A stretch of 64,000 bases of DNA. Origin: Pedobacter sp. GTDB taxonomy: Bacteria > Bacteroidota > Bacteroidia > Sphingobacteriales > Sphingobacteriaceae. A program made the position numbers and the translations under genes. The stretch is from NCBI RefSeq assembly GCF_031119335.1, contig NZ_JAVHXT010000013.1:1-64000 (forward strand). The letters are read 5' to 3'. Below the pieces are notes generated by a model. The model saw nothing but the letters and a program-made list of their open reading frames with translations, had not been told where the DNA came from and searched no databases. Shown here piece after piece: positions 1 to 64,000 of the stretch. The first letter of the stretch is position 1; every line of letters starts with the position of its first letter.

Positions 1-63
1 TCAGCTGGTTAGAGCATCTGACTGTTAATCAGAGGGTCGCTGGTTCGAGCCCAGCAGAGGGAG
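1..63 (+). tRNA. tRNA-Asn (GTT), 5' end cut by window edge
   Basis: The D-arm remainder, the anticodon stem TCTGA/TCAGA around loop CTGTTAA (anticodon GTT, Asn), the variable loop, the T-arm GCTGG/CCAGC with loop TTCGAGC, and the 3' acceptor strand AGAGGGA plus discriminator G are all visible. The 5' acceptor strand lies outside the window. CCA is not encoded. Confidence 0.95.
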
Positions 64-71
64 CTTCAGTG

Positions 72-107
72 GGCAAGCACGAAAATTCGGTCGCTTGCCT
101 TTTTTTT
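72..107 (+). terminator. Rho-independent terminator after tRNA-Asn
   Basis: A 7-bp stem GGCAAGC (72-78) / GCTTGCC (93-99) is followed directly by a run of T to 107. It lies 9 nt after the tRNA and probably ends the tRNA transcript. Confidence 0.8.
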
Positions 108-699
108 GCCTTGTAATTTGCTGTTAATCTGATAGATAATCGAAAAAATATATCTGCGTTTAACGGTTCCGGAGGATATTCGAAAAGTGGCGACCTGTTT
201 TTTCAAAGTGGCCATTTTTTTCGGTAAGAGTTCAGCTGATTTCGTTTAAAAGTGTTTATTTGGCTGATTTTAATGTTTTTTAAGGACTATTGGATTCATT
301 TCGGGTGTTTGTCTTTGCTAAGGTTGTATTTTGCCTAGCATCTTAAAATAACTGTGGTGCTTTATATAAGATTTGTTGCGAAGCCAACTTCTCCGATCAG
401 TAAAAATGGGTATCTTAAATTGCCTTTTGCATAGCAAAAGGAATCCTTGACAGCTTGAAAAAAACTAAAGTCTCAATCAGGAAAACAGGTATTACTCGCT
501 AGCAGAATATACTAAGAAATTTGGACAGTTTGGAGCGAAGGAGACTAGCTACTTTTACTGGAATAAACATGAGGAACGAAGGACTGAAAATCCAGAGATT
601 TTTTTTAACAAGTATACAGTTTGTCGGGTATTATTGAATTATTTATCCTGCATCTATCAGAATTAATAGTTATATTTTAGGTGAATTAACCGAATAGAA
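108..699. other. Gene-poor stretch between tRNA and first esterase
   Basis: No intact gene is seen. It contains a start-less 65-codon open frame (469-666, listed separately). No TAnnTTTG promoter with good spacing was found ahead of the gene at 700. The position next to a tRNA 3' end makes past integration possible, but no repeat of the tRNA 3' end was recognised. Confidence 0.4.
469..666 (+). pseudogene. Start-less 65-codon open frame, possible gene remnant
   Basis: The frame from just after TAA (466-468) to TAA (664-666) is open for 65 codons and has no ATG, GTG or TTG near its beginning. Its translation (for example ENRYYSLAEYTKKFGQF and ETSYFYWNKHEERR) has a protein-like, aromatic and charged composition rather than random AT-rich sequence. 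I do not recognise the family. It may be the 3' remnant of a lost gene next to the tRNA, or chance. Confidence 0.25.
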
Positions 700-2094
700 A
701 TGACTAAAACTATCTTTTTTCTAGTATCACTATTATTATTGGGAGTAAATGTTAAAGCAGAAATTAAATTACCCTCAATCTTTAGCAACAACATGGTATT
801 GCAACAACAAGCTGACGTAGCTATTTGGGGTAAAGCAAATAAAGATGCCAAGGTTTATATTGTAACTTCCTGGGATAAGAAAAAATATAGTACAATAGCT
901 GCTAATAATGGTAATTGGAAGCTAAAAATAGCTACACCAACTGCAGGAGGCCCATATGAAATTAGCATCAGCGATGGTAAAGAGTTGATACTTAAAAACG
1001 TACTTATAGGCGAAGTATGGGTTTGCTCGGGCCAATCTAATATGGAAATGACATTGCGTGGTAACTCATCACCAATTCTTAATGCAAATCAAATCATACT
1101 TAATGCCGAAAACCCTAAAATTAGGTTGTTTACTGTGAAGAGAGCTTCGTCATTAACTGCCGTAGAAGACACAAAAAGCGAATGGAAAGAAACAACTTCT
1201 GAAACTGCTAGAGAATTTAGTGCATTGGCGTTTCAGTACGGTCAAATTTTGCAGCAGAAATTGAAAGTTCCCGTGGGCTTAATTTTATCTTCGTTAGGCG
1301 GTACAAAAATTCAGTCATGGATGAACGCAGAAAGTTTAAAACCTTTTCCAGAAGTAGAAATAGTAAAAACATTAAACGGATTGGCTTCGCCCCATAAAGA
1401 AGCCACGGTATTATATAATGGTATGATTGCTCCAATAGCTGGTTATGGGATAAAAGGTTTTCTGTGGTATCAGGGAGAAAGTAATAGGCATGAACCTGAA
1501 TTATATGGCAAATTATTTCCTGCAATGGTAGCAGATTGGAGAAAACAATGGGGTTTGGGCGAAATCCCTTTTTATTACGTGCAAATTGCACCTTTTGGAT
1601 TAGACAGCGAAGGCCGTAGTGGACCTAAATTACGTGAAGCTCAACTTAATGCCATGAAGCTTATTCCAAACTCGGGAATGGCTTGTGCCATTGATGCTGG
1701 CATGGAGAAAGATATTCATCCTATGGACAAAACCATTCTTGCGCAACGTTTGGCCTATTGGGCTTTGGCAAAAACCTATAATATAAAAGGAATTGGCTAT
1801 AACGGACCGGTTTACAATAGTATGAAAATAGAGGGAAACAAGGCCGTATTGACTTTTGATAATGCTCCTTATCTTACATCTTATAAAAAAGACTTAACAC
1901 TTTTTGAAGTTGCTGGAGCAGATAAGGTTTTTTATCCAGCAGAAGCAAAATTGAGCAAGAATGAGGTTACTGTACAGAGTAGCAAAGTTCAAAATCCAGT
2001 GGCTGTTAGGTATGCATTTAAAGAGTGGGTAATGGGCGAATTGTATAATAATGATGGATTACCTGCCTCATCTTTTAGAACAGATAATTGGTAG
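700..2094 (+). CDS. Sialate O-acetylesterase-type esterase (SASA domain), periplasmic
   Basis: A 464-residue SGNH-fold carbohydrate O-acetylesterase that would remove acetyl groups from glycan chains or oligosaccharides. Residues 1-20 form a signal peptide ending in VKA. A beta-rich N-terminal domain follows, then block I GQSNMEM with the likely nucleophile Ser113, the block QGESNRHE, and the Asp/His pair D338-x-H340 in KDIHPMDK. No T9SS sorting domain is present, so it is probably periplasmic. The middle of the protein at 20399-22942 is clearly related (shared VLQQQ, IWGKA, GEVW, GQSNMEM blocks). Here 'sialate' is a family label; the acetylated sugar is more likely part of this locus's polysaccharide. 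The next gene on the same strand is the hybrid regulator, 93 nt away. Confidence 0.88.
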   Translation: MTKTIFFLVSLLLLGVNVKAEIKLPSIFSNNMVLQQQADVAIWGKANKDAKVYIVTSWDKKKYSTIAANNGNWKLKIATPTAGGPYEISISDGKELILKNVLIGEVWVCSGQSNMEMTLRGNSSPILNANQIILNAENPKIRLFTVKRASSLTAVEDTKSEWKETTSETAREFSALAFQYGQILQQKLKVPVGLILSSLGGTKIQSWMNAESLKPFPEVEIVKTLNGLASPHKEATVLYNGMIAPIAGYGIKGFLWYQGESNRHEPELYGKLFPAMVADWRKQWGLGEIPFYYVQIAPFGLDSEGRSGPKLREAQLNAMKLIPNSGMACAIDAGMEKDIHPMDKTILAQRLAYWALAKTYNIKGIGYNGPVYNSMKIEGNKAVLTFDNAPYLTSYKKDLTLFEVAGADKVFYPAEAKLSKNEVTVQSSKVQNPVAVRYAFKEWVMGELYNNDGLPASSFRTDNW

Positions 2095-2187
2095 CTTGTC
2101 TTCAGTAGTTTATTTCATTCTGATAAGTTATTGTGTTTACTTTTTTGATTTTAATAAATTACCTTTAAGTGTAAAACTAAACTATAA

Positions 2188-5100
2188 TTGGTGAAATTTT
2201 CTTTTATTAAAGTACTGCTTTTTTTTCTGTTCCTGTTTTCATCAATCGGGATATACGCACAGTCTCCCAAAATAAACTTTAAAAATTATTCTATTAACGA
2301 AGGTCTGTCTCAAAACACGGTTCTTTGTTTGTTGCAAGACAAATATGGCTTTATTTGGATAGGTACAGAAGATGGTTTAAATAAATTTGATGGTTACGAG
2401 TTTACCATTTATAAGCATGATAATGCAGATTCTACCAGTATTAGTCATAACCAAATCAATGCGCTTTATGAAGATACGGATGGAAAAATATGGGTAGCAA
2501 CATCTAAAGGTCTAAATGTATTTGATAGAGAAAAAGAGACTTTTACAAAGGTGATTTATGCTGATGATAAATCGGATGGTTCAAATTATATCATCTCTAT
2601 TTATAAGGATAAACGTGGCGATTTTTGGATTGGTAGCTTATTAGATTTAAAACAATATCGACCAAAAGACAAAAAAATAAACAGTTACCGACTTTCTAAC
2701 GAGAAGCAGACTGAACTGAATAAAGTCAACTATATTTTTGGCGATAAAAAAGGTTTGTTATGGGTAAGCATTGGTAGCGATATTAGGCGCTTTAATCCAG
2801 TTACTAAAAAATTCATGGCATTGCCTGCACTTTTGGAGGAGAATAAAACTTTAAGGGGTTCAACCATTCGTGTAATTAAGCAAGATAACTGGGGACGGAT
2901 TTGGATAGCAACAGAAAATAATGGTGTTTTCCTTTTCAATGAAGCTAAAAATACACTTACCCACCTGCAACATCAACCAAATAATAAGAATAGTCTACCC
3001 ATCAATATTATTAGGGAAATTTATATTGCCAATGAGAATGAAGTTTGGTTTGGTACACGAGATGGCCTATCGATATATCATCTGTTAAGCCAAACATTTA
3101 TCAATTATCGTAATGATATTTATGATACCCAATCGTTAAGCCACAATTCTATCAGAGCTATTTTAAAAGATAGAACCGGCAACATTTGGTTGGGTACGTA
3201 TGCCGGCGGAGTAAATATAATTACCCCTGGTAGTAGTATGTTTTCGCTAATAAAAGAACAGATTGGAAACAAAGCTGGTTTAAGTTATCGGGTGGTTAGT
3301 TCTATCATCAACAGTGATAATAATTCGCTTTGGGTAGGCACAGAGGGCGGAGGTTTGAACTTTATAGCGAATGATAATTCATTTTATAAGAGATATCCGT
3401 TGTTGGAAAATAGTACTGATGTTTCTGCGAATACAGTAAAATCTTTATTGAACGATGGCAAGAATATTTGGATTGGCACTTTTAAAGGGCTTTGGCATTT
3501 AGATAACAATACTAAAAAGTTGACAGGCTATCCTGTTCCGGAGAAAAAAGGTGTTTATTCTTTAGCGAAAACAAAAGAAGGGATATGGATGGGGACCAAT
3601 GGTGCAGGAATTATCTTGCGGAAGCCAGACGGAAGCTATCAGATTTTTAAGCATGACCCTAAAAATCCTAATAGTATTTGTGGTAATAGCATTACAAAAA
3701 TTTTAAAAGACGGTAAGGACAATTTATGGATTGGGACAGACAGGGGCTTAAATTATTATAATGGCAAAACCTTTAAGCAATATTTTTATAATGCCAAAGA
3801 TAGCTTTAGCTTAAGCAGTAGCAGTATTCTTTCTGTTTTTATTGATAGTAAAAATGGAATATGGATAGGCACCAAAGGTGGAGGATTGAACTTTTTTGAC
3901 GAGAAGAATGGTAAATTCTATAACATTTCTACAAAAAATGGCTTGGGAAATAATGTTGTACAGGCTATACAAGAAGATGATAAAGGGAATTTATGGGTAA
4001 GTTCAAACAAAGGTTTGGCAAAAATATCTTTTGATAGAAAGAAACTGCCATTGGCCAATCATAACTATACTATTTTCAATTATTACGTGGAAGATGGTTT
4101 GCAAAGCAATCAGTTTTTAACCAATGCTAGCAATAAAAATAGTAAGGGAGAACTTTTTTTTGGTGGTATTAACGGGATAAGTTATTTCAATCCCGAAAAA
4201 ATTAAAAGTAATAACCATAAACCAACGGTAGTATTTACCGATTTTTTGATTAGAAATAAAGTTGTTGACCTTAAGGAAGAGAATTCGCCATTAACCACAA
4301 CCATTAACGAAACCAAGGAAATTGTTTTAACCTATGACCAGGCTTTCATCACTCTAAAATTTGCGGCACTTAATTACACTAATCCCAATAAAAACCAATA
4401 TGCCTATAAATTAGAAGGGTTAACAAACGATGATGAGTGGCATTATGTTGGCAATCAAAGAACGGCCACATACACCAATCTTGATGCAGGAACTTACGTT
4501 TTTAAAGTAAAAGCAGCCAATAACGATGGCGTTTGGAACGAGGCTCCCAAAATTTTGAAGATAAAGGTGCTGCCTCCGTGGTGGAAAAGCTGGTGGGCAT
4601 TTGTTATTTACAGTTTAATTATTGCATTACTGTTATACCTCTACTATTCGTATTCATTAAGAACGGCAAAACTTAAGAACGATTTGGTTTACGAATCGCT
4701 CATTAGAGAAAAAGATCAAGAACTTTATCAGCGAAAGCTAAATTTCTTTACCAATATTTCTCACGAGATCAAAACGCCGCTTACGCTCATATTGGCTCCT
4801 TTAGAGAAATTGGTTGCGTTTAACGATGGCAATAATAAGATTCAAAATCAGCTGATGCTGATGAAGAGAAATGGCGAAAGATTAACAAGATTAATTAACC
4901 AGTTACTCGATTTTAGGAAGTTTGAAAGTGGAAATATGCATTTACAAGCTGCTGAAGGTAACATAGTAAGATTTTTAAGAGAAGTAGTATTAGCTTTTGA
5001 TTCTTATGCACAATACCTAGAAATTAAATTAAACCTGGAAACCGATAAAAAAAGTATTCGCCTGTATTTTGACAGAGATAAATTCGAGAAAATTCTTTAT

Positions 5101-6324
5101 AACCTTTTATCTAATGCCTTAAAGTTCACTAAAAAAGGCGGCGAAATAATAGTTAAGGTAAAAGAAGAAACTGAGAATGGCTACGCTGTTATAGAAATTA
5201 TAGACAATGGAATTGGCATAGCTGCTCATCATGTTCCGCATATATTTGATCAATTTAAGCACTATAATGAAGAGGGAGTAAATGCCAGTGGTACAGGTAT
5301 TGGCTTAGCATTTACGAAGGGGCTTGTAGAATTGCACCACGGTGAAATATATGTTTCTAGTCAAGAGCATAAAGAAAATCAACAAGGTTATACCTGTTTT
5401 ACCATTAAAATCCCGACAGGGAAAAATCACCTAAAGGAGCATGAGATTATTGCAGATTATAAAGACAGTGAAAATATAGATGGTTATTTTGAACAGCAAT
5501 CTGAGGCTAAACCTTCTGTTTCTTTAGAAAGTAAGCGGGAATTGATTCTAGAAAAAAATGAAGGCGAAACTCCTGTGATGTTACTGGTAGAAGATAATGC
5601 GGATGTAATGGAATTCCTAGTCTCTCATTTTCAAGATAAATTTATTATACACCAGGCTGTAAATGGAAAAGATGGGATAGATAAAGCTTTAGAAATTATG
5701 CCTGATATTATCATAAGTGACGTAATGATGCCCATAATGAGTGGCACGACGCTTTGTAATACTTTAAAAAATGATAACCGAACCAGTCATATCCCTATTA
5801 TTTTGCTTACCGCCAGAACACCAATAATTTACAAGATAGAAGGATTGGAAACTGGTGCCGATGATTACATTACGAAGCCTTTTAGCATTAATATTGTAGA
5901 AACCAGGGTTTGGAACTTGCTAGAGCTTCGCCAAAAACTTCGTGAAAGATATAAGAAGGAGGTAACACTACAGCCAAAAAACATTGCCATTACCTCTCCA
6001 GATGAGATATTTTTAGAAAAGGTAATGAATTTTATAGAAGCAAATATGACGGAGCCTACACTAAATGTGGAAGAGTTAGGCAAGGAAGTTGCAATGAGTA
6101 GGGTGACGTTGTATAGAAAAATTAAAGCGCTTACTAGCCAAACCACCATAGAATTTATCAGGTCGGTTAGGTTAAAAAGAGCTGCACAACTGCTAGAGAC
6201 ACAGAATTACAATGTTAGCGAGGTGGCTTATATGGTTGGGTTTACGGATGTAGATTATTTTAGGAAATGCTTTAAGGAGCAATTTAAACTTACTCCGAAA
6301 GAGTTTGGGAATGATAAAAAATAA
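2188..6324 (+). CDS. Hybrid two-component system regulator (periplasmic propeller sensor, kinase, receiver, AraC HTH)
   Basis: A one-protein sensor and transcription factor of the type that controls Bacteroidota PULs. Residues 1-25 are a signal peptide. Up to about 685 come many two-component propeller repeats (IWIGTEDGLNKFDG-type blades), then a Y_Y_Y domain (about 725-792) and a membrane helix (about 802-824). The histidine kinase has its phospho-acceptor at His859 (NFFTNISHEIKTP), followed by an ATPase domain with IIDNGIGI and GTGIGLAF. The receiver carries phospho-acceptor Asp1178 in ISDVMMP, and an AraC-type HTH occupies about 1275-1376. There is no ATG at the beginning: the signal peptide starts at TTG (2188) or the next codon GTG (2191). 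The sensor probably binds an oligosaccharide in the periplasm and switches on neighbouring operons. The nearest SusC (23375) lacks an anti-sigma signalling domain, which fits control by this regulator. Confidence 0.95.
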   Translation: MVKFSFIKVLLFFLFLFSSIGIYAQSPKINFKNYSINEGLSQNTVLCLLQDKYGFIWIGTEDGLNKFDGYEFTIYKHDNADSTSISHNQINALYEDTDGKIWVATSKGLNVFDREKETFTKVIYADDKSDGSNYIISIYKDKRGDFWIGSLLDLKQYRPKDKKINSYRLSNEKQTELNKVNYIFGDKKGLLWVSIGSDIRRFNPVTKKFMALPALLEENKTLRGSTIRVIKQDNWGRIWIATENNGVFLFNEAKNTLTHLQHQPNNKNSLPINIIREIYIANENEVWFGTRDGLSIYHLLSQTFINYRNDIYDTQSLSHNSIRAILKDRTGNIWLGTYAGGVNIITPGSSMFSLIKEQIGNKAGLSYRVVSSIINSDNNSLWVGTEGGGLNFIANDNSFYKRYPLLENSTDVSANTVKSLLNDGKNIWIGTFKGLWHLDNNTKKLTGYPVPEKKGVYSLAKTKEGIWMGTNGAGIILRKPDGSYQIFKHDPKNPNSICGNSITKILKDGKDNLWIGTDRGLNYYNGKTFKQYFYNAKDSFSLSSSSILSVFIDSKNGIWIGTKGGGLNFFDEKNGKFYNISTKNGLGNNVVQAIQEDDKGNLWVSSNKGLAKISFDRKKLPLANHNYTIFNYYVEDGLQSNQFLTNASNKNSKGELFFGGINGISYFNPEKIKSNNHKPTVVFTDFLIRNKVVDLKEENSPLTTTINETKEIVLTYDQAFITLKFAALNYTNPNKNQYAYKLEGLTNDDEWHYVGNQRTATYTNLDAGTYVFKVKAANNDGVWNEAPKILKIKVLPPWWKSWWAFVIYSLIIALLLYLYYSYSLRTAKLKNDLVYESLIREKDQELYQRKLNFFTNISHEIKTPLTLILAPLEKLVAFNDGNNKIQNQLMLMKRNGERLTRLINQLLDFRKFESGNMHLQAAEGNIVRFLREVVLAFDSYAQYLEIKLNLETDKKSIRLYFDRDKFEKILYNLLSNALKFTKKGGEIIVKVKEETENGYAVIEIIDNGIGIAAHHVPHIFDQFKHYNEEGVNASGTGIGLAFTKGLVELHHGEIYVSSQEHKENQQGYTCFTIKIPTGKNHLKEHEIIADYKDSENIDGYFEQQSEAKPSVSLESKRELILEKNEGETPVMLLVEDNADVMEFLVSHFQDKFIIHQAVNGKDGIDKALEIMPDIIISDVMMPIMSGTTLCNTLKNDNRTSHIPIILLTARTPIIYKIEGLETGADDYITKPFSINIVETRVWNLLELRQKLRERYKKEVTLQPKNIAITSPDEIFLEKVMNFIEANMTEPTLNVEELGKEVAMSRVTLYRKIKALTSQTTIEFIRSVRLKRAAQLLETQNYNVSEVAYMVGFTDVDYFRKCFKEQFKLTPKEFGNDKK

Positions 6325-6354
6325 AAGTACTTGGCTATTTCTTGTTGAAAGGAA

Positions 6355-7617
6355 TTATAACTCGCCAGCATTTAATTTTTTATATCTCAATAAAGCTTCT
6401 AAAAAATAGTAATCAGCATATACCAAAGGCGCATTTACTTCGCTATTTTTCTGCATGTGACCTACACTATTTTTCAGGATAAAGTTTCCATTTGTGCCTG
6501 GTTTGGCCAAGTATTCTTCACCACCCAGCGTATTAATGATATTTACAGCTGCATTATAATATTTGGCTTTTAGTCTCTTGCTAGAAAAGGTACTTAGCTC
6601 AAATAGGGCAGAAGCGGTTAATGCTGCTGCAGAAGCATCCCTAGATACAGGGTTGTTTTTGCTGGGGTCAAATGCCCACTTTGGATGATATCCTGCTTGT
6701 CCTACATTAAAGTCCCAAAAAGGAACTTTATCTTCTGGAAGATTTTTATGGTCTAGAAAGAAGTTAGCCATTTTTTGTGCGGTAACTAAAAATCGTTTGT
6801 CTTTAGTGTTACGATAAACCGTTGTAAAGCCGTAAATACCCCAGCCTTGCCCACGAGACCATTGAGAATTATCTGAAAAACCTTGCACAGTTTGTTGGTG
6901 AAGTACTTCCCCAGTTGATTTATCATAATTGACAAGATGAAACGAACTGTAGTCGGCACGAAGGTGGTTCTTCATTGTAGTTTCTGCATGTTTAATAGCA
7001 ATATCTTTATAAATAGGGTCTTTGGTATATCTTGATACAAAAAATAACAATTCGAGGTTCATCATGTTATCTATAATAACAGGGAATTCCCAATCTGTTT
7101 TTCCATCATTAGATTTGCGTTTATTCCACGATTGGATAGCACCAACAGTAGGAGAGTACCTCGTAATTAATGATTTTGCAGATTGCACCAAAACAGGTAG
7201 ATAAGCTTCATTTTTTGTAATTCTGTATCCATTTCCATAACTATCAAACATCATAAAACCTATATCATGATGGCTGGTGTTAAATTGGTTTTTTTCAAGT
7301 GAAGCAGTCCATTTTTCGGCGGCACTTCTCCATTGCTCATCCTTGGTATACTCATAAACATACCAAAGACTTCCTGGCCAAAAACCTCCTGTCCAATCAC
7401 TAATAGGAACATATTTTGTTTCTCCATTTGCTGTTGTAGTCCTGGGGTACTGGCTTAAATCTGTCGATTTTTCGAGCATTTTTGAATATTGTGTTTTGGC
7501 AACATCAAAAACTTTTTCTAAAAGTGTATTCGGATTTCCATCACTCTTAAAGCAGAAAAAAAATGGTGTTATGAATATAATGGCTAAAAAATAGCTCAAT
7601 TTTTTGTTCATCGTCAT
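6355..7617 (-). CDS. GH88 unsaturated glucuronyl hydrolase (copy 1)
   Basis: A 420-residue (alpha/alpha)6-barrel enzyme that hydrolyses 4,5-unsaturated uronic acid from the non-reducing end of oligosaccharides made by polysaccharide lyases. It has an N-terminal hydrophobic signal segment. Family blocks include WTGGFWPGSLWY, SHHDIGFMM (Asp118), IIDNMMNLELL (Asp183), GFSDNSQWSRGQGWG and SRDASAAA. The two aspartates occupy the positions of the catalytic pair known in GH88. It is the last gene of the minus-strand operon that begins at 13067, 13 nt after the DUF2264 gene. A close paralogue lies at 35422. Its presence implies that a lyase generates its substrate. Confidence 0.9.
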   Translation of the reverse strand: MTMNKKLSYFLAIIFITPFFFCFKSDGNPNTLLEKVFDVAKTQYSKMLEKSTDLSQYPRTTTANGETKYVPISDWTGGFWPGSLWYVYEYTKDEQWRSAAEKWTASLEKNQFNTSHHDIGFMMFDSYGNGYRITKNEAYLPVLVQSAKSLITRYSPTVGAIQSWNKRKSNDGKTDWEFPVIIDNMMNLELLFFVSRYTKDPIYKDIAIKHAETTMKNHLRADYSSFHLVNYDKSTGEVLHQQTVQGFSDNSQWSRGQGWGIYGFTTVYRNTKDKRFLVTAQKMANFFLDHKNLPEDKVPFWDFNVGQAGYHPKWAFDPSKNNPVSRDASAAALTASALFELSTFSSKRLKAKYYNAAVNIINTLGGEEYLAKPGTNGNFILKNSVGHMQKNSEVNAPLVYADYYFLEALLRYKKLNAGEL

Positions 7618-7630
7618 TGCTTGTATGCGT

Positions 7631-8893
7631 TTAATTTTCTTTATAAGCTTGATCTAAGGTCACGGCGTCTCCTCGCCATATTTTGCGTGATGACCAATCT
7701 TCGTTTTTTTCTGTCCAAAAGGGATCTGTAGCAGGTAAACCCAAGACCAAAAATGCCTGAGCACATAAATAAAGGCTTCCAGTAGATACATATCCCTCGC
7801 CTAATTGTGGTTGATGCCCAAAAAATCCAATCCTTAACCAGCCTTTGTCATCGAATGTTTGAGGAGCTTCAATCTGTTTTTTTATCACATTGAAAAGGGC
7901 GAACCTAACCTGCTGCGGTGTTGTCTTTTTGGGCAATGTTTTCATCAGCGCAATTTTGGATAACAAATGAAATGCCCCAAACCGGTATACTATTGAACGG
8001 CCTATTGCAGGGTAAGTAGCTTCTGGAGAAATTAACATCTCTTGGATTTCTGCATAACGTTGTGCCCGTTTTACTTCTACGGCATAGGTTTCATCGTAGT
8101 TAATTTTTTGGACAACGTTAGCGTCTTTCATCACTTTTAGCACTTCTATAAACATAGGATGTATGACATAACTATTGTAGTAATCAAAATGAAATTCGGG
8201 CCCATCGCCATAAATTCCATCTCCCTTATACCAAGCAAGGTGCTGTCTTACCGCATAGTCAACACGGGTCATGTCACATTCTCCTTCAAACTTTAATAGG
8301 GCTGCTTCTATCATGGCACTGAATAGTAACCAGTTGTTGAAGCCAGGAGTAACCGATCTTGTAGCTTTAAAGGAGAGTAGTACGTTCTTTTTAGTTTGTT
8401 CATCAAGTGGCTCCCAAAGCTGATTAGGCGCTCTCAAAAGTGCTTCGGCTAAAAAGGCTGCATCTACCAATGGTTGCCTGCCTTCACTAAAATTCATATA
8501 ATCTGCCGCATTTTCATCTGTTGCATTTTTAATACAGATAAGTGCAAGGTTTGTGTATTTCTTCCGAAGTTTTCCTTCTTCGGTTTTGTCTTCACCAAGC
8601 TCAATCCACGGAGCCATGCCTGCCATTAAACGTCCAAAACCTTCTAAATGAGTATAGTTTTTGGTGTCTTCCGACTTAAATTCTACGGGCATATTCTTTT
8701 TTAATTCATTCTTGCTAAGATTGGTTAAAATAGGGTCTGCCATTTTCAGCATTACATCTACCATGTATTTTCGTTGTTTGGCAGGAGTTTCTTCAGCAAT
8801 TTTTTGAGCAAAGGTATAGGTGCTTAAAAAAATGGATAGGGTTAGTGCAAGACCTAATTTGCCGTTAACTTTAAAAGTGGCTATGTTTATCAT
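7631..8893 (-). CDS. DUF2264 family protein, probable glycoside hydrolase (GH154-like)
   Basis: A 420-residue protein with a signal peptide (about 1-29, ending TYTFAQ). Recognisable DUF2264 features are YTHLEGFGRLMAGMAPW near the N-terminus, FNNWLLFSAM in the middle and YGDGPEFHFDYYNSYVIHPM. From memory, DUF2264 corresponds to CAZy GH154, which includes a beta-glucuronidase acting on arabinogalactan side chains; that activity is a transfer from family knowledge. Its start overlaps the end of the GH2 gene by 4 nt (ATGA), so the two are translationally coupled. It probably works in the periplasm on oligosaccharides together with GH2 and GH88. Confidence 0.82.
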   Translation of the reverse strand: MINIATFKVNGKLGLALTLSIFLSTYTFAQKIAEETPAKQRKYMVDVMLKMADPILTNLSKNELKKNMPVEFKSEDTKNYTHLEGFGRLMAGMAPWIELGEDKTEEGKLRKKYTNLALICIKNATDENAADYMNFSEGRQPLVDAAFLAEALLRAPNQLWEPLDEQTKKNVLLSFKATRSVTPGFNNWLLFSAMIEAALLKFEGECDMTRVDYAVRQHLAWYKGDGIYGDGPEFHFDYYNSYVIHPMFIEVLKVMKDANVVQKINYDETYAVEVKRAQRYAEIQEMLISPEATYPAIGRSIVYRFGAFHLLSKIALMKTLPKKTTPQQVRFALFNVIKKQIEAPQTFDDKGWLRIGFFGHQPQLGEGYVSTGSLYLCAQAFLVLGLPATDPFWTEKNEDWSSRKIWRGDAVTLDQAYKEN

Positions 8894-11589
8894 CTTATTT
8901 TTCTCAATTGAATTCCGTTTAAAATAGCTTCTCCTTTTATAGGGTTAAAATCTATCGCTATTCCCTGCTTGTCTCTAACGTTCACTCTTGTTTTAACAGA
9001 TATGGCTCTTTCTGGTTCCAAATCTTCCAAGTTGTTAAAACCTTTCAGAAAATCTATATCGTTTATCTTAATGTCAAAAATTCTTTCCCTAAATTCATCA
9101 TCATTGCTCTTGTCGGTACTTAAATTGTAGGCTAACTCTTCTCTTTTAACCTTTGAGAGCAATTCAGCAAAGTGTAGATATACTTCATAATCGCCATTTG
9201 GTACATCAAACTTAAACTGTTTAATACCTGTTCGTTGTGTTTCAAAAATCGGGTCTAGGTCTGTACCCAAAATGTTTTTGTCGGAACCATAGCTATGTCT
9301 GCCCTTTTTTGCCATTTTGAAGACGTTACCACCAATATATCCCCAAGATCCAGGTTGATATTCTTGTTCTGGCAACCACACCTCGTGGTTAATCTCATCA
9401 TAGAAAAAGCGATTATCTCCCAAACTGATACTCATTTGCTGGAAAGGAAGTGTTTTGCTGTTAAGATTTTGAGATAATAGCTTAAAGTTGATATCAGCCT
9501 GATCTGAAATTTCGGTATCGTTTAACGTTGACAGTGCAACCAGTCTGTTTATTCCATTACTAAAAGGTACATTAAAAGAAGCTATGCCGTCTTTTGCTTC
9601 GGCACTGCCAATAATTTTACCATTTAATTTAAGGGTAATGTTTTTTTGGTTGGTAAATATTTGAACGGGTTGTACACAAGTTAAATTATCATCTGATATT
9701 GCAAAACCAGTTCTCAAATTCCATTCTTTTGAGCCTATTTGAAGGTAAGGTATTTTAAGCAGGTTGGCCTGATAGAAACGATAGGCATCCTTTGGTTTTC
9801 GGTCGAGTGTTAAAATACCTTTATTGTTGATATGGGGAACAGCTTCAGCTCTCTCTTCCGAATTAAATTCGGCCAAATTCCAAATCATCCCGGCAGCAAC
9901 AAATGGTCGTTCGTTTATTGCTTTAAGATAAGCCTGATGGTAGATGGTGGTATATTCTACCGTTTTATCGAACCTTACAGGATTAAAATCATGTAATCGA
10001 TTGTCTGCATCGGCACCATATTCTGTTACCAATAGTGGTTTGTTTGGTAAAAATTTTCTGTGCTGATCAAGAAAGTCTCCAAAGCCTGCGAGATTTGCAC
10101 CATACCAGCCATGATATAAATTCCAGCCGACTAGTTTGGGTATCGAGGTAAGCTGTACTTTCCTGTAAAGATCAAAATTTCCATGGTTGGGAATGAGCGT
10201 GTAACGGTAAGGATCTTCTTCACGGGTAATATCCTCTAATTCTTGCGCTAATTTGGTAATGGCATTAAAATACTTTTCTTGTTCAGCAGAATCCTTTTCA
10301 TATCTAGGTCTTAGTAAAATCTCATTCATGTAAGCCCAAATAATTAGGCTTGGATGATTGTAATTTTGCCTGATCATTTCCAAATGCATTTGATGCGCAT
10401 TTTTAGAAAAAGCTTCAGTTTCTGTAATTCTGTTTACCAATGGTGTTTCTACAGAAGCTAAAATCCCCAGTCTATCGCAAGCTTCGAGTATAGCAGGGTC
10501 TTGAGGATAATGCGCAATGCGGAGAAAATTACCGCCCATTTCCTTTAAAAGCTCAACATCACGTATGTGCATGGCATCACTAAGTGCGTTGCCTTTATTT
10601 TTAAAATCTTGATGACGGCTTGCGCCGATAAGTTTTACAGGTTTTCCGTTTAAAAGGAAGCCTTTTTCCGAATCAAAATTGAACCACCTAAACCCTAATG
10701 GATTACTGATTTCGTCTATTTGTGAATTTGTTTCGGTGTCGGTAAGGGTAGAAATTACCTGATATAAATAGGGATTTTCTATAGACCATAATATGGGATT
10801 GCTGATGCTTTTAAAATCCTGATTGAAATTTATTTTTTGCTTTGGGCCTGTTTTGAAATTCTTACTTTGTGATGCGACAATTGTACCATCCGCATTTAAA
10901 ATGGTATGCGTAACGGATATGTTTTTTTCAGTATTTGTGTTATTGATAAAGGACCCTTTAACATTTACAGATGCCTTAGAAGTATTGACGGTAGGTGTGG
11001 TGATAAAAACTCCGTTAGAGGCGTAGTTGTCCATATCAAAATGCACCTTGTTCAAAGCTTTTAGATGCACATCTCTATATAGGCCTCCAAAAAATGTAAA
11101 ATCTGCAGAAAGAGGAGCAATGTCTTCACTGTGTGAGTTGTCTACACGAACCATGATTTGGTTAGCTGCGTTCCCTTTTTCTACGAATTTTAAATGCTCA
11201 TTTATTTTGAAATTGAAGAAGTTATAGCCCCCAATGTGTTTACCAATTGATTTGCCATTGATAAACACTTCGGCAACTTGTGCAGCACCTTCAAAATAGA
11301 TGTAAATGTCTTTGTCTTTCCAATCTGAGGGTATAAAGATTGATTTTTTATACCACCCAGCACCACGGTAATAACCAGGTTCATCGTCCATCACATCTAA
11401 AGTATTCCAGCTATGTGGTACAGAAACTTGTTCCCAAGTTACATTATCTTGATTTGGTTTGATATCTCCCTTATGGAAATTCCAATTACTGTTTATGGTT
11501 TTAGAAAGTCTATTTTGTGCAAGTAAATGAGGAGAAATGCCAAAAGAAACCAGTAGTAAAATTAATGCACAACAAGTTGTTCTTTTCAT
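8890..11589 (-). CDS. GH2 beta-glycosidase with C-terminal malectin-like domain
   Basis: An 899-residue GH2 enzyme (beta-galactosidase or beta-glucuronidase type). It has a signal peptide (about 1-24), a jelly-roll sugar-binding domain (NSNWNFHKGD, VPHSWN), an Ig-like domain and a TIM barrel. The acid/base is Glu423 in WAYMNE and the nucleophile Glu523 in LLVTEYGAD. About residues 730-899 form a malectin-like domain (DPIFETQRTG, YEVYLHFAEL, AILNGIQLRKIR), probably for carbohydrate binding. The start ATG overlaps the upstream stop as TAATG, and the end overlaps DUF2264 as ATGA. The substrate is uncertain; locus context favours a beta-linked galactoside or glucuronide. Confidence 0.92.
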   Translation of the reverse strand: MKRTTCCALILLLVSFGISPHLLAQNRLSKTINSNWNFHKGDIKPNQDNVTWEQVSVPHSWNTLDVMDDEPGYYRGAGWYKKSIFIPSDWKDKDIYIYFEGAAQVAEVFINGKSIGKHIGGYNFFNFKINEHLKFVEKGNAANQIMVRVDNSHSEDIAPLSADFTFFGGLYRDVHLKALNKVHFDMDNYASNGVFITTPTVNTSKASVNVKGSFINNTNTEKNISVTHTILNADGTIVASQSKNFKTGPKQKINFNQDFKSISNPILWSIENPYLYQVISTLTDTETNSQIDEISNPLGFRWFNFDSEKGFLLNGKPVKLIGASRHQDFKNKGNALSDAMHIRDVELLKEMGGNFLRIAHYPQDPAILEACDRLGILASVETPLVNRITETEAFSKNAHQMHLEMIRQNYNHPSLIIWAYMNEILLRPRYEKDSAEQEKYFNAITKLAQELEDITREEDPYRYTLIPNHGNFDLYRKVQLTSIPKLVGWNLYHGWYGANLAGFGDFLDQHRKFLPNKPLLVTEYGADADNRLHDFNPVRFDKTVEYTTIYHQAYLKAINERPFVAAGMIWNLAEFNSEERAEAVPHINNKGILTLDRKPKDAYRFYQANLLKIPYLQIGSKEWNLRTGFAISDDNLTCVQPVQIFTNQKNITLKLNGKIIGSAEAKDGIASFNVPFSNGINRLVALSTLNDTEISDQADINFKLLSQNLNSKTLPFQQMSISLGDNRFFYDEINHEVWLPEQEYQPGSWGYIGGNVFKMAKKGRHSYGSDKNILGTDLDPIFETQRTGIKQFKFDVPNGDYEVYLHFAELLSKVKREELAYNLSTDKSNDDEFRERIFDIKINDIDFLKGFNNLEDLEPERAISVKTRVNVRDKQGIAIDFNPIKGEAILNGIQLRKIR

Positions 11590-13067
11590 TATTTAGTAAG
11601 TTTATCAAAGTAATTTATTAACTCATATCTGTTGATATTGAGTTGCTTCATTTTCTCTGCCAATGGCAAATAGATATTATAGTTATTATCGAAAAGCCCC
11701 TTGTTTGCATCTGTATTTGATAGTTCTGCCTTGCCATTTGTTGGGTCGTTGTCTTGGTATTTGAACCAATGCCAGCCCACACAGTTTTTAGATTCTAATA
11801 AAGCCATGCAAAAGTTTTGATAGAAATTTCCACGGTCTTCCTGTGTTTTAACCTGCCAACCCGCACCAGAAATATTAGGTAAGCCAGAGTCCATTCCTTT
11901 GGTGTAAAATTCGGTTACAATAAATGGTTTTCCCGACCATTTAGACCAGTTGCTCATGTTTACTTTTGATGGTGTCCAGGAGCCATAATAATTGATTGAA
12001 ATAATATCTAGGTATTTGCCTGCCACCTTCATAAATGCTGGTACGCTCTTTTCTCCAGAATAAAACCTACTGCCAATGTAAAGATGGTTCGGGTCGTACT
12101 TTTTAATGGCTTTAGCAACTATAGACAAGTATCTTTCGCCCACAAAGGCCAAAAATTCTTCTTGATGCTGTTTTGTAATTTGGGTTTCATCTATACCTTT
12201 TTCCTCAATCCATTTTTTAGCAGCAAGATATCCATAGTCGTTTTTATCCTTTAAATCTAGATAGCCTTTTAAGTTATTTATATTAAGAGGCATTTCGTTG
12301 TCAGAGAAGTAACCGAATAAATTTGGGTCATTTTTGTATTTGGATAACTGTTTAGCATGTTCATCACAAAATGCCTCAAAACCAGGGTCAAATGCAAAAA
12401 TTACTCCCCCTGGATAACCAGTATGACCAGGTACGCTATAAGTGCCACCACGTTTTTTTCCGTAAGCCGACATGAAATTCCAATTGATGGTATAAGTTAA
12501 TGGACGAGAAGATTTTAGGTTTTCTTTTATAAATAAATCATGTTCAGACCAGGAACCTATGCCATTAAAACCAAGTGCTAATAGTTGCTGTTGGGTATTT
12601 GAAATCCACTCTTCATCATTTTTAAATTTGCCTTTAAATTCCTTGATGTTGTTTTGTGATTTGCCTTTGTTGATGCTATTTACCGATACATTGATACCAG
12701 CATAACCTTCTGGGTCTATGATCCACCAGCGACCATCAATTTTTTCAGTCCTGAAAAAGCCTGACGCATTATATTTCTTCACCAACTGACTACCGTATTT
12801 ATTAAAGTTGGCTTCTTTTAATGGAGCGAAATCTTTGGTGTTGTCTATAATTCTGGTTTCGTAGGGTTTCCAATCAGAGAATTTTGAACTTCCAGAAGCA
12901 TCTTTACTTCTGGTTTTTGCATCTATATAAATAGATTGATAATTGCCACTTTGCTGCGCTAACAAAATGTAGGGGTAAAGAAATAAGGACATCAGTATTA
13001 ACGCAAATGGGCTCCAATTCCTTTTCTTAATGGCAACAACAAATCTTACAAAACGGATGATATACAT
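11589..13067 (-). CDS. Clan GH-A glycoside hydrolase, agarase-like (GH50/GH5-like), first gene of operon
   Basis: A 492-residue secreted protein with a long N-terminal signal region (hydrophobic about 18-37, ending LLAQ). The TIM-barrel signs are a candidate acid/base Glu258 in GYFSDNEMP and a candidate nucleophile Glu386 in PFIVTEFYTKG, plus FFRTEKIDGRWWIIDPEGY and a C-terminal WHWFKYQDND. The FxDNE plus VTEF arrangement recalls GH50 beta-agarases and related families, but I cannot fix the family. It heads the operon 13067-6355 (GH-A, GH2, DUF2264, GH88) and is divergent from the esterase at 13302 across a 234-nt gap that should hold both promoters. Confidence 0.75.
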   Translation of the reverse strand: MYIIRFVRFVVAIKKRNWSPFALILMSLFLYPYILLAQQSGNYQSIYIDAKTRSKDASGSSKFSDWKPYETRIIDNTKDFAPLKEANFNKYGSQLVKKYNASGFFRTEKIDGRWWIIDPEGYAGINVSVNSINKGKSQNNIKEFKGKFKNDEEWISNTQQQLLALGFNGIGSWSEHDLFIKENLKSSRPLTYTINWNFMSAYGKKRGGTYSVPGHTGYPGGVIFAFDPGFEAFCDEHAKQLSKYKNDPNLFGYFSDNEMPLNINNLKGYLDLKDKNDYGYLAAKKWIEEKGIDETQITKQHQEEFLAFVGERYLSIVAKAIKKYDPNHLYIGSRFYSGEKSVPAFMKVAGKYLDIISINYYGSWTPSKVNMSNWSKWSGKPFIVTEFYTKGMDSGLPNISGAGWQVKTQEDRGNFYQNFCMALLESKNCVGWHWFKYQDNDPTNGKAELSNTDANKGLFDNNYNIYLPLAEKMKQLNINRYELINYFDKLTK

Positions 13068-13301
13068 GAGGTAATTATATTGGTTGTGAGTTGCTACTAA
13101 AGTAGGTGGTGTAGCTAACTTGTTTACGCTATTAATAGTTCAAAAACACCCGATAAATGTATAGAACGAATGAAATACCGACGCTTTTGTTGAAATGAGA
13201 CGCTATTGCGTAATATGTTGGTTGTTTATGAAACATAAGTCATGTATGAAGTGCCTTTAAAAGGGTAAATTAGCATAATCATAACTTTTAGCTATAACAA
13301 T
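13068..13301. other. Divergent intergenic region with promoters for two operons
   Basis: A 234-nt region between oppositely directed genes. TAACTTTT (13282-13289) is a 7/8 match to the Bacteroidota -7 box ahead of 13302, without a clear TTTG at -33. On the minus strand a TACATTTA near 13160 is a similar weak match. No firm promoter or operator can be called. Confidence 0.3.
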
Positions 13302-14090
13302 ATGCGTTTATTAAATTCATTCATTTTATTTCTGTTGTTTTTCTGTTTTAAAGATGTTGCCGTTGCGCAAACTGGTAAAAAGCAATTACACCTATATATT
13401 TTAATGGGTCAATCAAATATGGCGGGCAGAGGAAAGGTTACTGGAGAACTGGAAACACTTTCGCACCCTAGAGTTTTTATGCTTGATGCGAATGGGGAAT
13501 GGCAGCCTGCTAAAAATCCAGTTCATTTTGATAAACCAAAGGTCGCTGGCGTTGGCCCAGGTTTATCATTTGGTATAGAGATGGCGCAATTAGATTCGAC
13601 GGTTGAAGTAGGCTTGGTACCTTGTGCGGTTGGTGGGACATCCATAGAAAAATGGCAATCTGGCGCTTACGATGCAGCCACTAAAACCCATCCTTATGAC
13701 GATGCAGTAGTAAGAATTAAGAAAGCAATGGAAAATGGTGTGGTTAAAGGAATGATTTGGCATCAAGGTGAAGCCAACAGTTCTTCAAAAGACAGCACCG
13801 CTTATATCAATAAGCTTAAAGATGTGATTGATAGGGTGAGGACTTTAACGAACAATTCTAAACTTCCGGTAGTGATTGGCGAGTTGGGGCAATACAAAGA
13901 GCAATACCAACAGTTCAATAAAATTTTGGCTCAAGTACCGGGTAAAATACCATTTACTGCTTTGGCTACGTCAGAAGGTTTGATACACAATGGAGACAAT
14001 ACTCATTTTGATGGTAACTCTGCTAATGAGTATGGCAAAAGATATGCAGTGGAAATGAAAAAACTACAAAAAGCAACAGCTAGAAAGTAA
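13302..14090 (+). CDS. Small SGNH carbohydrate acetyl-esterase (CE6/SASA type), periplasmic
   Basis: A 262-residue acetyl-esterase with a signal peptide (about 1-23, ending VAVAQ). Block I is MGQSNMAGRG with nucleophile Ser38. Next come the oxyanion block VGGTSIEKW, the block WHQGEANSS, and the C-terminal catalytic region GDNTHFDG. The length matches single-domain CE6/DUF303 enzymes, which deacetylate xylan or other polysaccharides. The same domain, with matching spacing, is embedded in the T9SS-exported fusion at 16986-20390 (GQSNMSGRG, FHQGEANNN, DGTHFN), so the two are paralogues. Confidence 0.88.
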   Translation: MRLLNSFILFLLFFCFKDVAVAQTGKKQLHLYILMGQSNMAGRGKVTGELETLSHPRVFMLDANGEWQPAKNPVHFDKPKVAGVGPGLSFGIEMAQLDSTVEVGLVPCAVGGTSIEKWQSGAYDAATKTHPYDDAVVRIKKAMENGVVKGMIWHQGEANSSSKDSTAYINKLKDVIDRVRTLTNNSKLPVVIGELGQYKEQYQQFNKILAQVPGKIPFTALATSEGLIHNGDNTHFDGNSANEYGKRYAVEMKKLQKATARK

Positions 14091-14223
14091 GCATTCTTAA
14101 TAGAAAGCTCATGTAACATTTGTGCAGTGAAATTGAACCATTAGTCCTTTATGAAGGGGATTGTTAAAAGGTAGATTTATTTAATAATCAATAACCATCT
14201 TTTACAATTTAAACCTTATTAAA

Positions 14224-16155
14224 ATGGAAAAATTTTACTGTAATGATCTGTATGACAAGTTCCTCTTTGCAACTAAGCAAGAAGGAAGTGTTTATAGTTT
14301 TAAGACGCTCAAGAAGCTACTGCTCTGTTTAATGTTGTTTTTTATAACGACGCCAATTTTTGCTCAAGATGCTTTTACCGCAACTTGGCCTTTAACCGCA
14401 GACATAGTTGCGAGTAAATCTGGCGCTGGTGCTGCAGATGTTACTGCCAATGATTTGCTTATTGGCGCAGGATATGCCTCAAACGTGTTTAGCAGTGGTG
14501 GACTTGGCATTAGAGAAGCCTCTTCGGCACCCTTTTGGGCTGGAAGAAATTTTAATGTAAATGCAGGTTTTTCTGGTCCGGGTACTGTAACTAATCAGTA
14601 TTTAGAGTTTTCTATAAAAGCAGGCACTGGAAAGGATTTAAAAATTAACCAGATAAACATCCCTCTTTCACGTTCTGGCAATGGTGCGAGCCTTGTTTAT
14701 AACATTGCCTATTCTTTAGATGGCTTTGCTACTGCTCCAGTTTTCATAGAGGGTACGTTGTCTACACCTACGCCTACTGCTGCTACCATCACTTCCTTTA
14801 ATTACACCAATGAAATTGTGGTGCCAGAAGGTAAAACGTTAGCAGTTCGTTTTATTATATGGAGAAAAAACACAGGTGCCGTAAACACTTCAAATACTAT
14901 TACGTTAGGCAGTAATGTAACTATTAGTGGTACAAGTAATCCTGCGGTGCCCGTAGCGAATTTTACATGGATAGATGCTTTGGTGAAATATCAGGGCGCA
15001 GCAGATTTTACTATTCAGGCACCAGTTAGCCAAAATACCAGTCCGTTTGTTTATAGTAGCTCTGAAGCTGCTGTGGCTACCGTGAGCAATAATGTAATAA
15101 GTGTACATGGTGCCGGAACCATAAATATTACTGTACAACAAGCTGCCGATGGTACTTATCAGGCAGTTTCAAGAACAATCGTTCTAACTGTATATGGCGT
15201 TCCACTTATTCAATCTGCCACTTTAACCGCTTCAGAAACAAGTGCAGGAGCATTAGATATCAGATGGACAAAACCAAACCCCGACAATGGATATGGTGCG
15301 AATACAATTGTGGTGTTGTATAGAGAAGGGGCAACCGTTACGCCTCCGGTAAATGGCACCACTTACACTACACAACCAAGTAGTGATACTTTTGCTGCAT
15401 CAGCTACTGGAACCATAGGATCGGGGGCTAATACAGGTTACGTAATTAGTCAAACGGGTACTAGGCCGGGTTCTCGTCCGTTAACAAATGTTCCCGCTGG
15501 TACTTATGATATTTATATTTATGAATTTAATGGTTTTAATTCTAATGGGGGAGAAGCTTACTTAACAACCAATCCCCTTAAGGTAACCGTAACTTCTACA
15601 TTGGCGCCTTTACCTGTAAATTTGGTTTCTTTTTCGGGTAAGGTTACCAATAGTGGTGTTAGTTTGAATTGGGTAACGGCTTCTGAGCAAAATACGGAGA
15701 AGTTTGAATTAGAACGAAAAGTGGGAGCAGCTGAATTTGTTAAAATAGGAGAAAAGAAAGCTGCTGGTGATAGTAAAACTACTTTGAGCTATAACTATAT
15801 CGATAATCAGTTTGTAAATAACGGAAACGTAAATTACTATCGTTTAAAAATGATAGATAACGATGGCACCTTTAAATACAGTAATATAGAAGCCGTAAAA
15901 ACAGCACTATCTGAATTGGTGGTGAATGCTTTTCCAAATCCAGCAAGCAACGTGTTGAAAGTAGAAATTTTACAAAAGGATTTAGGTAATACGGATATAG
16001 CATTAGCTAATTTGGCAGGTAGTGTTGTTAGAAAAGTGACCGTTACAACGTCTGTTAACGAAATTAAGGTAGCAGACTTAGCAAAAGGGATTTATGTGCT
16101 TAGTGTAATTAAAAATGGAAAGACAATGAGCACTAAAAAAGTAATCTTGAATTAA
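14224..16155 (+). CDS. T9SS-exported protein with beta-sandwich modules and type A sorting domain
   Basis: A 643-residue protein with an unusually long N-terminal region before the signal helix (hydrophobic about 31-46, ending PIFAQ). It begins with a beta-rich domain (FTATWPLTADIV), followed by a sugar-binding-like and an Ig-like module (about 250-330) and a further FN3-like stretch. The last about 180 residues hold LPVNLVSFSGK...GVSLNWVTASE and then a type A sorting domain (NAFPNPASNVLKVEI, KGIYVLSVIKNGKTMSTKKVILN). The sorting domain directs export by T9SS and surface anchoring or release. No catalytic motif was recognised; it may bind glycan or be an unknown enzyme. It converges with the gene at 16250 across a strong terminator. 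Confidence 0.8.
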   Translation: MEKFYCNDLYDKFLFATKQEGSVYSFKTLKKLLLCLMLFFITTPIFAQDAFTATWPLTADIVASKSGAGAADVTANDLLIGAGYASNVFSSGGLGIREASSAPFWAGRNFNVNAGFSGPGTVTNQYLEFSIKAGTGKDLKINQINIPLSRSGNGASLVYNIAYSLDGFATAPVFIEGTLSTPTPTAATITSFNYTNEIVVPEGKTLAVRFIIWRKNTGAVNTSNTITLGSNVTISGTSNPAVPVANFTWIDALVKYQGAADFTIQAPVSQNTSPFVYSSSEAAVATVSNNVISVHGAGTINITVQQAADGTYQAVSRTIVLTVYGVPLIQSATLTASETSAGALDIRWTKPNPDNGYGANTIVVLYREGATVTPPVNGTTYTTQPSSDTFAASATGTIGSGANTGYVISQTGTRPGSRPLTNVPAGTYDIYIYEFNGFNSNGGEAYLTTNPLKVTVTSTLAPLPVNLVSFSGKVTNSGVSLNWVTASEQNTEKFELERKVGAAEFVKIGEKKAAGDSKTTLSYNYIDNQFVNNGNVNYYRLKMIDNDGTFKYSNIEAVKTALSELVVNAFPNPASNVLKVEILQKDLGNTDIALANLAGSVVRKVTVTTSVNEIKVADLAKGIYVLSVIKNGKTMSTKKVILN

Positions 16156-16180
16156 AAGACTGTTTAAGTTTCAGTTCAAA

Positions 16181-16216
16181 ATAAAATAGGCGGATAACTC
16201 TATCCGCCTATTTTAT
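16181..16216. terminator. Bidirectional rho-independent terminator
   Basis: A perfect 16-bp stem (16181-16196 with 16201-16216, core TAGGCGGATA/TATCCGCCTA) and a 4-nt loop ACTC, with A/T-rich ends on both sides. It lies between convergent genes and serves both directions. Confidence 0.9.
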
Positions 16217-16249
16217 TGGTAATTGTTTGATATTGGAACACGAATTAAA

Positions 16250-17008
16250 CTAATAGAGGTGTATTTCTTTCAGTAAGCTATGGTTAATTTTTACTTTGGC
16301 TGCAGTTATTTTAGCTGCAACGAGCTCTTGATATTTTTCGTCGATATAACTCGTTTCAATACGAGATTTTAGTTCTTCAAAACTCTCTTTATTATTGGCG
16401 AAAACACCCTTTTTCATTTTGTCTAAATGAAGCAAAAGTGTGCTATCTGACACATTAAAAAGGGTTTTCTTTAGTTTGTCTTTAGTTTTGATAATAGCGT
16501 TGCTAAATTGGTAATCAAAAAAGGTAAGGTCAGAAAATACAATTGGACCATAAATCACTTTGCCATCTTCAACCATCTTTTTTCTAATGTTATTTACAGC
16601 TGTCATGTCGTCAATTAAAGCCTGATGATTGAAGTAGGGCCATAAATCATTATTCTTAAATAGAGATTCCTGAACTTTGATTTTAACCAAATTCTCTAAG
16701 GCTGTTTTTCTAAGTTCATCGATGGGGCTTATGCCATTAAAATCTTTTTTCCAGAAGTTTTTTAAATCTGTAAGCTGATGGGTTTTGATAAAAATATTCA
16801 TTACAGCAGCTTGAGAACGTAACATTTCTCTTTTCACTTCTGCAGTTTCGATAGTTTGCTGGTCAACAGTACCTATAACATTAGTAGTTTGCCCATGTAC
16901 CGCCAGAGAACTGATAAACAACATCCGAATAAGGGCTTTGAATACCAGTTCTTTACTGATTAGGCGAAGGCAAACCATCGTTCTGTTAATGTTTGATAAA
17001 TCTTGCAC
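16250..17008 (-). CDS. Secreted protein of unknown function, SurA-N/parvulin-like without isomerase core
   Basis: A 252-residue frame; an ATG at 16978 (MVCLRLISKELV) lies 8 nt after the stop of the upstream gene, avoids the 23-nt overlap of the longer form and is the likelier start (242 residues). A signal-like helix ends at AVHGQ. The rest is helical and charged (IGTVDQQTIETAEVKREM, then helices, then SYIDEKYQELVAAKITAAKV), which resembles the N-terminal substrate-binding part of SurA-type peptidyl-prolyl isomerases, but no parvulin core is present. Being the last gene after two very large exported proteins, it could be a periplasmic chaperone for them; this is inference. Confidence 0.6.
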   Translation of the reverse strand: MQDLSNINRTMVCLRLISKELVFKALIRMLFISSLAVHGQTTNVIGTVDQQTIETAEVKREMLRSQAAVMNIFIKTHQLTDLKNFWKKDFNGISPIDELRKTALENLVKIKVQESLFKNNDLWPYFNHQALIDDMTAVNNIRKKMVEDGKVIYGPIVFSDLTFFDYQFSNAIIKTKDKLKKTLFNVSDSTLLLHLDKMKKGVFANNKESFEELKSRIETSYIDEKYQELVAAKITAAKVKINHSLLKEIHLY

Positions 17009-20000
17009 TGCCCATCAACTTATTTCCAACAACACTACTTACTCGCAACACGTAAACTCCGCTATTTAAGCGGTTAATATCTTGTTGGATTTCGTTAGAA
17101 GGTTTAAAGTTTAAACTGCTAACTTTTTTGCCCGTCAAATCAAAAATTTCAATTTTTACCTGTTCCTGATGGTTTCCTTTAATATTGATGTAGATCTTTT
17201 CTTTGGCAGGATTTGGATATAAAACAACTTCTAAATCATCGCCAACAGACGATACATTATAGGTTAAGGCAATTATTTTAGAACTGCTATTTTTCCCGTC
17301 GTTATCAAACTGGGTTAAGCGGTAGTAATTAGCTCCTTTGTCGGGATTGCGGTCGGTAAAACTATAACTTTTGGCAACTGAAGAATTTCCAGCCCCGTTT
17401 ATTTTGCCCAAAACAATAAAAGTTTTTCCATCGGTAGAACGTTCTATGTTGAAATACGCATTATTGCTTTCGCTTGCCGTTCTCCATTGTAAAAGAGCGC
17501 CATTTGTTTTTTTGGTAGCGGTAAAGTCTAAAAGTTCTACAGGGAGTGTAGTAATCACTTCTTTCATTTTTTCAGCATATCTAATGCCTAAAGCGGTGGC
17601 AGACGAGCTGTTGAAATGAGTACCATCATTGATATCGGTAAGCCCGGTAGACGAAACCAAAGCAGTAAAAGGTACTTCGGCAACCAAACCTGGCATTACT
17701 GCTAAAATATTATCGTATTTATTAGGTTCAGCAGGGAAACGTCCCATTTCGCCAATGATAAATGGTAATTGTGGGTTATTAAATTCTGTTCTAAAATTAC
17801 TGATTAATGCTTTAACGCGTGTTAGCCAAGACGTAGCTGTATTGTTGTTCGCTTCTCCTTGATGGAATAGAATTCCCTTTAATACCCCTTGTGTTCTGGC
17901 AATATTCACATATTTTATTGATTCATTATAGATACTCTTATTGGTGCGGTCGTTGGTTACACCAGGTTCAAAAGCCGTAATGCTTTGCCCACCCACAGCA
18001 GTAGGAACAAGCCCAATAGTGACATTTGGGTCTGAGTTTTCCAACATTTTTAGCGCAAAAGCTAAGCCTGGGCCAACGCCTGCTGCCGTAGGTTCTATTT
18101 CACCATGAAGCGGGTGGGTAGCTGTAGCCCAAGTACCATCCTGTTTCAGTACTTTAATTCTTGGGTTAGATACATCTACATTTGAGGCAACTGTTCCTCT
18201 ACCAGACATATTAGATTGGCCAGTTAATAAGTAGATGTGGAAATTTTCATCTATAGCAGCTACATTAGTGCCTGGGCCGTTGTAAAAACCAATATTAGGT
18301 TTTACCGTTGCCGAAACTGTTATTCCAAAATAGTCTTTACCACCGTTGTTTGGTATTATTCTACCAGCATTCAACGCAGGAGAACCTGGTTTTAATTTAT
18401 ACCCACCCACAGAGTTTAATCCCGTGGTGGCGGTTCCCGGCGCAACAAACATAGGGTTTGACGTTAGGTTGGTCGTAAAATTAATTTGCGACGGTTGTGG
18501 TGTGTTGTAAAAGATATTGTCGACAATGGTTCTGTTTTGTATACCAGCGGAGCCAGATGGAGCAAACGCAAACCTTACGCCAGAACTGCCATTACTTGGG
18601 TTGTTTGAATTATTGGGATGGTTGTAAACAATGTTGTTATAGAAGGTGTAAGTATGGTCTCTCGTGGTGTTTTCCTGGATAATTCTTGGTCTTAAACCTT
18701 CACCTATATAAAAAGTGTTATTGTAAATTCTTATTTCACTGACATCGAAATTTAAGAATATCAGCGCATTTTTATCATTTTGGCTAATGTTGTAGCGACA
18801 AATGATACCCGTATCAATGGCATTTGTGCAAGATAAAAACAGACCATCCTGATTATCATGGCTAAAGCTGTATTGCCATATCGTACCCGGACTGCTAATA
18901 TCAGGGTCGTACATACTTCCATCTAACTTTGTACCTTTATTGTTATAGCCTTCGTTATATTGAAAAATAGTATTTCTGGCACTTCTGCTAAACATAATAT
19001 TTCCGCCAATATTTTCTCCGGTAGATGGGTCAATGCCATAAGAAGTATCATGACAAAGGTTTCGCTCTACCAAGCCACCATCGGCCAATCTAATAATCAT
19101 TGCGTTTTTAGAAATATTGTAAATGGTATTATTTCTCACTAGCAAATTGGTTATTTTCCTTTTTTCCCAATCTACAGAGCCAGGATAATCGGATACCGTC
19201 ACTTCGTTACTAGTTACAATGCCTTGGTTTTCTATATTGTAAATAAGACAATTTTCTACCTTGATATCGTGGTAACGCGTAGGTACGGTGCTGTCATCTG
19301 TTACTGTAAAATAGATAGCTGCAGATTTTTTGTCGCTTAGCGCATTTCCAACAGTTCCGTTTACGTCGTGAATAACAAGGTTATTTAGGTAGATATGTTC
19401 CATCAGCCCAAAGTTTGCACCATTTATTTCAACACCTCTTCTTTCTTGTGGAGTAGCCGAGGTGTTGGTAATTTCGAGATTGTTGATTTCCCAAAAAGAC
19501 TGATTGTATAGTTTAATTGTGCCAGTGCCTACAAGTCCGTTTCCATGGATAATCGGTTTGGGGCCGGTTCCGTATTGGTCTATAATGATAGGATTTCCTG
19601 CAACGCCCGAACCAGAAGGTGCCAGTTGACCAATCCATGAACTTCCAGCTTTGAATAATAATTTAGAACCCGCCACTAAATTAACAGCATTTACTTTGGT
19701 AAGCGATTGCCAAGCAGTAGTTGTAGATAAGCCGTCGTTATTATCACTTCCATTATCTGCATCGATGTAATAGGTGTTAGCGACATCAGCATTTTGGCTA
19801 ATTACCAATTGTGGTGGTGTAGCGCCACTTGCAGCTTCTTTAGAACGAAAAGTGATGGTGCTGTTGGAAGTGTTACCGTCGGACACTACAAAACTTACAA
19901 TGGTATTGCTGCTCGAAGAAACGTTTAATGATTGAATATAACTGGTAATATCCCATTCATAATATTTTCCCGCCTCGGTAATTGTATTGCTGCCCACTAT

Positions 20001-20390
20001 TGGCGCACCTGTTCTCGATGGTGCATTAGACCATGAAAGTGTGCTTTCCTGCCAGCCGTTATCTACAGGTAATAGATTTATAGTGTTATTAGCCGTTTCT
20101 TTAGCGCTGCAGTACAGTTTTATGATAGCTTTTCCGGTAGCATTTAGGTTAAAAGATGATAGGTTAAACTTGATATAAGAATATCGTGTTTGACCATTTT
20201 GAATTTTAACCAATAAGCTTTGGTTAGTGCCATAATTATTTGATTGGCTAGCCTGATAAATCATTGCATCGTCTGTAGCTGTAAAAGTTTGAGATTGTGC
20301 AAAAGCATCAAATTGAAGAAATAACAGTAGGCCGGCTAATTTTAACAGGCAATTTTTTTTAAAGAATTGGGTAGAAAAAATCATAATCAT
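16986..20390 (-). CDS. T9SS-exported fusion: DNRLRE domain, right-handed beta-helix, SASA esterase
   Basis: An 1134-residue multidomain secreted enzyme. A signal peptide (about 1-31) is followed by a DNRLRE beta-sandwich (about 33-195; FTATDDAMIY, YSYIKFNLSSF). Next is a long parallel beta-helix (about 205-690) that opens with YYIDADNGSDNNDGLST, a common start of pectate-lyase-fold and parallel-beta-helix enzymes. An SGNH esterase follows (about 715-960; nucleophile Ser726 in TGQSNMSGRG, FHQGEANNN, DGTHFN). The end carries LPVELLDFTATK and a type A sorting domain (VVLYPNPAKEKIYINI, SGVYVLRVSSV). The helix could be a lyase, hydrolase or non-catalytic binding domain; the esterase assignment is firm. 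It lies 8 nt after the upstream esterase gene and overlaps the possible longer form of the next gene. Confidence 0.88.
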   Translation of the reverse strand: MIMIFSTQFFKKNCLLKLAGLLLFLQFDAFAQSQTFTATDDAMIYQASQSNNYGTNQSLLVKIQNGQTRYSYIKFNLSSFNLNATGKAIIKLYCSAKETANNTINLLPVDNGWQESTLSWSNAPSRTGAPIVGSNTITEAGKYYEWDITSYIQSLNVSSSSNTIVSFVVSDGNTSNSTITFRSKEAASGATPPQLVISQNADVANTYYIDADNGSDNNDGLSTTTAWQSLTKVNAVNLVAGSKLLFKAGSSWIGQLAPSGSGVAGNPIIIDQYGTGPKPIIHGNGLVGTGTIKLYNQSFWEINNLEITNTSATPQERRGVEINGANFGLMEHIYLNNLVIHDVNGTVGNALSDKKSAAIYFTVTDDSTVPTRYHDIKVENCLIYNIENQGIVTSNEVTVSDYPGSVDWEKRKITNLLVRNNTIYNISKNAMIIRLADGGLVERNLCHDTSYGIDPSTGENIGGNIMFSRSARNTIFQYNEGYNNKGTKLDGSMYDPDISSPGTIWQYSFSHDNQDGLFLSCTNAIDTGIICRYNISQNDKNALIFLNFDVSEIRIYNNTFYIGEGLRPRIIQENTTRDHTYTFYNNIVYNHPNNSNNPSNGSSGVRFAFAPSGSAGIQNRTIVDNIFYNTPQPSQINFTTNLTSNPMFVAPGTATTGLNSVGGYKLKPGSPALNAGRIIPNNGGKDYFGITVSATVKPNIGFYNGPGTNVAAIDENFHIYLLTGQSNMSGRGTVASNVDVSNPRIKVLKQDGTWATATHPLHGEIEPTAAGVGPGLAFALKMLENSDPNVTIGLVPTAVGGQSITAFEPGVTNDRTNKSIYNESIKYVNIARTQGVLKGILFHQGEANNNTATSWLTRVKALISNFRTEFNNPQLPFIIGEMGRFPAEPNKYDNILAVMPGLVAEVPFTALVSSTGLTDINDGTHFNSSSATALGIRYAEKMKEVITTLPVELLDFTATKKTNGALLQWRTASESNNAYFNIERSTDGKTFIVLGKINGAGNSSVAKSYSFTDRNPDKGANYYRLTQFDNDGKNSSSKIIALTYNVSSVGDDLEVVLYPNPAKEKIYINIKGNHQEQVKIEIFDLTGKKVSSLNFKPSNEIQQDINRLNSGVYVLRVSSVVGNKLMGSARFIKH

Positions 20391-20398
20391 GGATGTTT

Positions 20399-22942
20399 CT
20401 ATTGAATAATTATTTTTTGCCTTTTTAAAAGCGAATTGTTTTTGTTGTTGATGATTTCAAGAATGTATGTGCCACGTGCTAAATCGGAAACATTCAGGTA
20501 ATCCTGGGCTGAGGCAGTCGAAGTTTTTGATTTTAATAAGCTCCCTGCTGATGAGTATAGTTTTAGCTTGATGTGTTCGGTGCTATCTTTTGATAAGCGT
20601 ACAAATAGCTTGTCGGATGTAGGATTTGGATAAATGCTGGCTGCTTTTACCAACAACCTGTAATTTAAAACAATAGGATTTGAGAGGCTACTATCGCCAT
20701 TAAAATCTATTTGTTTCAGCTGATAGTAGTTAATTCCTAAGGAAGGATTTTTATCCGTGAAGGCGTAATATTTTTTTTCGTTAGCATTTCCTGCACCTTC
20801 TAACTCTCCAATTTTTCTAAAGCTATTGCCATTTGCAGAATGTTGTATTTCAAATGCTTTATTATCGCTCTCATTAGCTGAAATCCACTCTAATAATATG
20901 CCATTAGAAATGACTTTTCCTCTAAAATCAATTAGCTTAACCGGAAGTGTAGCCTCCTCGTCCCAATTAATAGTACGAAAAGAAGAGGCCGGTAAATTGT
21001 CGCCATTATATAAATTGCCTTTTACCCAGTCTGTAAAAGCATAACGAACGGCAACTGGCTGGGCAACCTGTGTACTAGAAACGGTTATCTTATGGTCGGG
21101 AGTAATGTTGGCAATAGCCGGTTTAAAAACTTTATCAGCGCCAGCTATTTCAAATAAAGAAGAGGTATTGCCCGAAAATTTTAAACCATTTGCATGAGAA
21201 AAAGAAAGCGTGGCTACATTTCCAGAAAAAGTAACGGATTGATATTTTGGTCCCTCAAAGGGAATAGCTGTAAAGCCGTAAGTTTTATTTAAAGCGATGT
21301 AAGAAAGACGATGGGCAACAGTTGTCTTGTCTGCATAGTGAATTTCATTTTCTTCGCCAATATCCATACACAGCGCAACGGCAGAATGAGCAATGGTTTG
21401 GGCGCTATTGTACTGTACTTCTCTCATTTTGGCTCCACCACCAATAAGACTTGCTGTATTTATTCTATTGGGAGCAATTTGCACTGAATAGAATGGTAAA
21501 TTTTGATTGCTCCATAGCGTTCTCCAATTGTTTACCATGGTCGAAAAAAGTTTTTGATACAGATAAGGCTCATGTCTATTGGCTTCGCCTTGATACCATA
21601 AAAATCCTTTAATTCCAAAACCAGCAATAGGATTAACCATTCCATTGAATAAAGAAGTAGTTGTTTTCCAAGGGTCTGGATTTTGTAACTGTGTAGGGAT
21701 GGAGACTTCGGGAAATGCTTGCAAACTTTCTCTACTCATCCACGACTGGATAGTGGTGCCGCCAACAGCAGATACGATTATTCCGACAGGTACGTTTAGC
21801 TTATCTTTCAATGCTTTTGCATATTGATAGGCAACTGCACTAAATTCTGGCGCATTTGTGGGGTTAGCTTGTAACCAACTGCCGTTACAATCGTCTTGAG
21901 GCTTTAATGAGTAAGTATAAGGTAAGGTGAAAACGCGAATATCCAAATCGTTAGCGGCGGCAATAATGGCTGATGCATTTTGTACTGGGGAAGACGGTGG
22001 ATTACCTCCAAAACCTCTCAATTTCATTTCCATGTTAGATTGCCCCGCACAAAACCAAACTTCTCCTATTTTAACATTGTTGATGGTTTCTGTATGTCCG
22101 TCTTCATCTTTCACGTTGATTTCGTAAGCGGTACTGCCACCCACAGGTGTATTTATTTTTACTTTCCATTTGCCATTAATATCGGCAGTTGTTTGATGAG
22201 GCGTACTATTCCATGATGGCGTAACAGTAATTTCAGCACCAATTCCGGCTTTGCCCCAAATTGTAACTTCAGATTGCTGTTGCAAAATCATATTGCTACT
22301 AAACAATTTTGAAAAGGTAACAGGAACTGTATTTACAGGATTAGTGCTGGCTACCGTATTAATTACCAGCTGGGGTAGGTTTGCTGTGCCATTTTCTTTG
22401 GTGTAAAAGACAATCTGATTATTTGATTTTTGTTCGTCACTTAATCCAAAACTTACCGCTGAACTGTTGGCAACCAATAACTTGATATAATTGGTTACAT
22501 CCCATTCGTAATAATTATTTGCAGAAGTAATTGTGGCTGTGCTTAGTGGTGCATTAAAATCTGGTCTGTTATTATAAGTTAAACTTTGCTCTTCCCAGTC
22601 TGTACTGGTAGAAAAAGCGGTTATTTTGGTAGCAACATCTTGTTTCGTGGTACAGTATAATCTCAAAGTAGCTTTACCCACTTGAGAAGGCGTAATCGAA
22701 CCTAAGTCGAATTTCAAAAATCCGTATCGTGTAATGCCGGCACTGGTAGCATTTTTAACTTGAAAAGTGGTTGCTCCATAATTTTGATTGACATTACCTA
22801 CCCAAACAGAAGCATCTGCTACCGAATTATAGGTAAATACTTGCTGTGCGCTACATACGTATGAATAAACAACTCCCATAAATAAGCCCAGCATTTTGAA
22901 AAAAGATTTCTTACAGCAGATAGGAGTAGAAGTTATATTCAT
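20399..22942 (-). CDS. T9SS-exported DNRLRE-sialate O-acetylesterase
   Basis: An 847-residue secreted esterase. A signal peptide ends near VCSAQQ (about residue 33). A DNRLRE beta-sandwich spans about 35-195 (VADASVWVGNVNQNYG, YGFLKFDLGS). The SASA region runs about 205-660 and has Ser302 in CAGQSNMEM, QGEANRHEP and the Glu/His segment GEENEIHYADK. An FN3-like linker (LPVKLIDFRGK) precedes a type A T9SS sorting domain (ASIYPNPTSDKLFVRL). The esterase part is paralogous to the periplasmic enzyme at 700-2094. It is the first gene of a minus-strand operon with 16986 and 16250, divergent from susC at 23375. Confidence 0.92.
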   Translation of the reverse strand: MNITSTPICCKKSFFKMLGLFMGVVYSYVCSAQQVFTYNSVADASVWVGNVNQNYGATTFQVKNATSAGITRYGFLKFDLGSITPSQVGKATLRLYCTTKQDVATKITAFSTSTDWEEQSLTYNNRPDFNAPLSTATITSANNYYEWDVTNYIKLLVANSSAVSFGLSDEQKSNNQIVFYTKENGTANLPQLVINTVASTNPVNTVPVTFSKLFSSNMILQQQSEVTIWGKAGIGAEITVTPSWNSTPHQTTADINGKWKVKINTPVGGSTAYEINVKDEDGHTETINNVKIGEVWFCAGQSNMEMKLRGFGGNPPSSPVQNASAIIAAANDLDIRVFTLPYTYSLKPQDDCNGSWLQANPTNAPEFSAVAYQYAKALKDKLNVPVGIIVSAVGGTTIQSWMSRESLQAFPEVSIPTQLQNPDPWKTTTSLFNGMVNPIAGFGIKGFLWYQGEANRHEPYLYQKLFSTMVNNWRTLWSNQNLPFYSVQIAPNRINTASLIGGGAKMREVQYNSAQTIAHSAVALCMDIGEENEIHYADKTTVAHRLSYIALNKTYGFTAIPFEGPKYQSVTFSGNVATLSFSHANGLKFSGNTSSLFEIAGADKVFKPAIANITPDHKITVSSTQVAQPVAVRYAFTDWVKGNLYNGDNLPASSFRTINWDEEATLPVKLIDFRGKVISNGILLEWISANESDNKAFEIQHSANGNSFRKIGELEGAGNANEKKYYAFTDKNPSLGINYYQLKQIDFNGDSSLSNPIVLNYRLLVKAASIYPNPTSDKLFVRLSKDSTEHIKLKLYSSAGSLLKSKTSTASAQDYLNVSDLARGTYILEIINNKNNSLLKRQKIIIQ

Positions 22943-23374
22943 ATGCTCGCGGCTAAAAAGTTGAAATCGCTAAAGAAGGAATACAAAATCCATAAAGGAG
23001 AGTGTAGGCAACCCTAGGTGTTTATAATTGGTTTATAATTGTAAATCTAAATTAGCGCTGAAGGGAGTTATTAATGCCCGACAAATCTTTCATAAGGGCA
23101 GGTGTTTTTTGTCAGGGTTTTGTGTCGCTTTTGATTGTTAAATTGATGGATATCTGTGTTTTATTGCTTTTTTTAACATGAAGCATGAAAGATTTAGAGC
23201 GTGCATTTGAATTAAACATCATGTTCTAGAAAATGTATTAATGTAGATATTTGAATGAAATGATAATCTCGTATTATCGAAAACACTTGGGTGCAGCGTA
23301 TTTTGAAGGAAGGTTTCCTTAGTTAATATTTGTTGCTCAAGATTTGTTTAAACCAACTAACCAAATAAAAAAGT
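22943..23374. promoter_or_regulatory. 432-nt divergent regulatory region between esterase operon and susC operon
   Basis: No gene is seen. It must carry promoters for both directions. A 10-nt direct repeat TTTATAATTG occurs at 23021-23030 and 23032-23041 (1 nt between), a possible site for a dimeric regulator such as the AraC part of the hybrid regulator. For susC, TTTG at 23302-23305 followed after 18 nt by TAATATTTG (23324-23332) is an imperfect Bacteroidota promoter match. Both are weak calls. Confidence 0.35.
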
Positions 23375-26300
23375 ATGAATCAATTTTTACGAAATTGGCG
23401 TAGCTTACGTCTTTTGGGTGCGTTTTTCATTATTTGGAATCTGTTATCTTTCCATGTAAAGGCTCAGTCTTCATCCATTAAAATTAATGGAGTAGTGATA
23501 GATGCCAAAGGGGAGACAATTCCGGGCGTAGCTGTGAGGATAAAAGGTAGCCAAACAACTACACAGACCAATTTAAATGGAGCGTACTCCATAACAGTTC
23601 CCAATAATCAGGCAATATTAGTATTCTCTTATATAGGTTTTGTAACTCAAGAACAAAAAATAAATAACAGAACACAGATTAACGTTTCGCTTAAAGAAGA
23701 ACAAACAAACTTAAACGAGGTAGTTGTAATTGGTTATGGAGCCGTTAAGAAAGGAGATTTAACTGGTTCTGTTGGTCAGGTAAACATTGCGGATTTGAAT
23801 AAGGCTCCAGTAAGATCTTTTGAAGAGGCACTTGCCGGAAGGGTAGCTGGTGTGCAGGTTACTTCTCAAGATGGGCAGCCTGGTTCTGGTATAGATGTGG
23901 TTATTCGTGGAGCAGGGTCTGTTACACAAGATAATTCTCCCTTATATGTAATTGATGGATTTCCTATAGAAAATCCAGATAATAATGCCATCAATCCAGA
24001 AGATATTGAAAGCATAGATGTACTAAAGGATGCTTCTGCTACGGCAATTTATGGTGCAAGGGGTGCAAATGGTGTAATTATCATCACCACCAAGGGCGGT
24101 ATAGACGGTAAAGCGGTAATCAATTATAATGGTTATTACGGCATACAGGATATTCTTCAAGAAATAGAAGTGCTAAATCCTTATGAGTTCATTAAATATC
24201 AATTAGAGCGCCAACCCGCAACCACAACTTCTTTATATCTTGGTGGAGATAAAATTTTAGAAGACTATAGAAATGTAGAGGGGGTTAACTGGCAGGATAA
24301 ACTTTTTAGAACAACACCAATTCAAAGCCATACCATTTCTATAAGAGGTGGAAATAAAGATACTAAATATTCACTGTCAGGGTCTGTTTTTGGACAAGAA
24401 GGAATTGTTCGAGGTTCTGATTACGATAGGGTACAAGGACGATTTAGGTTAGACCAAACTGTAAGCAGCAAATTTAAAGTAGGCATTAATACCAACTATA
24501 GCCATACGGTAAGACGTGGCGAGCAACCTTCGGCACTATCGGGTTCAAGTAATACCAGTGCGCTAATGTTTAGTGTTTGGGGTTACAGACCAGTAAGCGG
24601 TAATCCGAATGTAGATCTATTTGATGAAGTAGATGAGGATTTGGATTTGCAAAATGATTCGCGTTTTAACCCGATATTGAATGCAGAAAATAGAATAAAC
24701 AACAGAAAGACAAGTACGTTGATCGCCAATGCTTATGGCGAATATGCTTTTAATAAGTATTTAAAATTAAGAGTAAGTGGTGGTGTTACACGAGAAACCA
24801 TTAAAGATGAAGTTTTTAATGGCAGCAACACCTTTTCTGGAAGTCCGTTAACAGCATCGGGACGAAATAATGGCGTAAATGGCTCTTTTGGTTATGGCGA
24901 AAGAAACAGCTATCTGAATGAAAACATCCTAACTTATAACCGCAGAATAAATAAGGACAATGATCTATCTGTGGTGGGAGGTTTTACCATTCAGGGAAGA
25001 GAAAGTACAAACTTTGGTGCAAGAGCTTTACAAATCCCCAACGAGCAACTCATTCTTTCAGGATTAGATGAAGGGATACCTACCTCTATTACTGCCAATG
25101 AAACAGATTTTACCCTAGCTTCTTTTCTAGGGAGGGTAAATTATGTATTTAAAACAAAATATACGCTAACCGCTTCTTTCAGGGCAGATGGTTCTTCGAA
25201 ATTTTCGCCTTCTAATAAATGGAGTTACTTCCCTTCGGCAGCTTTCGCTTGGCGAATGAAAAACGAAAACTTTCTAAAAAATATAAAGCAACTTTCTGAT
25301 GCAAAATTGAGGATCAGCTATGGTGTTACCGGTAATAATAGGGTAAACGATTTTGCCTACTTATCTGAGTTTACTTTGCCACCAAATAACTCTTACGGCT
25401 TTAATAATTCAATAGCTAAAGGATCTATTCCATTTCGTTTAGGAAATCCCGACTTAAGATGGGAAACTTCCAGACAGCTAGACATCGGTTTAGATTTAGG
25501 TTTTCTTAAAGACCGTATCTCTTTAACAGCAGATGTATATCGCAAAACCACCGTAGATCTTTTGTTAGATGCTAGTCTACCTGCTTCTTTAGGTTTTTCA
25601 AGTACATTCAAAAATATTGGAAGTGTAGAAAATAAGGGGTTAGAACTTACTATCAACACAGTGAATGTGAAGAATAAGAAATTTACTTGGAATTCGAGTT
25701 TCAATATCAGTTTTAACAGAAACAAAGTTTTGGCACTTGCACAAAACCAGGAAACGTTGTTAACCAACATTGGATGGGATAATTTTTATCGTGAAATCCC
25801 AGCTTATATAGCCAAGGTTGGGCAGCCCTTAGGCTTGTTCTATGGCTATGTTTGGGATGGAAATTATCAATATGAACATTTTAACAGAACAGCATCAGGT
25901 ACTTATGAGTTAAAACCAACCGTAACGGCAAATACTTTAGATGCATCTTTGGTACAGCCAGGCGATATCAAATACAAAGATTTGAATGGCGATCTTAAAA
26001 TAGATAACAATGACCTTACCATTATTGGAAATCCAAATCCCGATTTTATTGGTGGTTTTTCAAATAATTTTACCTACAAGGGATTTGACCTAAACATTTT
26101 CTTCCAATATTCTTATGGAAACGAAATTTTTAATGCCAACAGGTTGATTTTCGAAGGTGGTCCGGGCAGGCCTCAGCTTAACCAATATGCTACGGTAATT
26201 AACCGTTGGACACCAGAAAACCAAACCAATGGTATTTATAGGGCAGGGGGCGATCAAACCAGGGCGTACTCTTCTCGGGTAATAGAAGATGGTTCGTTTA

Positions 26301-26533
26301 TTCGTCTTAAAACAGTTGCGTTGGGTTATCGTATGCCTAAAAAGCTGATGGAAAGATTGAAAGTGAACAATTTGAGATTATTCGTTTCTGCACAAAATTT
26401 ATATACCTGGTCTAATTACTCAGGCTTTGATCCCGAAGTTTCATCTAGAAACTCAGCACTTACACCGGCATTTGATTATTCGGTATATCCAAGAGCTAGG
26501 ACAATTACATTCGGGCTAAATTTTGATTTATAA
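23375..26533 (+). CDS. SusC/RagA-type TonB-dependent glycan importer (no signalling domain)
   Basis: A 1052-residue outer-membrane receptor. Signal peptide 1-31 (ends VKAQ), then a carboxypeptidase-regulatory-like domain (about 35-115; GETIPGVAVRIKG), the TonB plug (about 120-240; VVIGYGAVKKGDLTGSV, SPLYVIDGFPIE, IEVLKDASATAIYG-like block) and a 22-strand-type barrel ending in an aromatic-terminated strand (TITFGLNFDL). No STN domain precedes the first domain, so it should not signal to an anti-sigma factor; control by the hybrid regulator at 2188 is likelier. It forms the import pore with the SusD lipoprotein 44 nt downstream. The start ATG is preceded by ACTAACCAAAT and an A-run, as at the second susC. 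Confidence 0.96.
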   Translation: MNQFLRNWRSLRLLGAFFIIWNLLSFHVKAQSSSIKINGVVIDAKGETIPGVAVRIKGSQTTTQTNLNGAYSITVPNNQAILVFSYIGFVTQEQKINNRTQINVSLKEEQTNLNEVVVIGYGAVKKGDLTGSVGQVNIADLNKAPVRSFEEALAGRVAGVQVTSQDGQPGSGIDVVIRGAGSVTQDNSPLYVIDGFPIENPDNNAINPEDIESIDVLKDASATAIYGARGANGVIIITTKGGIDGKAVINYNGYYGIQDILQEIEVLNPYEFIKYQLERQPATTTSLYLGGDKILEDYRNVEGVNWQDKLFRTTPIQSHTISIRGGNKDTKYSLSGSVFGQEGIVRGSDYDRVQGRFRLDQTVSSKFKVGINTNYSHTVRRGEQPSALSGSSNTSALMFSVWGYRPVSGNPNVDLFDEVDEDLDLQNDSRFNPILNAENRINNRKTSTLIANAYGEYAFNKYLKLRVSGGVTRETIKDEVFNGSNTFSGSPLTASGRNNGVNGSFGYGERNSYLNENILTYNRRINKDNDLSVVGGFTIQGRESTNFGARALQIPNEQLILSGLDEGIPTSITANETDFTLASFLGRVNYVFKTKYTLTASFRADGSSKFSPSNKWSYFPSAAFAWRMKNENFLKNIKQLSDAKLRISYGVTGNNRVNDFAYLSEFTLPPNNSYGFNNSIAKGSIPFRLGNPDLRWETSRQLDIGLDLGFLKDRISLTADVYRKTTVDLLLDASLPASLGFSSTFKNIGSVENKGLELTINTVNVKNKKFTWNSSFNISFNRNKVLALAQNQETLLTNIGWDNFYREIPAYIAKVGQPLGLFYGYVWDGNYQYEHFNRTASGTYELKPTVTANTLDASLVQPGDIKYKDLNGDLKIDNNDLTIIGNPNPDFIGGFSNNFTYKGFDLNIFFQYSYGNEIFNANRLIFEGGPGRPQLNQYATVINRWTPENQTNGIYRAGGDQTRAYSSRVIEDGSFIRLKTVALGYRMPKKLMERLKVNNLRLFVSAQNLYTWSNYSGFDPEVSSRNSALTPAFDYSVYPRARTITFGLNFDL

Positions 26534-26577
26534 GACAAGTTAAACAAATCATTCAGTTGATTTCAAAAGCATAGAAG

Positions 26578-28167
26578 ATGAAAAATAAGTTTATAATATT
26601 CTTGGTTCTAGTTGCTGCCGCAATTACTTCCTGCAAAGATTATCTAAACACACAGCCAAGAGATTTTACACCTCCTGAAAATTACTTCACCACAGCCAAA
26701 GAGCTTAACGATGCACTAACGGGTGTATATGATGCACTGGGACAGGATGGTACTTTTAGTAGAAATTTAGTCATAGAGTTGGCGCATGGCAGTGATGAAG
26801 GTTTTCTTAAAAGAGATGCCATCACGGTAACTACTACGCCAATGGTTTACCTGCACACACCTTCAGACGCTGTAATTATTGCAGCTTGGAGACAGCTGTA
26901 TGTGGGTATCAACAGGGCCAATTATCTATTGGCAAATATCAACAAACCCGTAATGGACGAAACAGAGCGAAATGCAATCAAGGGACAAGCATTGTTTCTC
27001 CGTGGTTTTATGTATTTCCAGTTGGCGCACCATTTTGGAGAAATTCCAATATTATTAACACCTACGGTAGATGGTAATTCCGTAGATAATCCTAAAAGGC
27101 CATTGGCAGAAGTTTATGCCCAAATATTGAAGGACATGACAGAGGCCGAAGCTCTGGTAAAAACGTATACTCAGATTGGTTTTCCCGGAAGAATTTCTAA
27201 AACTGCTGTTCAGGGTATTTTAGCTAGGGTTTGTCTTAAGATGGCAGGCGAGCCGCTAAAAGATGTAACTAAATATGCAGATGCCAAAATGTGGGCAGAA
27301 AAAGTAATTGCTTCCGGAATTCATAGCCTTAATGCAAGCTACAAACAAATCTTCATTAATCAATCTCAAGATTTATATGATACCCAAGCTAAAGAAACCA
27401 TTTGGGAAATAGAGTTTTCTGGAAATAATACTACAGGGCCAGAAAGGGAAGGCGGTCGTTGGGCAAATCAGTTAGCCATAAGGAATACCGTTATGGATAG
27501 GGGATATGGCTACGCTACGGTAGGCGCAACAGCAACCCTTTACAGAAAGTACGAAGCGGGAGATCTTCGTCGTGATTGGAACATTGCCACGTTTAGATAC
27601 CTAACAGGAGCATCTTCAGTTGGGCTTGGCGATACGGTAGCATTTGCCGCCACGGCTATACATGAGCGTGATCCAGGAAAATGGAGAAGATATTTAGAAC
27701 TGGTTACACCTAGGGGACAAGATTGGGGGCCAACAAATTTTCCGGTACTACGATATGCAGATGTATTGCTAATGTACACCGAAGCTGTTTTGGAACTGAA
27801 TGAACCAGTAGATATAGGTTCTGAAGCTTATCGTTATTACAACCTAGTAAGGAGAAGGGGGTACGGCTACACTGCAACGGCAACGGTGCCGCTGGGAGTA
27901 GAACAATTGCCAACGGTGCAAAATATCAGAGATGAAAGATCAAGAGAACTCTGTTTCGAAGCATTAAGGAAATTTGACCTCATCCGTTGGGGCAACTTTG
28001 TACAAACCATGAAAACCGTAGGTCAGGATATCAATGTAAATGCTCCGGCAACTTTAAGATATGGTGTTTTGGGTTACAACAGTGTTAGTCAGAAACATGT
28101 GCTTTTACCTATCCCCTCACAAGAATTATCATTGAATAAATCAATGAAGCAAAATCCTCTTTGGTAG
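26578..28167 (+). CDS. SusD/RagB-type surface glycan-binding lipoprotein
   Basis: A 529-residue lipoprotein. The lipobox is AAITSCKDYL with Cys near residue 19. SusD family signs are LNTQPRDFTPPENYFTTAKELNDALTG-type N-terminus, the TPR helices (GQALFLRGFMYFQLAHHFGEIP split across the region), and the C-terminal block LRYADVLLMYTEAV, RDERSRELCFEALRKFDLIRWG. It caps the SusC barrel encoded just upstream and delivers oligosaccharide to it. Confidence 0.95.
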   Translation: MKNKFIIFLVLVAAAITSCKDYLNTQPRDFTPPENYFTTAKELNDALTGVYDALGQDGTFSRNLVIELAHGSDEGFLKRDAITVTTTPMVYLHTPSDAVIIAAWRQLYVGINRANYLLANINKPVMDETERNAIKGQALFLRGFMYFQLAHHFGEIPILLTPTVDGNSVDNPKRPLAEVYAQILKDMTEAEALVKTYTQIGFPGRISKTAVQGILARVCLKMAGEPLKDVTKYADAKMWAEKVIASGIHSLNASYKQIFINQSQDLYDTQAKETIWEIEFSGNNTTGPEREGGRWANQLAIRNTVMDRGYGYATVGATATLYRKYEAGDLRRDWNIATFRYLTGASSVGLGDTVAFAATAIHERDPGKWRRYLELVTPRGQDWGPTNFPVLRYADVLLMYTEAVLELNEPVDIGSEAYRYYNLVRRRGYGYTATATVPLGVEQLPTVQNIRDERSRELCFEALRKFDLIRWGNFVQTMKTVGQDINVNAPATLRYGVLGYNSVSQKHVLLPIPSQELSLNKSMKQNPLW

Positions 28168-28185
28168 ACTTTAAAATTTGAATAA

Positions 28186-29076
28186 ATGAAAAAAATATAT
28201 TATTTATTAGTTCTTAGCCTCGGCTTAGCTTCATGTGCAAAAGAAGAAGTAATAGCGCCAAGTTTTGATGTTTCGGCTAAGTCATTAACTTATAAAGTAG
28301 GTGATACCATAAATTTCAACTTCAACGGACAAGCCGATATTCTTACATTTTGGTCTGGTGAAGATGGCAGAAATTACGATAACAGGGAACGAACAATTTT
28401 AACAGGTGGCGTGGTAAGAATGTCGTTTACATCTAATGTTCAGTTTGGGCAACAAGTGAGAAATTTACAGGTTTATTTATCAAATGATTTTACAGGTCAG
28501 TACACCACCACTGGGGTAGAAAGCGCTACCTGGATAGATTTAACAGATAGATTTACTTATGGTACTACCACTACTTCTGTAAATTCCGGAAACATAGACA
28601 TATCAGATGTTTTAAAGCCAGGCACACCATTTTACATTGGTTTTAAGTATGATGGACAGCCAGTAACTGGTACTAATACACAAAGAACTTGGACCGTAAA
28701 TGCTTTAAATATTAACAATACTTTTCCAAGCGGAAATGTGTCACAACTCATGACACAGGCAACTGCGGGTTATTTGTTTGTTAATATTTTAAATCCGAAC
28801 AATTTTTGGGCGTTCAATGGTAATGCGATCATCTTTAGACCAGCTTCTTCAACAATCGCATCTTTAGATTGGGCAATTACTTCGCCAATTATAGCAGACC
28901 GTACCAAGCCCGATGTCGGTGCTGGGATCAAGAGTTTCGCAGATAATAAACTAGAATCTTATTCGTACGTGTATACTAAAGCAGGTACATATAAGGTAGT
29001 TTTTGTAGCCAGTAATGCAACAGTATCTGGTCAGAAAACCGTGTTGAAAGAGTTAAATATTACTATTCAACCTTAA
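28186..29076 (+). CDS. Surface lipoprotein, DUF5017-like, accessory to SusCD
   Basis: A 296-residue lipoprotein with lipobox LGLASCAKEE (Cys17). The body is beta-rich: YKVGDTINFNFNGQADILTFWSGE, GTPFYIGFKYDG, and a PKD-like end (YTKAGTYKVVFVASNA). From memory this resembles DUF5017 lipoproteins that follow susD genes. It lies 18 nt after susD and probably acts as a surface glycan-binding protein, in the place of SusE/F. The ligand is unknown. Confidence 0.7.
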   Translation: MKKIYYLLVLSLGLASCAKEEVIAPSFDVSAKSLTYKVGDTINFNFNGQADILTFWSGEDGRNYDNRERTILTGGVVRMSFTSNVQFGQQVRNLQVYLSNDFTGQYTTTGVESATWIDLTDRFTYGTTTTSVNSGNIDISDVLKPGTPFYIGFKYDGQPVTGTNTQRTWTVNALNINNTFPSGNVSQLMTQATAGYLFVNILNPNNFWAFNGNAIIFRPASSTIASLDWAITSPIIADRTKPDVGAGIKSFADNKLESYSYVYTKAGTYKVVFVASNATVSGQKTVLKELNITIQP

Positions 29077-29090
29077 AAGATAAACAGATC

Positions 29091-30503
29091 ATGAAATATA
29101 ATTTTCTTACTAAACTAAGCTCAGTTCTGCTTATTACCATAATTTTAATCACAGCCGCCTGTAAAAAAGATTCAATACAGGATAGCAGCGAAACTGCTAA
29201 TCTGTATACGATGATAAAAGATGATGTGGCTAATTTCAGCTTGTTGAGGGCTGCGGTAGATAGGGCTGGTTTGGCAGATACACTCAAAGCAGCTTCTGTC
29301 AGCTTAACAATTCTAGCTCCAAGTGATGAGGCTTTTACCTCAGCGGGACTAACGCTGAGTACAATTAATGCTACCAGCCCAACAGTTTTAAAATCGATGC
29401 TACAATATCATCTTTTGCAAAATTCTTTAACCTTAGACAATTCCTTCACCAATAGGGATGTTAACACCATCAGCAATGCAACGGTAGCTATAGCAAAAAC
29501 TAACGACGGCAAGTTTGCGGTAAACGGAGCAGATATTACAAACCCAAACAAAAAGGTAAGTAACGGTATGCTGCATGTTATTAATAGGGTATTGATAAGT
29601 AATGGAAATAGGTCGGTTTATCAGCAAGTAAATTCTAATCTAGATCTTTCTTTTCTTGCGGTAGCTTTAAGGAGGGCAAGTACGGGTACGCAAAATTTAG
29701 TGCAACAGCTAAGCAGCACCGGAACTTTTACACTTTTTGCACCAAATAATGCAGCTTTTATAGCAGCAGGGTATCCAGACTCTGCAACAATTAAAAGCGC
29801 TAATCCAGAAACTTTGGCAAATATCTTAACCTATCATTTGCTAAATACTAAAAAATATGCCGTTGATATGGTTGATTCTTTGGGCACACCTTCTGTAAAT
29901 CAGAAAACGGTATACCTCAGCAAAAGAACGGTAGCGCCAACTCGAGTAACCTATACCCGTGGTTATTTTAACGGTGCGGCCTTTGATCGTTTTACAGCAA
30001 ATATTACAGCAACTAATGGGGTCATCCATATTATTCCAGAGCTTTTTATTCCTCCGGTGCAAACAGTTAATGCTGGCATTACAGCAAATACATCATTAAC
30101 ATTATTGGCTGCTGCAATTGTAAGAGCTAGTCAGAGCGGTACTAATTTTACTACCATGTTAGAAGGCAATACGTTATATACACTTGTGGCACCCACAAAC
30201 GCTGCTTTTAACGCCGCAGGTTATGCTAATACAACCGCCATTAACAATGCTGACCCGAATGTTCTGGCCAATATTTTAAGGGCACACCTATTTGTAGGTA
30301 ACAGATTTATTTTTCAGTTCAGGAACAACACAATAGTTCAGCCTTTGTCTGGCGTAAACATTTCGGTTACCATTAATAGCAGTACGCAACAAGTATCGCT
30401 AAAGGGTAGTGGAAATATAGCAGAAATACCAGTTACAAAAACGTCGGCCTCATTTAAAACAAATGGCTTACTTTATACCGTAGGGCAATTGATATTACCT
30501 TAA
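29091..30503 (+). CDS. Lipoprotein with three fasciclin (FAS1) domains
   Basis: A 470-residue lipoprotein; lipobox ITAACKKD. Three FAS1 repeats can be aligned by their cores: LTILAPSDEAFTSAGL, FTLFAPNNAAFIAAGY and YTLVAPTNAAFNAAGY, each followed by a YHLL or AHLF element. FAS1 domains mediate adhesion to proteins or polysaccharides. It begins 14 nt after the DUF5017-like gene in the same SusCD operon, which suggests a surface role in glycan capture. No catalytic residues are apparent. The stop codon sits inside an inverted repeat. Confidence 0.85.
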   Translation: MKYNFLTKLSSVLLITIILITAACKKDSIQDSSETANLYTMIKDDVANFSLLRAAVDRAGLADTLKAASVSLTILAPSDEAFTSAGLTLSTINATSPTVLKSMLQYHLLQNSLTLDNSFTNRDVNTISNATVAIAKTNDGKFAVNGADITNPNKKVSNGMLHVINRVLISNGNRSVYQQVNSNLDLSFLAVALRRASTGTQNLVQQLSSTGTFTLFAPNNAAFIAAGYPDSATIKSANPETLANILTYHLLNTKKYAVDMVDSLGTPSVNQKTVYLSKRTVAPTRVTYTRGYFNGAAFDRFTANITATNGVIHIIPELFIPPVQTVNAGITANTSLTLLAAAIVRASQSGTNFTTMLEGNTLYTLVAPTNAAFNAAGYANTTAINNADPNVLANILRAHLFVGNRFIFQFRNNTIVQPLSGVNISVTINSSTQQVSLKGSGNIAEIPVTKTSASFKTNGLLYTVGQLILP

Positions 30504-30541
30504 TTGTACTCGTTAATTTTAACGACAGTGCGGTACAATTA
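30501..30541 (+). terminator. Nested inverted repeat at end of FAS1 gene
   Basis: The outer 9-bp stem TAATTGTAC (30501-30509) / GTACAATTA (30533-30541) encloses a small palindrome CGTTAA-TT-TTAACG. It overlaps the stop codon. There is no T-run after it, so it may be an attenuating or mRNA-stabilising hairpin rather than a full terminator. Confidence 0.5.
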
Positions 30542-30790
30542 AATGATAACTATAGAATTAATTTAAGTAAGATAAATACATTCATTATAATCAACAATGC
30601 AATAATAAATAACCGTAAATGTGGCTTGTTTTTACCCTTAGTCTCTAATTTCATCTAAATGTATTTTAGATTAAAAGTATACTTAAAATCACCACTGTAA
30701 ACATGACCTTTCTAACAGATATACGAGTTAAATCTTTCAAATCTTTTAATCATTAGGTTTTGATTTGAAGAAAAGTAAAAAACTAACAAA
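30542..30790. other. Intergenic region before discoidin/GH-A gene
   Basis: AT-rich, without open frames or a convincing promoter. TAGGTTTTG near 30755 is a loose -7 box match. The downstream gene may have its own promoter here or be read through. Confidence 0.3.
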
Positions 30791-33763
30791 ATGAAATATA
30801 CACTAGCATCTCTGCTTCTTTTTTGTGTTTATCAAGGTTTTGCTCAGCTAAATAACGCTGCATTGCAGAAGCAGGTGATGGTAAGTTCCGAAGATAAAGC
30901 CAATCTAGCTTCTTATGCCGTAGACGGAAATTTGAATACCATTTGGAAATCTGCCAAAGATGCGAAAACGCCTCATTTCATAGAAATAGATTTGCATAAG
31001 TATCATAAAGTGATATCGGTAATGGTTACTGTGCTTAAGGGAGAAGAATTGCAAAATAGTAAAGATTTAAAGTTGCAATATTGGGATGATGCCAACTGGA
31101 CCGATTTGAGTTTACAGCCGACAATCGATGGACCGAAGTCTCGACTCATTTATAAGATCGCACCCGAGCTTACCACTTTTATGGTTAGAATAAATTCTAA
31201 TTCAGCTAAGGGAATTGCAATTAGGGACATTGCAGTAATGGGCAATTTGATAGAGAATCAACCGCTACCTACAGTTTCTACTGATATCAATTTGCTGGAT
31301 ACAACAACTAGGCACTTAAAAATCAAAGTCACTAATCAAGTTGTTGGAAAAAGCATGAAATATGTAGGTTACAATATGGGTTATTATATGCCTGGTGGAA
31401 ATGTATCTTCTTGGGTAGAATATTCGCAGGTTAATGCCTTTAGGGTATGGGCCAATCTTGGCGATTACGTTCCTGTTAATGCTTTAAAAACAGCTACAGA
31501 TGTAGCTACACTCGCAAGTTTCGAGCAGCAAAAAACCTTATTAAGAAAAAATCCAGAAGGCAATCAGTTTATTAACTGGGAAATGTTGAATAAAAAATTC
31601 TTCGAAACACCTGCTGGAGGAAATAATGCAATGAACCTGCAATACGTTTTTACCGAACTTGGAAAAATGAAAATCGATATTGTTTTGCAGGCCAGCGAAA
31701 AAGATTTTAAAGACACGTGGCAAGATAAGTGGCAAAAGTGGCAGCGCTACTATGCGTTAGCCTATCATGCAGCCAAACATGGTAATGTCGAGATGTACGC
31801 TATTCAAAATGAGCCCAATCATAAACATTCTGGTCCAATGAAATTGGATACCTATATGATAGGTGTGCAAATTGCAAGTGATGCTGTTCGTTGTGCGTTA
31901 GAAGATGTCAATAAAAGGTACAATAAAAAATTGAAATCACGTTTTGTAGCGCCTGTAACTGCCGGAAATAACACAGACTGGTGGGCTTATGTAGTCAAAA
32001 ATATCCGTAAAGGTTATGATGGAAAAGAGTTGGACTACGATTTATTCGATATTTTTAGTACACATTCTTATAATCAACCCGCTTCAGGTTATGCAACTCG
32101 TGTAAACGATATCAGAAAGGTTATAGAAGAAAATCATCCTTTAAAAAAGCCTTTGCCAATTGTTTTTACGGAAATAGGCAGGTGGATGAATAGTATTTTG
32201 ATTGATAAGTATGAGACTTACGATTCTCCCTCTGTATTTACAGAATGGGCTGGTATTTATGCCAACAACATGAAGAACGATGCTTACGGCATGTGGGCTT
32301 TTAAGTTTGCAAACACTGCAAACACAACTTTGCCTGAAGGTATAAAGTCTGGCCACCATCTTACATGGACAGGTAAACGTATTGTTGAAGATTTATATAA
32401 AAACATTGCGCTGAATGCAAAGGTAAAAGCAAGTTCAGCGAACTCAACTGCGGCTTTAGTTACAGATGGAAGTAAAGAAGATACTTCTGCATGGGTTTCC
32501 GATTCGCTATCCAAACAGCAATGGCTAGAAGTAGATTTAGGCAAGAATTATAACATTGCCAGTGCCATCGTTTACACGGGTTCATCGTATGGGGTTTTTA
32601 CTGGGCCAGACAGAGTAAAAAATTATGTGCTTCAATATCAGGAAAATAATGTTTGGAAAGATATTCAGGGTACATCCATTAAAGATGGAAAGCATGTACG
32701 CTTTTTTCTACAATTTAAAAAGCCTATACTGGCCAGTAAAATTAGATTGGTAAGTACAGACCCTGGAAAATTACGTGTAAGGGAAATAAAGTTATTTGAA
32801 GAAACGGATGGTCCTGCGAAAGAAATTACTGGCGATTATAACGTTGGTGGTGTGCATAGGGTAGGAGAAGTGGTGCGTTTATTCGCAAAAGGATTTAAAG
32901 ACGAACGCAACTTGTATCAGACTCAAGTAGATAAATTAGAGGCTAGGTTAGATACTTACACATCTTACGACGAAAAAAGTGGCAACTATTACATGTGGCT
33001 GGTACAACGAGGTTCATTTAATTATAATTTCGAAATTGATGTGACAGCGTTGCAAATTGCTGCAGGTACGCCAATTACCACTGAGGTGGTTAGTGAGCAT
33101 TACTATGGCGAGGTTAAAGATTTGACAAGTTTGGATGCCAGCAGAAAAATAAAATTAACATTGCCAGCTCAGTCGGTTATGTTGGTTACCATACCTTCTG
33201 CTAAAATATTAAGACAACAAATGTTAGTGCCAATAGCAGATGCTACAGTTTCTGGCGGAAAAAACAGTGCTGTAAATTATGGTAGCGACAAAGAACTTAA
33301 GATATCGTTGGATGCTCAAAACCCTGAATATAACAAAGTGAGCTATCTCAAATTTGATGTTTCAAAAATTGATTTGTCTAAGAGCCAAAAAATTATTTTG
33401 AGTGTAAATGGTAAAAGTTCTGCAGATGCTATATTCCGTTTTCACGTATATGCTTTACCTGATATTTCGTGGGAGGAAGATAAAATCAACTGGAAAAATG
33501 CTCCGCTACTAGATAAAAGAGAGGCGTTGATTACAAAAGTTGCTGAAAAAGCTTTTGTTGCTGGAGAATTGGCATTTAGTGGAATAGCTGCTAATCATTA
33601 TTTAGATGTAACAGATGTGCTTAAAAAACATCCTGGCAAAACCATCACATTTGCTTTGGTAAGAGAAAGTAGAGAAATGGGCGACGAAGTAGATAAAGGC
33701 AAGGTGGTAACTATACAATCTAAAGAAACAGGATTGAACCCGACATTGCGGGTATGGCAATGA
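30791..33763 (+). CDS. Secreted clan GH-A glycosidase with two F5/8C (discoidin) domains and a DNRLRE domain
   Basis: A 990-residue protein. Signal peptide 1-18 (ends GFAQ). An F5/8 type C domain spans about 20-155 (ASYAVDGNLNTIWKSAKDA, a CBM32-like start). A TIM-barrel-like region follows at about 170-545 with candidate acid/base Glu341 in AIQNEPNH and candidate nucleophile Glu461 in VFTEIGRW. A second F5/8C domain lies at about 545-680 (ALVTDGSKEDTSAWVSD), then a beta module and a C-terminal DNRLRE domain from about 815 (PIADATVSGG, VSYLKFDVSKID). The catalytic domain belongs to no family I can name. Signs of an active retaining glycosidase are good, the substrate is unknown. It shares the DNRLRE fold with the two T9SS-exported esterases but has no T9SS domain. 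Confidence 0.78.
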   Translation: MKYTLASLLLFCVYQGFAQLNNAALQKQVMVSSEDKANLASYAVDGNLNTIWKSAKDAKTPHFIEIDLHKYHKVISVMVTVLKGEELQNSKDLKLQYWDDANWTDLSLQPTIDGPKSRLIYKIAPELTTFMVRINSNSAKGIAIRDIAVMGNLIENQPLPTVSTDINLLDTTTRHLKIKVTNQVVGKSMKYVGYNMGYYMPGGNVSSWVEYSQVNAFRVWANLGDYVPVNALKTATDVATLASFEQQKTLLRKNPEGNQFINWEMLNKKFFETPAGGNNAMNLQYVFTELGKMKIDIVLQASEKDFKDTWQDKWQKWQRYYALAYHAAKHGNVEMYAIQNEPNHKHSGPMKLDTYMIGVQIASDAVRCALEDVNKRYNKKLKSRFVAPVTAGNNTDWWAYVVKNIRKGYDGKELDYDLFDIFSTHSYNQPASGYATRVNDIRKVIEENHPLKKPLPIVFTEIGRWMNSILIDKYETYDSPSVFTEWAGIYANNMKNDAYGMWAFKFANTANTTLPEGIKSGHHLTWTGKRIVEDLYKNIALNAKVKASSANSTAALVTDGSKEDTSAWVSDSLSKQQWLEVDLGKNYNIASAIVYTGSSYGVFTGPDRVKNYVLQYQENNVWKDIQGTSIKDGKHVRFFLQFKKPILASKIRLVSTDPGKLRVREIKLFEETDGPAKEITGDYNVGGVHRVGEVVRLFAKGFKDERNLYQTQVDKLEARLDTYTSYDEKSGNYYMWLVQRGSFNYNFEIDVTALQIAAGTPITTEVVSEHYYGEVKDLTSLDASRKIKLTLPAQSVMLVTIPSAKILRQQMLVPIADATVSGGKNSAVNYGSDKELKISLDAQNPEYNKVSYLKFDVSKIDLSKSQKIILSVNGKSSADAIFRFHVYALPDISWEEDKINWKNAPLLDKREALITKVAEKAFVAGELAFSGIAANHYLDVTDVLKKHPGKTITFALVRESREMGDEVDKGKVVTIQSKETGLNPTLRVWQ

Positions 33764-33798
33764 ATCAGATACTACCTCAACTATAAATAAACTGTAAA

Positions 33799-34614
33799 AT
33801 GGAGCATATTTTTTCCCTAGAAAATAAAGTAATTGTACTAACAGGGGGCACCGGAATTATTGGCGAATCTTTTATTAAAGGCATAGCTGCGGCGGGTGGC
33901 ACGGTATGCATTTTAGGAAGAAACGAAAAAGTGGCAAATGAACGTGCTGAGAAGATAAATAATAATGGCGGAAAGGCATTAGCTTTAATTGCAGATGTAT
34001 TAGATGAAGCTTCGCTGCAAAAAGCAAAAGAGCAGATTTTAAATAAATTTGGAAAAATAGATGGTTTGGTGAATGCTGCTGGAGGTAATATGCCAGAAGC
34101 TGTTTTGCAAAATGATAAGGATGTTTTCGAAATGAGTATTGATGGTATGCGAAGAGCGTTAGACTTAAATTTGTGGGGAACATTAATCCCAACTCAAGTT
34201 TTTGGTGCGGCCATTGCGCAAAGTGGAAAAGGCAGTATCGTTAACATATCCTCTATGAGCGCTAAACGAGCTATTACCAAGGTTTTGGGTTATAGCATGG
34301 GTAAGGCCGCTGTAGATTGCTATACGCAATGGTTTGCTGTAGAATTGGCAAATCGTTATGGCGATAAAATTAGAATGAATGCAATTGCACCGGGGTTTTT
34401 CTTAACAGAACAAAACCGAACGCTTCTTACAACCGAAGATGGAGGTTACACAGATAGGGGTAATTTGGTAATTAAGCAGACGCCTTTTAAAAGGTTTGGA
34501 CATCCTGATGAGTTAATTGGAGCATTACAATGGTTACTAAGTGATGCTTCGGCTTTTGTTACTGGTTCTATAGTAAATGTAGATGGTGGTTTTTTTGTTA
34601 ACGGTGGAGTTTAG
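33799..34614 (+). CDS. SDR oxidoreductase, probable D-mannonate (fructuronate) oxidoreductase
   Basis: A 271-residue classical SDR: glycine-rich TGGTGIIG, NAAGG, Ser in NISSMSAK, Tyr165-x-x-x-Lys169 in GYSMGKA and a C-terminal GSIVNVDGGFFVNGGV. The long insertion around TEQNRTLLTTEDGGYTDRG and PFKRFGHPDEL is typical, from memory, of SDR-type D-mannonate oxidoreductases (UxuB-like, as in Bacillus), which interconvert fructuronate and mannonate with NAD(H). No mannonate dehydratase lies in the window. The gene follows the glycosidase by 35 nt and fits catabolism of glucuronate released by the locus. Confidence 0.8.
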   Translation: MEHIFSLENKVIVLTGGTGIIGESFIKGIAAAGGTVCILGRNEKVANERAEKINNNGGKALALIADVLDEASLQKAKEQILNKFGKIDGLVNAAGGNMPEAVLQNDKDVFEMSIDGMRRALDLNLWGTLIPTQVFGAAIAQSGKGSIVNISSMSAKRAITKVLGYSMGKAAVDCYTQWFAVELANRYGDKIRMNAIAPGFFLTEQNRTLLTTEDGGYTDRGNLVIKQTPFKRFGHPDELIGALQWLLSDASAFVTGSIVNVDGGFFVNGGV

Positions 34615-34657
34615 TAAGCATTCACAAAGCCAATAAACTAGTCAAGTTTTGCTTTAA

Positions 34658-34822
34658 ATTCTTAATTCTCCCGGTAGCCAGTACTCCGATAATCGATTTG
34701 TTCTTGAATACGCCGGAAATCCGTCTGGTTTTGATCACTCGCTTTACAAGGATGGAGTTGCTACTGGAATTGTAATTCAAACTGTGACAAACGATAACCT
34801 GCAAAAACAAAGAAACCAATGA
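34658..34822 (+). pseudogene. 54-codon C-terminal gene fragment, unknown family
   Basis: The frame open from just after TAA (34655-34657) to TGA (34820-34822) lacks a start codon near its beginning, yet reads like real protein: SPGSQYSDNRFVLEYAGNPS, then GFDHSLYKDGVATGIVIQTV. The high share of G, D, N and Y is unlike random AT-rich sequence. It may be the C-terminal end of a lost gene. The opposite-strand ORF at 34622-34876 is judged a shadow. Confidence 0.45.
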
Positions 34823-34985
34823 TAAAAAAACTTTCGCTTGAAGTAAGTAATCAAAAAAGTCCTGTTTTTTTAACAATAAATGTTGTGATTATTTGAAATC
34901 TTATAAAGGATCTTCATCAATTTTTGAAATTATAGTCAAGTCGTCAAGCAAATTTTTTGAAAAGTACACAGTCTCGGGAGCATTG

Positions 34986-35003
34986 GTCTGCATGTCTGCA
35001 GAC
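34986..35003. repeat. 7-bp inverted repeat
   Basis: GTCTGCA (34986-34992), 4-nt loop TGTC, TGCAGAC (34997-35003). It lies directly before the terminator and has no T-run of its own. Confidence 0.5.
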
Positions 35004-35007
35004 AACA

Positions 35008-35045
35008 TAAAAACCCATTTCTATGCAATAGAGTGGGTTTTTTTT
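35008..35045 (+). terminator. Rho-independent terminator
   Basis: AAACCCA...TGGGTTT with an inner pair TCTAT/ATAGA and loop GCA, followed by T8. It may mark the end of the lost gene or of the SDR operon. The A-rich left arm makes it usable on the minus strand too. Confidence 0.85.
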
Positions 35046-35140
35046 CTAAAAATTACGTTGACCTAATCTGCATCCCACTTTTTATTATCCAATCAACGTC
35101 GAGTTTTATAGTAAAAACTGTAGAACTTAACATAAAACCG

Positions 35141-35335
35141 CTACAAATATTTGACAAGGAAATCATTACGCTGGGTGGCTGCCAAATTAATTGTTCTATT
35201 TAATCCCAAATTTGAATTTTTCTTTAGGATGATATTGATCAGTCCTGAATTGCCTTCGTCAGCATATTTGGCTGGTGTAGTAATAATTTCTACTATGGAT
35301 ATCTGTTCGTTAGAAATGGTAAAATTAAGACTCAA
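35141..35335 (-). pseudogene. Fragment of TonB-dependent outer-membrane receptor
   Basis: About 60 codons on the minus strand read as the plug end of an outer-membrane beta-barrel receptor: ISIVEIITTPAKYADEGNSG then LINIILKKNSNLG. The intact receptor at 57963 has the same block (IKAIEIISSPSAKYDAAGTAG, then VINVKTLKSN). Nothing recognisable continues on either side and stops interrupt the flanks, so this is a decayed remnant. The first codon of the frame is TTG, not a true start. Confidence 0.8.
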
Positions 35336-35421
35336 AATTCACGCTGAGTAATATTTCTTTTGCTTGGGTGTGGGACTTTAACCTCAAAACTGCTCTTATA
35401 TAGTACATAAGATAAAAGTGT

Positions 35422-36660
35422 ATGACTAAGATGAATAAACTATTGGCGGTATTTATACTGCTATTGAGCAACTCTTTGTTTGCCCAGAAAACAGATTTTG
35501 TTGCTAAAAGCTTTAAAATGGCAGCTCCGTTATATGATAACTTATTAGCAAAAACTAAAGGTAATTTTATTGATTATCCGCACAGTTTGTACGCCGATGG
35601 TAGTTTGAAATACCTACAAATAGATGAATGGACAGGCGGTTTCTGGCCAGGTGCCTTATGGTATATGTACGAATACACTAAAGATAGCAAGTGGAAAGAT
35701 GCCGCACTAGCTTGGACTCATTCATTAGAAAGCAACCAGTTTAACACTTCGCACCATGATATTGGCTTTATGATGTATTGCAGCTATGGCAACGCACTTC
35801 GTTTTGTGAATGACAAGAAATATCCAGAAATACTATTACAGTCGGCTAAATCATTAACTAAAAGGTATTCTGCTGTTGTTGGTAGTATCCAATCGTGGAA
35901 TGAACGTAAATCAAAAGGGGATATCAATACTTGGGAATATCCAGTTATTATGGACAATATGATGAACTTGGAGCTATTATTTTATGCCAGTAAAATTAGT
36001 GGTGATACAAGCTACAGAAATATTGCCATTAAACATGCCGAGCAGACTTTGAAAAATCACCTAAGGGCAGATTATAGTTCTTATCATGTGGTAAACTATG
36101 ATCCAAAAACAGGAAAAGTTCTACATAGACAAACCTTACAAGGCTTTTCTGATAATTCTACTTGGGCAAGGGGGCAGGCTTGGGGTATTTATGGTTTTAC
36201 GGTGGTTTATCGAGAAACTAAAGATCCACGTTTTTTAGAGGCGGCAATAAAGATGGCTGATTTCTTTCTCGATCATCCAAACTTACCAAAAGATAAAATA
36301 CCTTATTGGGATTTTAACGTTGGGCAAAAAGGCTACAAACCAGATTGGAATTTCGATCCCCAAAAATATGCCGAGGTACCAAGAGATGCTTCGGCAGCAG
36401 CCATAGCTAGTTCAGGTTTGCTGGAGATGAGTACCATGTTGAAAGGAGAGCAGGGCAAAAAGTACTACAATGCCGCTGTAACCATATTGAAATCATTGAG
36501 TAGTGACAAATACCTGAATACAGATCATCAAAATCCATACTTTTTGCTAAAGCATAGTACAGGTAACTTTCCTTCTGATAGAGAGATTGATGTGCCATTG
36601 ATATATGCAGACTATTATTTTCTGGAAGCACTTTTACGATATCAAAAAATAAAGAAGTAG
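35422..36660 (+). CDS. GH88 unsaturated glucuronyl hydrolase (copy 2)
   Basis: A 412-residue paralogue of the enzyme at 6355-7617, with the same block order: WTGGFWPGALWY, SHHDIGFMM (Asp113), IMDNMMNLELL (Asp178), GFSDNSTWARGQAWG, PRDASAAA. Signal peptide about 1-21 (ends SLFAQ). By eye the two proteins agree over well more than half of their positions. It stands alone between a decay region and a terminator, not inside an operon. Two periplasmic GH88 enzymes suggest two related unsaturated oligosaccharides or expression under different regulators. Confidence 0.92.
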   Translation: MTKMNKLLAVFILLLSNSLFAQKTDFVAKSFKMAAPLYDNLLAKTKGNFIDYPHSLYADGSLKYLQIDEWTGGFWPGALWYMYEYTKDSKWKDAALAWTHSLESNQFNTSHHDIGFMMYCSYGNALRFVNDKKYPEILLQSAKSLTKRYSAVVGSIQSWNERKSKGDINTWEYPVIMDNMMNLELLFYASKISGDTSYRNIAIKHAEQTLKNHLRADYSSYHVVNYDPKTGKVLHRQTLQGFSDNSTWARGQAWGIYGFTVVYRETKDPRFLEAAIKMADFFLDHPNLPKDKIPYWDFNVGQKGYKPDWNFDPQKYAEVPRDASAAAIASSGLLEMSTMLKGEQGKKYYNAAVTILKSLSSDKYLNTDHQNPYFLLKHSTGNFPSDREIDVPLIYADYYFLEALLRYQKIKK

Positions 36661-36673
36661 TTTAAATTGAGTT

Positions 36674-36717
36674 AAACAGCGCCTTAGACTTAGTGTCTCA
36701 AGGTGCTGTTTTTTGTT
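36674..36717 (+). terminator. Rho-independent terminator after second GH88
   Basis: Stem AACAGCGCCTT / AAGGTGCTGTT (one G-T pair) around an AGAC/GTCT inner pairing, then TTTTTTGTT. It isolates the GH88 gene from the sigma-factor operon. Confidence 0.88.
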
Positions 36718-36742
36718 AAATCGAAAATATTAGATAGATTTG
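36712..36742 (+). promoter_or_regulatory. Bacteroidota housekeeping promoter for sigma/FecR operon
   Basis: TTTG (36712-36715), 19-nt spacer, TAGATTTG (36735-36742) is an exact match to the known Bacteroidota consensus TTTG-N19-TAnnTTTG. The start codon is at 36762, giving a short leader. The -33 element falls in the T-run of the preceding terminator. Confidence 0.65.
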
Positions 36743-36761
36743 ATTTGATACTTCTTCAAGT

Positions 36762-37343
36762 ATGATTAGATCAACAGATAGTAATATAAGCGATCAATAT
36801 TTATTAGAACAGATGAAAAACGATGATGAATCGGCCTTTCATTTGCTTTACGATAAGTATTGGGAGCAAGCATATAACGCAGCTTACAAACGGTTGAAGG
36901 ATGCAGATTATGCCAAAGATATTACGCAAGATATCTTTTTACAACTGTGGTCTAGGCGATATGATTTGCAAGTAGCTTCTGTACCAGCATACCTTTATAC
37001 GGCCATCAGAAACAATGTTTTCAAATGGATGGAGAAGGAGCAAAGATTTACAACTATCCCCGATTTACTAGATATTTTGGTACAGGAAAGAGATCAGGCA
37101 GACGTAGAGCTATTGCGAAAAGAATTCATGCAAAAATATGAAGCACTTGTAGATAGTTTACCTTCGGCACAACGCACTATCTTTAAGCTTAGGTTCAACG
37201 AAGATCTTTCTACCAAAGAAATTGCAGAAAAGCTCGACATCACTAGAAAAACTGTACAAAACCAATTAGGTAAGAGCGTAAATCAGCTCAGAGATTCACT
37301 AGATCTGCTTTACATTGTAGTTTTATTGCACCTCGGAAAATAA
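36762..37343 (+). CDS. ECF RNA polymerase sigma factor (FecI-like)
   Basis: A 193-residue sigma-70 family ECF factor. Region 2 includes FHLLYDKYWEQAYNAAYKRL and AKDITQDIFLQLW; region 4 has LPSAQRTIFKLRFNEDLSTK, then EIAEKLDITRKTVQNQL (helix-turn-helix). It is followed after 79 nt by fecR and then by a SusC with STN domain, the standard trans-envelope signalling set: ligand import through SusC releases the sigma factor through FecR, and sigma then activates the susCD operon. Confidence 0.95.
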   Translation: MIRSTDSNISDQYLLEQMKNDDESAFHLLYDKYWEQAYNAAYKRLKDADYAKDITQDIFLQLWSRRYDLQVASVPAYLYTAIRNNVFKWMEKEQRFTTIPDLLDILVQERDQADVELLRKEFMQKYEALVDSLPSAQRTIFKLRFNEDLSTKEIAEKLDITRKTVQNQLGKSVNQLRDSLDLLYIVVLLHLGK

Positions 37344-37422
37344 TTTTCTTTTTTTGTGGGACTTTTTCGTTTTAGTCGGTCTTGTTAATATAGGCTGTCT
37401 ATATTAAGCTGCCGTAACCAAG

Positions 37423-38577
37423 ATGGATAAAAAAACATTTCTAGAGATTTTAGCGAAATATAACAGGGGAACTGCCAATAAGGAAGAAATAGAATTTCTA
37501 GAAGCATACTACGAATTATATGATGCCGAAGGAAATATCCTCGATAGTGTAAATTCGCAAGAAAAATTAAATATAAAGAATGAGATTTCAGCAGGTCTTT
37601 TGCTCGAAGTTTCCAGTCAGCAAAACAAGAAAATACCATTTTATTATTCTAAATGGTGGTCTGTAGCTGCAGTTTTAGCACTGCTAACTTCGCTAAGTAT
37701 CTTTTATTTCAAAAGCAAAAAAACAGAGGTTTTAATTACTCAGACCGAGAAAGAAAATATCATCAAGCCTGGTGTTAATCAAGCTATATTGACTTTGGCA
37801 GACGGTTCTACCATTGGTCTAAATGACAGCTCTCATGGTGTTGTTGTAGAAGAAGATGGTTTAATAGTGACTAAAGGAACCGATGGGAAGATTAGTTACA
37901 ATGTAGAAAAAGATCTAATACCAAGTATCAATACGGTTGCTACACCAAGAGGTGGACAGTATCATTTAGAATTGCCAGATGGAACAAAAGTTTGGTTAAA
38001 TGCTGCTTCATCTATCAAATTTCCAACTCGATTTTCTGGAAAGAATAGGATAGTAGATGTTACCGGCGAAATCTATTTCGAAGTAGCCCGGAACAAGGAA
38101 ATGCCATTTTTAGTTCGTACGCATCATCAACAGATAGAAGTATTGGGTACTCATTTTAATGTGAATGCTTACGATGATGAACTTGCCGAAAAAACAACGC
38201 TAATTGAGGGAAGTGTAAAAGTGACCAAATTAGATAAAACGGCGAACAAAAACACCCTATGGAAAGTGTTGCACCCAGGGCAAGAAGCCTCAATAAAAGC
38301 AAAAGGTGCGCAAATAGATGTTACCACAACTGATATCAATTTGGCAGTTGCATGGAAAAATGGCTACTTCAAATTTGATAGGGCAGATATTAATGCGGTG
38401 ATGCGCCAGATAGCTAGGTGGTACGATGTAGAAGTAGTGTATGTTGGTGCTAAAAGTGAGGATCTTTTTGTGGGCGAAATGAAGCGCACAGAAGATATAA
38501 AAGGGGTATTGAGAATACTGGAACTAAGTAAAATAAAAACTTCCATTAAAGGAAGAACGATTATTGTAACTAATTAA
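37423..38577 (+). CDS. FecR-type anti-sigma factor
   Basis: A 384-residue inner-membrane protein. The cytoplasmic N-terminal part (1-75) binds sigma; a single membrane helix lies at about 78-97 (WWSVAAVLALLTSLSIFYF). The periplasmic FecR domain (about 170-275) has TPRGGQYHLELPDGTKVWLN and FEVARNKEMPFLV, and a C-terminal DUF4974/STN-like domain (about 310-384) ends with the strand KGRTIIVTN. It should receive the signal from the STN domain of the SusC encoded downstream. Confidence 0.94.
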   Translation: MDKKTFLEILAKYNRGTANKEEIEFLEAYYELYDAEGNILDSVNSQEKLNIKNEISAGLLLEVSSQQNKKIPFYYSKWWSVAAVLALLTSLSIFYFKSKKTEVLITQTEKENIIKPGVNQAILTLADGSTIGLNDSSHGVVVEEDGLIVTKGTDGKISYNVEKDLIPSINTVATPRGGQYHLELPDGTKVWLNAASSIKFPTRFSGKNRIVDVTGEIYFEVARNKEMPFLVRTHHQQIEVLGTHFNVNAYDDELAEKTTLIEGSVKVTKLDKTANKNTLWKVLHPGQEASIKAKGAQIDVTTTDINLAVAWKNGYFKFDRADINAVMRQIARWYDVEVVYVGAKSEDLFVGEMKRTEDIKGVLRILELSKIKTSIKGRTIIVTN

Positions 38578-38764
38578 CTAACCAAATCAACTAACCAAAC
38601 AGAAAACTAGTATGGAAAATTAACTGAAGAAAACTAGAGTTTGGCTAAACAAAAAAACCGGAGTGCGGGAACACTGCCGGCTTAATCTCCCAATGGGAGC
38701 TGTTTGGTCCAAATCAAAAAACTGTGTAAAGAACTTTCAATCAAAAACCAAACCTTACAAAAGT
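38578..38764 (+). ncRNA. Structured leader between fecR and second susC
   Basis: About 190 nt that the longest susC frame partly reads through. It contains hairpin 1 CCGGAGTG (38658-38665) / CACT-G-CCGG (38672-38680) with loop CGGGAA, hairpin 2 CTCCC-AAT-GGGAG (38687-38699), and GTTTGGT (38702-38708), which can pair either with ACCAAAC at 38594-38600 or with ACCAAAC at 38747-38753 next to the true start. A three-codon ORF ATG-GAA-AAT-TAA lies at 38611-38622. The layout suggests a regulatory leader; function is inferred only. Confidence 0.45.
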
Positions 38765-41700
38765 ATGCAAATTAATTTTTACGGTAAAATCCGGATGCTT
38801 TCTGGATTCTACCCGTCCAAATTGTTTCTAACCATGAAACTTACGGTAATCATTATGATGATTAGCTGCTTTCATATAAGCGCTAAAAGTTATTCTCAAA
38901 GTCTTAACTTAACAGGGAAAGATATTCCTTTGGCCAAAGCGCTGACCATGATCAGCGAACAAAGTGGACATTACCTATTCTACAAGTATAATGAACTTAA
39001 AGATGCAGAGCCTGTAACCATCAAATTAAAGAACGCCAGTTTAACCCAAGCTTTAAAAGAGGTGTTCAAAAATCAGCCTTTTACTTTTGCTATAGAACAG
39101 AAAACTATCGTTGTTACCAAAGTGATAGGTGAAGCTCCTAAAGCACCTGTTTTTATAGATATCAAAGGGAGGGTGTTGGGAGATAAAGGAACTCCCTTGC
39201 CTGGAGCTGGCATACGCGTTAAAAATGGAAGCCAAACAGCAGTAACTGATGCCAATGGTAATTTTAGCTTAAACAATTTGCCAGAAAACTCGGTAATTGT
39301 GGTAAGTTATGTAGGATATGTAACCCAAGAAATAGCTATCGGCAACAGAACCAATATTACGGTCACTTTGTTGGAAGATGCTGCAAGTCTTAATACTCTG
39401 GTAGTTGTGGGTTACGGTAAGCAAGAACGTAAAGATATTACCGGATCAATCAGTTCCATAGATTCAAAGAAAATACAAGATCAAGCGGTAGTTAGCTTAG
39501 ATAATGCAATGGCTGGCCAAATGGCTGGAGTGCAGGTTACGGCGGCAACTGGAGCACCAGGTGGTGGAGCAACGGTAAGGGTTAGGGGAGCAGGATCTTT
39601 ATCTGCAGGTAACGAGCCTTTGTATGTGGTAGATGGTTTTCCTGTAACCAACGATTTTAACCAGAGGAACAACCCTTTGAACACCATCAACCCCTCAGAT
39701 ATAGATAATATCCAAGTACTAAAAGACGCATCTGCCACTGCTATTTATGGTTCCAGAGGATCAAATGGTGTAGTTATCATCACCACAAAATCAGGCAAAA
39801 GCGGTGTTTCTAAAATTGATTTTAGCCTAAATACCGGAGTGCAACAAGTGGAAAAAACTTTAGATGTATTAAATGCTAGAGAGTTTGCATTGTTTGTGAA
39901 TGAAGCTAGAAATAATGCTTGGGTAAATTCTGGGGCGGGCAGGTCTACTACTGATCCAAACTCGGCAAGGCTTAACAACGTGATGTATTTATTACCAGCA
40001 TCTTTAAGTAATCCAGATGCTTTGGGTGAAGGTACAAATTGGCAGGATGAGATTTTTAGAAGTGCGCCAATGAGTAATTACCAGATTAATTTTTCTGGAG
40101 GAAATGAAAAAACGAAATACTTTGTTTCTGGTGGATATCTTTCTCAGGATGGTGTAGTCTTGGGTTCAGATTTGAAACGTTATTCTTTCCGTGTTAACGT
40201 CGAATCGCAAGTAAATAAGGTGGTAAAAGTTGGTGCAAACATTACACCTAGCTACACTTTTTCTAACCAGACTTTGGCCGAAGGCAACTGGCAAGGTGGT
40301 GGTATTATCCAATCTGCACTTACTGCAGGACCACATATGACACCTTACAATGCCGATGGTAGCTACACTAAAATTACAGGACTTGGTATAGGAACTAGTG
40401 AAGTAGATAATCCCGTAAAAATTGCCCGAGAGTATTTTCATCAACAAAGCAATATGAGATTATTGGGTACCGCTTATGCAGAGGCAAATATCATTAGCGG
40501 TCTTACGCTTAAAGCTTTGGTGGGTGCAGATATCAGAAGTTTTAGAGAACAGATTTTTAACCCTTCCATTATCAACCCAAACAGTGTAAATGATACAAAA
40601 TTGGCTACGGGAAACAGCAATACTAGCGAAAACAGAAATTGGCTGGCAGAGTTTACCTTAAACTATAACAAAAAAATTAATAAACATGCATTTGATGGTT
40701 TACTTGGTTATACCATTCAGCAAGAGAACATCGAAGCTAATGCGATAAGTGCTACCAATTTTCCAAATGATCAGATCAAAACGGTAAATGCTGCAGGTAC
40801 AATTACGAGTGCGCCGGCAACTTCAGAAGCTTGGGCATTACTTTCTTATTTAGCTCGTGTTAACTATAGCTATGACAATAAATACCTGCTAACGGCAACG
40901 TTAAGAACAGACGGTTCATCTCGTTTTGGATTTGATAACAGATATGGTGTTTTTCCTTCGGTATCTCTAGGTTGGAGAATTTCTGAAGAGAATTTCATGA
41001 AGAACGTAAACTGGATATCTGATCTGAAACTGAAAACCAGCTATGGTATTACGGGTAATAATTTTATCAGTAATTACGGTGCAATTGCCTTAACTACTAC
41101 CGATAACTACATTTTTGGTGCAAGCGGTGGTACGGTTAATAATGGAATTAGATTGGCAAATATTGCCAACAGTTTGCTAAGCTGGGAAAAAAATAAACAA
41201 TTAGATATTGGTTTGGAATTTGGGATATTGAAAAACAGGGTATCGATGTCGTTAGATTACTATAACAAAAGAACGTCAGATTTATTACTGAATGTTCCTA
41301 CACCAACTTTGACAGGTTATACCAATGCGTTACAAAATATTGGTGAAATACAGAACAAAGGATTTGAAGTAAGCGTAACCAGCAGAAATTTCGTAAATGC
41401 GTTTAAATGGACTACAGATTTTAATATTTCGACTAATAAAATCAAAGTGTTGGCATTAGGGCCAGATGGTTCAAGGATACTTTCCCGCCAAACTACTTTT
41501 GCTGCTGGCAACACCCATATAACAGAAATTGGCGCTGCACCAGGTTCATTTTTTGGCTACAAAGTAATAGGGGTTTATAGAGATCAAAATGATGTAGACA
41601 ATTCTGCAGTTATCAGAAATGCAAATGGAACGGTAAGCTCGAAACCAGGACAGTTGAAATTTGCAGATATTGATGGAGATGGTGTAATTACTGCTGACGA

Positions 41701-42247
41701 TAGGACTGGCATAGGTAGCCCATTTCCAGATTTTACTTATGGCATGACTAATAGTTTTGCTTACAAAGGGTTTGACTTTTCATTTACATTACAGGGCGTA
41801 CAAGGTTTTCAAGTATTAAATGCTGCAAGAAGGTTTTATGGAAATTACGCTGGTTCATATAATGTGCTAAGAAGTACTGCTAATGGTTGGGTATCTCCAA
41901 GTAGCCCAGGCGATGGGTTTACTCCCCAAATTGACCGAAATTTTGGTGCTTTAGGTATTGCTTCAGTAGTTAATAATGCAACTTCGGCTTTCGTAGAGGA
42001 CGGCTCTTTCCTTAGAATTAGAAATATCACTTTGGGCTATAATCTGCCTGCGTCAGTTGCAAAAAGTTTAAAAGTTGCCAATGCTAGGCTAAGCTTTACT
42101 ATTCAAAATGCCTTCACGTTTACCAATTATGAAGGTTATAATCCAGAAGTAAGTGTTGAGGGAGCTAACCCTTTAATGCCTGGAGTTGATTCGGGTGGTT
42201 ACCCGCTGGCACGCACATTTATGTTTGGTTTAAATTTTGGATTTTAA
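38765..42247 (+). CDS. SusC-type TonB-dependent receptor with STN signalling domain
   Basis: The long open frame begins at 38663, but the first 34 codons are leader; the start chosen is ATG 38765 (MQINFYGKIRML), which puts the signal helix (LTVIIMMISCFHISAKSYSQ) about 20 residues in. Order: signal, STN domain (LNLTGKDIPLAKALTMISEQ, later TIVVTKV) that contacts FecR, carboxypeptidase-regulatory-like domain (GTPLPGAGIRVKNGSQ), TonB plug (VVGYGKQERKDITGSIS, PLYVVDGFPV), and barrel ending TFMFGLNFGF. It imports oligosaccharide with the SusD just downstream and reports substrate through FecR/sigma. The STN domain separates it from the SusC at 23375. Confidence 0.95.
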   Translation: MQINFYGKIRMLSGFYPSKLFLTMKLTVIIMMISCFHISAKSYSQSLNLTGKDIPLAKALTMISEQSGHYLFYKYNELKDAEPVTIKLKNASLTQALKEVFKNQPFTFAIEQKTIVVTKVIGEAPKAPVFIDIKGRVLGDKGTPLPGAGIRVKNGSQTAVTDANGNFSLNNLPENSVIVVSYVGYVTQEIAIGNRTNITVTLLEDAASLNTLVVVGYGKQERKDITGSISSIDSKKIQDQAVVSLDNAMAGQMAGVQVTAATGAPGGGATVRVRGAGSLSAGNEPLYVVDGFPVTNDFNQRNNPLNTINPSDIDNIQVLKDASATAIYGSRGSNGVVIITTKSGKSGVSKIDFSLNTGVQQVEKTLDVLNAREFALFVNEARNNAWVNSGAGRSTTDPNSARLNNVMYLLPASLSNPDALGEGTNWQDEIFRSAPMSNYQINFSGGNEKTKYFVSGGYLSQDGVVLGSDLKRYSFRVNVESQVNKVVKVGANITPSYTFSNQTLAEGNWQGGGIIQSALTAGPHMTPYNADGSYTKITGLGIGTSEVDNPVKIAREYFHQQSNMRLLGTAYAEANIISGLTLKALVGADIRSFREQIFNPSIINPNSVNDTKLATGNSNTSENRNWLAEFTLNYNKKINKHAFDGLLGYTIQQENIEANAISATNFPNDQIKTVNAAGTITSAPATSEAWALLSYLARVNYSYDNKYLLTATLRTDGSSRFGFDNRYGVFPSVSLGWRISEENFMKNVNWISDLKLKTSYGITGNNFISNYGAIALTTTDNYIFGASGGTVNNGIRLANIANSLLSWEKNKQLDIGLEFGILKNRVSMSLDYYNKRTSDLLLNVPTPTLTGYTNALQNIGEIQNKGFEVSVTSRNFVNAFKWTTDFNISTNKIKVLALGPDGSRILSRQTTFAAGNTHITEIGAAPGSFFGYKVIGVYRDQNDVDNSAVIRNANGTVSSKPGQLKFADIDGDGVITADDRTGIGSPFPDFTYGMTNSFAYKGFDFSFTLQGVQGFQVLNAARRFYGNYAGSYNVLRSTANGWVSPSSPGDGFTPQIDRNFGALGIASVVNNATSAFVEDGSFLRIRNITLGYNLPASVAKSLKVANARLSFTIQNAFTFTNYEGYNPEVSVEGANPLMPGVDSGGYPLARTFMFGLNFGF

Positions 42248-42254
42248 AACTGTA

Positions 42255-43730
42255 ATGGACATGAAAAATTTTAAAACAATATACGCAACAATTCTAGTGC
42301 TTATCATTACAGCAAGTAGCTGCAGTAAAGATTTTTTAGATCGTGCACCTATTTCGCAAATGAACGGCAACAACTTTTATAAAACTGCCGAGGACATGAA
42401 AAATGCGCTTACTGCGGCTTATGGTGGTTTGCAATATGGTGGTTTATACTATTCATCTATGCATGTAATAGGCGATTTAAGGTCGGATAATACGGAAATC
42501 ACCAATCCAAATGCTGGTTCTGATTTGGTAGCGATAGATAACTTTCAAAATTTAGCAACTACCTCCATCAGTAGCACTACTTGGGCGGGTCATTATCAGG
42601 CCATCCAATCGGTTAATATTGTGATAGAGAAAATAGAAGCAGTAACTATGGACGCTAACTTAAAAGCCAGATATGCTGCAGAAGCTAAGTTTTTAAGAGG
42701 CTTGATGTACTTTAATTTGGTAAGGATTTTCGGTGATGTACCATTGGTTACTAAGGTCATCAACAATCCGCAAGAGGGATACGAATACGGAAGAAATCCT
42801 AGTGCCGAGGTTTATGCACAGATCATCAATGATTTAACGGATGCAGAAAATGTACTGCCACACGAGTTTACCGGTGCAGATATAGGACGTGCAACAAAAG
42901 GTGCAGCGGCAGCATTGTTAGGTAAAGTTTATCTAACGCAAAAAAGATGGGATTTGGCAGTTCCTCAACTGAAAAAAGTAATAGATAACGTGGCATTGAA
43001 TAAATATCAATTGCTACCAACTTATGCAAGCGTGTTTGGTATTGCCAACGAGAACGGCAGGGAGTCTATCTTCGAGGTACAGTTCAAAAAGGGCAGTGCA
43101 GGCGAGGGTAGTCCATATACCAACCAATTTGCGCCAATAGGTTCTGGAACAGCTGTGGTTGCTATTGGTAATCCGCTGGGACAAAATATTCCAACTGCTG
43201 ATATGAATAATGCCTACGAAGCTAATGATGTTAGAAAAGCGGTGTCAATGAGAAATAGTTACGTGCTTGGCGCAAATACGGTACAACATAATTATATAGT
43301 AAAATATTTGGGCGCTCCGGCAGCTAACCTAGATAGCGATAACAATTGGATTGTGTTGAGGTATGCCGATGTATTGTTGATGTATGCTGAAGCTTTGAAT
43401 GAGCAAGGTTACGTTGCCGATGGTCCTGCATTTACTTATTTAAATCAGATCAGAAATAGAGCTGGATTAGGAAGTAAGACCAGTAATAATTCAAATGCTT
43501 CACTTAGGGTTGCAGATCAAGTTGCTTTTAGATTGGCTATAGAGCAAGAAAGACGAGTAGAATTAGCTTTCGAAGGTCATCGTTGGTTCGATTTGGTTCG
43601 TACTGGAAGAGCACAAGCGGTAATGGGCGGTAAGGGAATGCAATCTCACCACGACTTGTTTCCAATTCCTCAAAGCCAAATCGATATCAACCCTTCTAAA
43701 ATTAAACAGAATACAGGGTACGTAAATTAA
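42255..43730 (+). CDS. SusD/RagB-type surface glycan-binding lipoprotein
   Basis: The open frame extends to 42237 inside the susC end, but ATG 42255 or 42261 (MKNFKTIYATIL) gives a normal lipoprotein signal with lipobox ITASSCSKDF. SusD signs: LDRAPISQMNGNNFYKTAED, AEAKFLRGLMYFNLVRIFGD, and the C-terminal LRYADVLLMYAEAL and RVELAFEGHRWFDLVRTG. It partners the SusC 8 nt upstream. A terminator follows at 43740. Confidence 0.95.
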   Translation: MDMKNFKTIYATILVLIITASSCSKDFLDRAPISQMNGNNFYKTAEDMKNALTAAYGGLQYGGLYYSSMHVIGDLRSDNTEITNPNAGSDLVAIDNFQNLATTSISSTTWAGHYQAIQSVNIVIEKIEAVTMDANLKARYAAEAKFLRGLMYFNLVRIFGDVPLVTKVINNPQEGYEYGRNPSAEVYAQIINDLTDAENVLPHEFTGADIGRATKGAAAALLGKVYLTQKRWDLAVPQLKKVIDNVALNKYQLLPTYASVFGIANENGRESIFEVQFKKGSAGEGSPYTNQFAPIGSGTAVVAIGNPLGQNIPTADMNNAYEANDVRKAVSMRNSYVLGANTVQHNYIVKYLGAPAANLDSDNNWIVLRYADVLLMYAEALNEQGYVADGPAFTYLNQIRNRAGLGSKTSNNSNASLRVADQVAFRLAIEQERRVELAFEGHRWFDLVRTGRAQAVMGGKGMQSHHDLFPIPQSQIDINPSKIKQNTGYVN

Positions 43731-43739
43731 TAGATATAG

Positions 43740-43800
43740 ATCATCCCACTTAAAAAGCTAACGTAAATAAGTTTAATAAGTGGGGTGATTTATCTTTTTT
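43740..43800 (+). terminator. Terminator-like hairpin after second susD
   Basis: ATCATCCCACTT (43740-43751) pairs with AAGTGGGGTGAT (43778-43789, one bulge) around an AT-rich loop, then TATCTTTTTT. It probably lowers rather than blocks expression of the downstream enzymes, which start at 43827 with no other clear promoter. Confidence 0.65.
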
Positions 43801-43826
43801 CTGTTCACCATTATCTCCGTTAATTA

Positions 43827-45287
43827 ATGAAAAGATTATTAATTTCTTTCTTAGTGGCTATTGCTTGTCCTTTTTTAGCACTTGCACAAGTGCAAACCCT
43901 TAATCAAAAAGATAGTGGATATCGAGGGATTTGGTATAGCAACCAGCCATCTAACGACGAATATGTTTATAAATACAGTGGCGGTTTGGGAACTTACCCA
44001 GCCAACCATTATCCATTTTCCGTTTACGTTAAAGCAGTAAATAAAACTTTTTTTTGTTACGGAGGTGCCGATGCCGAGGGTACAACCTTGCTGCATACCG
44101 TCTCCTATTTTGATCATAACACGGGCATGGCGCCAAAACCTACCGTAGTGCTAGACAAAAAGACTAACAATGCACACGACAATCCGGTGCTCAATATCGA
44201 TAAAGACGGATATATTTGGTTGTTTTCTACTGCTCACGGTACCAACAGCCCTTCTTACGTACATAAAAGCGTAAAGCCTTATGATATCGAAACCTTTGTA
44301 AAAGTTGATGTAACTAAGTTGGTAGATGGTAAAGTAGTGTCAATGGATAACTTTTCTTATCTACAAGCTTGGTATCAGTCCAATCATGGTTTCCTAAACC
44401 TTTTTACGCATTACGATAGAAAAGTAATTCCTAATCAACCATCAAAACCGAGACGAACCATTAGCTACATGACCAGTGCCAACGGCATTAATTATAGCGA
44501 ATGGAAAGATTTGGCTACTATAGCCGAAGGTCACTATCAAACCAGTGGAAAATTTGGTGATAAAATAGCAACCTCCTTCAATTTTCACCCGGTAAAAGAA
44601 GGAGAGAACGGATTAAATTACCGTACCAATCTCTATTACATTCAGACCAGAGATTTTGGAAAAACTTGGCAGAATGTTAAAGGACAAAATCTTACAATTC
44701 CGTTAAAGGAGGTACAGAATGATGCTTTGGTCAAAGACTATCAATCGCTAGGACTAAATGTTTACATCAACGATCTGGCTTTTGATAACGCTGGAAATCC
44801 CATCATTTTATATATCACCAGTAAAGGTTACCAAGCAGGACCAGCTAATGCGCCTTACACTTGGAATACCGCAAGGTATACTGGTACCGATTGGGAGATT
44901 TTGCCTGTAACTACTTCCGATAATAATTACGATATGGGCTCTTTGGTAGTAGATGAAAAAGGGACTTGGTTAATTATTGGCCCCACGGCAACAGGACCGC
45001 AGGCCTTTAATACCGGTGGCGAAATGGTGTTGTGGACCAGTAGAAACCAAGGGAAAAGCTGGAAATCGAAGAAACTGACCGAAAATAGTATCTATAACCA
45101 TTCGTATAGTAGAAAACCTGTAAATGTACATCCAGATTTTTTTGCTTTCTGGGCCGATGGTCATGGAAGAGAACGTTCGATTTCTCGTCTGTACTTTGCC
45201 GATAAAAAAGGAAATGTGTATCAGTTGCCAACAAAAATGGAAACGGATATGGTAAAGCCAACTAAACTAAAGCAGCCTAAAAAGTGA
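43827..45287 (+). CDS. Secreted BNR_4-type seven-bladed propeller, candidate polysaccharide lyase or glycosidase
   Basis: A 486-residue protein with signal peptide 1-20 (ends LALAQ). The family start DSGYRGIWYSNQPSNDEY and KYSGGLGTYPANHYPFSVY is typical of BNR_4 proteins; later blocks are NNAHDNPVLNIDKDGYIWLF, FSYLQAWYQSN and HPDFFAFWADGHGRE. From family knowledge, BNR_4-like propellers include ulvan lyases (PL24/PL25) and GH145 rhamnosidases, so a lyase cutting next to a uronic acid, or an exo-glycosidase, is plausible. Conserved His residues that could be catalytic are visible (NNAHDN, STAHGT). It supplies a rationale for the GH88 enzymes. Its stop overlaps the next start (GTGA). Confidence 0.72.
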   Translation: MKRLLISFLVAIACPFLALAQVQTLNQKDSGYRGIWYSNQPSNDEYVYKYSGGLGTYPANHYPFSVYVKAVNKTFFCYGGADAEGTTLLHTVSYFDHNTGMAPKPTVVLDKKTNNAHDNPVLNIDKDGYIWLFSTAHGTNSPSYVHKSVKPYDIETFVKVDVTKLVDGKVVSMDNFSYLQAWYQSNHGFLNLFTHYDRKVIPNQPSKPRRTISYMTSANGINYSEWKDLATIAEGHYQTSGKFGDKIATSFNFHPVKEGENGLNYRTNLYYIQTRDFGKTWQNVKGQNLTIPLKEVQNDALVKDYQSLGLNVYINDLAFDNAGNPIILYITSKGYQAGPANAPYTWNTARYTGTDWEILPVTTSDNNYDMGSLVVDEKGTWLIIGPTATGPQAFNTGGEMVLWTSRNQGKSWKSKKLTENSIYNHSYSRKPVNVHPDFFAFWADGHGRERSISRLYFADKKGNVYQLPTKMETDMVKPTKLKQPKK

Positions 45288-46768
45288 AGAAATATAGCAT
45301 TATAGCAGCTTGTTTAATGTTTTTATTTGCTTGTAGCAAACCAGCAGAGGAGCTTGAAACAATAGATAATGTTCAGCTCAAAATCAATTTGCTAAAAGTA
45401 GAGGTTTTGGCCGATAATCTTAACGTGCCTTGGGATATTTGCTATGCTGACGATCACTCGCTGTGGTTTACCGAGCAGGAAGGTTTTGTGTCGAGAATAG
45501 ACTTACAAACAGGCGAACAGAAAAAGCTTCTCAAAATTGATGAAGTTTGGCATAAACGTACCGCAGGCTTGTTGGCTTTGGCGGTACATCCAAATGTAAA
45601 AGAAAAGCCTTATGTGGTAATGAACTATACGCTAAAACGGGATAGTTCGATTTTTAACAAGTTGGTACGCTACGAATTTGATGGAGATACCTTGAAAAAT
45701 CCGAAAGTACTCTTAGAGATTGATGGTTTTACTGCACACAATGGTTCTCGTATCGCTTTTGGTCCAGACCAAAAAATCTATTGGGCCACAGGCGATGCCT
45801 ACAATGGAGAAAATGCTCAAAATACTACCAGTTTAAATGGCAAAATTCTCCGTTTAAATATTGATGGTAGCATACCTAAAGATAACCCTAAACCTCATAG
45901 CTATGTTTGGGCAAGTGGCTTTAGAAACATGCAAGGGCTTACTTTTTCTGATAAAGGATTATTGTACACCTCAGAGCATGGCGATGCCATTGAAGATGAA
46001 ATTAATCTGATACAAAAAGGTGCCAATTATGGTTGGCCAGCTATCGAAGGTATTCATGATTTACCAATCGAAAAGCAATTTGCAGCTCAGCACAAAACTA
46101 CAGAACCTATCAAATCTTGGACACCAGTAATCGCTCCTGCTGGCATAACCTATTACGGAAGTTCGGTAATAGGAGAGTGGTCTAATAGCTTATTGTTGAC
46201 CACGCTAAAAGGTAAAAGTTTAAGGGTAATTAAATTGAGTAACGATGGCAAGAAAGCTATTGATGAGGAAATTTTCTTTGAAAACTATTATGGTAGACTA
46301 AGAGATGTTTGTACGGATAAAAATGGTGTAGTTTACGTAGCTACCAGTAACAAGGATTGGAACCCAACTCCCGGTTTTCCATTGGCTGGCGATGACAAAA
46401 TACTAAAGATTAGTGTAACAGATAAGGCCATAGGCGAACCCTTAAAAGGTGTTAAACCTAATGAAACAAGTCTGCTTTCGGGCAAAACACTTTATAATAA
46501 TTATTGTGCTTCTTGCCATAAAGAAGATGGAACAGGCTTGTCTGGTGTATTTCCAGCATTAAAAGCTTCTGCATTGGTTAAAGCTAAGCCCGATGAATTA
46601 ATCAATGTTTTACTTAAAGGTATTCCCAACCAGAATGGTACGGCAGCAATGCCTGCTTTCAACTTTTTAAAAGACGAAGAAGCGGCCGTTATTCTTTCTT
46701 ACATCAGGCAAAATTGGGAAAATGCAGCCAGTCCCGTATCGGCGGCTCAAATCAAACAAAATAGATAA
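45284..46768 (+). CDS. PQQ-dependent sugar dehydrogenase fused to cytochrome c, lipoprotein
   Basis: A 494-residue periplasmic lipoprotein starting with GTG; lipobox FLFACSKPAE. Residues about 30-390 form a soluble-glucose-dehydrogenase-like propeller (NVPWDICYADD, EGFVSRIDLQTGE, TSEHGDAIEDEINLI, GANYGWP). A class I cytochrome c domain follows with heme motif C408-A-S-C411-H412 and a likely axial Met in GTAAMPAFNF. Family members oxidise aldose sugars to lactones with PQQ and pass electrons to the heme. The gene is coupled to the BNR_4 gene (4-nt overlap) and to the transporter (TAATG), so the sugar released by this locus is a likely substrate; this is inference. Confidence 0.88.
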   Translation: MKKYSIIAACLMFLFACSKPAEELETIDNVQLKINLLKVEVLADNLNVPWDICYADDHSLWFTEQEGFVSRIDLQTGEQKKLLKIDEVWHKRTAGLLALAVHPNVKEKPYVVMNYTLKRDSSIFNKLVRYEFDGDTLKNPKVLLEIDGFTAHNGSRIAFGPDQKIYWATGDAYNGENAQNTTSLNGKILRLNIDGSIPKDNPKPHSYVWASGFRNMQGLTFSDKGLLYTSEHGDAIEDEINLIQKGANYGWPAIEGIHDLPIEKQFAAQHKTTEPIKSWTPVIAPAGITYYGSSVIGEWSNSLLLTTLKGKSLRVIKLSNDGKKAIDEEIFFENYYGRLRDVCTDKNGVVYVATSNKDWNPTPGFPLAGDDKILKISVTDKAIGEPLKGVKPNETSLLSGKTLYNNYCASCHKEDGTGLSGVFPALKASALVKAKPDELINVLLKGIPNQNGTAAMPAFNFLKDEEAAVILSYIRQNWENAASPVSAAQIKQNR

Positions 46769-47973
46769 TGTCGACAACAAAAAATAAGTTGAGCACGGCA
46801 CTCAAAAGCTTAGTGCCTGGTATTATTACCGCGGCAGTGGTTTTTGGACCAAGTAAAATGACCATTACTTCTCGTTTAGGAGCAGATTATGGTTATTCCA
46901 TGTTATGGATAGTAGTTGTAGCCATTTTCTTTATGCTCGTATTCACAAATATGGGTGCAAGAATAGGGCTGAGCAGTTCATTAAGTTTGTTAACCCACAT
47001 CAGAAATAAATGGGGTAAAGGTGCTGCCATAGCTATCGGATTGGGTGTGTTTTTGGTAACCACCTCGTTTCAGGCGGGTAACTCCATTGGGGTAGGCATT
47101 GCCATTGCCGAAGCCAGCGGCACTAAACCTTGGATTTGGGTAGTAATATTCAATGTACTTGGTTTAGCACTACTCTTTTTTAGAAGTTTCTACAAAGTTT
47201 TAGAACGTTTGATGATAGCCCTCGTAGGCTTAATGCTACTAGCTTTTGTAACTACTTTGTTCTTATCAAACCCATCTGTTTCAGCAATTGCAAAGGGATT
47301 TGTTCCGAGCTATGAACCTAGTTCCGCTGCATTGTTGATTGCTTTTGTTGCTTCCTGCTTTTCTATTGTAGGTGCTTTTTATCAATCGTATTTGGTACAG
47401 GAGAGTAAGAGCAACGGCGCTACACCATCAAATAAAAGTACCACAGGTATTTTACTGTTGGGATTTATGAGTGCGGTAGTGATTATCTGTGCTGCGGCGG
47501 TGTTACATCCTCAAGGCATAAAGGTAAATAGCGCTTCAGAAATGTCTAAAGCCTTACAACCGCTGTTTGGCGATTATGCAGCCGACTTGTTCTTGGTCGG
47601 ACTTTTCGGAGCATCATTTTCATCTTTGGTAGGTAATGCAACCGTAGGAGGAAGCTTGCTTGGCGATGCCTTTGGTTATGGTAATCATTTAAATTCTAAA
47701 AAGGTTCGTCTGTTCATTGCGTTGGTCATGATTTGTGGAGCATCTATCTCCCTAATTTTTGGCAAACTACCGCTAGAACTGATTGTGTTTGCGCAAAGTG
47801 TGACCATTTTCTTGGTACCCTTTATTGGTTGGGCCATGTATAGTATCGCCAACGACGAGCAAATTATGGGTAAACATAAAAACAGTCCTTACGTGAAAAT
47901 TGTGGGTAGCCTCGGTTTATTGTTATTGATTGCATTGGCAGTGTTCAATTTTTACGAGCTGTTTTTGAAATAA
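46768..47973 (+). CDS. NRAMP-superfamily transporter lacking the metal-binding motif
   Basis: A 401-residue inner-membrane protein with about 11 hydrophobic helices. The N-terminal part aligns with NRAMP helix 1: where MntH has DPGN, this protein has Gly27-Pro28-Ser29-Lys30 (VFGPSKMTITSRLGADYGYS). The helix 6 MPH motif is likewise absent (SIVGAFYQSYLVQ). In known NRAMPs these residues bind Mn2+ or Fe2+, so ordinary metal import is unlikely. The gene starts inside the stop of the dehydrogenase gene (TAATG) and is followed by sugar-acid-type enzymes, which suggests transport of an organic substrate or product. The family is firm, the substrate is open. Confidence 0.8.
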   Translation: MSTTKNKLSTALKSLVPGIITAAVVFGPSKMTITSRLGADYGYSMLWIVVVAIFFMLVFTNMGARIGLSSSLSLLTHIRNKWGKGAAIAIGLGVFLVTTSFQAGNSIGVGIAIAEASGTKPWIWVVIFNVLGLALLFFRSFYKVLERLMIALVGLMLLAFVTTLFLSNPSVSAIAKGFVPSYEPSSAALLIAFVASCFSIVGAFYQSYLVQESKSNGATPSNKSTTGILLLGFMSAVVIICAAAVLHPQGIKVNSASEMSKALQPLFGDYAADLFLVGLFGASFSSLVGNATVGGSLLGDAFGYGNHLNSKKVRLFIALVMICGASISLIFGKLPLELIVFAQSVTIFLVPFIGWAMYSIANDEQIMGKHKNSPYVKIVGSLGLLLLIALAVFNFYELFLK

Positions 47974-47997
47974 AATTATTGAATAAAGTTAAAAGAA

Positions 47998-49014
47998 ATG
48001 GAAGATTTAGTAGCGTTGGAACGAAGGTTAACCACACCTTCAGCAGCTTTAATAGAAGATATTAAAAAAATTAGGGGCGATATAGTGCTGTTGGGTATAG
48101 GCGGAAAAATGGGGCCGAGTATGGGCAAATTATTAGTTGATGGAATTAGATTGGCTGGCATAAACAAACGTGTAATTGGTGTTTCCAGATTTTCTGATGA
48201 GAAAGCAAAAGCCGAATTACAAGCTAACGGAATAGAAACTATTAGTTGTGATTTGCTTAACGATGAAGAACTTTTTGCACTGCCAGATGCCAAAAATGTG
48301 ATTTACTTGGCTGGCAACAAATTTGGTACTACAGGTAAGGAGAGCTTTACTTGGGCTATGAATGCTTATTTGCCAGGTCGTGTGGCCGAAAAATACAAAC
48401 AGGCCAATATCGTTGCTTTTTCGTCTGGCAACGTTTTACCTTTTGTACCTGTTACTTCGGGAGGTGTTGCCGAAGATACTACACCCGAACCTATCGGCGA
48501 ATATGCACAATCTTGTTTGGGCCGTGAACGTATTTTTGAGTACTTCGCCAAGAAAAACCAAACTCCAACATTAATCTACAGATTAAATTATGCAGTAGAT
48601 TTTAGGTACGGAGTGGTTTTGGAAATTGCCAAGTCGGTTAAGGCAGGTAAGGCTATTGATTTAAGTACCGAAAATGTAAATGTAATATGGCAAGGCGATG
48701 CCAACGAAATAGCCATCCGATCCTTGCTGCATTGCCGTACTCCTGCTAAAATTTTAAACGTAACAGGTCCCGAAATTTTATCGATCAGATGGATTGCTCA
48801 ACAGTTTGGTGTGCTTTTCGGTATCGAACCAAAATTTATTAATGAACCAGTAGGTACAGCATTGTTAAATAACGCATCAGAGAGCCATCGCTTATTCGGT
48901 TATCCAAAAGTTACCATTAGGGAGATTATTGATATTACCGCAGCATGGTTAAATGCAGGTGGCGACGAGTTTGGTAAAGCAACACATTTTCAAGAAAGGG
49001 GAGGGAAATTCTAA
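47998..49014 (+). CDS. NAD-dependent epimerase/dehydratase-like SDR without the catalytic lysine
   Basis: A 338-residue Rossmann-fold protein of the extended SDR type: LLGIGGKMGPSMGKLL at the nucleotide site, then VIYLAGNKFGT, FSSGNVLPFVP and a C-terminal substrate region. The position of the YxxxK pair reads Tyr169-A-Q-S-Cys173, so the usual lysine is replaced by cysteine. The first glycine motif GIGGKMG also differs from GxxGxxG. It might use a different chemistry, bind without catalysis, or act as a lyase or isomerase. It is 24 nt after the transporter and coupled by TAATG to the DapA-like gene, so the two probably act in one pathway. Confidence 0.72.
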   Translation: MEDLVALERRLTTPSAALIEDIKKIRGDIVLLGIGGKMGPSMGKLLVDGIRLAGINKRVIGVSRFSDEKAKAELQANGIETISCDLLNDEELFALPDAKNVIYLAGNKFGTTGKESFTWAMNAYLPGRVAEKYKQANIVAFSSGNVLPFVPVTSGGVAEDTTPEPIGEYAQSCLGRERIFEYFAKKNQTPTLIYRLNYAVDFRYGVVLEIAKSVKAGKAIDLSTENVNVIWQGDANEIAIRSLLHCRTPAKILNVTGPEILSIRWIAQQFGVLFGIEPKFINEPVGTALLNNASESHRLFGYPKVTIREIIDITAAWLNAGGDEFGKATHFQERGGKF

Positions 49015-50078
49015 TGAAATATTTAAGCACTGAACTAAATCAGCATTTACAACAGGGTACTGTAATACCGGCACATCCCTTAGCTTTAAAAGAAAATAGA
49101 ACTATTGACGAGGAACAGCAACGTTTGCTCACCAGATATTACGTAGCCAGTGGTGCTGGTGGAATAGCAGTTGGTGTTCATTCTACGCAATTCGAAATCA
49201 GAGATCCTGGGGTAAACCTTTTTGCCACCGTGTTGCAATGGGCGGCAGAAGAAATTAGTAAAGCTAATTTAAACAGACCTTTCCTAAAAATAGCAGGTAT
49301 TTGTGGGCCAACCGCACAAGCCATGACAGAAGCTAAAATAGCGGTTAGTTTAGGTTATGATATGGGCCTGTTAAGCATGGGTGGTTTACAAGGTTGGGCC
49401 GAGGCGCAAATTTTAGAGCGGGTAAAAGAGGTTGCTAACATCATTCCCGTGTTTGGTTTCTATTTACAACCCTCAGTAGGCGGTCGTATTTTTAGTTATG
49501 ATTTTTGGCTGCAATTTGCGGAAATCCCGAATGTAATGGCGATTAAATGTGCTTCGTTTAACCGTTACCAAACTATTGATGTAATAAGGGCGGTTTGCAA
49601 CAGCAGCAGATGTAACGAGATTGCGCTTTACACAGGCAACGATGATAATATTGTTCCAGATTTACTGACCAACTACCGTTTTATGGTAAATGGCAGTGCT
49701 GTAGAAAAGCGCTTTGTTGGTGGTTTGCTTGGACATTGGGCCGTGTGGACAAATAAAGCCGTGAGCCTGTTGCAAGAAATTAAAGCTTACGATAAAACCC
49801 CAACGGATAAAGCATTAGCAGAATTATTAACCAAAGGAATTGAGGTTACAGATGTAAATGCGGCGCTTTTTGATCCTGCAAATCATTTTCACGGTTGTAT
49901 TCCTGGTATTCATGAAATGTTAAGGCAACAAGGGCTGATGAAAGGAATTTGGTGCTTAAACCCAAATGAAAAACTATCAGAAGGTCAGTTGGATGAAATA
50001 GAACGTGTTCATCGGGATTATCCCCACTTAAATGATGACGAATTTGTTCATGAATTTTTAGCTAGGGAGGTACGATAA
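49014..50078 (+). CDS. DapA-family (DHDPS/NAL-like) lyase
   Basis: A 354-residue class I aldolase-fold protein. The Schiff-base lysine is Lys178 in VMAIKCASFNRY, and the family tyrosine is Tyr150 in VFGFYLQPS. AGICGPTAQAMTEAKIAVSLGYD marks the middle of the barrel. It is about 50 residues longer than DapA, with an extended C-terminal part. The locus contains no other lysine-pathway gene, so it is more likely an aldolase or dehydratase for a 2-keto-3-deoxy sugar acid. It shares start/stop nucleotides with both neighbours (TAATG each side), which implies coupled translation. Confidence 0.82.
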   Translation: MKYLSTELNQHLQQGTVIPAHPLALKENRTIDEEQQRLLTRYYVASGAGGIAVGVHSTQFEIRDPGVNLFATVLQWAAEEISKANLNRPFLKIAGICGPTAQAMTEAKIAVSLGYDMGLLSMGGLQGWAEAQILERVKEVANIIPVFGFYLQPSVGGRIFSYDFWLQFAEIPNVMAIKCASFNRYQTIDVIRAVCNSSRCNEIALYTGNDDNIVPDLLTNYRFMVNGSAVEKRFVGGLLGHWAVWTNKAVSLLQEIKAYDKTPTDKALAELLTKGIEVTDVNAALFDPANHFHGCIPGIHEMLRQQGLMKGIWCLNPNEKLSEGQLDEIERVHRDYPHLNDDEFVHEFLAREVR

Positions 50079-52024
50079 TGAAAATTGTTGGCGCAATAAC
50101 TTCTGCAGTGCTTTTTTTGTTGGTGCAAATTACTTCTGCACAAGAAAAGGGCAAATTTGTAAATCATGGGCCACAACTTACTGCGGCAATGATACAGGGT
50201 AGCATTTTTGTAAAAGACAGTAAAAATAATCTATTATTATATACCGTTGTAAGGGGCGAACCTGCGCATTTGTTGGCTTTTAATGTAGCTAGTAAGGCTT
50301 TGGTCTTAGATGTTCCTTTGCCTAAAACAGATGGAGCTTGGGACTTGGCACAATCAACAGATGGTACACTTTACATTCCGGGTGCGGGAGGTAAGCTTTT
50401 TAGCCACCTGCCAGGAACTAAAACTATTAAAGATTTAGGTAATGCCCTGCCATCAGAAACGTATTTGTGGAACCTTGCTGCGGGAAATAATGGCGAAGTT
50501 TTTGGAGCCACTTATCCGGGCTGTAGGGTGTTTAGGTATCACCCAAAAGATGGATTTAGCGATTTGTTTAATGCTCCTTTAGTTGACGGCGAAAACTATG
50601 TGCGCAGTTTGGCCTTTGATAAAAAACGTAATAAGCTTTATGCAGGCGTAGGTTCTCATGCACATCTTATCGAGGTAGACCTCATTGCAAAAACCAAAAA
50701 GGAAATACTGCCCGAAAAATATCAGGATAGGGAGTTTGTTTACGGTTTGGAATTGATAACTGGTAGCGATGGCGTAGATCGTCTACTGGCTTTGCTTACC
50801 GCAGGCAACACAACTTTGGTATACAACCTTAAAACACAACAAGTAGAGCAGGAAGTAGTAGGAATGGACATGAAAGCTGTGGGTACTCATCTTAAAAATA
50901 CCATCTATACCTCCAAAAATAGTTTGATGAGTTTTGATGCCGGCAAAAATATAAGTTCATCAATTCAATTGGCAACAGAGAGTGGTGCTGCACATGCCTT
51001 CTTTAATGATCAAAAAGGAAGTTTTTATTGGTTAAATGCAAAAGGTATTTTATCGAAATATCAGTTTAAAAGTAAAAAAGTAGAGCGTACAAAACTTACT
51101 ATCCCAGAGCAGCCTATTCCTATCAACGCGATTATGGTGGGGCCAGACCAAAAAGTATGGACAGGTGGTTATTTAGCGGGTAGTCATGCTACATTCGATC
51201 CAAAAACAGGAAAGAATAAAAAATATCGAGGGTTAGACCAAACCGAGGGCATGACCTTTTTGGGAGATAAAATCTATTTTGGTATTTATCCCAAAGGGAA
51301 GTTTTATGTGTTTGATACGACCAAACCGTGGAACCTATCTAATAAAAACCCTAAGGAGGCCTTTGTAGAAGAGGGGCAAAGTCGATCTTTTGCCGTACAT
51401 GCCATAGCTGATAAGCATCAATTATATTTTGGAACTGTTCCTGAATATGGAAAGCTGGGAGGGATATTAATTGGGTATAATGAAAAGACCAATCAGCATC
51501 AGTCTTATGGCGAAGTGCTACCGAAACAATCGGTAGTAAGTTTAACCAGTAAGGGAAATATACTCGTAGTAGGTGGTTCTATTTCTGGGGGATTGGGTAT
51601 TAGACCAGAACGTAAAGAAGCAGAATTATTGATTTGGGATATTGAGAGTAATAAAGCATTGTTAAAACTTGTACCTGTTGCTGGTGCTGCGGCCATCACT
51701 TCGCTAATTAATGGACCAGACGGAAATATTTGGGGCGTGGCAGACGGACAGTTATTCATTTTGGATATTCATCAGCAAAAAGTATTAACCATCCATAAAC
51801 TTTACGATTATCCCCCTTTTGGAAGTCATATCTGGAGAAGTGCTTTTATGGCTATCCATCCTTCGGGACAAATCTATGGAACGGATAATGGACTGTTGTT
51901 TAAACTAGATCCAATAACTAAAGTATGTACCGTTATTGAAAAAGGTGCTGGACTAATGTCGATGGATCCAAGCGGAAAAATTTATTTCAAGAGAGGTACA
52001 GAATTATGGTCGTACACACCTTAA
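50078..52024 (+). CDS. Secreted beta-propeller protein of unknown function
   Basis: A 648-residue protein with signal peptide 1-21 (ends TSAQ). It consists of repeated four-strand blades (for example GAWDLAQSTDGTLYIPG, GEVFGATYPGCRVFRY, NAIMVGPDQKVWTGGY, ITSLINGPDGNIWGVADGQL) over its whole length, enough for one large or two small propellers. No heme, PQQ or catalytic motif was recognised. Genes on both sides, DapA-like lyase and GH20, belong to glycan use, so glycan binding or an unassigned lyase or glycosidase activity are possible. Its function is unknown. Confidence 0.7.
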   Translation: MKIVGAITSAVLFLLVQITSAQEKGKFVNHGPQLTAAMIQGSIFVKDSKNNLLLYTVVRGEPAHLLAFNVASKALVLDVPLPKTDGAWDLAQSTDGTLYIPGAGGKLFSHLPGTKTIKDLGNALPSETYLWNLAAGNNGEVFGATYPGCRVFRYHPKDGFSDLFNAPLVDGENYVRSLAFDKKRNKLYAGVGSHAHLIEVDLIAKTKKEILPEKYQDREFVYGLELITGSDGVDRLLALLTAGNTTLVYNLKTQQVEQEVVGMDMKAVGTHLKNTIYTSKNSLMSFDAGKNISSSIQLATESGAAHAFFNDQKGSFYWLNAKGILSKYQFKSKKVERTKLTIPEQPIPINAIMVGPDQKVWTGGYLAGSHATFDPKTGKNKKYRGLDQTEGMTFLGDKIYFGIYPKGKFYVFDTTKPWNLSNKNPKEAFVEEGQSRSFAVHAIADKHQLYFGTVPEYGKLGGILIGYNEKTNQHQSYGEVLPKQSVVSLTSKGNILVVGGSISGGLGIRPERKEAELLIWDIESNKALLKLVPVAGAAAITSLINGPDGNIWGVADGQLFILDIHQQKVLTIHKLYDYPPFGSHIWRSAFMAIHPSGQIYGTDNGLLFKLDPITKVCTVIEKGAGLMSMDPSGKIYFKRGTELWSYTP

Positions 52025-52034
52025 ACCTATAAGT

Positions 52035-54575
52035 ATGAAAAGAAGAATAGCCTTTTTTAGTGTACTTTTCTTTATAGTGCAAGCGGCAAAAGCACAATCT
52101 TTAGAAGACTTAAACCATATCCAAATTAAATGGAAAATGGGAGCTAATGATCATTTGCAAAAAGGACAGTTCAGTGCGGCTTTCCTCATCACTAATAACG
52201 GAAACACAGCAGTTAATTTAAGTGATTGGATACTTTGTTTTTCCTACCCAAGGGAAATTAAAGAAGTCATTAGCAAAAATGCCAAATTTGAGAACAAGGG
52301 TGGCGAATTTGTGGTAATGAATGTGCTGAAAGGTTTTGGTATAATCGATGGTAAAAAGAAATTAGAGGTAAATTACTTAGCAAAAGGTAAAACCTTAAAT
52401 ATTACCGATGCTCCTTCAGGTTTGTATTTCGTATCCAAAACTAACCCTGGCAAGTTATTTACTGTAAAGAACTTTGCTTCGGACTTAAGTACGTTGAGTG
52501 CCGAAAATGAAATGTTGGCTGCTGCCCAGCGTTATCAAAAGTTCGCCAATACCAATGATATCAATATTGGCCAGCTTCATAAAGTAATACCCAAGCCCGT
52601 TTCTTATATAGAAAACAAAGGTTTTTTTAAGCTGAATGCTAATACGAAATTAATTGCCGATTCAGCTTTTGTAAACGAAGCAAAGCTCTTTAACCAAGAA
52701 ATTTCATCCCTTTTGGGAACTAAACTTAATATAGCTAAAAGCCAAGCCAATAATGCAGTGGTAATAAAACTAGCCGCAGGTTTGTCTTTAGAAGAATATC
52801 GTTTAACTGTTGCCGATACAGGTGTACAGGTAGAAGCTTCCACGCCACAAGGAGCATTTTATGGTTTACAATCTTTAAAAATGTTGATGCCTACAAACGT
52901 TTGGGCTAAGAGAAGCAAAGAAATAGCAATCTCTAAGGTTGAAATCAACGATTATCCTCGTTTTGCTTATCGTTCCTTAATGCTAGATGTGGCTAGGAAT
53001 TTTCAACCGAAAGCAGAAATATTGAAGTTGCTCGATCTTTTGGCACTGTATAAAATCAATACCTTCCATTTTCATTTAAATGATGATGAAGGTTGGCGAT
53101 TGGAAATTAAGTCTTTGCCAGAACTTACAGAACTGGGCGCCAAGAGAGGTCATACTTTTGATGATGCTACACATTTAAAGCCTGCTTATGGTTCTGGTGC
53201 AGATACAACTAGCTTGCCTGGCAGCGGATATTACACACAAGAAGATTTCATAGAAATCTTGAAGTACGCTAAAGACAGGCATATCACTGTAATTCCCGAG
53301 TTGGAAACACCAGGTCATGCTAGAGCTGCGGTAAAGGCAATGGATTATCGGTATAGGAAATTGATGGCACAGAAAAAACATCAAGAAGCCATCGAATATC
53401 TTTTAAGGGATACTTCAGATCAATCCGTTTACAAATCAGTACAAGGTTATAAAGATAATGTGATGAATGTGGCACTGCCATCTACCTATCGTTTCATCAA
53501 TACTGTAGTTGATGAACTGGTTTCACTCTATCAAAAAGCTGGTGCTCGGCTAAGTACGGTGCACATGGGCGGAGATGAAGTACCACAGGGGGTGTGGGAA
53601 AAATCTCCGGCCATTGCTCAATTAATGACAAATAAAAAAATCATTACTTATGATGATTTATGGTATTACTACCTCGGCAAAGTAAATCAACTACTAAAAA
53701 GTAAAAACTTACACCTTTCGGGTTGGGAAGAAGTTGCTATGCGGAAAGTAAAAGATGGCGAGAAATTGAACTACATCGCTAATCCAGACTTTTTAGGAGA
53801 AAATTTTCAGGTTTACGTATGGAACAATGTATGGGGTGGTGGTTCCGAAGATTTGGCCTATAGATTGGCTAATGCGGGTTACAAGGTGGTATTGTCGGCC
53901 GTTACCAATTATTATTTCGATTTGGCCTATCAGAAAGATACGCATGAACCGGGTTTGTACTGGGGATCTTATGTAGATACAGATAAACCATTTTATTTCT
54001 CACCTTTTGATTATTACAAAACAGCAAGGGAAGCACTTGATGGCACTTTGCTGAACAGAGATGTTGTAAAAGGCAAGGAGAGACTAACCGAAGAGGGTAA
54101 GAAAAATATTGTCGGCATACAAAGTCAATTATGGTCGGAAAAAATATATAACGCTCAAAGTATGCAGTATATGTTGCTGCCTAAATTAATTGCCTATGCC
54201 GAAAGGGCTTGGACTACCGAACCCGATTGGTCTAAAGAGGTCGATAGTGTAAAATCATGGCAGTTATACCTTGACGATTGGAGCCGCTTTGCCAATGTAG
54301 TAGGTAAAAGAGAGCTAAACCGTCTATCCTATTATCATGATGGATTTAACTTTCGGGTACCACCACCAGGTGTTATCATAGATCAAGGTAAAATAAAAGC
54401 CAACGTGCAGTTTCCAGAATTGGTTATTAGATATACTGCCGATGGTGCTGAGCCTCATGCTAAAAGCGAAATCTATCGTAAAGAAATCTCAGCTAAAGGC
54501 ATCATTAAATTTAAAGCTTTTACTACGAGTGGAGCAGCCAGCAGAACAATAATGGTACAAAATCCTAAAATGTAA
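52035..54575 (+). CDS. GH20 beta-N-acetylhexosaminidase, chitobiase-type
   Basis: An 846-residue secreted hexosaminidase. Signal peptide 1-21 (ends AAKAQ). The N-terminal CHB_HEX domain is at about 25-170 (SAAFLITNNGNTAVNLSDW), the GH20b domain about 175-325, the TIM barrel about 330-745 with FHLNDDEGWRLEI and the catalytic pair Asp514-Glu515 in HMGGDEVPQG, and a C-terminal beta domain about 770-846 (FRVPPPGVIIDQG, IRYTADGAEP). It removes terminal GlcNAc or GalNAc with substrate-assisted catalysis. This suggests that the target glycan, or a host or fungal companion glycan, contains N-acetylhexosamine. It ends the long plus-strand run, 10 nt after the propeller gene. Confidence 0.95.
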   Translation: MKRRIAFFSVLFFIVQAAKAQSLEDLNHIQIKWKMGANDHLQKGQFSAAFLITNNGNTAVNLSDWILCFSYPREIKEVISKNAKFENKGGEFVVMNVLKGFGIIDGKKKLEVNYLAKGKTLNITDAPSGLYFVSKTNPGKLFTVKNFASDLSTLSAENEMLAAAQRYQKFANTNDINIGQLHKVIPKPVSYIENKGFFKLNANTKLIADSAFVNEAKLFNQEISSLLGTKLNIAKSQANNAVVIKLAAGLSLEEYRLTVADTGVQVEASTPQGAFYGLQSLKMLMPTNVWAKRSKEIAISKVEINDYPRFAYRSLMLDVARNFQPKAEILKLLDLLALYKINTFHFHLNDDEGWRLEIKSLPELTELGAKRGHTFDDATHLKPAYGSGADTTSLPGSGYYTQEDFIEILKYAKDRHITVIPELETPGHARAAVKAMDYRYRKLMAQKKHQEAIEYLLRDTSDQSVYKSVQGYKDNVMNVALPSTYRFINTVVDELVSLYQKAGARLSTVHMGGDEVPQGVWEKSPAIAQLMTNKKIITYDDLWYYYLGKVNQLLKSKNLHLSGWEEVAMRKVKDGEKLNYIANPDFLGENFQVYVWNNVWGGGSEDLAYRLANAGYKVVLSAVTNYYFDLAYQKDTHEPGLYWGSYVDTDKPFYFSPFDYYKTAREALDGTLLNRDVVKGKERLTEEGKKNIVGIQSQLWSEKIYNAQSMQYMLLPKLIAYAERAWTTEPDWSKEVDSVKSWQLYLDDWSRFANVVGKRELNRLSYYHDGFNFRVPPPGVIIDQGKIKANVQFPELVIRYTADGAEPHAKSEIYRKEISAKGIIKFKAFTTSGAASRTIMVQNPKM

Positions 54576-54677
54576 AATCTGCTTCATTCAGTTTATGGTA
54601 TTATATGGCGCAGAAAAAACAACACTTTTGCTATTTGCGAAAGAGAAACTATCTGCTCAGGGTTATGGGCTAAAATA

Positions 54678-56120
54678 TTAAGGTTTCAATAACGTTTCTA
54701 AAACCTTTTTTCCATGTTCGTTATCGGGGCTTAACGCAATAGATTTTTGATAAGCCTTTATCGCTTCTTCCTTTTTACCATCTTTCAATAAAGCCTCTCC
54801 ATAACTATCGAAAGCATTGCCGCTCGTAGGAAAAAGGTGTGTATTTAGTTTGAAGATTTCTACAGCATTTTTTAAAATGCCGTTTGCCATTATTCTGTAG
54901 CCCCATTCGTTTATTTCAAATTCATTAGGCATAAACAATGGATTGTTCTTTTTCTGCGCTTCAGCAAAAGGAATTGCTTTATCAAAGCCAATCTTTCTAA
55001 GCGAAACCTTCATTAAAGTAATTGGGTCTGCCTTTGGGATATCTGGGTTGTAGCATCCAGCTAGTTCCTCTAAAAAATCTTCGGGGTAACTGCCGCCTAA
55101 ATTGGTCAACACAATCACTGACAAGTCATCATCAGGATAGATTAGAAATGCAGACCTGCCACCACCAGACATGCCCACTGCTTTGTGTTTAGTTCTAAAC
55201 TTGTTCATTCCCCAACCCATTGCCCAAGGTGTATTTTTGCCATTATTAAATTTTCCAGGAGACCACATCGTATCCAAGCTAGATTTAGATGTAAGTAATT
55301 TCCCACTTTGCAAGGCGATAACCCAATTTGCTAAATCAGTTGCTGTACTATTTAATCCCGCAGCTGTTTGTCTGAAATAAGGAAACTCATAATAGTTGTT
55401 AACTAGTTTAGGCGAACTAAGTTGTTGACCATCAATATTTTTTCGGTAGAAGTAAGTTGGTGCAAAATGAGAGATAACATCACGTGAGTCGCCAAAAAGT
55501 GTGTGTTTTAAGTTAGCTGGTTCAAACTGCAGTTTTTTAAAAGTTTCTTGAAATGTCTGTCCGGAGAGTTTATTAATGATTTTACCTAAAAGATAGGCAT
55601 TGGTTTGGTTGTAACTGAACTTTTCGCCAGCAGCAAAATCTAGCGGAACAATTTTAATTTTTTCCCAAAGGGATGCTTCTGTGTTGTTGCCCAATCCGCC
55701 GGTTTTAGCGTCAAGCAACTTAAGTTCATCGGGTAAGCCTGATGTATGCGTAAGTAATTGTTTAATAGTTACACCAGACCAAGATGCTGGTAAATCATTA
55801 AGGTAGGCAGAAACTGGGGTAGAAAGATTTAATTTACCTTGTTCTACCAACTGCATTATTGCTACTGCGGTAAAAACCTTTGTGCAAGAATTGATAGCAA
55901 AAATAGATTTTTCGGTCACGGGAACGCTGTCTTGCACATTTGCAATGCCGTAAGATTTGCTCAGCACAATCTTCCCTTTGCTTACAATGGCAACCTGTAG
56001 TCCGGGAATTTTTCTTTCCGTCATTTCTCTTCTGATAATGTTGTCAACCTGTGAGCTAGACTGACCAAAAACGTATTGTAAAGAAATTAATGTGGTTAAG
56101 AATAGAAGTGTCGTTTTCAT
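54678..56120 (-). CDS. Serine hydrolase (class C beta-lactamase fold) with C-terminal TPR
   Basis: A 480-residue secreted protein with signal peptide 1-19. The beta-lactamase/transpeptidase-like fold has Ser78-C-T-Lys81 in INSCTKVFTA, the YxN motif in KFSYNQTNAYLLG, and KHKAVGMSGGG late in the domain. A tetratricopeptide end follows (GEALLKDGKKEEAIKAYQKS). Such proteins are usually esterases or peptidases of the cell envelope; true beta-lactamase activity is unlikely. It converges with GH20 and is divergent from the sigma factor at 56294; no link to the PUL is evident. Confidence 0.88.
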   Translation of the reverse strand: MKTTLLFLTTLISLQYVFGQSSSQVDNIIRREMTERKIPGLQVAIVSKGKIVLSKSYGIANVQDSVPVTEKSIFAINSCTKVFTAVAIMQLVEQGKLNLSTPVSAYLNDLPASWSGVTIKQLLTHTSGLPDELKLLDAKTGGLGNNTEASLWEKIKIVPLDFAAGEKFSYNQTNAYLLGKIINKLSGQTFQETFKKLQFEPANLKHTLFGDSRDVISHFAPTYFYRKNIDGQQLSSPKLVNNYYEFPYFRQTAAGLNSTATDLANWVIALQSGKLLTSKSSLDTMWSPGKFNNGKNTPWAMGWGMNKFRTKHKAVGMSGGGRSAFLIYPDDDLSVIVLTNLGGSYPEDFLEELAGCYNPDIPKADPITLMKVSLRKIGFDKAIPFAEAQKKNNPLFMPNEFEINEWGYRIMANGILKNAVEIFKLNTHLFPTSGNAFDSYGEALLKDGKKEEAIKAYQKSIALSPDNEHGKKVLETLLKP

Positions 56121-56293
56121 TATTGCTCTTTAATGGAATGACAAAGAAAAAGCGCTAACGTTGCACAATGCCAGAAATAATTGAACACAAGTTAAAAGGT
56201 CTAGCTAGATTACATTAATTTTATCATTGGATAAGTATATCTTCATATTTTGGTGTCATTGATAAAGAACCAAACATTTGCAAGCCTCATTTA
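56121..56293. promoter_or_regulatory. Divergent intergenic region, weak promoter for second sigma factor
   Basis: For the plus strand, TTG (56227-56229) and TATTTTG (56246-56252) resemble -33 and -7 boxes but the -7 box is one base short. No clear signal was found for the minus-strand gene. Confidence 0.3.
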
Positions 56294-56902
56294 ATGTCAG
56301 AAAAAGAAAAGATTAAGCTATTGTTTCAAGAAATCCAACAGGGAAATAAGGAGGCGTTTAATCATTTTTTTACTATTTATTATTGGAGATTGGTTGCCTT
56401 CGCCAAGCAATACACTAAACATTTGGAAAGTGCCGAAGAAATCAGCTCTGAGCTTTTTGTGAAGCTTTGGCTAAAGCGGAGCGAATTTTCAAGCATCCTA
56501 AATCCAGAAGTTTACCTGTATGTTTCCGTTAAAAATGCTTGCTTAAATTTAATTAGAAGTGGGAAAAGACAGCTTGCAGTTATTGAAGATGAAAACAATT
56601 TGGAAGTTAGTTCAGCAAACTATTCCCATCTGGAAGATAAGGAATTGGTTAAGCTATTGGATGCTGCGGTATCATCGCTTCCTGAGCAAAGAAAAATCAT
56701 ATTCAAATTAATTAAGGAAGATGGATTGAAAACCTCAACAGTTGCACAAATATTAGGGCTATCTAGAAGAACAGTCGAAAATCAGTTGTACAAAGCGGTA
56801 AAAACATTGGCAGACGAGATTAGTGGCTATTTAGGTTATCATCCGCAAGCTAAAGCAGCTAAGAAAAGCTTACCGCCTGCTTTATCCATGTTATTTTTTT
56901 AG
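56294..56902 (+). CDS. ECF RNA polymerase sigma factor (second FecI-like)
   Basis: A 202-residue sigma factor: region 2 FNHFFTIYYWRLVAFAKQY and SAEEISSELFVKLWLKR; region 4 LPEQRKIIFKLIKEDGLKTS, then TVAQILGLSRRTVENQL. It is followed by fecR (56 nt) and an STN-bearing TonB receptor, so it should be released when that receptor takes up its ligand. Confidence 0.94.
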   Translation: MSEKEKIKLLFQEIQQGNKEAFNHFFTIYYWRLVAFAKQYTKHLESAEEISSELFVKLWLKRSEFSSILNPEVYLYVSVKNACLNLIRSGKRQLAVIEDENNLEVSSANYSHLEDKELVKLLDAAVSSLPEQRKIIFKLIKEDGLKTSTVAQILGLSRRTVENQLYKAVKTLADEISGYLGYHPQAKAAKKSLPPALSMLFF

Positions 56903-56958
56903 GGATGAGTGAGTATTCATTTAAAATGAAGTGTCTTTAAGCTATAAGCATTGAACAA

Positions 56959-57966
56959 ATGGAAAAAGATAAGTTCATCAAGTTGTTATCTAAAAAGCTT
57001 TCGGGAGAAACTTTGGAGAGCGAACAAGTGCAACTGAACCACGCCCTAGAGAATGAGGTCTATCAAAATTTGGCTGCCCAAATGGAAAGTTATTTAAGTG
57101 AAAAGACGGATGGAAAAGCTGCGCCACTAGCCCTAATTTGGGAAAAAATAGACACAGCTGAAACTCATACAGCTGTGAATAAATTCGATTTTACAGCACC
57201 GAAGCAAAGCGTGTTTTCAAGTACGTTATTTAAAGCTGCTGCGATTTTATTAGCTGTTTTTGGAGTTGGTTTGGTTGGTTATTATCTTTTCAATCACAAC
57301 CAAACGGCTACACTTGCGGCTACAAACGAAAAGGTTTTTAAAGTTTTAGATGATGGCACCCGTATTTGGCTCAATAAAAAATCAACCCTTAGCTATAACA
57401 AAGATTTTGGTAAGGAAAGACGAGAAATCACCCTTGATGGGGAAGCTTATTTTGATGTGGTAAAAAATACTGCCGTTCCTTTAATTATTCACGCCGGCGG
57501 TGTTGATATTGAAGTAAAAGGAACTGCCTTTAACGTTAATGCTTATCTGGAAAATAGTAGTGTTGCGGTGGCATTAGTACGTGGTGCAATAGCAGTAACC
57601 GATAGAAAAAACACAAAAAATAGTGTGTTGCTTAAACCTAACGATAAGCTGTTTTTTTTCAATCAATCTGCCATTAAAGGAAGCTTTAACATTACTGCTT
57701 TAAAGCCAGAATTAATTTTAAATGAAGCGAGTTGGACTGCAGATACCTTAGTTTTTAATAAAGAGAAGTTAGTTGATTTAGTGCTGAGGTTAGAAAAGAA
57801 GTACGATTTGAAGATTGAAATCCGCAGCGAGAAATTAAAAGAAAGGCGTTTTAGTGGTACTTTCACAACAGAAACCATTCACCAAGCTCTGGAAGCATTG
57901 AAACTATCCTATCCTTTAACCTACACCATTACTAACCGTTTGGTAATTATCAAGGATCAAGGATGA
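56959..57966 (+). CDS. FecR-type anti-sigma factor (second)
   Basis: A 335-residue protein: cytoplasmic part 1-88, membrane helix about 91-111 (FKAAAILLAVFGVGLVGYYL), FecR domain (about 125-225; VLDDGTRIWLNKKSTLSY, LDGEAYFDVVKNTAVPLII, VKGTAFNVNAY) and a C-terminal DUF4974-like domain (about 255-335). Its stop overlaps the receptor start by 4 nt (ATGA), so the anti-sigma factor and its receptor are translationally coupled. Confidence 0.93.
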   Translation: MEKDKFIKLLSKKLSGETLESEQVQLNHALENEVYQNLAAQMESYLSEKTDGKAAPLALIWEKIDTAETHTAVNKFDFTAPKQSVFSSTLFKAAAILLAVFGVGLVGYYLFNHNQTATLAATNEKVFKVLDDGTRIWLNKKSTLSYNKDFGKERREITLDGEAYFDVVKNTAVPLIIHAGGVDIEVKGTAFNVNAYLENSSVAVALVRGAIAVTDRKNTKNSVLLKPNDKLFFFNQSAIKGSFNITALKPELILNEASWTADTLVFNKEKLVDLVLRLEKKYDLKIEIRSEKLKERRFSGTFTTETIHQALEALKLSYPLTYTITNRLVIIKDQG

Positions 57967-60653
57967 AGAAAATATTACTCTTTACTTTCGTGTTTTTGGG
58001 TTGTTTTACGGTGTTAGCACAAGATCGAAAGTTCACTTTACAAAAGGAAAATATTCCTATACAATCGTTATTTAAGGAAATTCAAAAGCAGTGCGGTTAC
58101 ACCTTTGTTTACAGCGATGACGTTGTTTCTGATACGATGAACGTTGCGGTAAATGCCAATCGTTTACCAGTTTCTGAGGTGCTGAAAATGATACTTCCAA
58201 GCAAAAAACTCTTCTATCAGTTACTCTCTGAACGTATGATTGTAATTGGCGGTGAACGTGTTTTGGTTAAAGAAGACGGAGTTTCGAAAAGCTATTTAAC
58301 AGGAGAAATTATAGGTGCCGATGGAGAAATTGTGCCATTTGCAACTGTTACACTTTTAGAAAATGAAGTGCAGGTAAATGGTGCAATCGCTAACGAAAAA
58401 GGGGTGTTCCAATTTTATCATCCGCTTCAGCTCAATGCTACCTATGTGTTAAAAATATCATCTATGGGTTACGAAAATGCTCAGGTTAACTTTGTCCAAA
58501 CAGCAAATCAGCCGCTGCAAAAATCATTTGGGAAGTTAAAATTAAAGCATAAGGCAAGAACTTTAAAAGAAGTAAATGTAAGCGGGGCACAAAAGGTAAT
58601 TGAGATGGATGGCAGCAATATTATCTTTAACGTAGCCAGAAGTTTAACGGCACAGGGTACCAACGCTTTGGATTTATTGGGCCGAGCACCTGGTGTAACC
58701 GTAGGAACCGACAATAATATTTCTCTGAACGGAAAAGGTGGAGCGGCAATTTTAATAGATGGCAAACAAACCTATCTTTCCAATCGGGAGGTTGCAGAAT
58801 TGTTGAAATCTATGTCGGCTTCCGAGATAAAAGCCATAGAAATTATCAGCAGTCCAAGTGCCAAATATGACGCTGCGGGTACGGCTGGCGTAATTAACGT
58901 AAAAACGTTAAAGTCTAATGTTCAAGGCTTTTCGGCAGCGTTAACCAGTGGTTTAAGCTATGGCGTTTATCTCAGAAACAATCAGGATGTGGCATTAAAC
59001 TACAGAAAAAATAGGCTCAACGTTTTCGGCAATTACAGCCATTTTATTGGTTACTACTCGTATTTATATGGTGGCGATAGAATTCAGGCTGGCAAGTTCT
59101 ACAACAGTTTTACCGATGATGTAGATAAAAGGAACAAGATGGGTTCTCGCTTAGGTGCTGATTTTGCCATCGACAAGAAAAACACCATCGGTATTTTGCT
59201 GAACGGAAACTTTATTTTTGGAGGCGGAATTACTGATACCCAAACCGACATCGGCATTGCCCAAACCAACCAGATAGACCAAACACTAACCGCCATTAAC
59301 GATTATTATCAGCAAAAAACACAGCGATACAATGTTAATTTAAACTATAAATACGAAGATACTTTAGGAAGGATTATCAATTTTGATGCAGATTACGGTG
59401 ACTTTACCAAACGTGCTGGCAACTTGCAGACCAATAAATACACAGCAAGTGATGGAATGGTTTTAAGCGATAATTTGTATCGGTCGTTAAACGCCATTGA
59501 TATTGGTTTGCGAGCCATCAAGGCTGATTATACCACCAAACTTTGGAAAGGAAAATTGGAAACTGGACTTAAGTTTTCTTCTATATCTGCAGATAACGAC
59601 TCTAGATTTTTGGAGGTTTTGCCAACTGGCGAATTTCGAGATCCAGACCGTTCTAATAGGTTTGTTTACCAGGAGGAGATTGCAAATGCTTATGTGAACT
59701 ATCAGAAAGCTGTAGGCAAATGGCAATTACAAGGTGGCTTAAGGGTAGAAAATACGGCTTCGAAAGGTGAATTGGATGAAATTTCTATTGTAGCAGGAAA
59801 CATGAAAATGACCGAAAGAAATTACACCAATTGGTTTCCATTTTTTTCTGCAACCGTAAAACCATCAGCAAATCATAACTATTCGTTAAGTTATTCTAGA
59901 AGGATTGACCGACCAGCGTATCAAAACCTCAATCCGTTTATTTATTTGTTAGATGAGCTTTCGTTTTGGCAGGGAAATCCGTTTTTGGCACCACAGCTAA
60001 GCCATCGTTTGCTACTACAATACGTTTATAAAAGCTCGACAATTATTGGCTTAAGCTACACCCATACCGATAAGTTTAGTGTGGAAGTAACAGACAAGGT
60101 TGATGATAGCAAAATTGTGATGACACCCCGAAATTTGGGCGTGCAACAGCATTTGGCTTTAACGCTAACCCAAACATTAAGTCCTGCAAAGTGGTGGAAT
60201 ATCACTTTTAATGGCGTTTTATTTGGGCTTAATAATGACATTGATTTTGGAGGAGGAAGAAAGTTGGATTTGCAACAATTTGCAGGTCGACTAAATTTAC
60301 AGCAAAGCTTTAAACTGCCTTACCGATTTAATGCCGAATTGGTTGGTATATACAATTCGAGGAAATTAGCTGGGGCAAACCAATTCCATAGAGCTACGGG
60401 GCAAATAGATTTGGGCTTGCAGCGTAATTTGATGAACGATAAGGCCACGATTAGATTGATATTTGCAGATATCTATAAAGGTATCCAAGGTAATTCAGTA
60501 CAATCTGTTGGCGATTTGTACATTCGTAACTTTAGCTATTTCGAAACTCGACAGGTAAGGCTTAATTTTAGTTACAGGTTTAGCAGCGGCAATTCTAAAG
60601 GGCCGAGAACCCGAAGTTCGGCATTGGAGAATGAGCAGGGTAGGATTAAGTAA
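57963..60653 (+). CDS. TonB-dependent receptor, outer-membrane beta-barrel family, with STN domain
   Basis: An 896-residue receptor. Signal peptide 1-20 (ends TVLAQ), STN domain (about 22-97; FTLQKENIPIQSLFKEIQKQ), carboxypeptidase-regulatory-like domain (about 105-190), plug (about 205-320; NGKGGAAILIDGKQTYLSN, IEIISSPSAKYDAAGTAGV) and a barrel of the type without a SusD partner (OMP_b-brl_3-like). The C-terminal end is basic (NSKGPRTRSSALENEQGRIK). No susD follows, so the ligand could be an iron chelator, peptide or small oligosaccharide. The plug block matches the decayed fragment at 35141-35335. Confidence 0.92.
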   Translation: MKKILLFTFVFLGCFTVLAQDRKFTLQKENIPIQSLFKEIQKQCGYTFVYSDDVVSDTMNVAVNANRLPVSEVLKMILPSKKLFYQLLSERMIVIGGERVLVKEDGVSKSYLTGEIIGADGEIVPFATVTLLENEVQVNGAIANEKGVFQFYHPLQLNATYVLKISSMGYENAQVNFVQTANQPLQKSFGKLKLKHKARTLKEVNVSGAQKVIEMDGSNIIFNVARSLTAQGTNALDLLGRAPGVTVGTDNNISLNGKGGAAILIDGKQTYLSNREVAELLKSMSASEIKAIEIISSPSAKYDAAGTAGVINVKTLKSNVQGFSAALTSGLSYGVYLRNNQDVALNYRKNRLNVFGNYSHFIGYYSYLYGGDRIQAGKFYNSFTDDVDKRNKMGSRLGADFAIDKKNTIGILLNGNFIFGGGITDTQTDIGIAQTNQIDQTLTAINDYYQQKTQRYNVNLNYKYEDTLGRIINFDADYGDFTKRAGNLQTNKYTASDGMVLSDNLYRSLNAIDIGLRAIKADYTTKLWKGKLETGLKFSSISADNDSRFLEVLPTGEFRDPDRSNRFVYQEEIANAYVNYQKAVGKWQLQGGLRVENTASKGELDEISIVAGNMKMTERNYTNWFPFFSATVKPSANHNYSLSYSRRIDRPAYQNLNPFIYLLDELSFWQGNPFLAPQLSHRLLLQYVYKSSTIIGLSYTHTDKFSVEVTDKVDDSKIVMTPRNLGVQQHLALTLTQTLSPAKWWNITFNGVLFGLNNDIDFGGGRKLDLQQFAGRLNLQQSFKLPYRFNAELVGIYNSRKLAGANQFHRATGQIDLGLQRNLMNDKATIRLIFADIYKGIQGNSVQSVGDLYIRNFSYFETRQVRLNFSYRFSSGNSKGPRTRSSALENEQGRIK

Positions 60654-60718
60654 TACTCTTTATAATTCTTGGGTTTTAAACCAAGGGGATAACTAATAGA
60701 ATAAATTTAGACACGGAA

Positions 60719-60785
60719 AGACCTCGTGGAGGTTAAATGTTTATAGTGCAAGTTTTTAGTCGTGTTCGACCTCGACGGGGTCGTA
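60719..60785. repeat. GACCTCG-type intergenic repeat
   Basis: GACCTCGTGGAGGTT (60720-60734) is followed by AAATGTTTATAGTGCAAG and then CGACCTCGACGGGGTCG (hairpin CGACC/GGTCG). The paired GACCTCG cores are of a type I recall between genes of related Bacteroidota genomes; copy number cannot be judged here. Confidence 0.5.
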
Positions 60786-60833
60786 TTATGTCAAGGTTTC
60801 ATGCTTTTTTTCTGTTTTTATTTTAAAGCGTAT

Positions 60834-60971
60834 CGTCATTGCGAGGTACGAAGCACCTGCGAAGCAAGCTTGAATACCTCTGAAAACAATATATTGAGAA
60901 ATGAAAAATCTTAAAGCGTAAGTTTTGTTGCCATGCCATAGTTGTAGGATTGCCTCGTTCCTGTAATGACG
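60834..60971. repeat. CGTCATTGCGAGG inverted-repeat element (MITE-like)
   Basis: The left end CGTCATTGCGAGGTACGAAG and the right end, read on the minus strand as CGTCATTACAGGAACGAGG, are imperfect inverted repeats bounding 138 nt without coding capacity. CGTCATTGCGAGG ends are a common intergenic repeat of Bacteroidota genomes in my experience; whether this one moves is unknown. Confidence 0.6.
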
Positions 60972-60991
60972 TATTAACGTCCATAACTTAA

Positions 60992-61020
60992 TTTGGTTAA
61001 CATACTTGGTATAGATTTTA
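60992..61020 (+). promoter_or_regulatory. Weak promoter candidate for small repeat protein
   Basis: TTTG (60992-60995) and TAGATTTT (61012-61019) resemble the Bacteroidota consensus, but the 16-nt spacer is shorter than the usual 19 and the last base of the -7 box differs. Confidence 0.3.
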
Positions 61021-61093
61021 GATGTATTTCATATAAATTAAAACTTTTTGTGGCTTTAGATGATTAGGTAATTGATAACTAATCATCATAAAA

Positions 61094-61456
61094 ATGGAAA
61101 ATCAAGATCAATATAATTCAGAACAACAAGGGGATCACGTAGATAAGCAAATCGAAAATGCGAAAGCTGAGATGGACCAAACGAAGGAAGCAACACCGAG
61201 AGTTGAAATCAGATCTCAAGAAAATGTGCTTTCGGGTTTAAGTGATAAGGAACGTGAACAAGCGGCAGAATTAGATCTCCAAGCTTTAGATCATTCAGGG
61301 AATGACATGGACACCTCGGCAAGTGGTACGGTGAGCGGTGGTTTGTCTGAAAAAGAAAGAGCAGACGCCGCAGAAGCAGATGGCAAGATAGGCGACGAAA
61401 ACAAGGGCGGTTTAAGCGAAAGAGAACGTAGAGATGCTGCCGATGAAAGTTGGTAG
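61094..61456 (+). CDS. Small acidic protein with three GLS[DE][KR]ER repeats, unknown function
   Basis: A 120-residue soluble protein without signal peptide, membrane segment or cysteine. Three copies of a 13-14-residue motif are seen: GLSDKEREQAAELD (48-61), GLSEKERADAAEA (83-95) and GLSERERRDAADES (106-118), joined by glycine/aspartate-rich linkers. The composition (E, D, K, Q, A, G) predicts disorder with short helices, as in some stress-induced hydrophilic proteins. I do not know a family for it. It stands alone, flanked on both sides by intergenic repeats. Confidence 0.72.
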   Translation: MENQDQYNSEQQGDHVDKQIENAKAEMDQTKEATPRVEIRSQENVLSGLSDKEREQAAELDLQALDHSGNDMDTSASGTVSGGLSEKERADAAEADGKIGDENKGGLSERERRDAADESW

Positions 61457-61476
61457 TTTAGCCTAACTATGCTAAT

Positions 61477-61535
61477 TGTCAGTCTGAGCTTCTCGAAGAC
61501 TCTTTGAATGATGTTTCGACAAGCTCAACATGACA
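61477..61535. repeat. TGTCAGTCTGAGCTT inverted repeat
   Basis: The left arm TGTCAGTCTGAGCTTCTCGAA and the right arm (minus strand TGTCATGTTGAGCTTGTCGAA) form an imperfect long hairpin across 59 nt. It follows the small gene by 21 nt and might also act in its transcript end. Confidence 0.65.
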
Positions 61536-61544
61536 AGGCGCATA

Positions 61545-61577
61545 AGACTTACGAAGTTTTCAAAACTTCGTAAGTCT
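61545..61577. repeat. Perfect 16-bp palindrome
   Basis: AGACTTACGAAGTTTT (61545-61560), a single C, then AAAACTTCGTAAGTCT (61562-61577): every base of the arms pairs. It is a different repeat from the adjacent 61477-61535 element. It could form a terminator-like hairpin or a transposon-derived end. Confidence 0.75.
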
Positions 61578-61664
61578 AAATCTTATAAAAACCTCTCTGC
61601 CTTTCAGGCATCTATTAATAGTTGTTTATTGATTTTTGTATTAATGAACTCGCTGTGCTTCGGT

Positions 61665-61681
61665 TCTCCTTAAAAAGGAGA
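61665..61681. repeat. Short hairpin TCTCCTT-AAA-AAGGAGA
   Basis: A 7-bp stem with a 3-nt loop, 14 nt after the stop of the molybdopterin-subunit gene (read on the minus strand). It lacks a clear T-run but is suitably placed as that gene's terminator. Confidence 0.5.
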
Positions 61682-61694
61682 GAGTAGCGAAACG

Positions 61695-63911
61695 CTAAGC
61701 TAATAGTACCTTATCTGGTGTAATTGGTAAATCTCTTAACCTTTTACCAGTAGCATTGTAAATGGCATTAGCAATTGCCGCTGCAGTGCCAATAATTCCA
61801 ACTTCGCCTAAACCCTTAGAACCTTGCGGATTGATATTTGGGTCTGGTTTGTTAATGAATGCTACTTCAATAATTGGTGCATCTGCGTTAACTGGGAAGT
61901 GGTAACCTGCAAAATCATTGCCTACTAAAGTGCCCAAACGTTCATCCGTAAGTTGTTCTTCCATTAAAGCCATACCAATACCGCCAACTGCTGCGCCCGA
62001 CATTTGGTTAGCGGCAGCTTTTTCGCTAATAATTTTACCGCCATCAGAAACCGTTACCAACCTTTCAATCTTCACTTTTCCAGTTTTTCGGTTAACCCTC
62101 ACTTTGCAGAAATGTGCTGCCGAAGAACAGAAAGCAAATTTTTGTCGCTCTGCACCTGGGCCAGAACTGGCTTCTACTTCTAAAATATTCAGGTTGTTTT
62201 TCTCCCAAAGGGAAGTGTAACTGATGAAATGATTATTTGTCGTTTTAAATGAAACTCCGGTATCAGATAACAAAATATCAGCTGCTGCTGCATTTTTAAA
62301 AGCTTCGTTTTGCATAGTGGCGTATTCGGCTATTTTTAATTTTAATGCACTAACGGCTGCCACTACAGCACCACCAATAGAAGATAAACCATTACTTCCA
62401 CCCTGACTAGGAGCTGGAGGAAGGTTCGAATTACCCAACTCAATTTTGATTTTACTTTTAGAAATACCTGTACTTTCGTGGGCTATATTCTGCATCGAGA
62501 TACCAGTTCCAGTTCCAATGTCCGTCATCGCCGTTTGTACGGTAATGGTGCCATCTTTCTGCATTTGAATGCCTGCACTTGCCGTTCCTCTACCTGCGTT
62601 CCAGGCACCAACCGCCATACCGTAGCCAATGCTCCAATCGCCTTCAATAGTTTGCGAATGTGTTGCCTTTCTATCTTTCCAATTAATCATCTGCGCACCT
62701 TTCTCAATGCACTCGTTAATGTAGTTGGTAGACCAAGGCAAACCATTGTCAGGATGTTTTTCTAGTGCCAAGTTCTTCATCCTTAAAGCCACAGGGTCCA
62801 TTTTAAGTTTGTAGCTTAACTCGTCGATGGCACTTTCTATGGCAAAATCACCCGTACAGTCACCCGGCCCACGCATCCATGTTGGTGTAGATAAGTTTAA
62901 TGGAACTGTTGCTGCTTCTGCCTTTAGATTATTGAAATGATAAATCAGTCGGGTTACGCGGGTAATGCCTTCGTTGAAGTTTTCGTAAACAGAAGTACCG
63001 TTTTTAGCTTGATGATGGATGCCTACAAACTTGCCATCGGCATTGGCGCCTAATTTTATTTTTTGCCAAGCCGCAGGGCGATAACCCACCGAATGAAACA
63101 TCTGCGGTCTGGTCAACATCAGTTTTACTGGACGTTTAACCAATTTTGCAGCCATGATACAGGCCAACGCATGAGGCCAAACTCGTAAACCAGAGCCAAA
63201 ACCACCACCTACAAACTCGCTAATTACCTCGATGTTATCTACAGGAATATTAAAAAGTTTGGCAAAAGTGCGCTGTACGTTGTTTACGCCTTGGTTTTTA
63301 TCGAAGAGTTTAAGTTTGTCATCAGCTTTCCATTCGGCAATGGTAGCGTGCATTTCCATAGGGTTGTGCACCTCTGCTTTAATGTTGTATTCTGCTTCTA
63401 CCGAATGAGGAGCACTGTTTAACGCCTCAATATTTCCTCTGTCTTTTCCGGCCGGAGTAAGTTGGATATTTTTAAGCGCAAGTTCGAAATCTAGCTTTGC
63501 AGGTTCTTTTTCATATTCGGCAGTCACTAACGATGCCGCATAAGTGGCGTCTTCCAAAGTATCGGCAATCACCAAAGCAATGGGTTGTCCTTTAAAAAAG
63601 ATTTTATCCGTATGGAAAACGGCTAAACCCAAGCGAGCTTCCTTAATTTTGGCTTCATCGGCAAGCCCGGGAACGAGCGGCTTCTCTAGATGAGTAATGA
63701 TGCCCAACACGCCTGCTACTTGCTTTGCGTTATCTAAATTAAAACTTTTGATCTTGCCAGCGGCGATGGTGCTGCCCACTAAAACAGCATGGCAAAGTCC
63801 GTCAACTTTATATTCTGCTGCGTATTTGCCGCCACCAGTTACTTTGGCAACACCTTCTACACGGCCATCAGCGGCGGTCGGTAAATCATACGGTTCGTCA
63901 AAAAATCCCAT
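61695..63911 (-). CDS. Xanthine-dehydrogenase-family molybdopterin-binding subunit
   Basis: A 738-residue large subunit of a molybdenum hydroxylase. The N-terminal part has GVAKVTGGGKYAAEYKVDGL, VLGIITH and the Ald_Xan_dh_C-type blocks; GGFGSGLRVWPHALACIMAA is the molybdopterin-contact segment, followed by PTWMRGPGD and, near the end, GSKGLGEVGIIGTAAAIANA (the Glu is the usual catalytic base position). The length fits the three-subunit type (2Fe-2S, FAD, Mo). The substrate (purine, aldehyde or N-heterocycle) cannot be told. It lies 10 nt after the FAD subunit. Confidence 0.93.
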   Translation of the reverse strand: MGFFDEPYDLPTAADGRVEGVAKVTGGGKYAAEYKVDGLCHAVLVGSTIAAGKIKSFNLDNAKQVAGVLGIITHLEKPLVPGLADEAKIKEARLGLAVFHTDKIFFKGQPIALVIADTLEDATYAASLVTAEYEKEPAKLDFELALKNIQLTPAGKDRGNIEALNSAPHSVEAEYNIKAEVHNPMEMHATIAEWKADDKLKLFDKNQGVNNVQRTFAKLFNIPVDNIEVISEFVGGGFGSGLRVWPHALACIMAAKLVKRPVKLMLTRPQMFHSVGYRPAAWQKIKLGANADGKFVGIHHQAKNGTSVYENFNEGITRVTRLIYHFNNLKAEAATVPLNLSTPTWMRGPGDCTGDFAIESAIDELSYKLKMDPVALRMKNLALEKHPDNGLPWSTNYINECIEKGAQMINWKDRKATHSQTIEGDWSIGYGMAVGAWNAGRGTASAGIQMQKDGTITVQTAMTDIGTGTGISMQNIAHESTGISKSKIKIELGNSNLPPAPSQGGSNGLSSIGGAVVAAVSALKLKIAEYATMQNEAFKNAAAADILLSDTGVSFKTTNNHFISYTSLWEKNNLNILEVEASSGPGAERQKFAFCSSAAHFCKVRVNRKTGKVKIERLVTVSDGGKIISEKAAANQMSGAAVGGIGMALMEEQLTDERLGTLVGNDFAGYHFPVNADAPIIEVAFINKPDPNINPQGSKGLGEVGIIGTAAAIANAIYNATGKRLRDLPITPDKVLLA

Positions 63912-63921
63912 ATCTTTTTAA

Positions 63922-64000
63922 TTATGGATTTAAACATTGTTGTAATGCGGTTTCAATGGCACCTTTTAGCATCAGTACTTTAAAACCATTGTGCGATAGG
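63922..64000 (-). CDS. C-terminal end of FAD-binding subunit of the same dehydrogenase (partial)
   Basis: The minus strand gives 25 codons up to the stop at 63922 (HNGFKVLMLKGAIETALQQC), which matches the C-terminal helix of FAD-binding subunits (NxFKxxLxxxxIxxAL). The rest lies outside the window. The gene order FAD subunit, then Mo subunit, is usual for this enzyme class. Confidence 0.75.
   Translation of the reverse strand, partial: LSHNGFKVLMLKGAIETALQQCLNP

Follow-up and report, generated by a model that had tools for sequence, protein, structure and literature searches.

In a 64,000-nucleotide stretch of Pedobacter DNA (the window), six genes follow a SusC/SusD pair, and comparison with related loci reveals that only two of them, coding for an odd extended SDR and a DapA-like Schiff-base aldolase (DAPL), form a widely conserved unit, the BNR_4 propeller and a second propeller protein (PROP) being limited to few loci. 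The locus is tentatively read, with a probability of about 0.36, as a glycan-utilisation operon for an oxidative amino-sugar-acid route, the core of which would be the SDR–DAPL pair, fed in Bacteroidota by periplasmic oxidation. The interpretation given in a preliminary description of this DNA is, as a whole, partly supported: a Bacteroidota module that joins a likely periplasmic oxidase to an NRAMP-like carrier, the SDR and a Schiff-base aldolase is indeed conserved, but the lactone and the 2-keto-3-deoxy acid assumed as intermediates of the periplasmic oxidative sugar route proposed there are unsupported.

Organisation and conservation of the locus

The six open reading frames occupy positions 43827-52024, as verified in the ORF list of the window, behind SusC and SusD genes that are both confirmed by Pfam (Table 1). 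Their junctions, when read directly, comprise a GTGA overlap at 45284 between the genes for BNR_4 and the PQQ-type dehydrogenase (GSDH), TAATG at 46768 (GSDH and NRAMP), 49014 (SDR and DAPL) and 50078 (DAPL and PROP), and a 24-nt gap between the NRAMP and SDR genes, in agreement with the earlier account of six genes joined by such overlaps or a short gap behind SusCD. However, the gene list given there was incomplete, as the run extends across a 10-nt gap after PROP into a seventh gene, GH20, and as genes for a GH88-like protein, a sigma factor and FecR precede SusC. A homologue of the GH88-like gene with 73% identity follows the module in loci L011 and L046. No GH20 homologue was found in the other loci compared, and GH20 is therefore ruled out as a conserved member of the module. 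A comparison of the whole window with Rfam gave a single match, to a tRNA at the edge of the stretch, and no riboswitch near the carrier gene.

Table 1. Features of the locus, with positions in the window
Feature	Coordinates	Strand	Evidence
GH88-like unsaturated-uronyl hydrolase, possible member of the locus	35422..36660	+	Pfam GH88; best PDB sequence match 3wiw (GH88), E 2.5e-98
ECF-type sigma factor	36762..37343	+	Pfam Sigma70 r2/r4
FecR-type anti-sigma	37423..38577	+	Pfam FecR, FecR_C
SusC-like TonB-dependent receptor	38663..42247	+	Pfam Plug, CarbopepD_reg_2
SusD-like lipoprotein	42237..43730	+	Pfam SusD_RagB, SusD-like_3
BNR_4 propeller, possible glycan lyase or glycosidase	43827..45287	+	Pfam BNR_4 4.6e-14; signal-peptide-like start (by eye)
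PQQ-type aldose dehydrogenase (GSDH) with C-terminal cytochrome c	45284..46768	+	Pfam GSDH 4.5e-77, cytochrome c; lipoprotein-like start (by eye)
NRAMP-fold carrier without metal ligands	46768..47973	+	Pfam Nramp 2.7e-68; motif counts (n=38); alignment to solved NRAMPs
Odd extended SDR, YxxxK Lys lost	47998..49014	+	97-sequence alignment; model pLDDT 84; fold matches
DapA-like Schiff-base aldolase (DAPL)	49014..50078	+	Conserved K178/Y150; model pLDDT 92; DHDPS fold
Second propeller protein (PROP)	50078..52024	+	No Pfam family above cut-off; signal-peptide-like start (by eye)
GH20 beta-N-acetylhexosaminidase	52035..54575	+	Pfam Glyco_hydro_20 7e-95

The propeller of the GSDH protein matches the soluble aldose/glucose PQQ dehydrogenases over its length (3a9g, E 4e-54, and relatives), from which the protein differs by a fused cytochrome c with the CxxCH motif CASCH, by its lipoprotein-like start and by its position behind SusCD. 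A pqqC model gave no match in the host genome, and likewise none in any control genome.

DAPL relatives are encoded by at least 578 stretches of public genomes. The 80 best of these were taken as named loci (44 Bacteroidota and 36 Bacillota), so that close relatives are over-represented in the counts; the label Bacteroidota was taken from titles and also covers Fodinibius (L043), possibly placed elsewhere by NCBI. Counts over 97 loci add L089-L105, where L089 is a second copy in the same Pedobacter genome, L090 a divergent relative (~34%) and L091 a duplicate of L087, and the family alignments additionally contain the window protein and this duplicate. Loci L001-L008 were excluded as short duplicates or weak matches, genes at other loci received their SusC/SusD and ABC labels by eye, and because contigs stop near the pair in L026, L033, L054, L061, L062 and others, absences at those loci are soft.

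The SDR gene lies upstream of the DAPL gene in 79 of these best 80 of at least 578 loci, so that the objection foreseen in the preliminary description, namely that the genes might rarely be neighbours in other genomes, does not hold for the pair. A strict SDR test is failed by L024, L081 and L086, of which L024 and L086 carry an SDR and only L081 is without one. The pair can be found in five phyla, and amongst 296 Bacteroidota genomes both genes are confined to the same five. Divergence is correlated between DAPL and SDR (r = 0.90, n = 97; 0/999 permutations) as well as between DAPL and the NRAMP-like carrier (r = 0.77, n = 38; 0/999 permutations).

With respect to the wider module, the NRAMP-like gene lies upstream of the pair in 34/44 Bacteroidota loci and GSDH in 24/44. 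Neither gene was found in any of the 36 Bacillota loci, which restricts oxidation combined with NRAMP import to Bacteroidota. The ten Bacteroidota loci (10/44) that are missing the NRAMP-like gene include at least L016, L025, L032, L038 and L077 with upstream sequence on hand. The full set of BNR_4, GSDH, NRAMP, SDR, DAPL and PROP is kept in 5 of these 80 best-matching loci, and BNR_4 is found at 5/80; PROP homologues occur at some SDR–DAPL loci of Bacillota, Streptomyces and Nonomuraea.

Residues and folds of the carrier, the SDR and the aldolase

The metal ligands of NRAMP proteins, the Asp and Asn of the DPGN motif in TM1 and the Met of the MPH motif in TM6, are all changed in the window carrier, where DPGN reads GPSK and the TM6 Met is a Ser. 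Across the clade the TM1 motif is GP[SG][KS], with Asp replaced by Gly in 38/38 sequences and Asn by Lys in 32/38, and the TM6 position is Ser in 38/38. These replacements, which set the protein apart from other members of the NRAMP family, including the NRMT magnesium transporters, suggest a non-metal carrier as proposed earlier, although it shares their Pfam family (Nramp, 231 bits against a cut-off of 29.8). An ordinary or magnesium-type importer of a metal needed as cofactor by the enzymes encoded nearby, with the organic substrate entering by another carrier, is a distinctly improbable reading. It would be in line with the score as a divalent metal transporter in NCBIfam (NF037982, 85 against a cut-off of 50 bits; Nramp_1 match above cut-off), with the best solved relatives, which are metal transporters, and with the Mg carried by some NRAMP relatives (PMC4072509). 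It has to contend, however, with the change of all ligand positions, including that of the Asp which the solved 7qia retains, with a close clade (at least 48% identity) that amongst the 296 genomes is confined to SDR–DAPL genomes, being present in only three of the five, and with the annotated plasmid loci of other phyla, 9/11 of which have, close to the pair, a carrier of the ABC, tripartite or MFS type and none this NRAMP.

In the SDR alignment, the Tyr is kept in 97/97 and the Ser in 96/97 sequences, and the Lys of YxxxK in 0/97, its position being taken by Cys (81), Thr (11) or other residues (5). As this lysine is missing, the protein may not be a dehydrogenase. Its Pfam Epimerase match is barely above the cut-off (21.2 vs 20.9 bits), and its predicted model has the Rossmann fold of extended SDRs, matching TerB (6nd7, Z 30.8) and sugar-nucleotide epimerases (Z 27-28).

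The DapA-like fold of the aldolase, assumed in the preliminary description, is confirmed by the predicted model, which matches the DHDPS/N-acetylneuraminate lyase (class I aldolase) superfamily (3pb2, Z 33.9, rmsd 2.2, 295 aligned). DAPL is regarded as a DHDPS-fold Schiff-base aldolase, the reaction of which can be proposed from conserved residues: the Schiff-base lysine K178 is kept in 98/98 and Y150 in 95/98 sequences of the family alignment, and both align with the catalytic Lys and Tyr of NanA. DAPL differs from DHDPS and NAL by its SDR partner and by the GTTGE/GSTGE carboxylate loop, which is replaced by VH[ST]TQ with an invariant His56 (98/98). Likewise, it has no match in Pfam or NCBIfam at E 0.01, and in PDB sequences only weak matches to DHDPS and N-acetylneuraminate lyase. 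Fold and weak matches are what could be cited for a role in lysine synthesis or sialic acid cleavage, which is hardly credible given that the protein escapes both family collections, that a close relative occurs in just 5/296 Bacteroidota genomes, as opposed to lysine synthesis, which to our knowledge is near-universal, that DAPL is almost always paired with the SDR, and that no nanE/nanK-type family was found among the window genes scanned.

Neighbouring genes and the nature of the substrate

At other loci, an M20 deacylase gene lies beside the pair in 23 of 97 cases (22/23 at no more than 3 kb) and an L-serine dehydratase gene in 18 of 97 (16/18 at no more than 3 kb), both in Bacteroidota, Bacillota and Actinomycetota. 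The M20 representative belongs to the TIGR01891 amidohydrolase subfamily and the L-serine dehydratase representatives are SdaA/SdaB equivalogs, in each case above cut-off. In the Bacteroidota loci these genes accompany the pair in 7/44 and 2/44 cases, respectively; in the window they are absent beside it, and homologues of both reside elsewhere in the same Pedobacter genome. NagA/NagB/AgaS-like genes are present in 10/97 loci, within 3 kb of the pair for NagB in 3/7, NagA in 1/4 and AgaS in 0/3 cases, one of the three AgaS matches being weak (L030, 72 bits); the NagB, AgaS and NagP-like representatives fall below the specific NCBIfam cut-offs and only the NagA representative passes. Taken together, M20, L-serine dehydratase, more loosely the NagA/NagB/AgaS-like genes, and the GH20 of the window suggest that the sugar carries nitrogen, which had not been foreseen in the preliminary description.

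A Gfo/Idh gene adjoins the pair in L019, and a homologue follows the second copy of the pair in the Pedobacter genome. A GH109-like reading of the L019 gene was considered and is not settled, its best solved matches being Gfo/Idh oxidoreductases (E ~4e-11).

The same neighbours could be explained if the pair acted on one part of a conjugate, with M20 and serine dehydratase removing and burning an amide-bound serine or similar amino acid, as on serine-amidated uronic acids. The amidohydrolase subfamily of M20, the SdaA/SdaB assignments and the close linkage of both with the pair would agree with this, but it is, in our judgement, hard to see which serine-amide substrate soil Bacteroidota, Paenibacillus and actinobacteria would share, and the nag/aga-like genes hint at hexosamine; this explanation is considered improbable.

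The enolase superfamily includes sugar-acid dehydratases, and a gene of this superfamily, with conserved KxK and acidic residues and an export-signal-like start (by eye), occurs in 10/44 Bacteroidota loci. While it provides a candidate for the formation of the 2-keto-3-deoxy acid postulated earlier, the family is missing from 34/44 Bacteroidota loci, which leaves this step unsupported, and from 36/36 Bacillota loci. A plain oxidative route, as proposed in the preliminary description and still a serious competitor though somewhat less likely than the amino-sugar-acid route, would start from a neutral sugar or uronate that is oxidised and then loses water to give a 2-keto-3-deoxy acid, in some loci perhaps through the exported enzyme of the enolase superfamily. 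After import of this acid, the SDR would adjust it and DAPL would split it into pyruvate and an aldehyde, with M20 and serine dehydratase serving something else. In favour of this scenario are the DHDPS/NAL fold of DAPL with its conserved Lys and Tyr, the enolase-superfamily gene where present, a mandelate-racemase gene in a Nitratireductor locus, and the GH88-like gene of the window, as GH88 products become 4-deoxy-5-keto uronates. The gaps in the distribution of the enolase family, the replaced carboxylate loop with its invariant His, and the tight association of M20 and serine dehydratase with the pair in three phyla argue against it.

The proposed route and its relation to known pathways

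In the amino-sugar-acid route, the observed SusCD, BNR_4/PROP, GH88 and GH20 families would capture and cut a glycan containing N-acetylhexosamine and uronic acid. The PQQ/cytochrome c dehydrogenase, probably acting in the periplasm, would turn the freed sugar into a sugar acid and pass the electrons to the respiratory chain, and the NRAMP-fold carrier, with Lys in the old metal site, might import this acid, probably with protons. The SDR would then bind NAD(P) and form a ketone in the acid, at which DAPL, judging from its residues, could form a Schiff base and cleave the chain by a retro-aldol reaction. Were the substrate a 2-acetamido sugar acid, its nitrogen would end up in N-acyl-serine or the semialdehyde of this, from which M20 deacylase and L-serine dehydratase could yield pyruvate, acetate and ammonia. 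Confidence in this route is slightly lowered because the nag/aga genes are distant and mostly below NCBIfam cut-offs. Its most specific form appears unlikely, namely that a hexosamine is oxidised outside the cytoplasm, imported by the NRAMP fold, converted to a ketone by the lysine-less SDR and cleaved by DAPL into a triose and an N-acyl-serine (semi)aldehyde, nitrogen leaving via serine, so that a kinase, NagA and NagB would be dispensable.

Non-phosphorylative sugar-acid pathways of the Weimberg/Dahms and KDG aldolase types begin with oxidation and use a DapA-fold aldolase. The module resembles them in these two respects and in that no kinase is seen in it, but differs in that no sugar-acid dehydratase was found in the window module with Pfam and NCBIfam, and in that other loci carry a deacylase and a serine dehydratase.

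A second comparison is offered by oxidative chitin utilisation via the ong pathway of Pseudoalteromonas prydzensis, which proceeds from LPMO oxidation through the intermediate GlcNAc1A, SSS import, a D-aminoacylase-type deacetylase (OngB) and a PLP-type deaminase (OngC) to KDG kinase (PMC9537276). Shared features are TonB-dependent outer-membrane uptake, a periplasmic hexosaminidase (OngA), a sugar-acid intermediate, a dedicated inner-membrane carrier, and the removal of acetyl and amino groups in steps that resemble amino-acid catabolism (PMC9537276). The window locus departs from this pathway in its PQQ-type dehydrogenase, NRAMP-fold carrier and SDR/Schiff-base aldolase. Where other loci have homologues of a deacylase and a deaminase next to the pair, these belong to M20 and to the Fe-S serine dehydratases; no OngB-type deacetylase, OngC PLP deaminase or KDG kinase was found among the window genes scanned. 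The component folds are known, and no description of the combination came to light in the open-licence literature consulted, including PMC9537276, PMC12017989, PMC9608346, PMC9007349 and PMC4072509, which is no proof of absence.

In the annotated records compared, the SDR is named merely oxidoreductase or epimerase family protein and DAPL merely dihydrodipicolinate synthase family or hypothetical protein, names that a function for the pair would correct. An organic cargo would be added to the NRAMP fold, and the function of the pair might account for the way in which soil bacteria break down oxidised amino sugars with no phosphorylation step.

Gene order and conservation of the neighbourhood

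In the window, the gene for a GH88-like hydrolase (nearest solved relative, 3wiw) is followed by those for an ECF-type sigma factor, FecR, SusC and SusD, and then by genes for a BNR_4 propeller, a PQQ-type aldose dehydrogenase with cytochrome c (GSDH), an NRAMP-fold carrier, an odd extended SDR, a DapA-like putative Schiff-base aldolase (DAPL), a second propeller (PROP) and a GH20 protein, the last beginning 10 nt after the run of six. Re-reading of the open reading frames, families and junction sequences bore out the gene list and junctions of the preliminary description. The candidate stem-like repeat in the SusD/BNR_4 spacer may act as a terminator or attenuator inside the operon.

Coordinates of the module and of adjacent or related features
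Feature	Position	Remarks
Six named module genes	43827-52024	
SusD/BNR_4 spacer	43731-43826	96 nt; stem-like inverted repeat CCCACTT...AAGTGGG, then T-rich tail
PROP	50078-52024	no Pfam cut-off passed
Adjacent glycan locus	6355-34614	second GH88-like gene, DUF2264, GH2 with malectin domain, two SASA esterases, DUF5017, fasciclin-domain protein, D-mannonate-oxidoreductase-like SDR
Region 3' of the module	56294-60653	second sigma/FecR-like pair, then TonB-type outer-membrane protein (by eye)
Second set, same genome	G000:C12:66500-85500 (L089 4765-11019)	GSDH-NRAMP-SDR-DAPL
Regulator beside SDR-DAPL (example)	L030 13898-15253	weak GGDEF-like and Crp-type helix-turn-helix matches

Genome contigs were scanned with DAPL, and the best 80 of at least 578 relatives were taken as related loci, 44 of them assigned by record title to the Bacteroidota, broadly taken, and 36 to the Paenibacillaceae. 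In 79 of these best 80, DAPL has an SDR upstream of it, and in 77 under a stricter rule (same strand, 400 nt). The NRAMP gene stands upstream of the pair in 34 of the 44 Bacteroidota loci and in none of the 36 Bacillota loci, and GSDH with cytochrome c is found in 24 and none, respectively. BNR_4 recurs in 5/80 and PROP in 11/80, and all six genes occur together in five (L010, L011, L014, L028, L046), the complete set being rarer than the SDR-DAPL pair. In five loci (L039, L040, L049, L082, L086) long antisense open frames, clustered by script as family c24, lie over the SDR gene and are probably a composition artefact.

An independent sample of 296 Bacteroidota genomes points the same way: five hold DAPL relatives with E values of 3.2e-43 or lower, and the same five hold SDR relatives (E 1e-20); two further DAPL matches (E 5.2e-4 and 7.4e-4) are distant. 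NRAMPs of at least 48% identity are confined to three of these five genomes, as four copies, two of them in the window's own genome, and all others at E 1e-20 show at most 35% identity, the one of 35% belonging to a fourth of these five genomes, where DAPL sits on a different contig. The pairwise divergence of DAPL correlates with that of SDR (0.90, 97 sequences) and of NRAMP (0.77, 38 sequences), neither value being reached in 999 permutations, and likewise within Bacteroidota alone (0.85, 45 sequences, and 0.73, 35 sequences); common descent accounts for part of these correlations. The second set in the window's genome is 48-69% identical and stands next to a SusCD-like pair of its own, in divergent orientation to it; a Gfo/Idh gene follows the set.

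DAPL is also present, at 47-68% identity, in 20 plasmid records of Bacillota, Planctomycetota, Alphaproteobacteria and Actinomycetota. SDR adjoins it or lies one gene off in all 11 annotated plasmid loci fetched, and is near it in unannotated Microvirga and Nonomuraea stretches as well. An ABC, tripartite or MFS carrier occurs within nine of the 11 annotated stretches and was not seen in those of Mesobacillus and Aquisphaera; no copy of the module's NRAMP turned up in plasmid loci L094-L105. The PROP family, which may be an uncharacterised carbohydrate-active enzyme, recurs near SDR-DAPL in Bacillota and Actinomycetota, with homologues at L048, L094, L095, L098, L103 and L106. A regulator stands beside the pair in 30 of 97 loci (the best 80 plus L089-L105), 29 of these being from Paenibacillaceae; a weak homologue occurs in Prescottella, and Nonomuraea has another.

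Folds and active-site residues

The DAPL model (pLDDT 92) has the DHDPS fold (Z 33.9), and its matches also include human 4-hydroxy-2-oxoglutarate aldolase and NanA, with whose lysine the invariant K178 (98/98) is aligned. At the loop that grips the keto-acid carboxylate in this aldolase family, DAPL carries VH[ST]TQ with an invariant His. The SDR model (pLDDT 84) is an extended SDR closest to TerB and sugar-nucleotide epimerases. In the alignment of 97 sequences Tyr169 is retained throughout and Ser142 in 96, Arg176 and Glu177 are invariant, and the catalytic lysine position is occupied by Cys (81), Thr (11) or other residues (5); since Lys stands there in none, the enzyme had rightly been called odd.

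In the carrier, GP[SG][KS] replaces the DPGN metal motif: across 38 sequences Asp has become Gly in all and Asn has become Lys in 32 and Ser in six, and the TM6 Met position is always Ser. The solved NRAMP 7qia retains the Asp. Against loss of the metal site, the protein passes the NCBIfam cut-off for a divalent metal transporter. An anionic cargo would fit the positive charge that now occupies the former metal site.

Neighbouring genes and the proposed chemistry

Genes around the best 80 loci were clustered without supervision, the clusters being named from family scans and by eye. SDR, NRAMP and SusCD-like genes rank first, and next at the top come a regulator, GSDH, an M20 deacylase, permease-like genes of ABC type, a Gfo/Idh oxidoreductase and the two L-serine dehydratase subunits; the M20 amidohydrolase and L-serine ammonia-lyase representatives pass family cut-offs. 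M20 occurs in 23 of the 97 loci (Bacteroidota 7/44, Bacillota 14/36, others 2/17) and serine dehydratase alpha in 18 (2, 15 and 1), within 3 kb of DAPL in 22/23 and 16/18 cases and on its strand in 22/23 and 17/18. With the window's genome as a yardstick (4.36 Mb, one serine dehydratase, three M20 homologues), chance would by our arithmetic place them in about 0.5% (serine dehydratase) and 1.4% (M20) of 20-kb stretches, the loci not being independent. A Prescottella plasmid, from a third phylum, carries L-serine ammonia-lyase, SDR, DAPL and M20 together with the regulator homologue (83 bits).

NagB-like genes are found in seven, NagA-like in four and AgaS-like in three loci (10 distinct of 97), some loci also encoding a NagP-like carrier and a kinase and aldolase of tagatose type; because the labels NagB, AgaS, NagP and tagatose do not reach their specific cut-offs and these genes lie further from the pair, they are weaker evidence. 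The window itself contributes GH20, plus GH88, to the substrate clues. GSDH, a DUF7133/cupredoxin-type, a GMC or an FAD oxidoreductase is present in 30 of the 44 Bacteroidota loci (export judged by eye), and extracytoplasmic oxidation looks recurrent there.

As far as gene families can tell, it is in our view 2-acetamido sugar acid chemistry that would best unite all parts. SDR would oxidise such an acid to a ketone, which DAPL would cleave with release of carbons 1 to 3 as N-acetyl-serine semialdehyde, and a reductase, M20 and serine dehydratase would finish the path; the same fragment would also be expected from hexosaminuronic acids, via ordinary 2-keto-acid cleavage. The main rival is the route of the preliminary description, in which the product of periplasmic oxidation is imported by the NRAMP-like carrier, converted by SDR and cleaved as a 2-keto-3-deoxy acid. 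It is supported in 10 of the 44 Bacteroidota loci by an enolase-superfamily gene, with KxK, Asp269, Glu300/301 and Asp321 conserved in 10/10. That interpretation is partly supported, and in our opinion its substrate needs to be widened to amino sugars. In L025, L032 and L038, ceramidase-like and DUF1080-like (3-keto-glycoside hydrolase type) genes lie in front of the pair (by eye), a hint that in some species its supply may include 3-keto sugars.

The closest described path found is oxidative chitin utilisation (PMC9537276), in which an amino-sugar acid is reported to be handled like an amino acid. The module would share this idea, but oxidation, import, deacetylation and deamination rely there on different enzymes. 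Searches of the partly accessible literature returned no account of this gene set. So far as the literature could be searched, the locus is an undescribed catabolic module, assembled from known folds and altered in three active sites.
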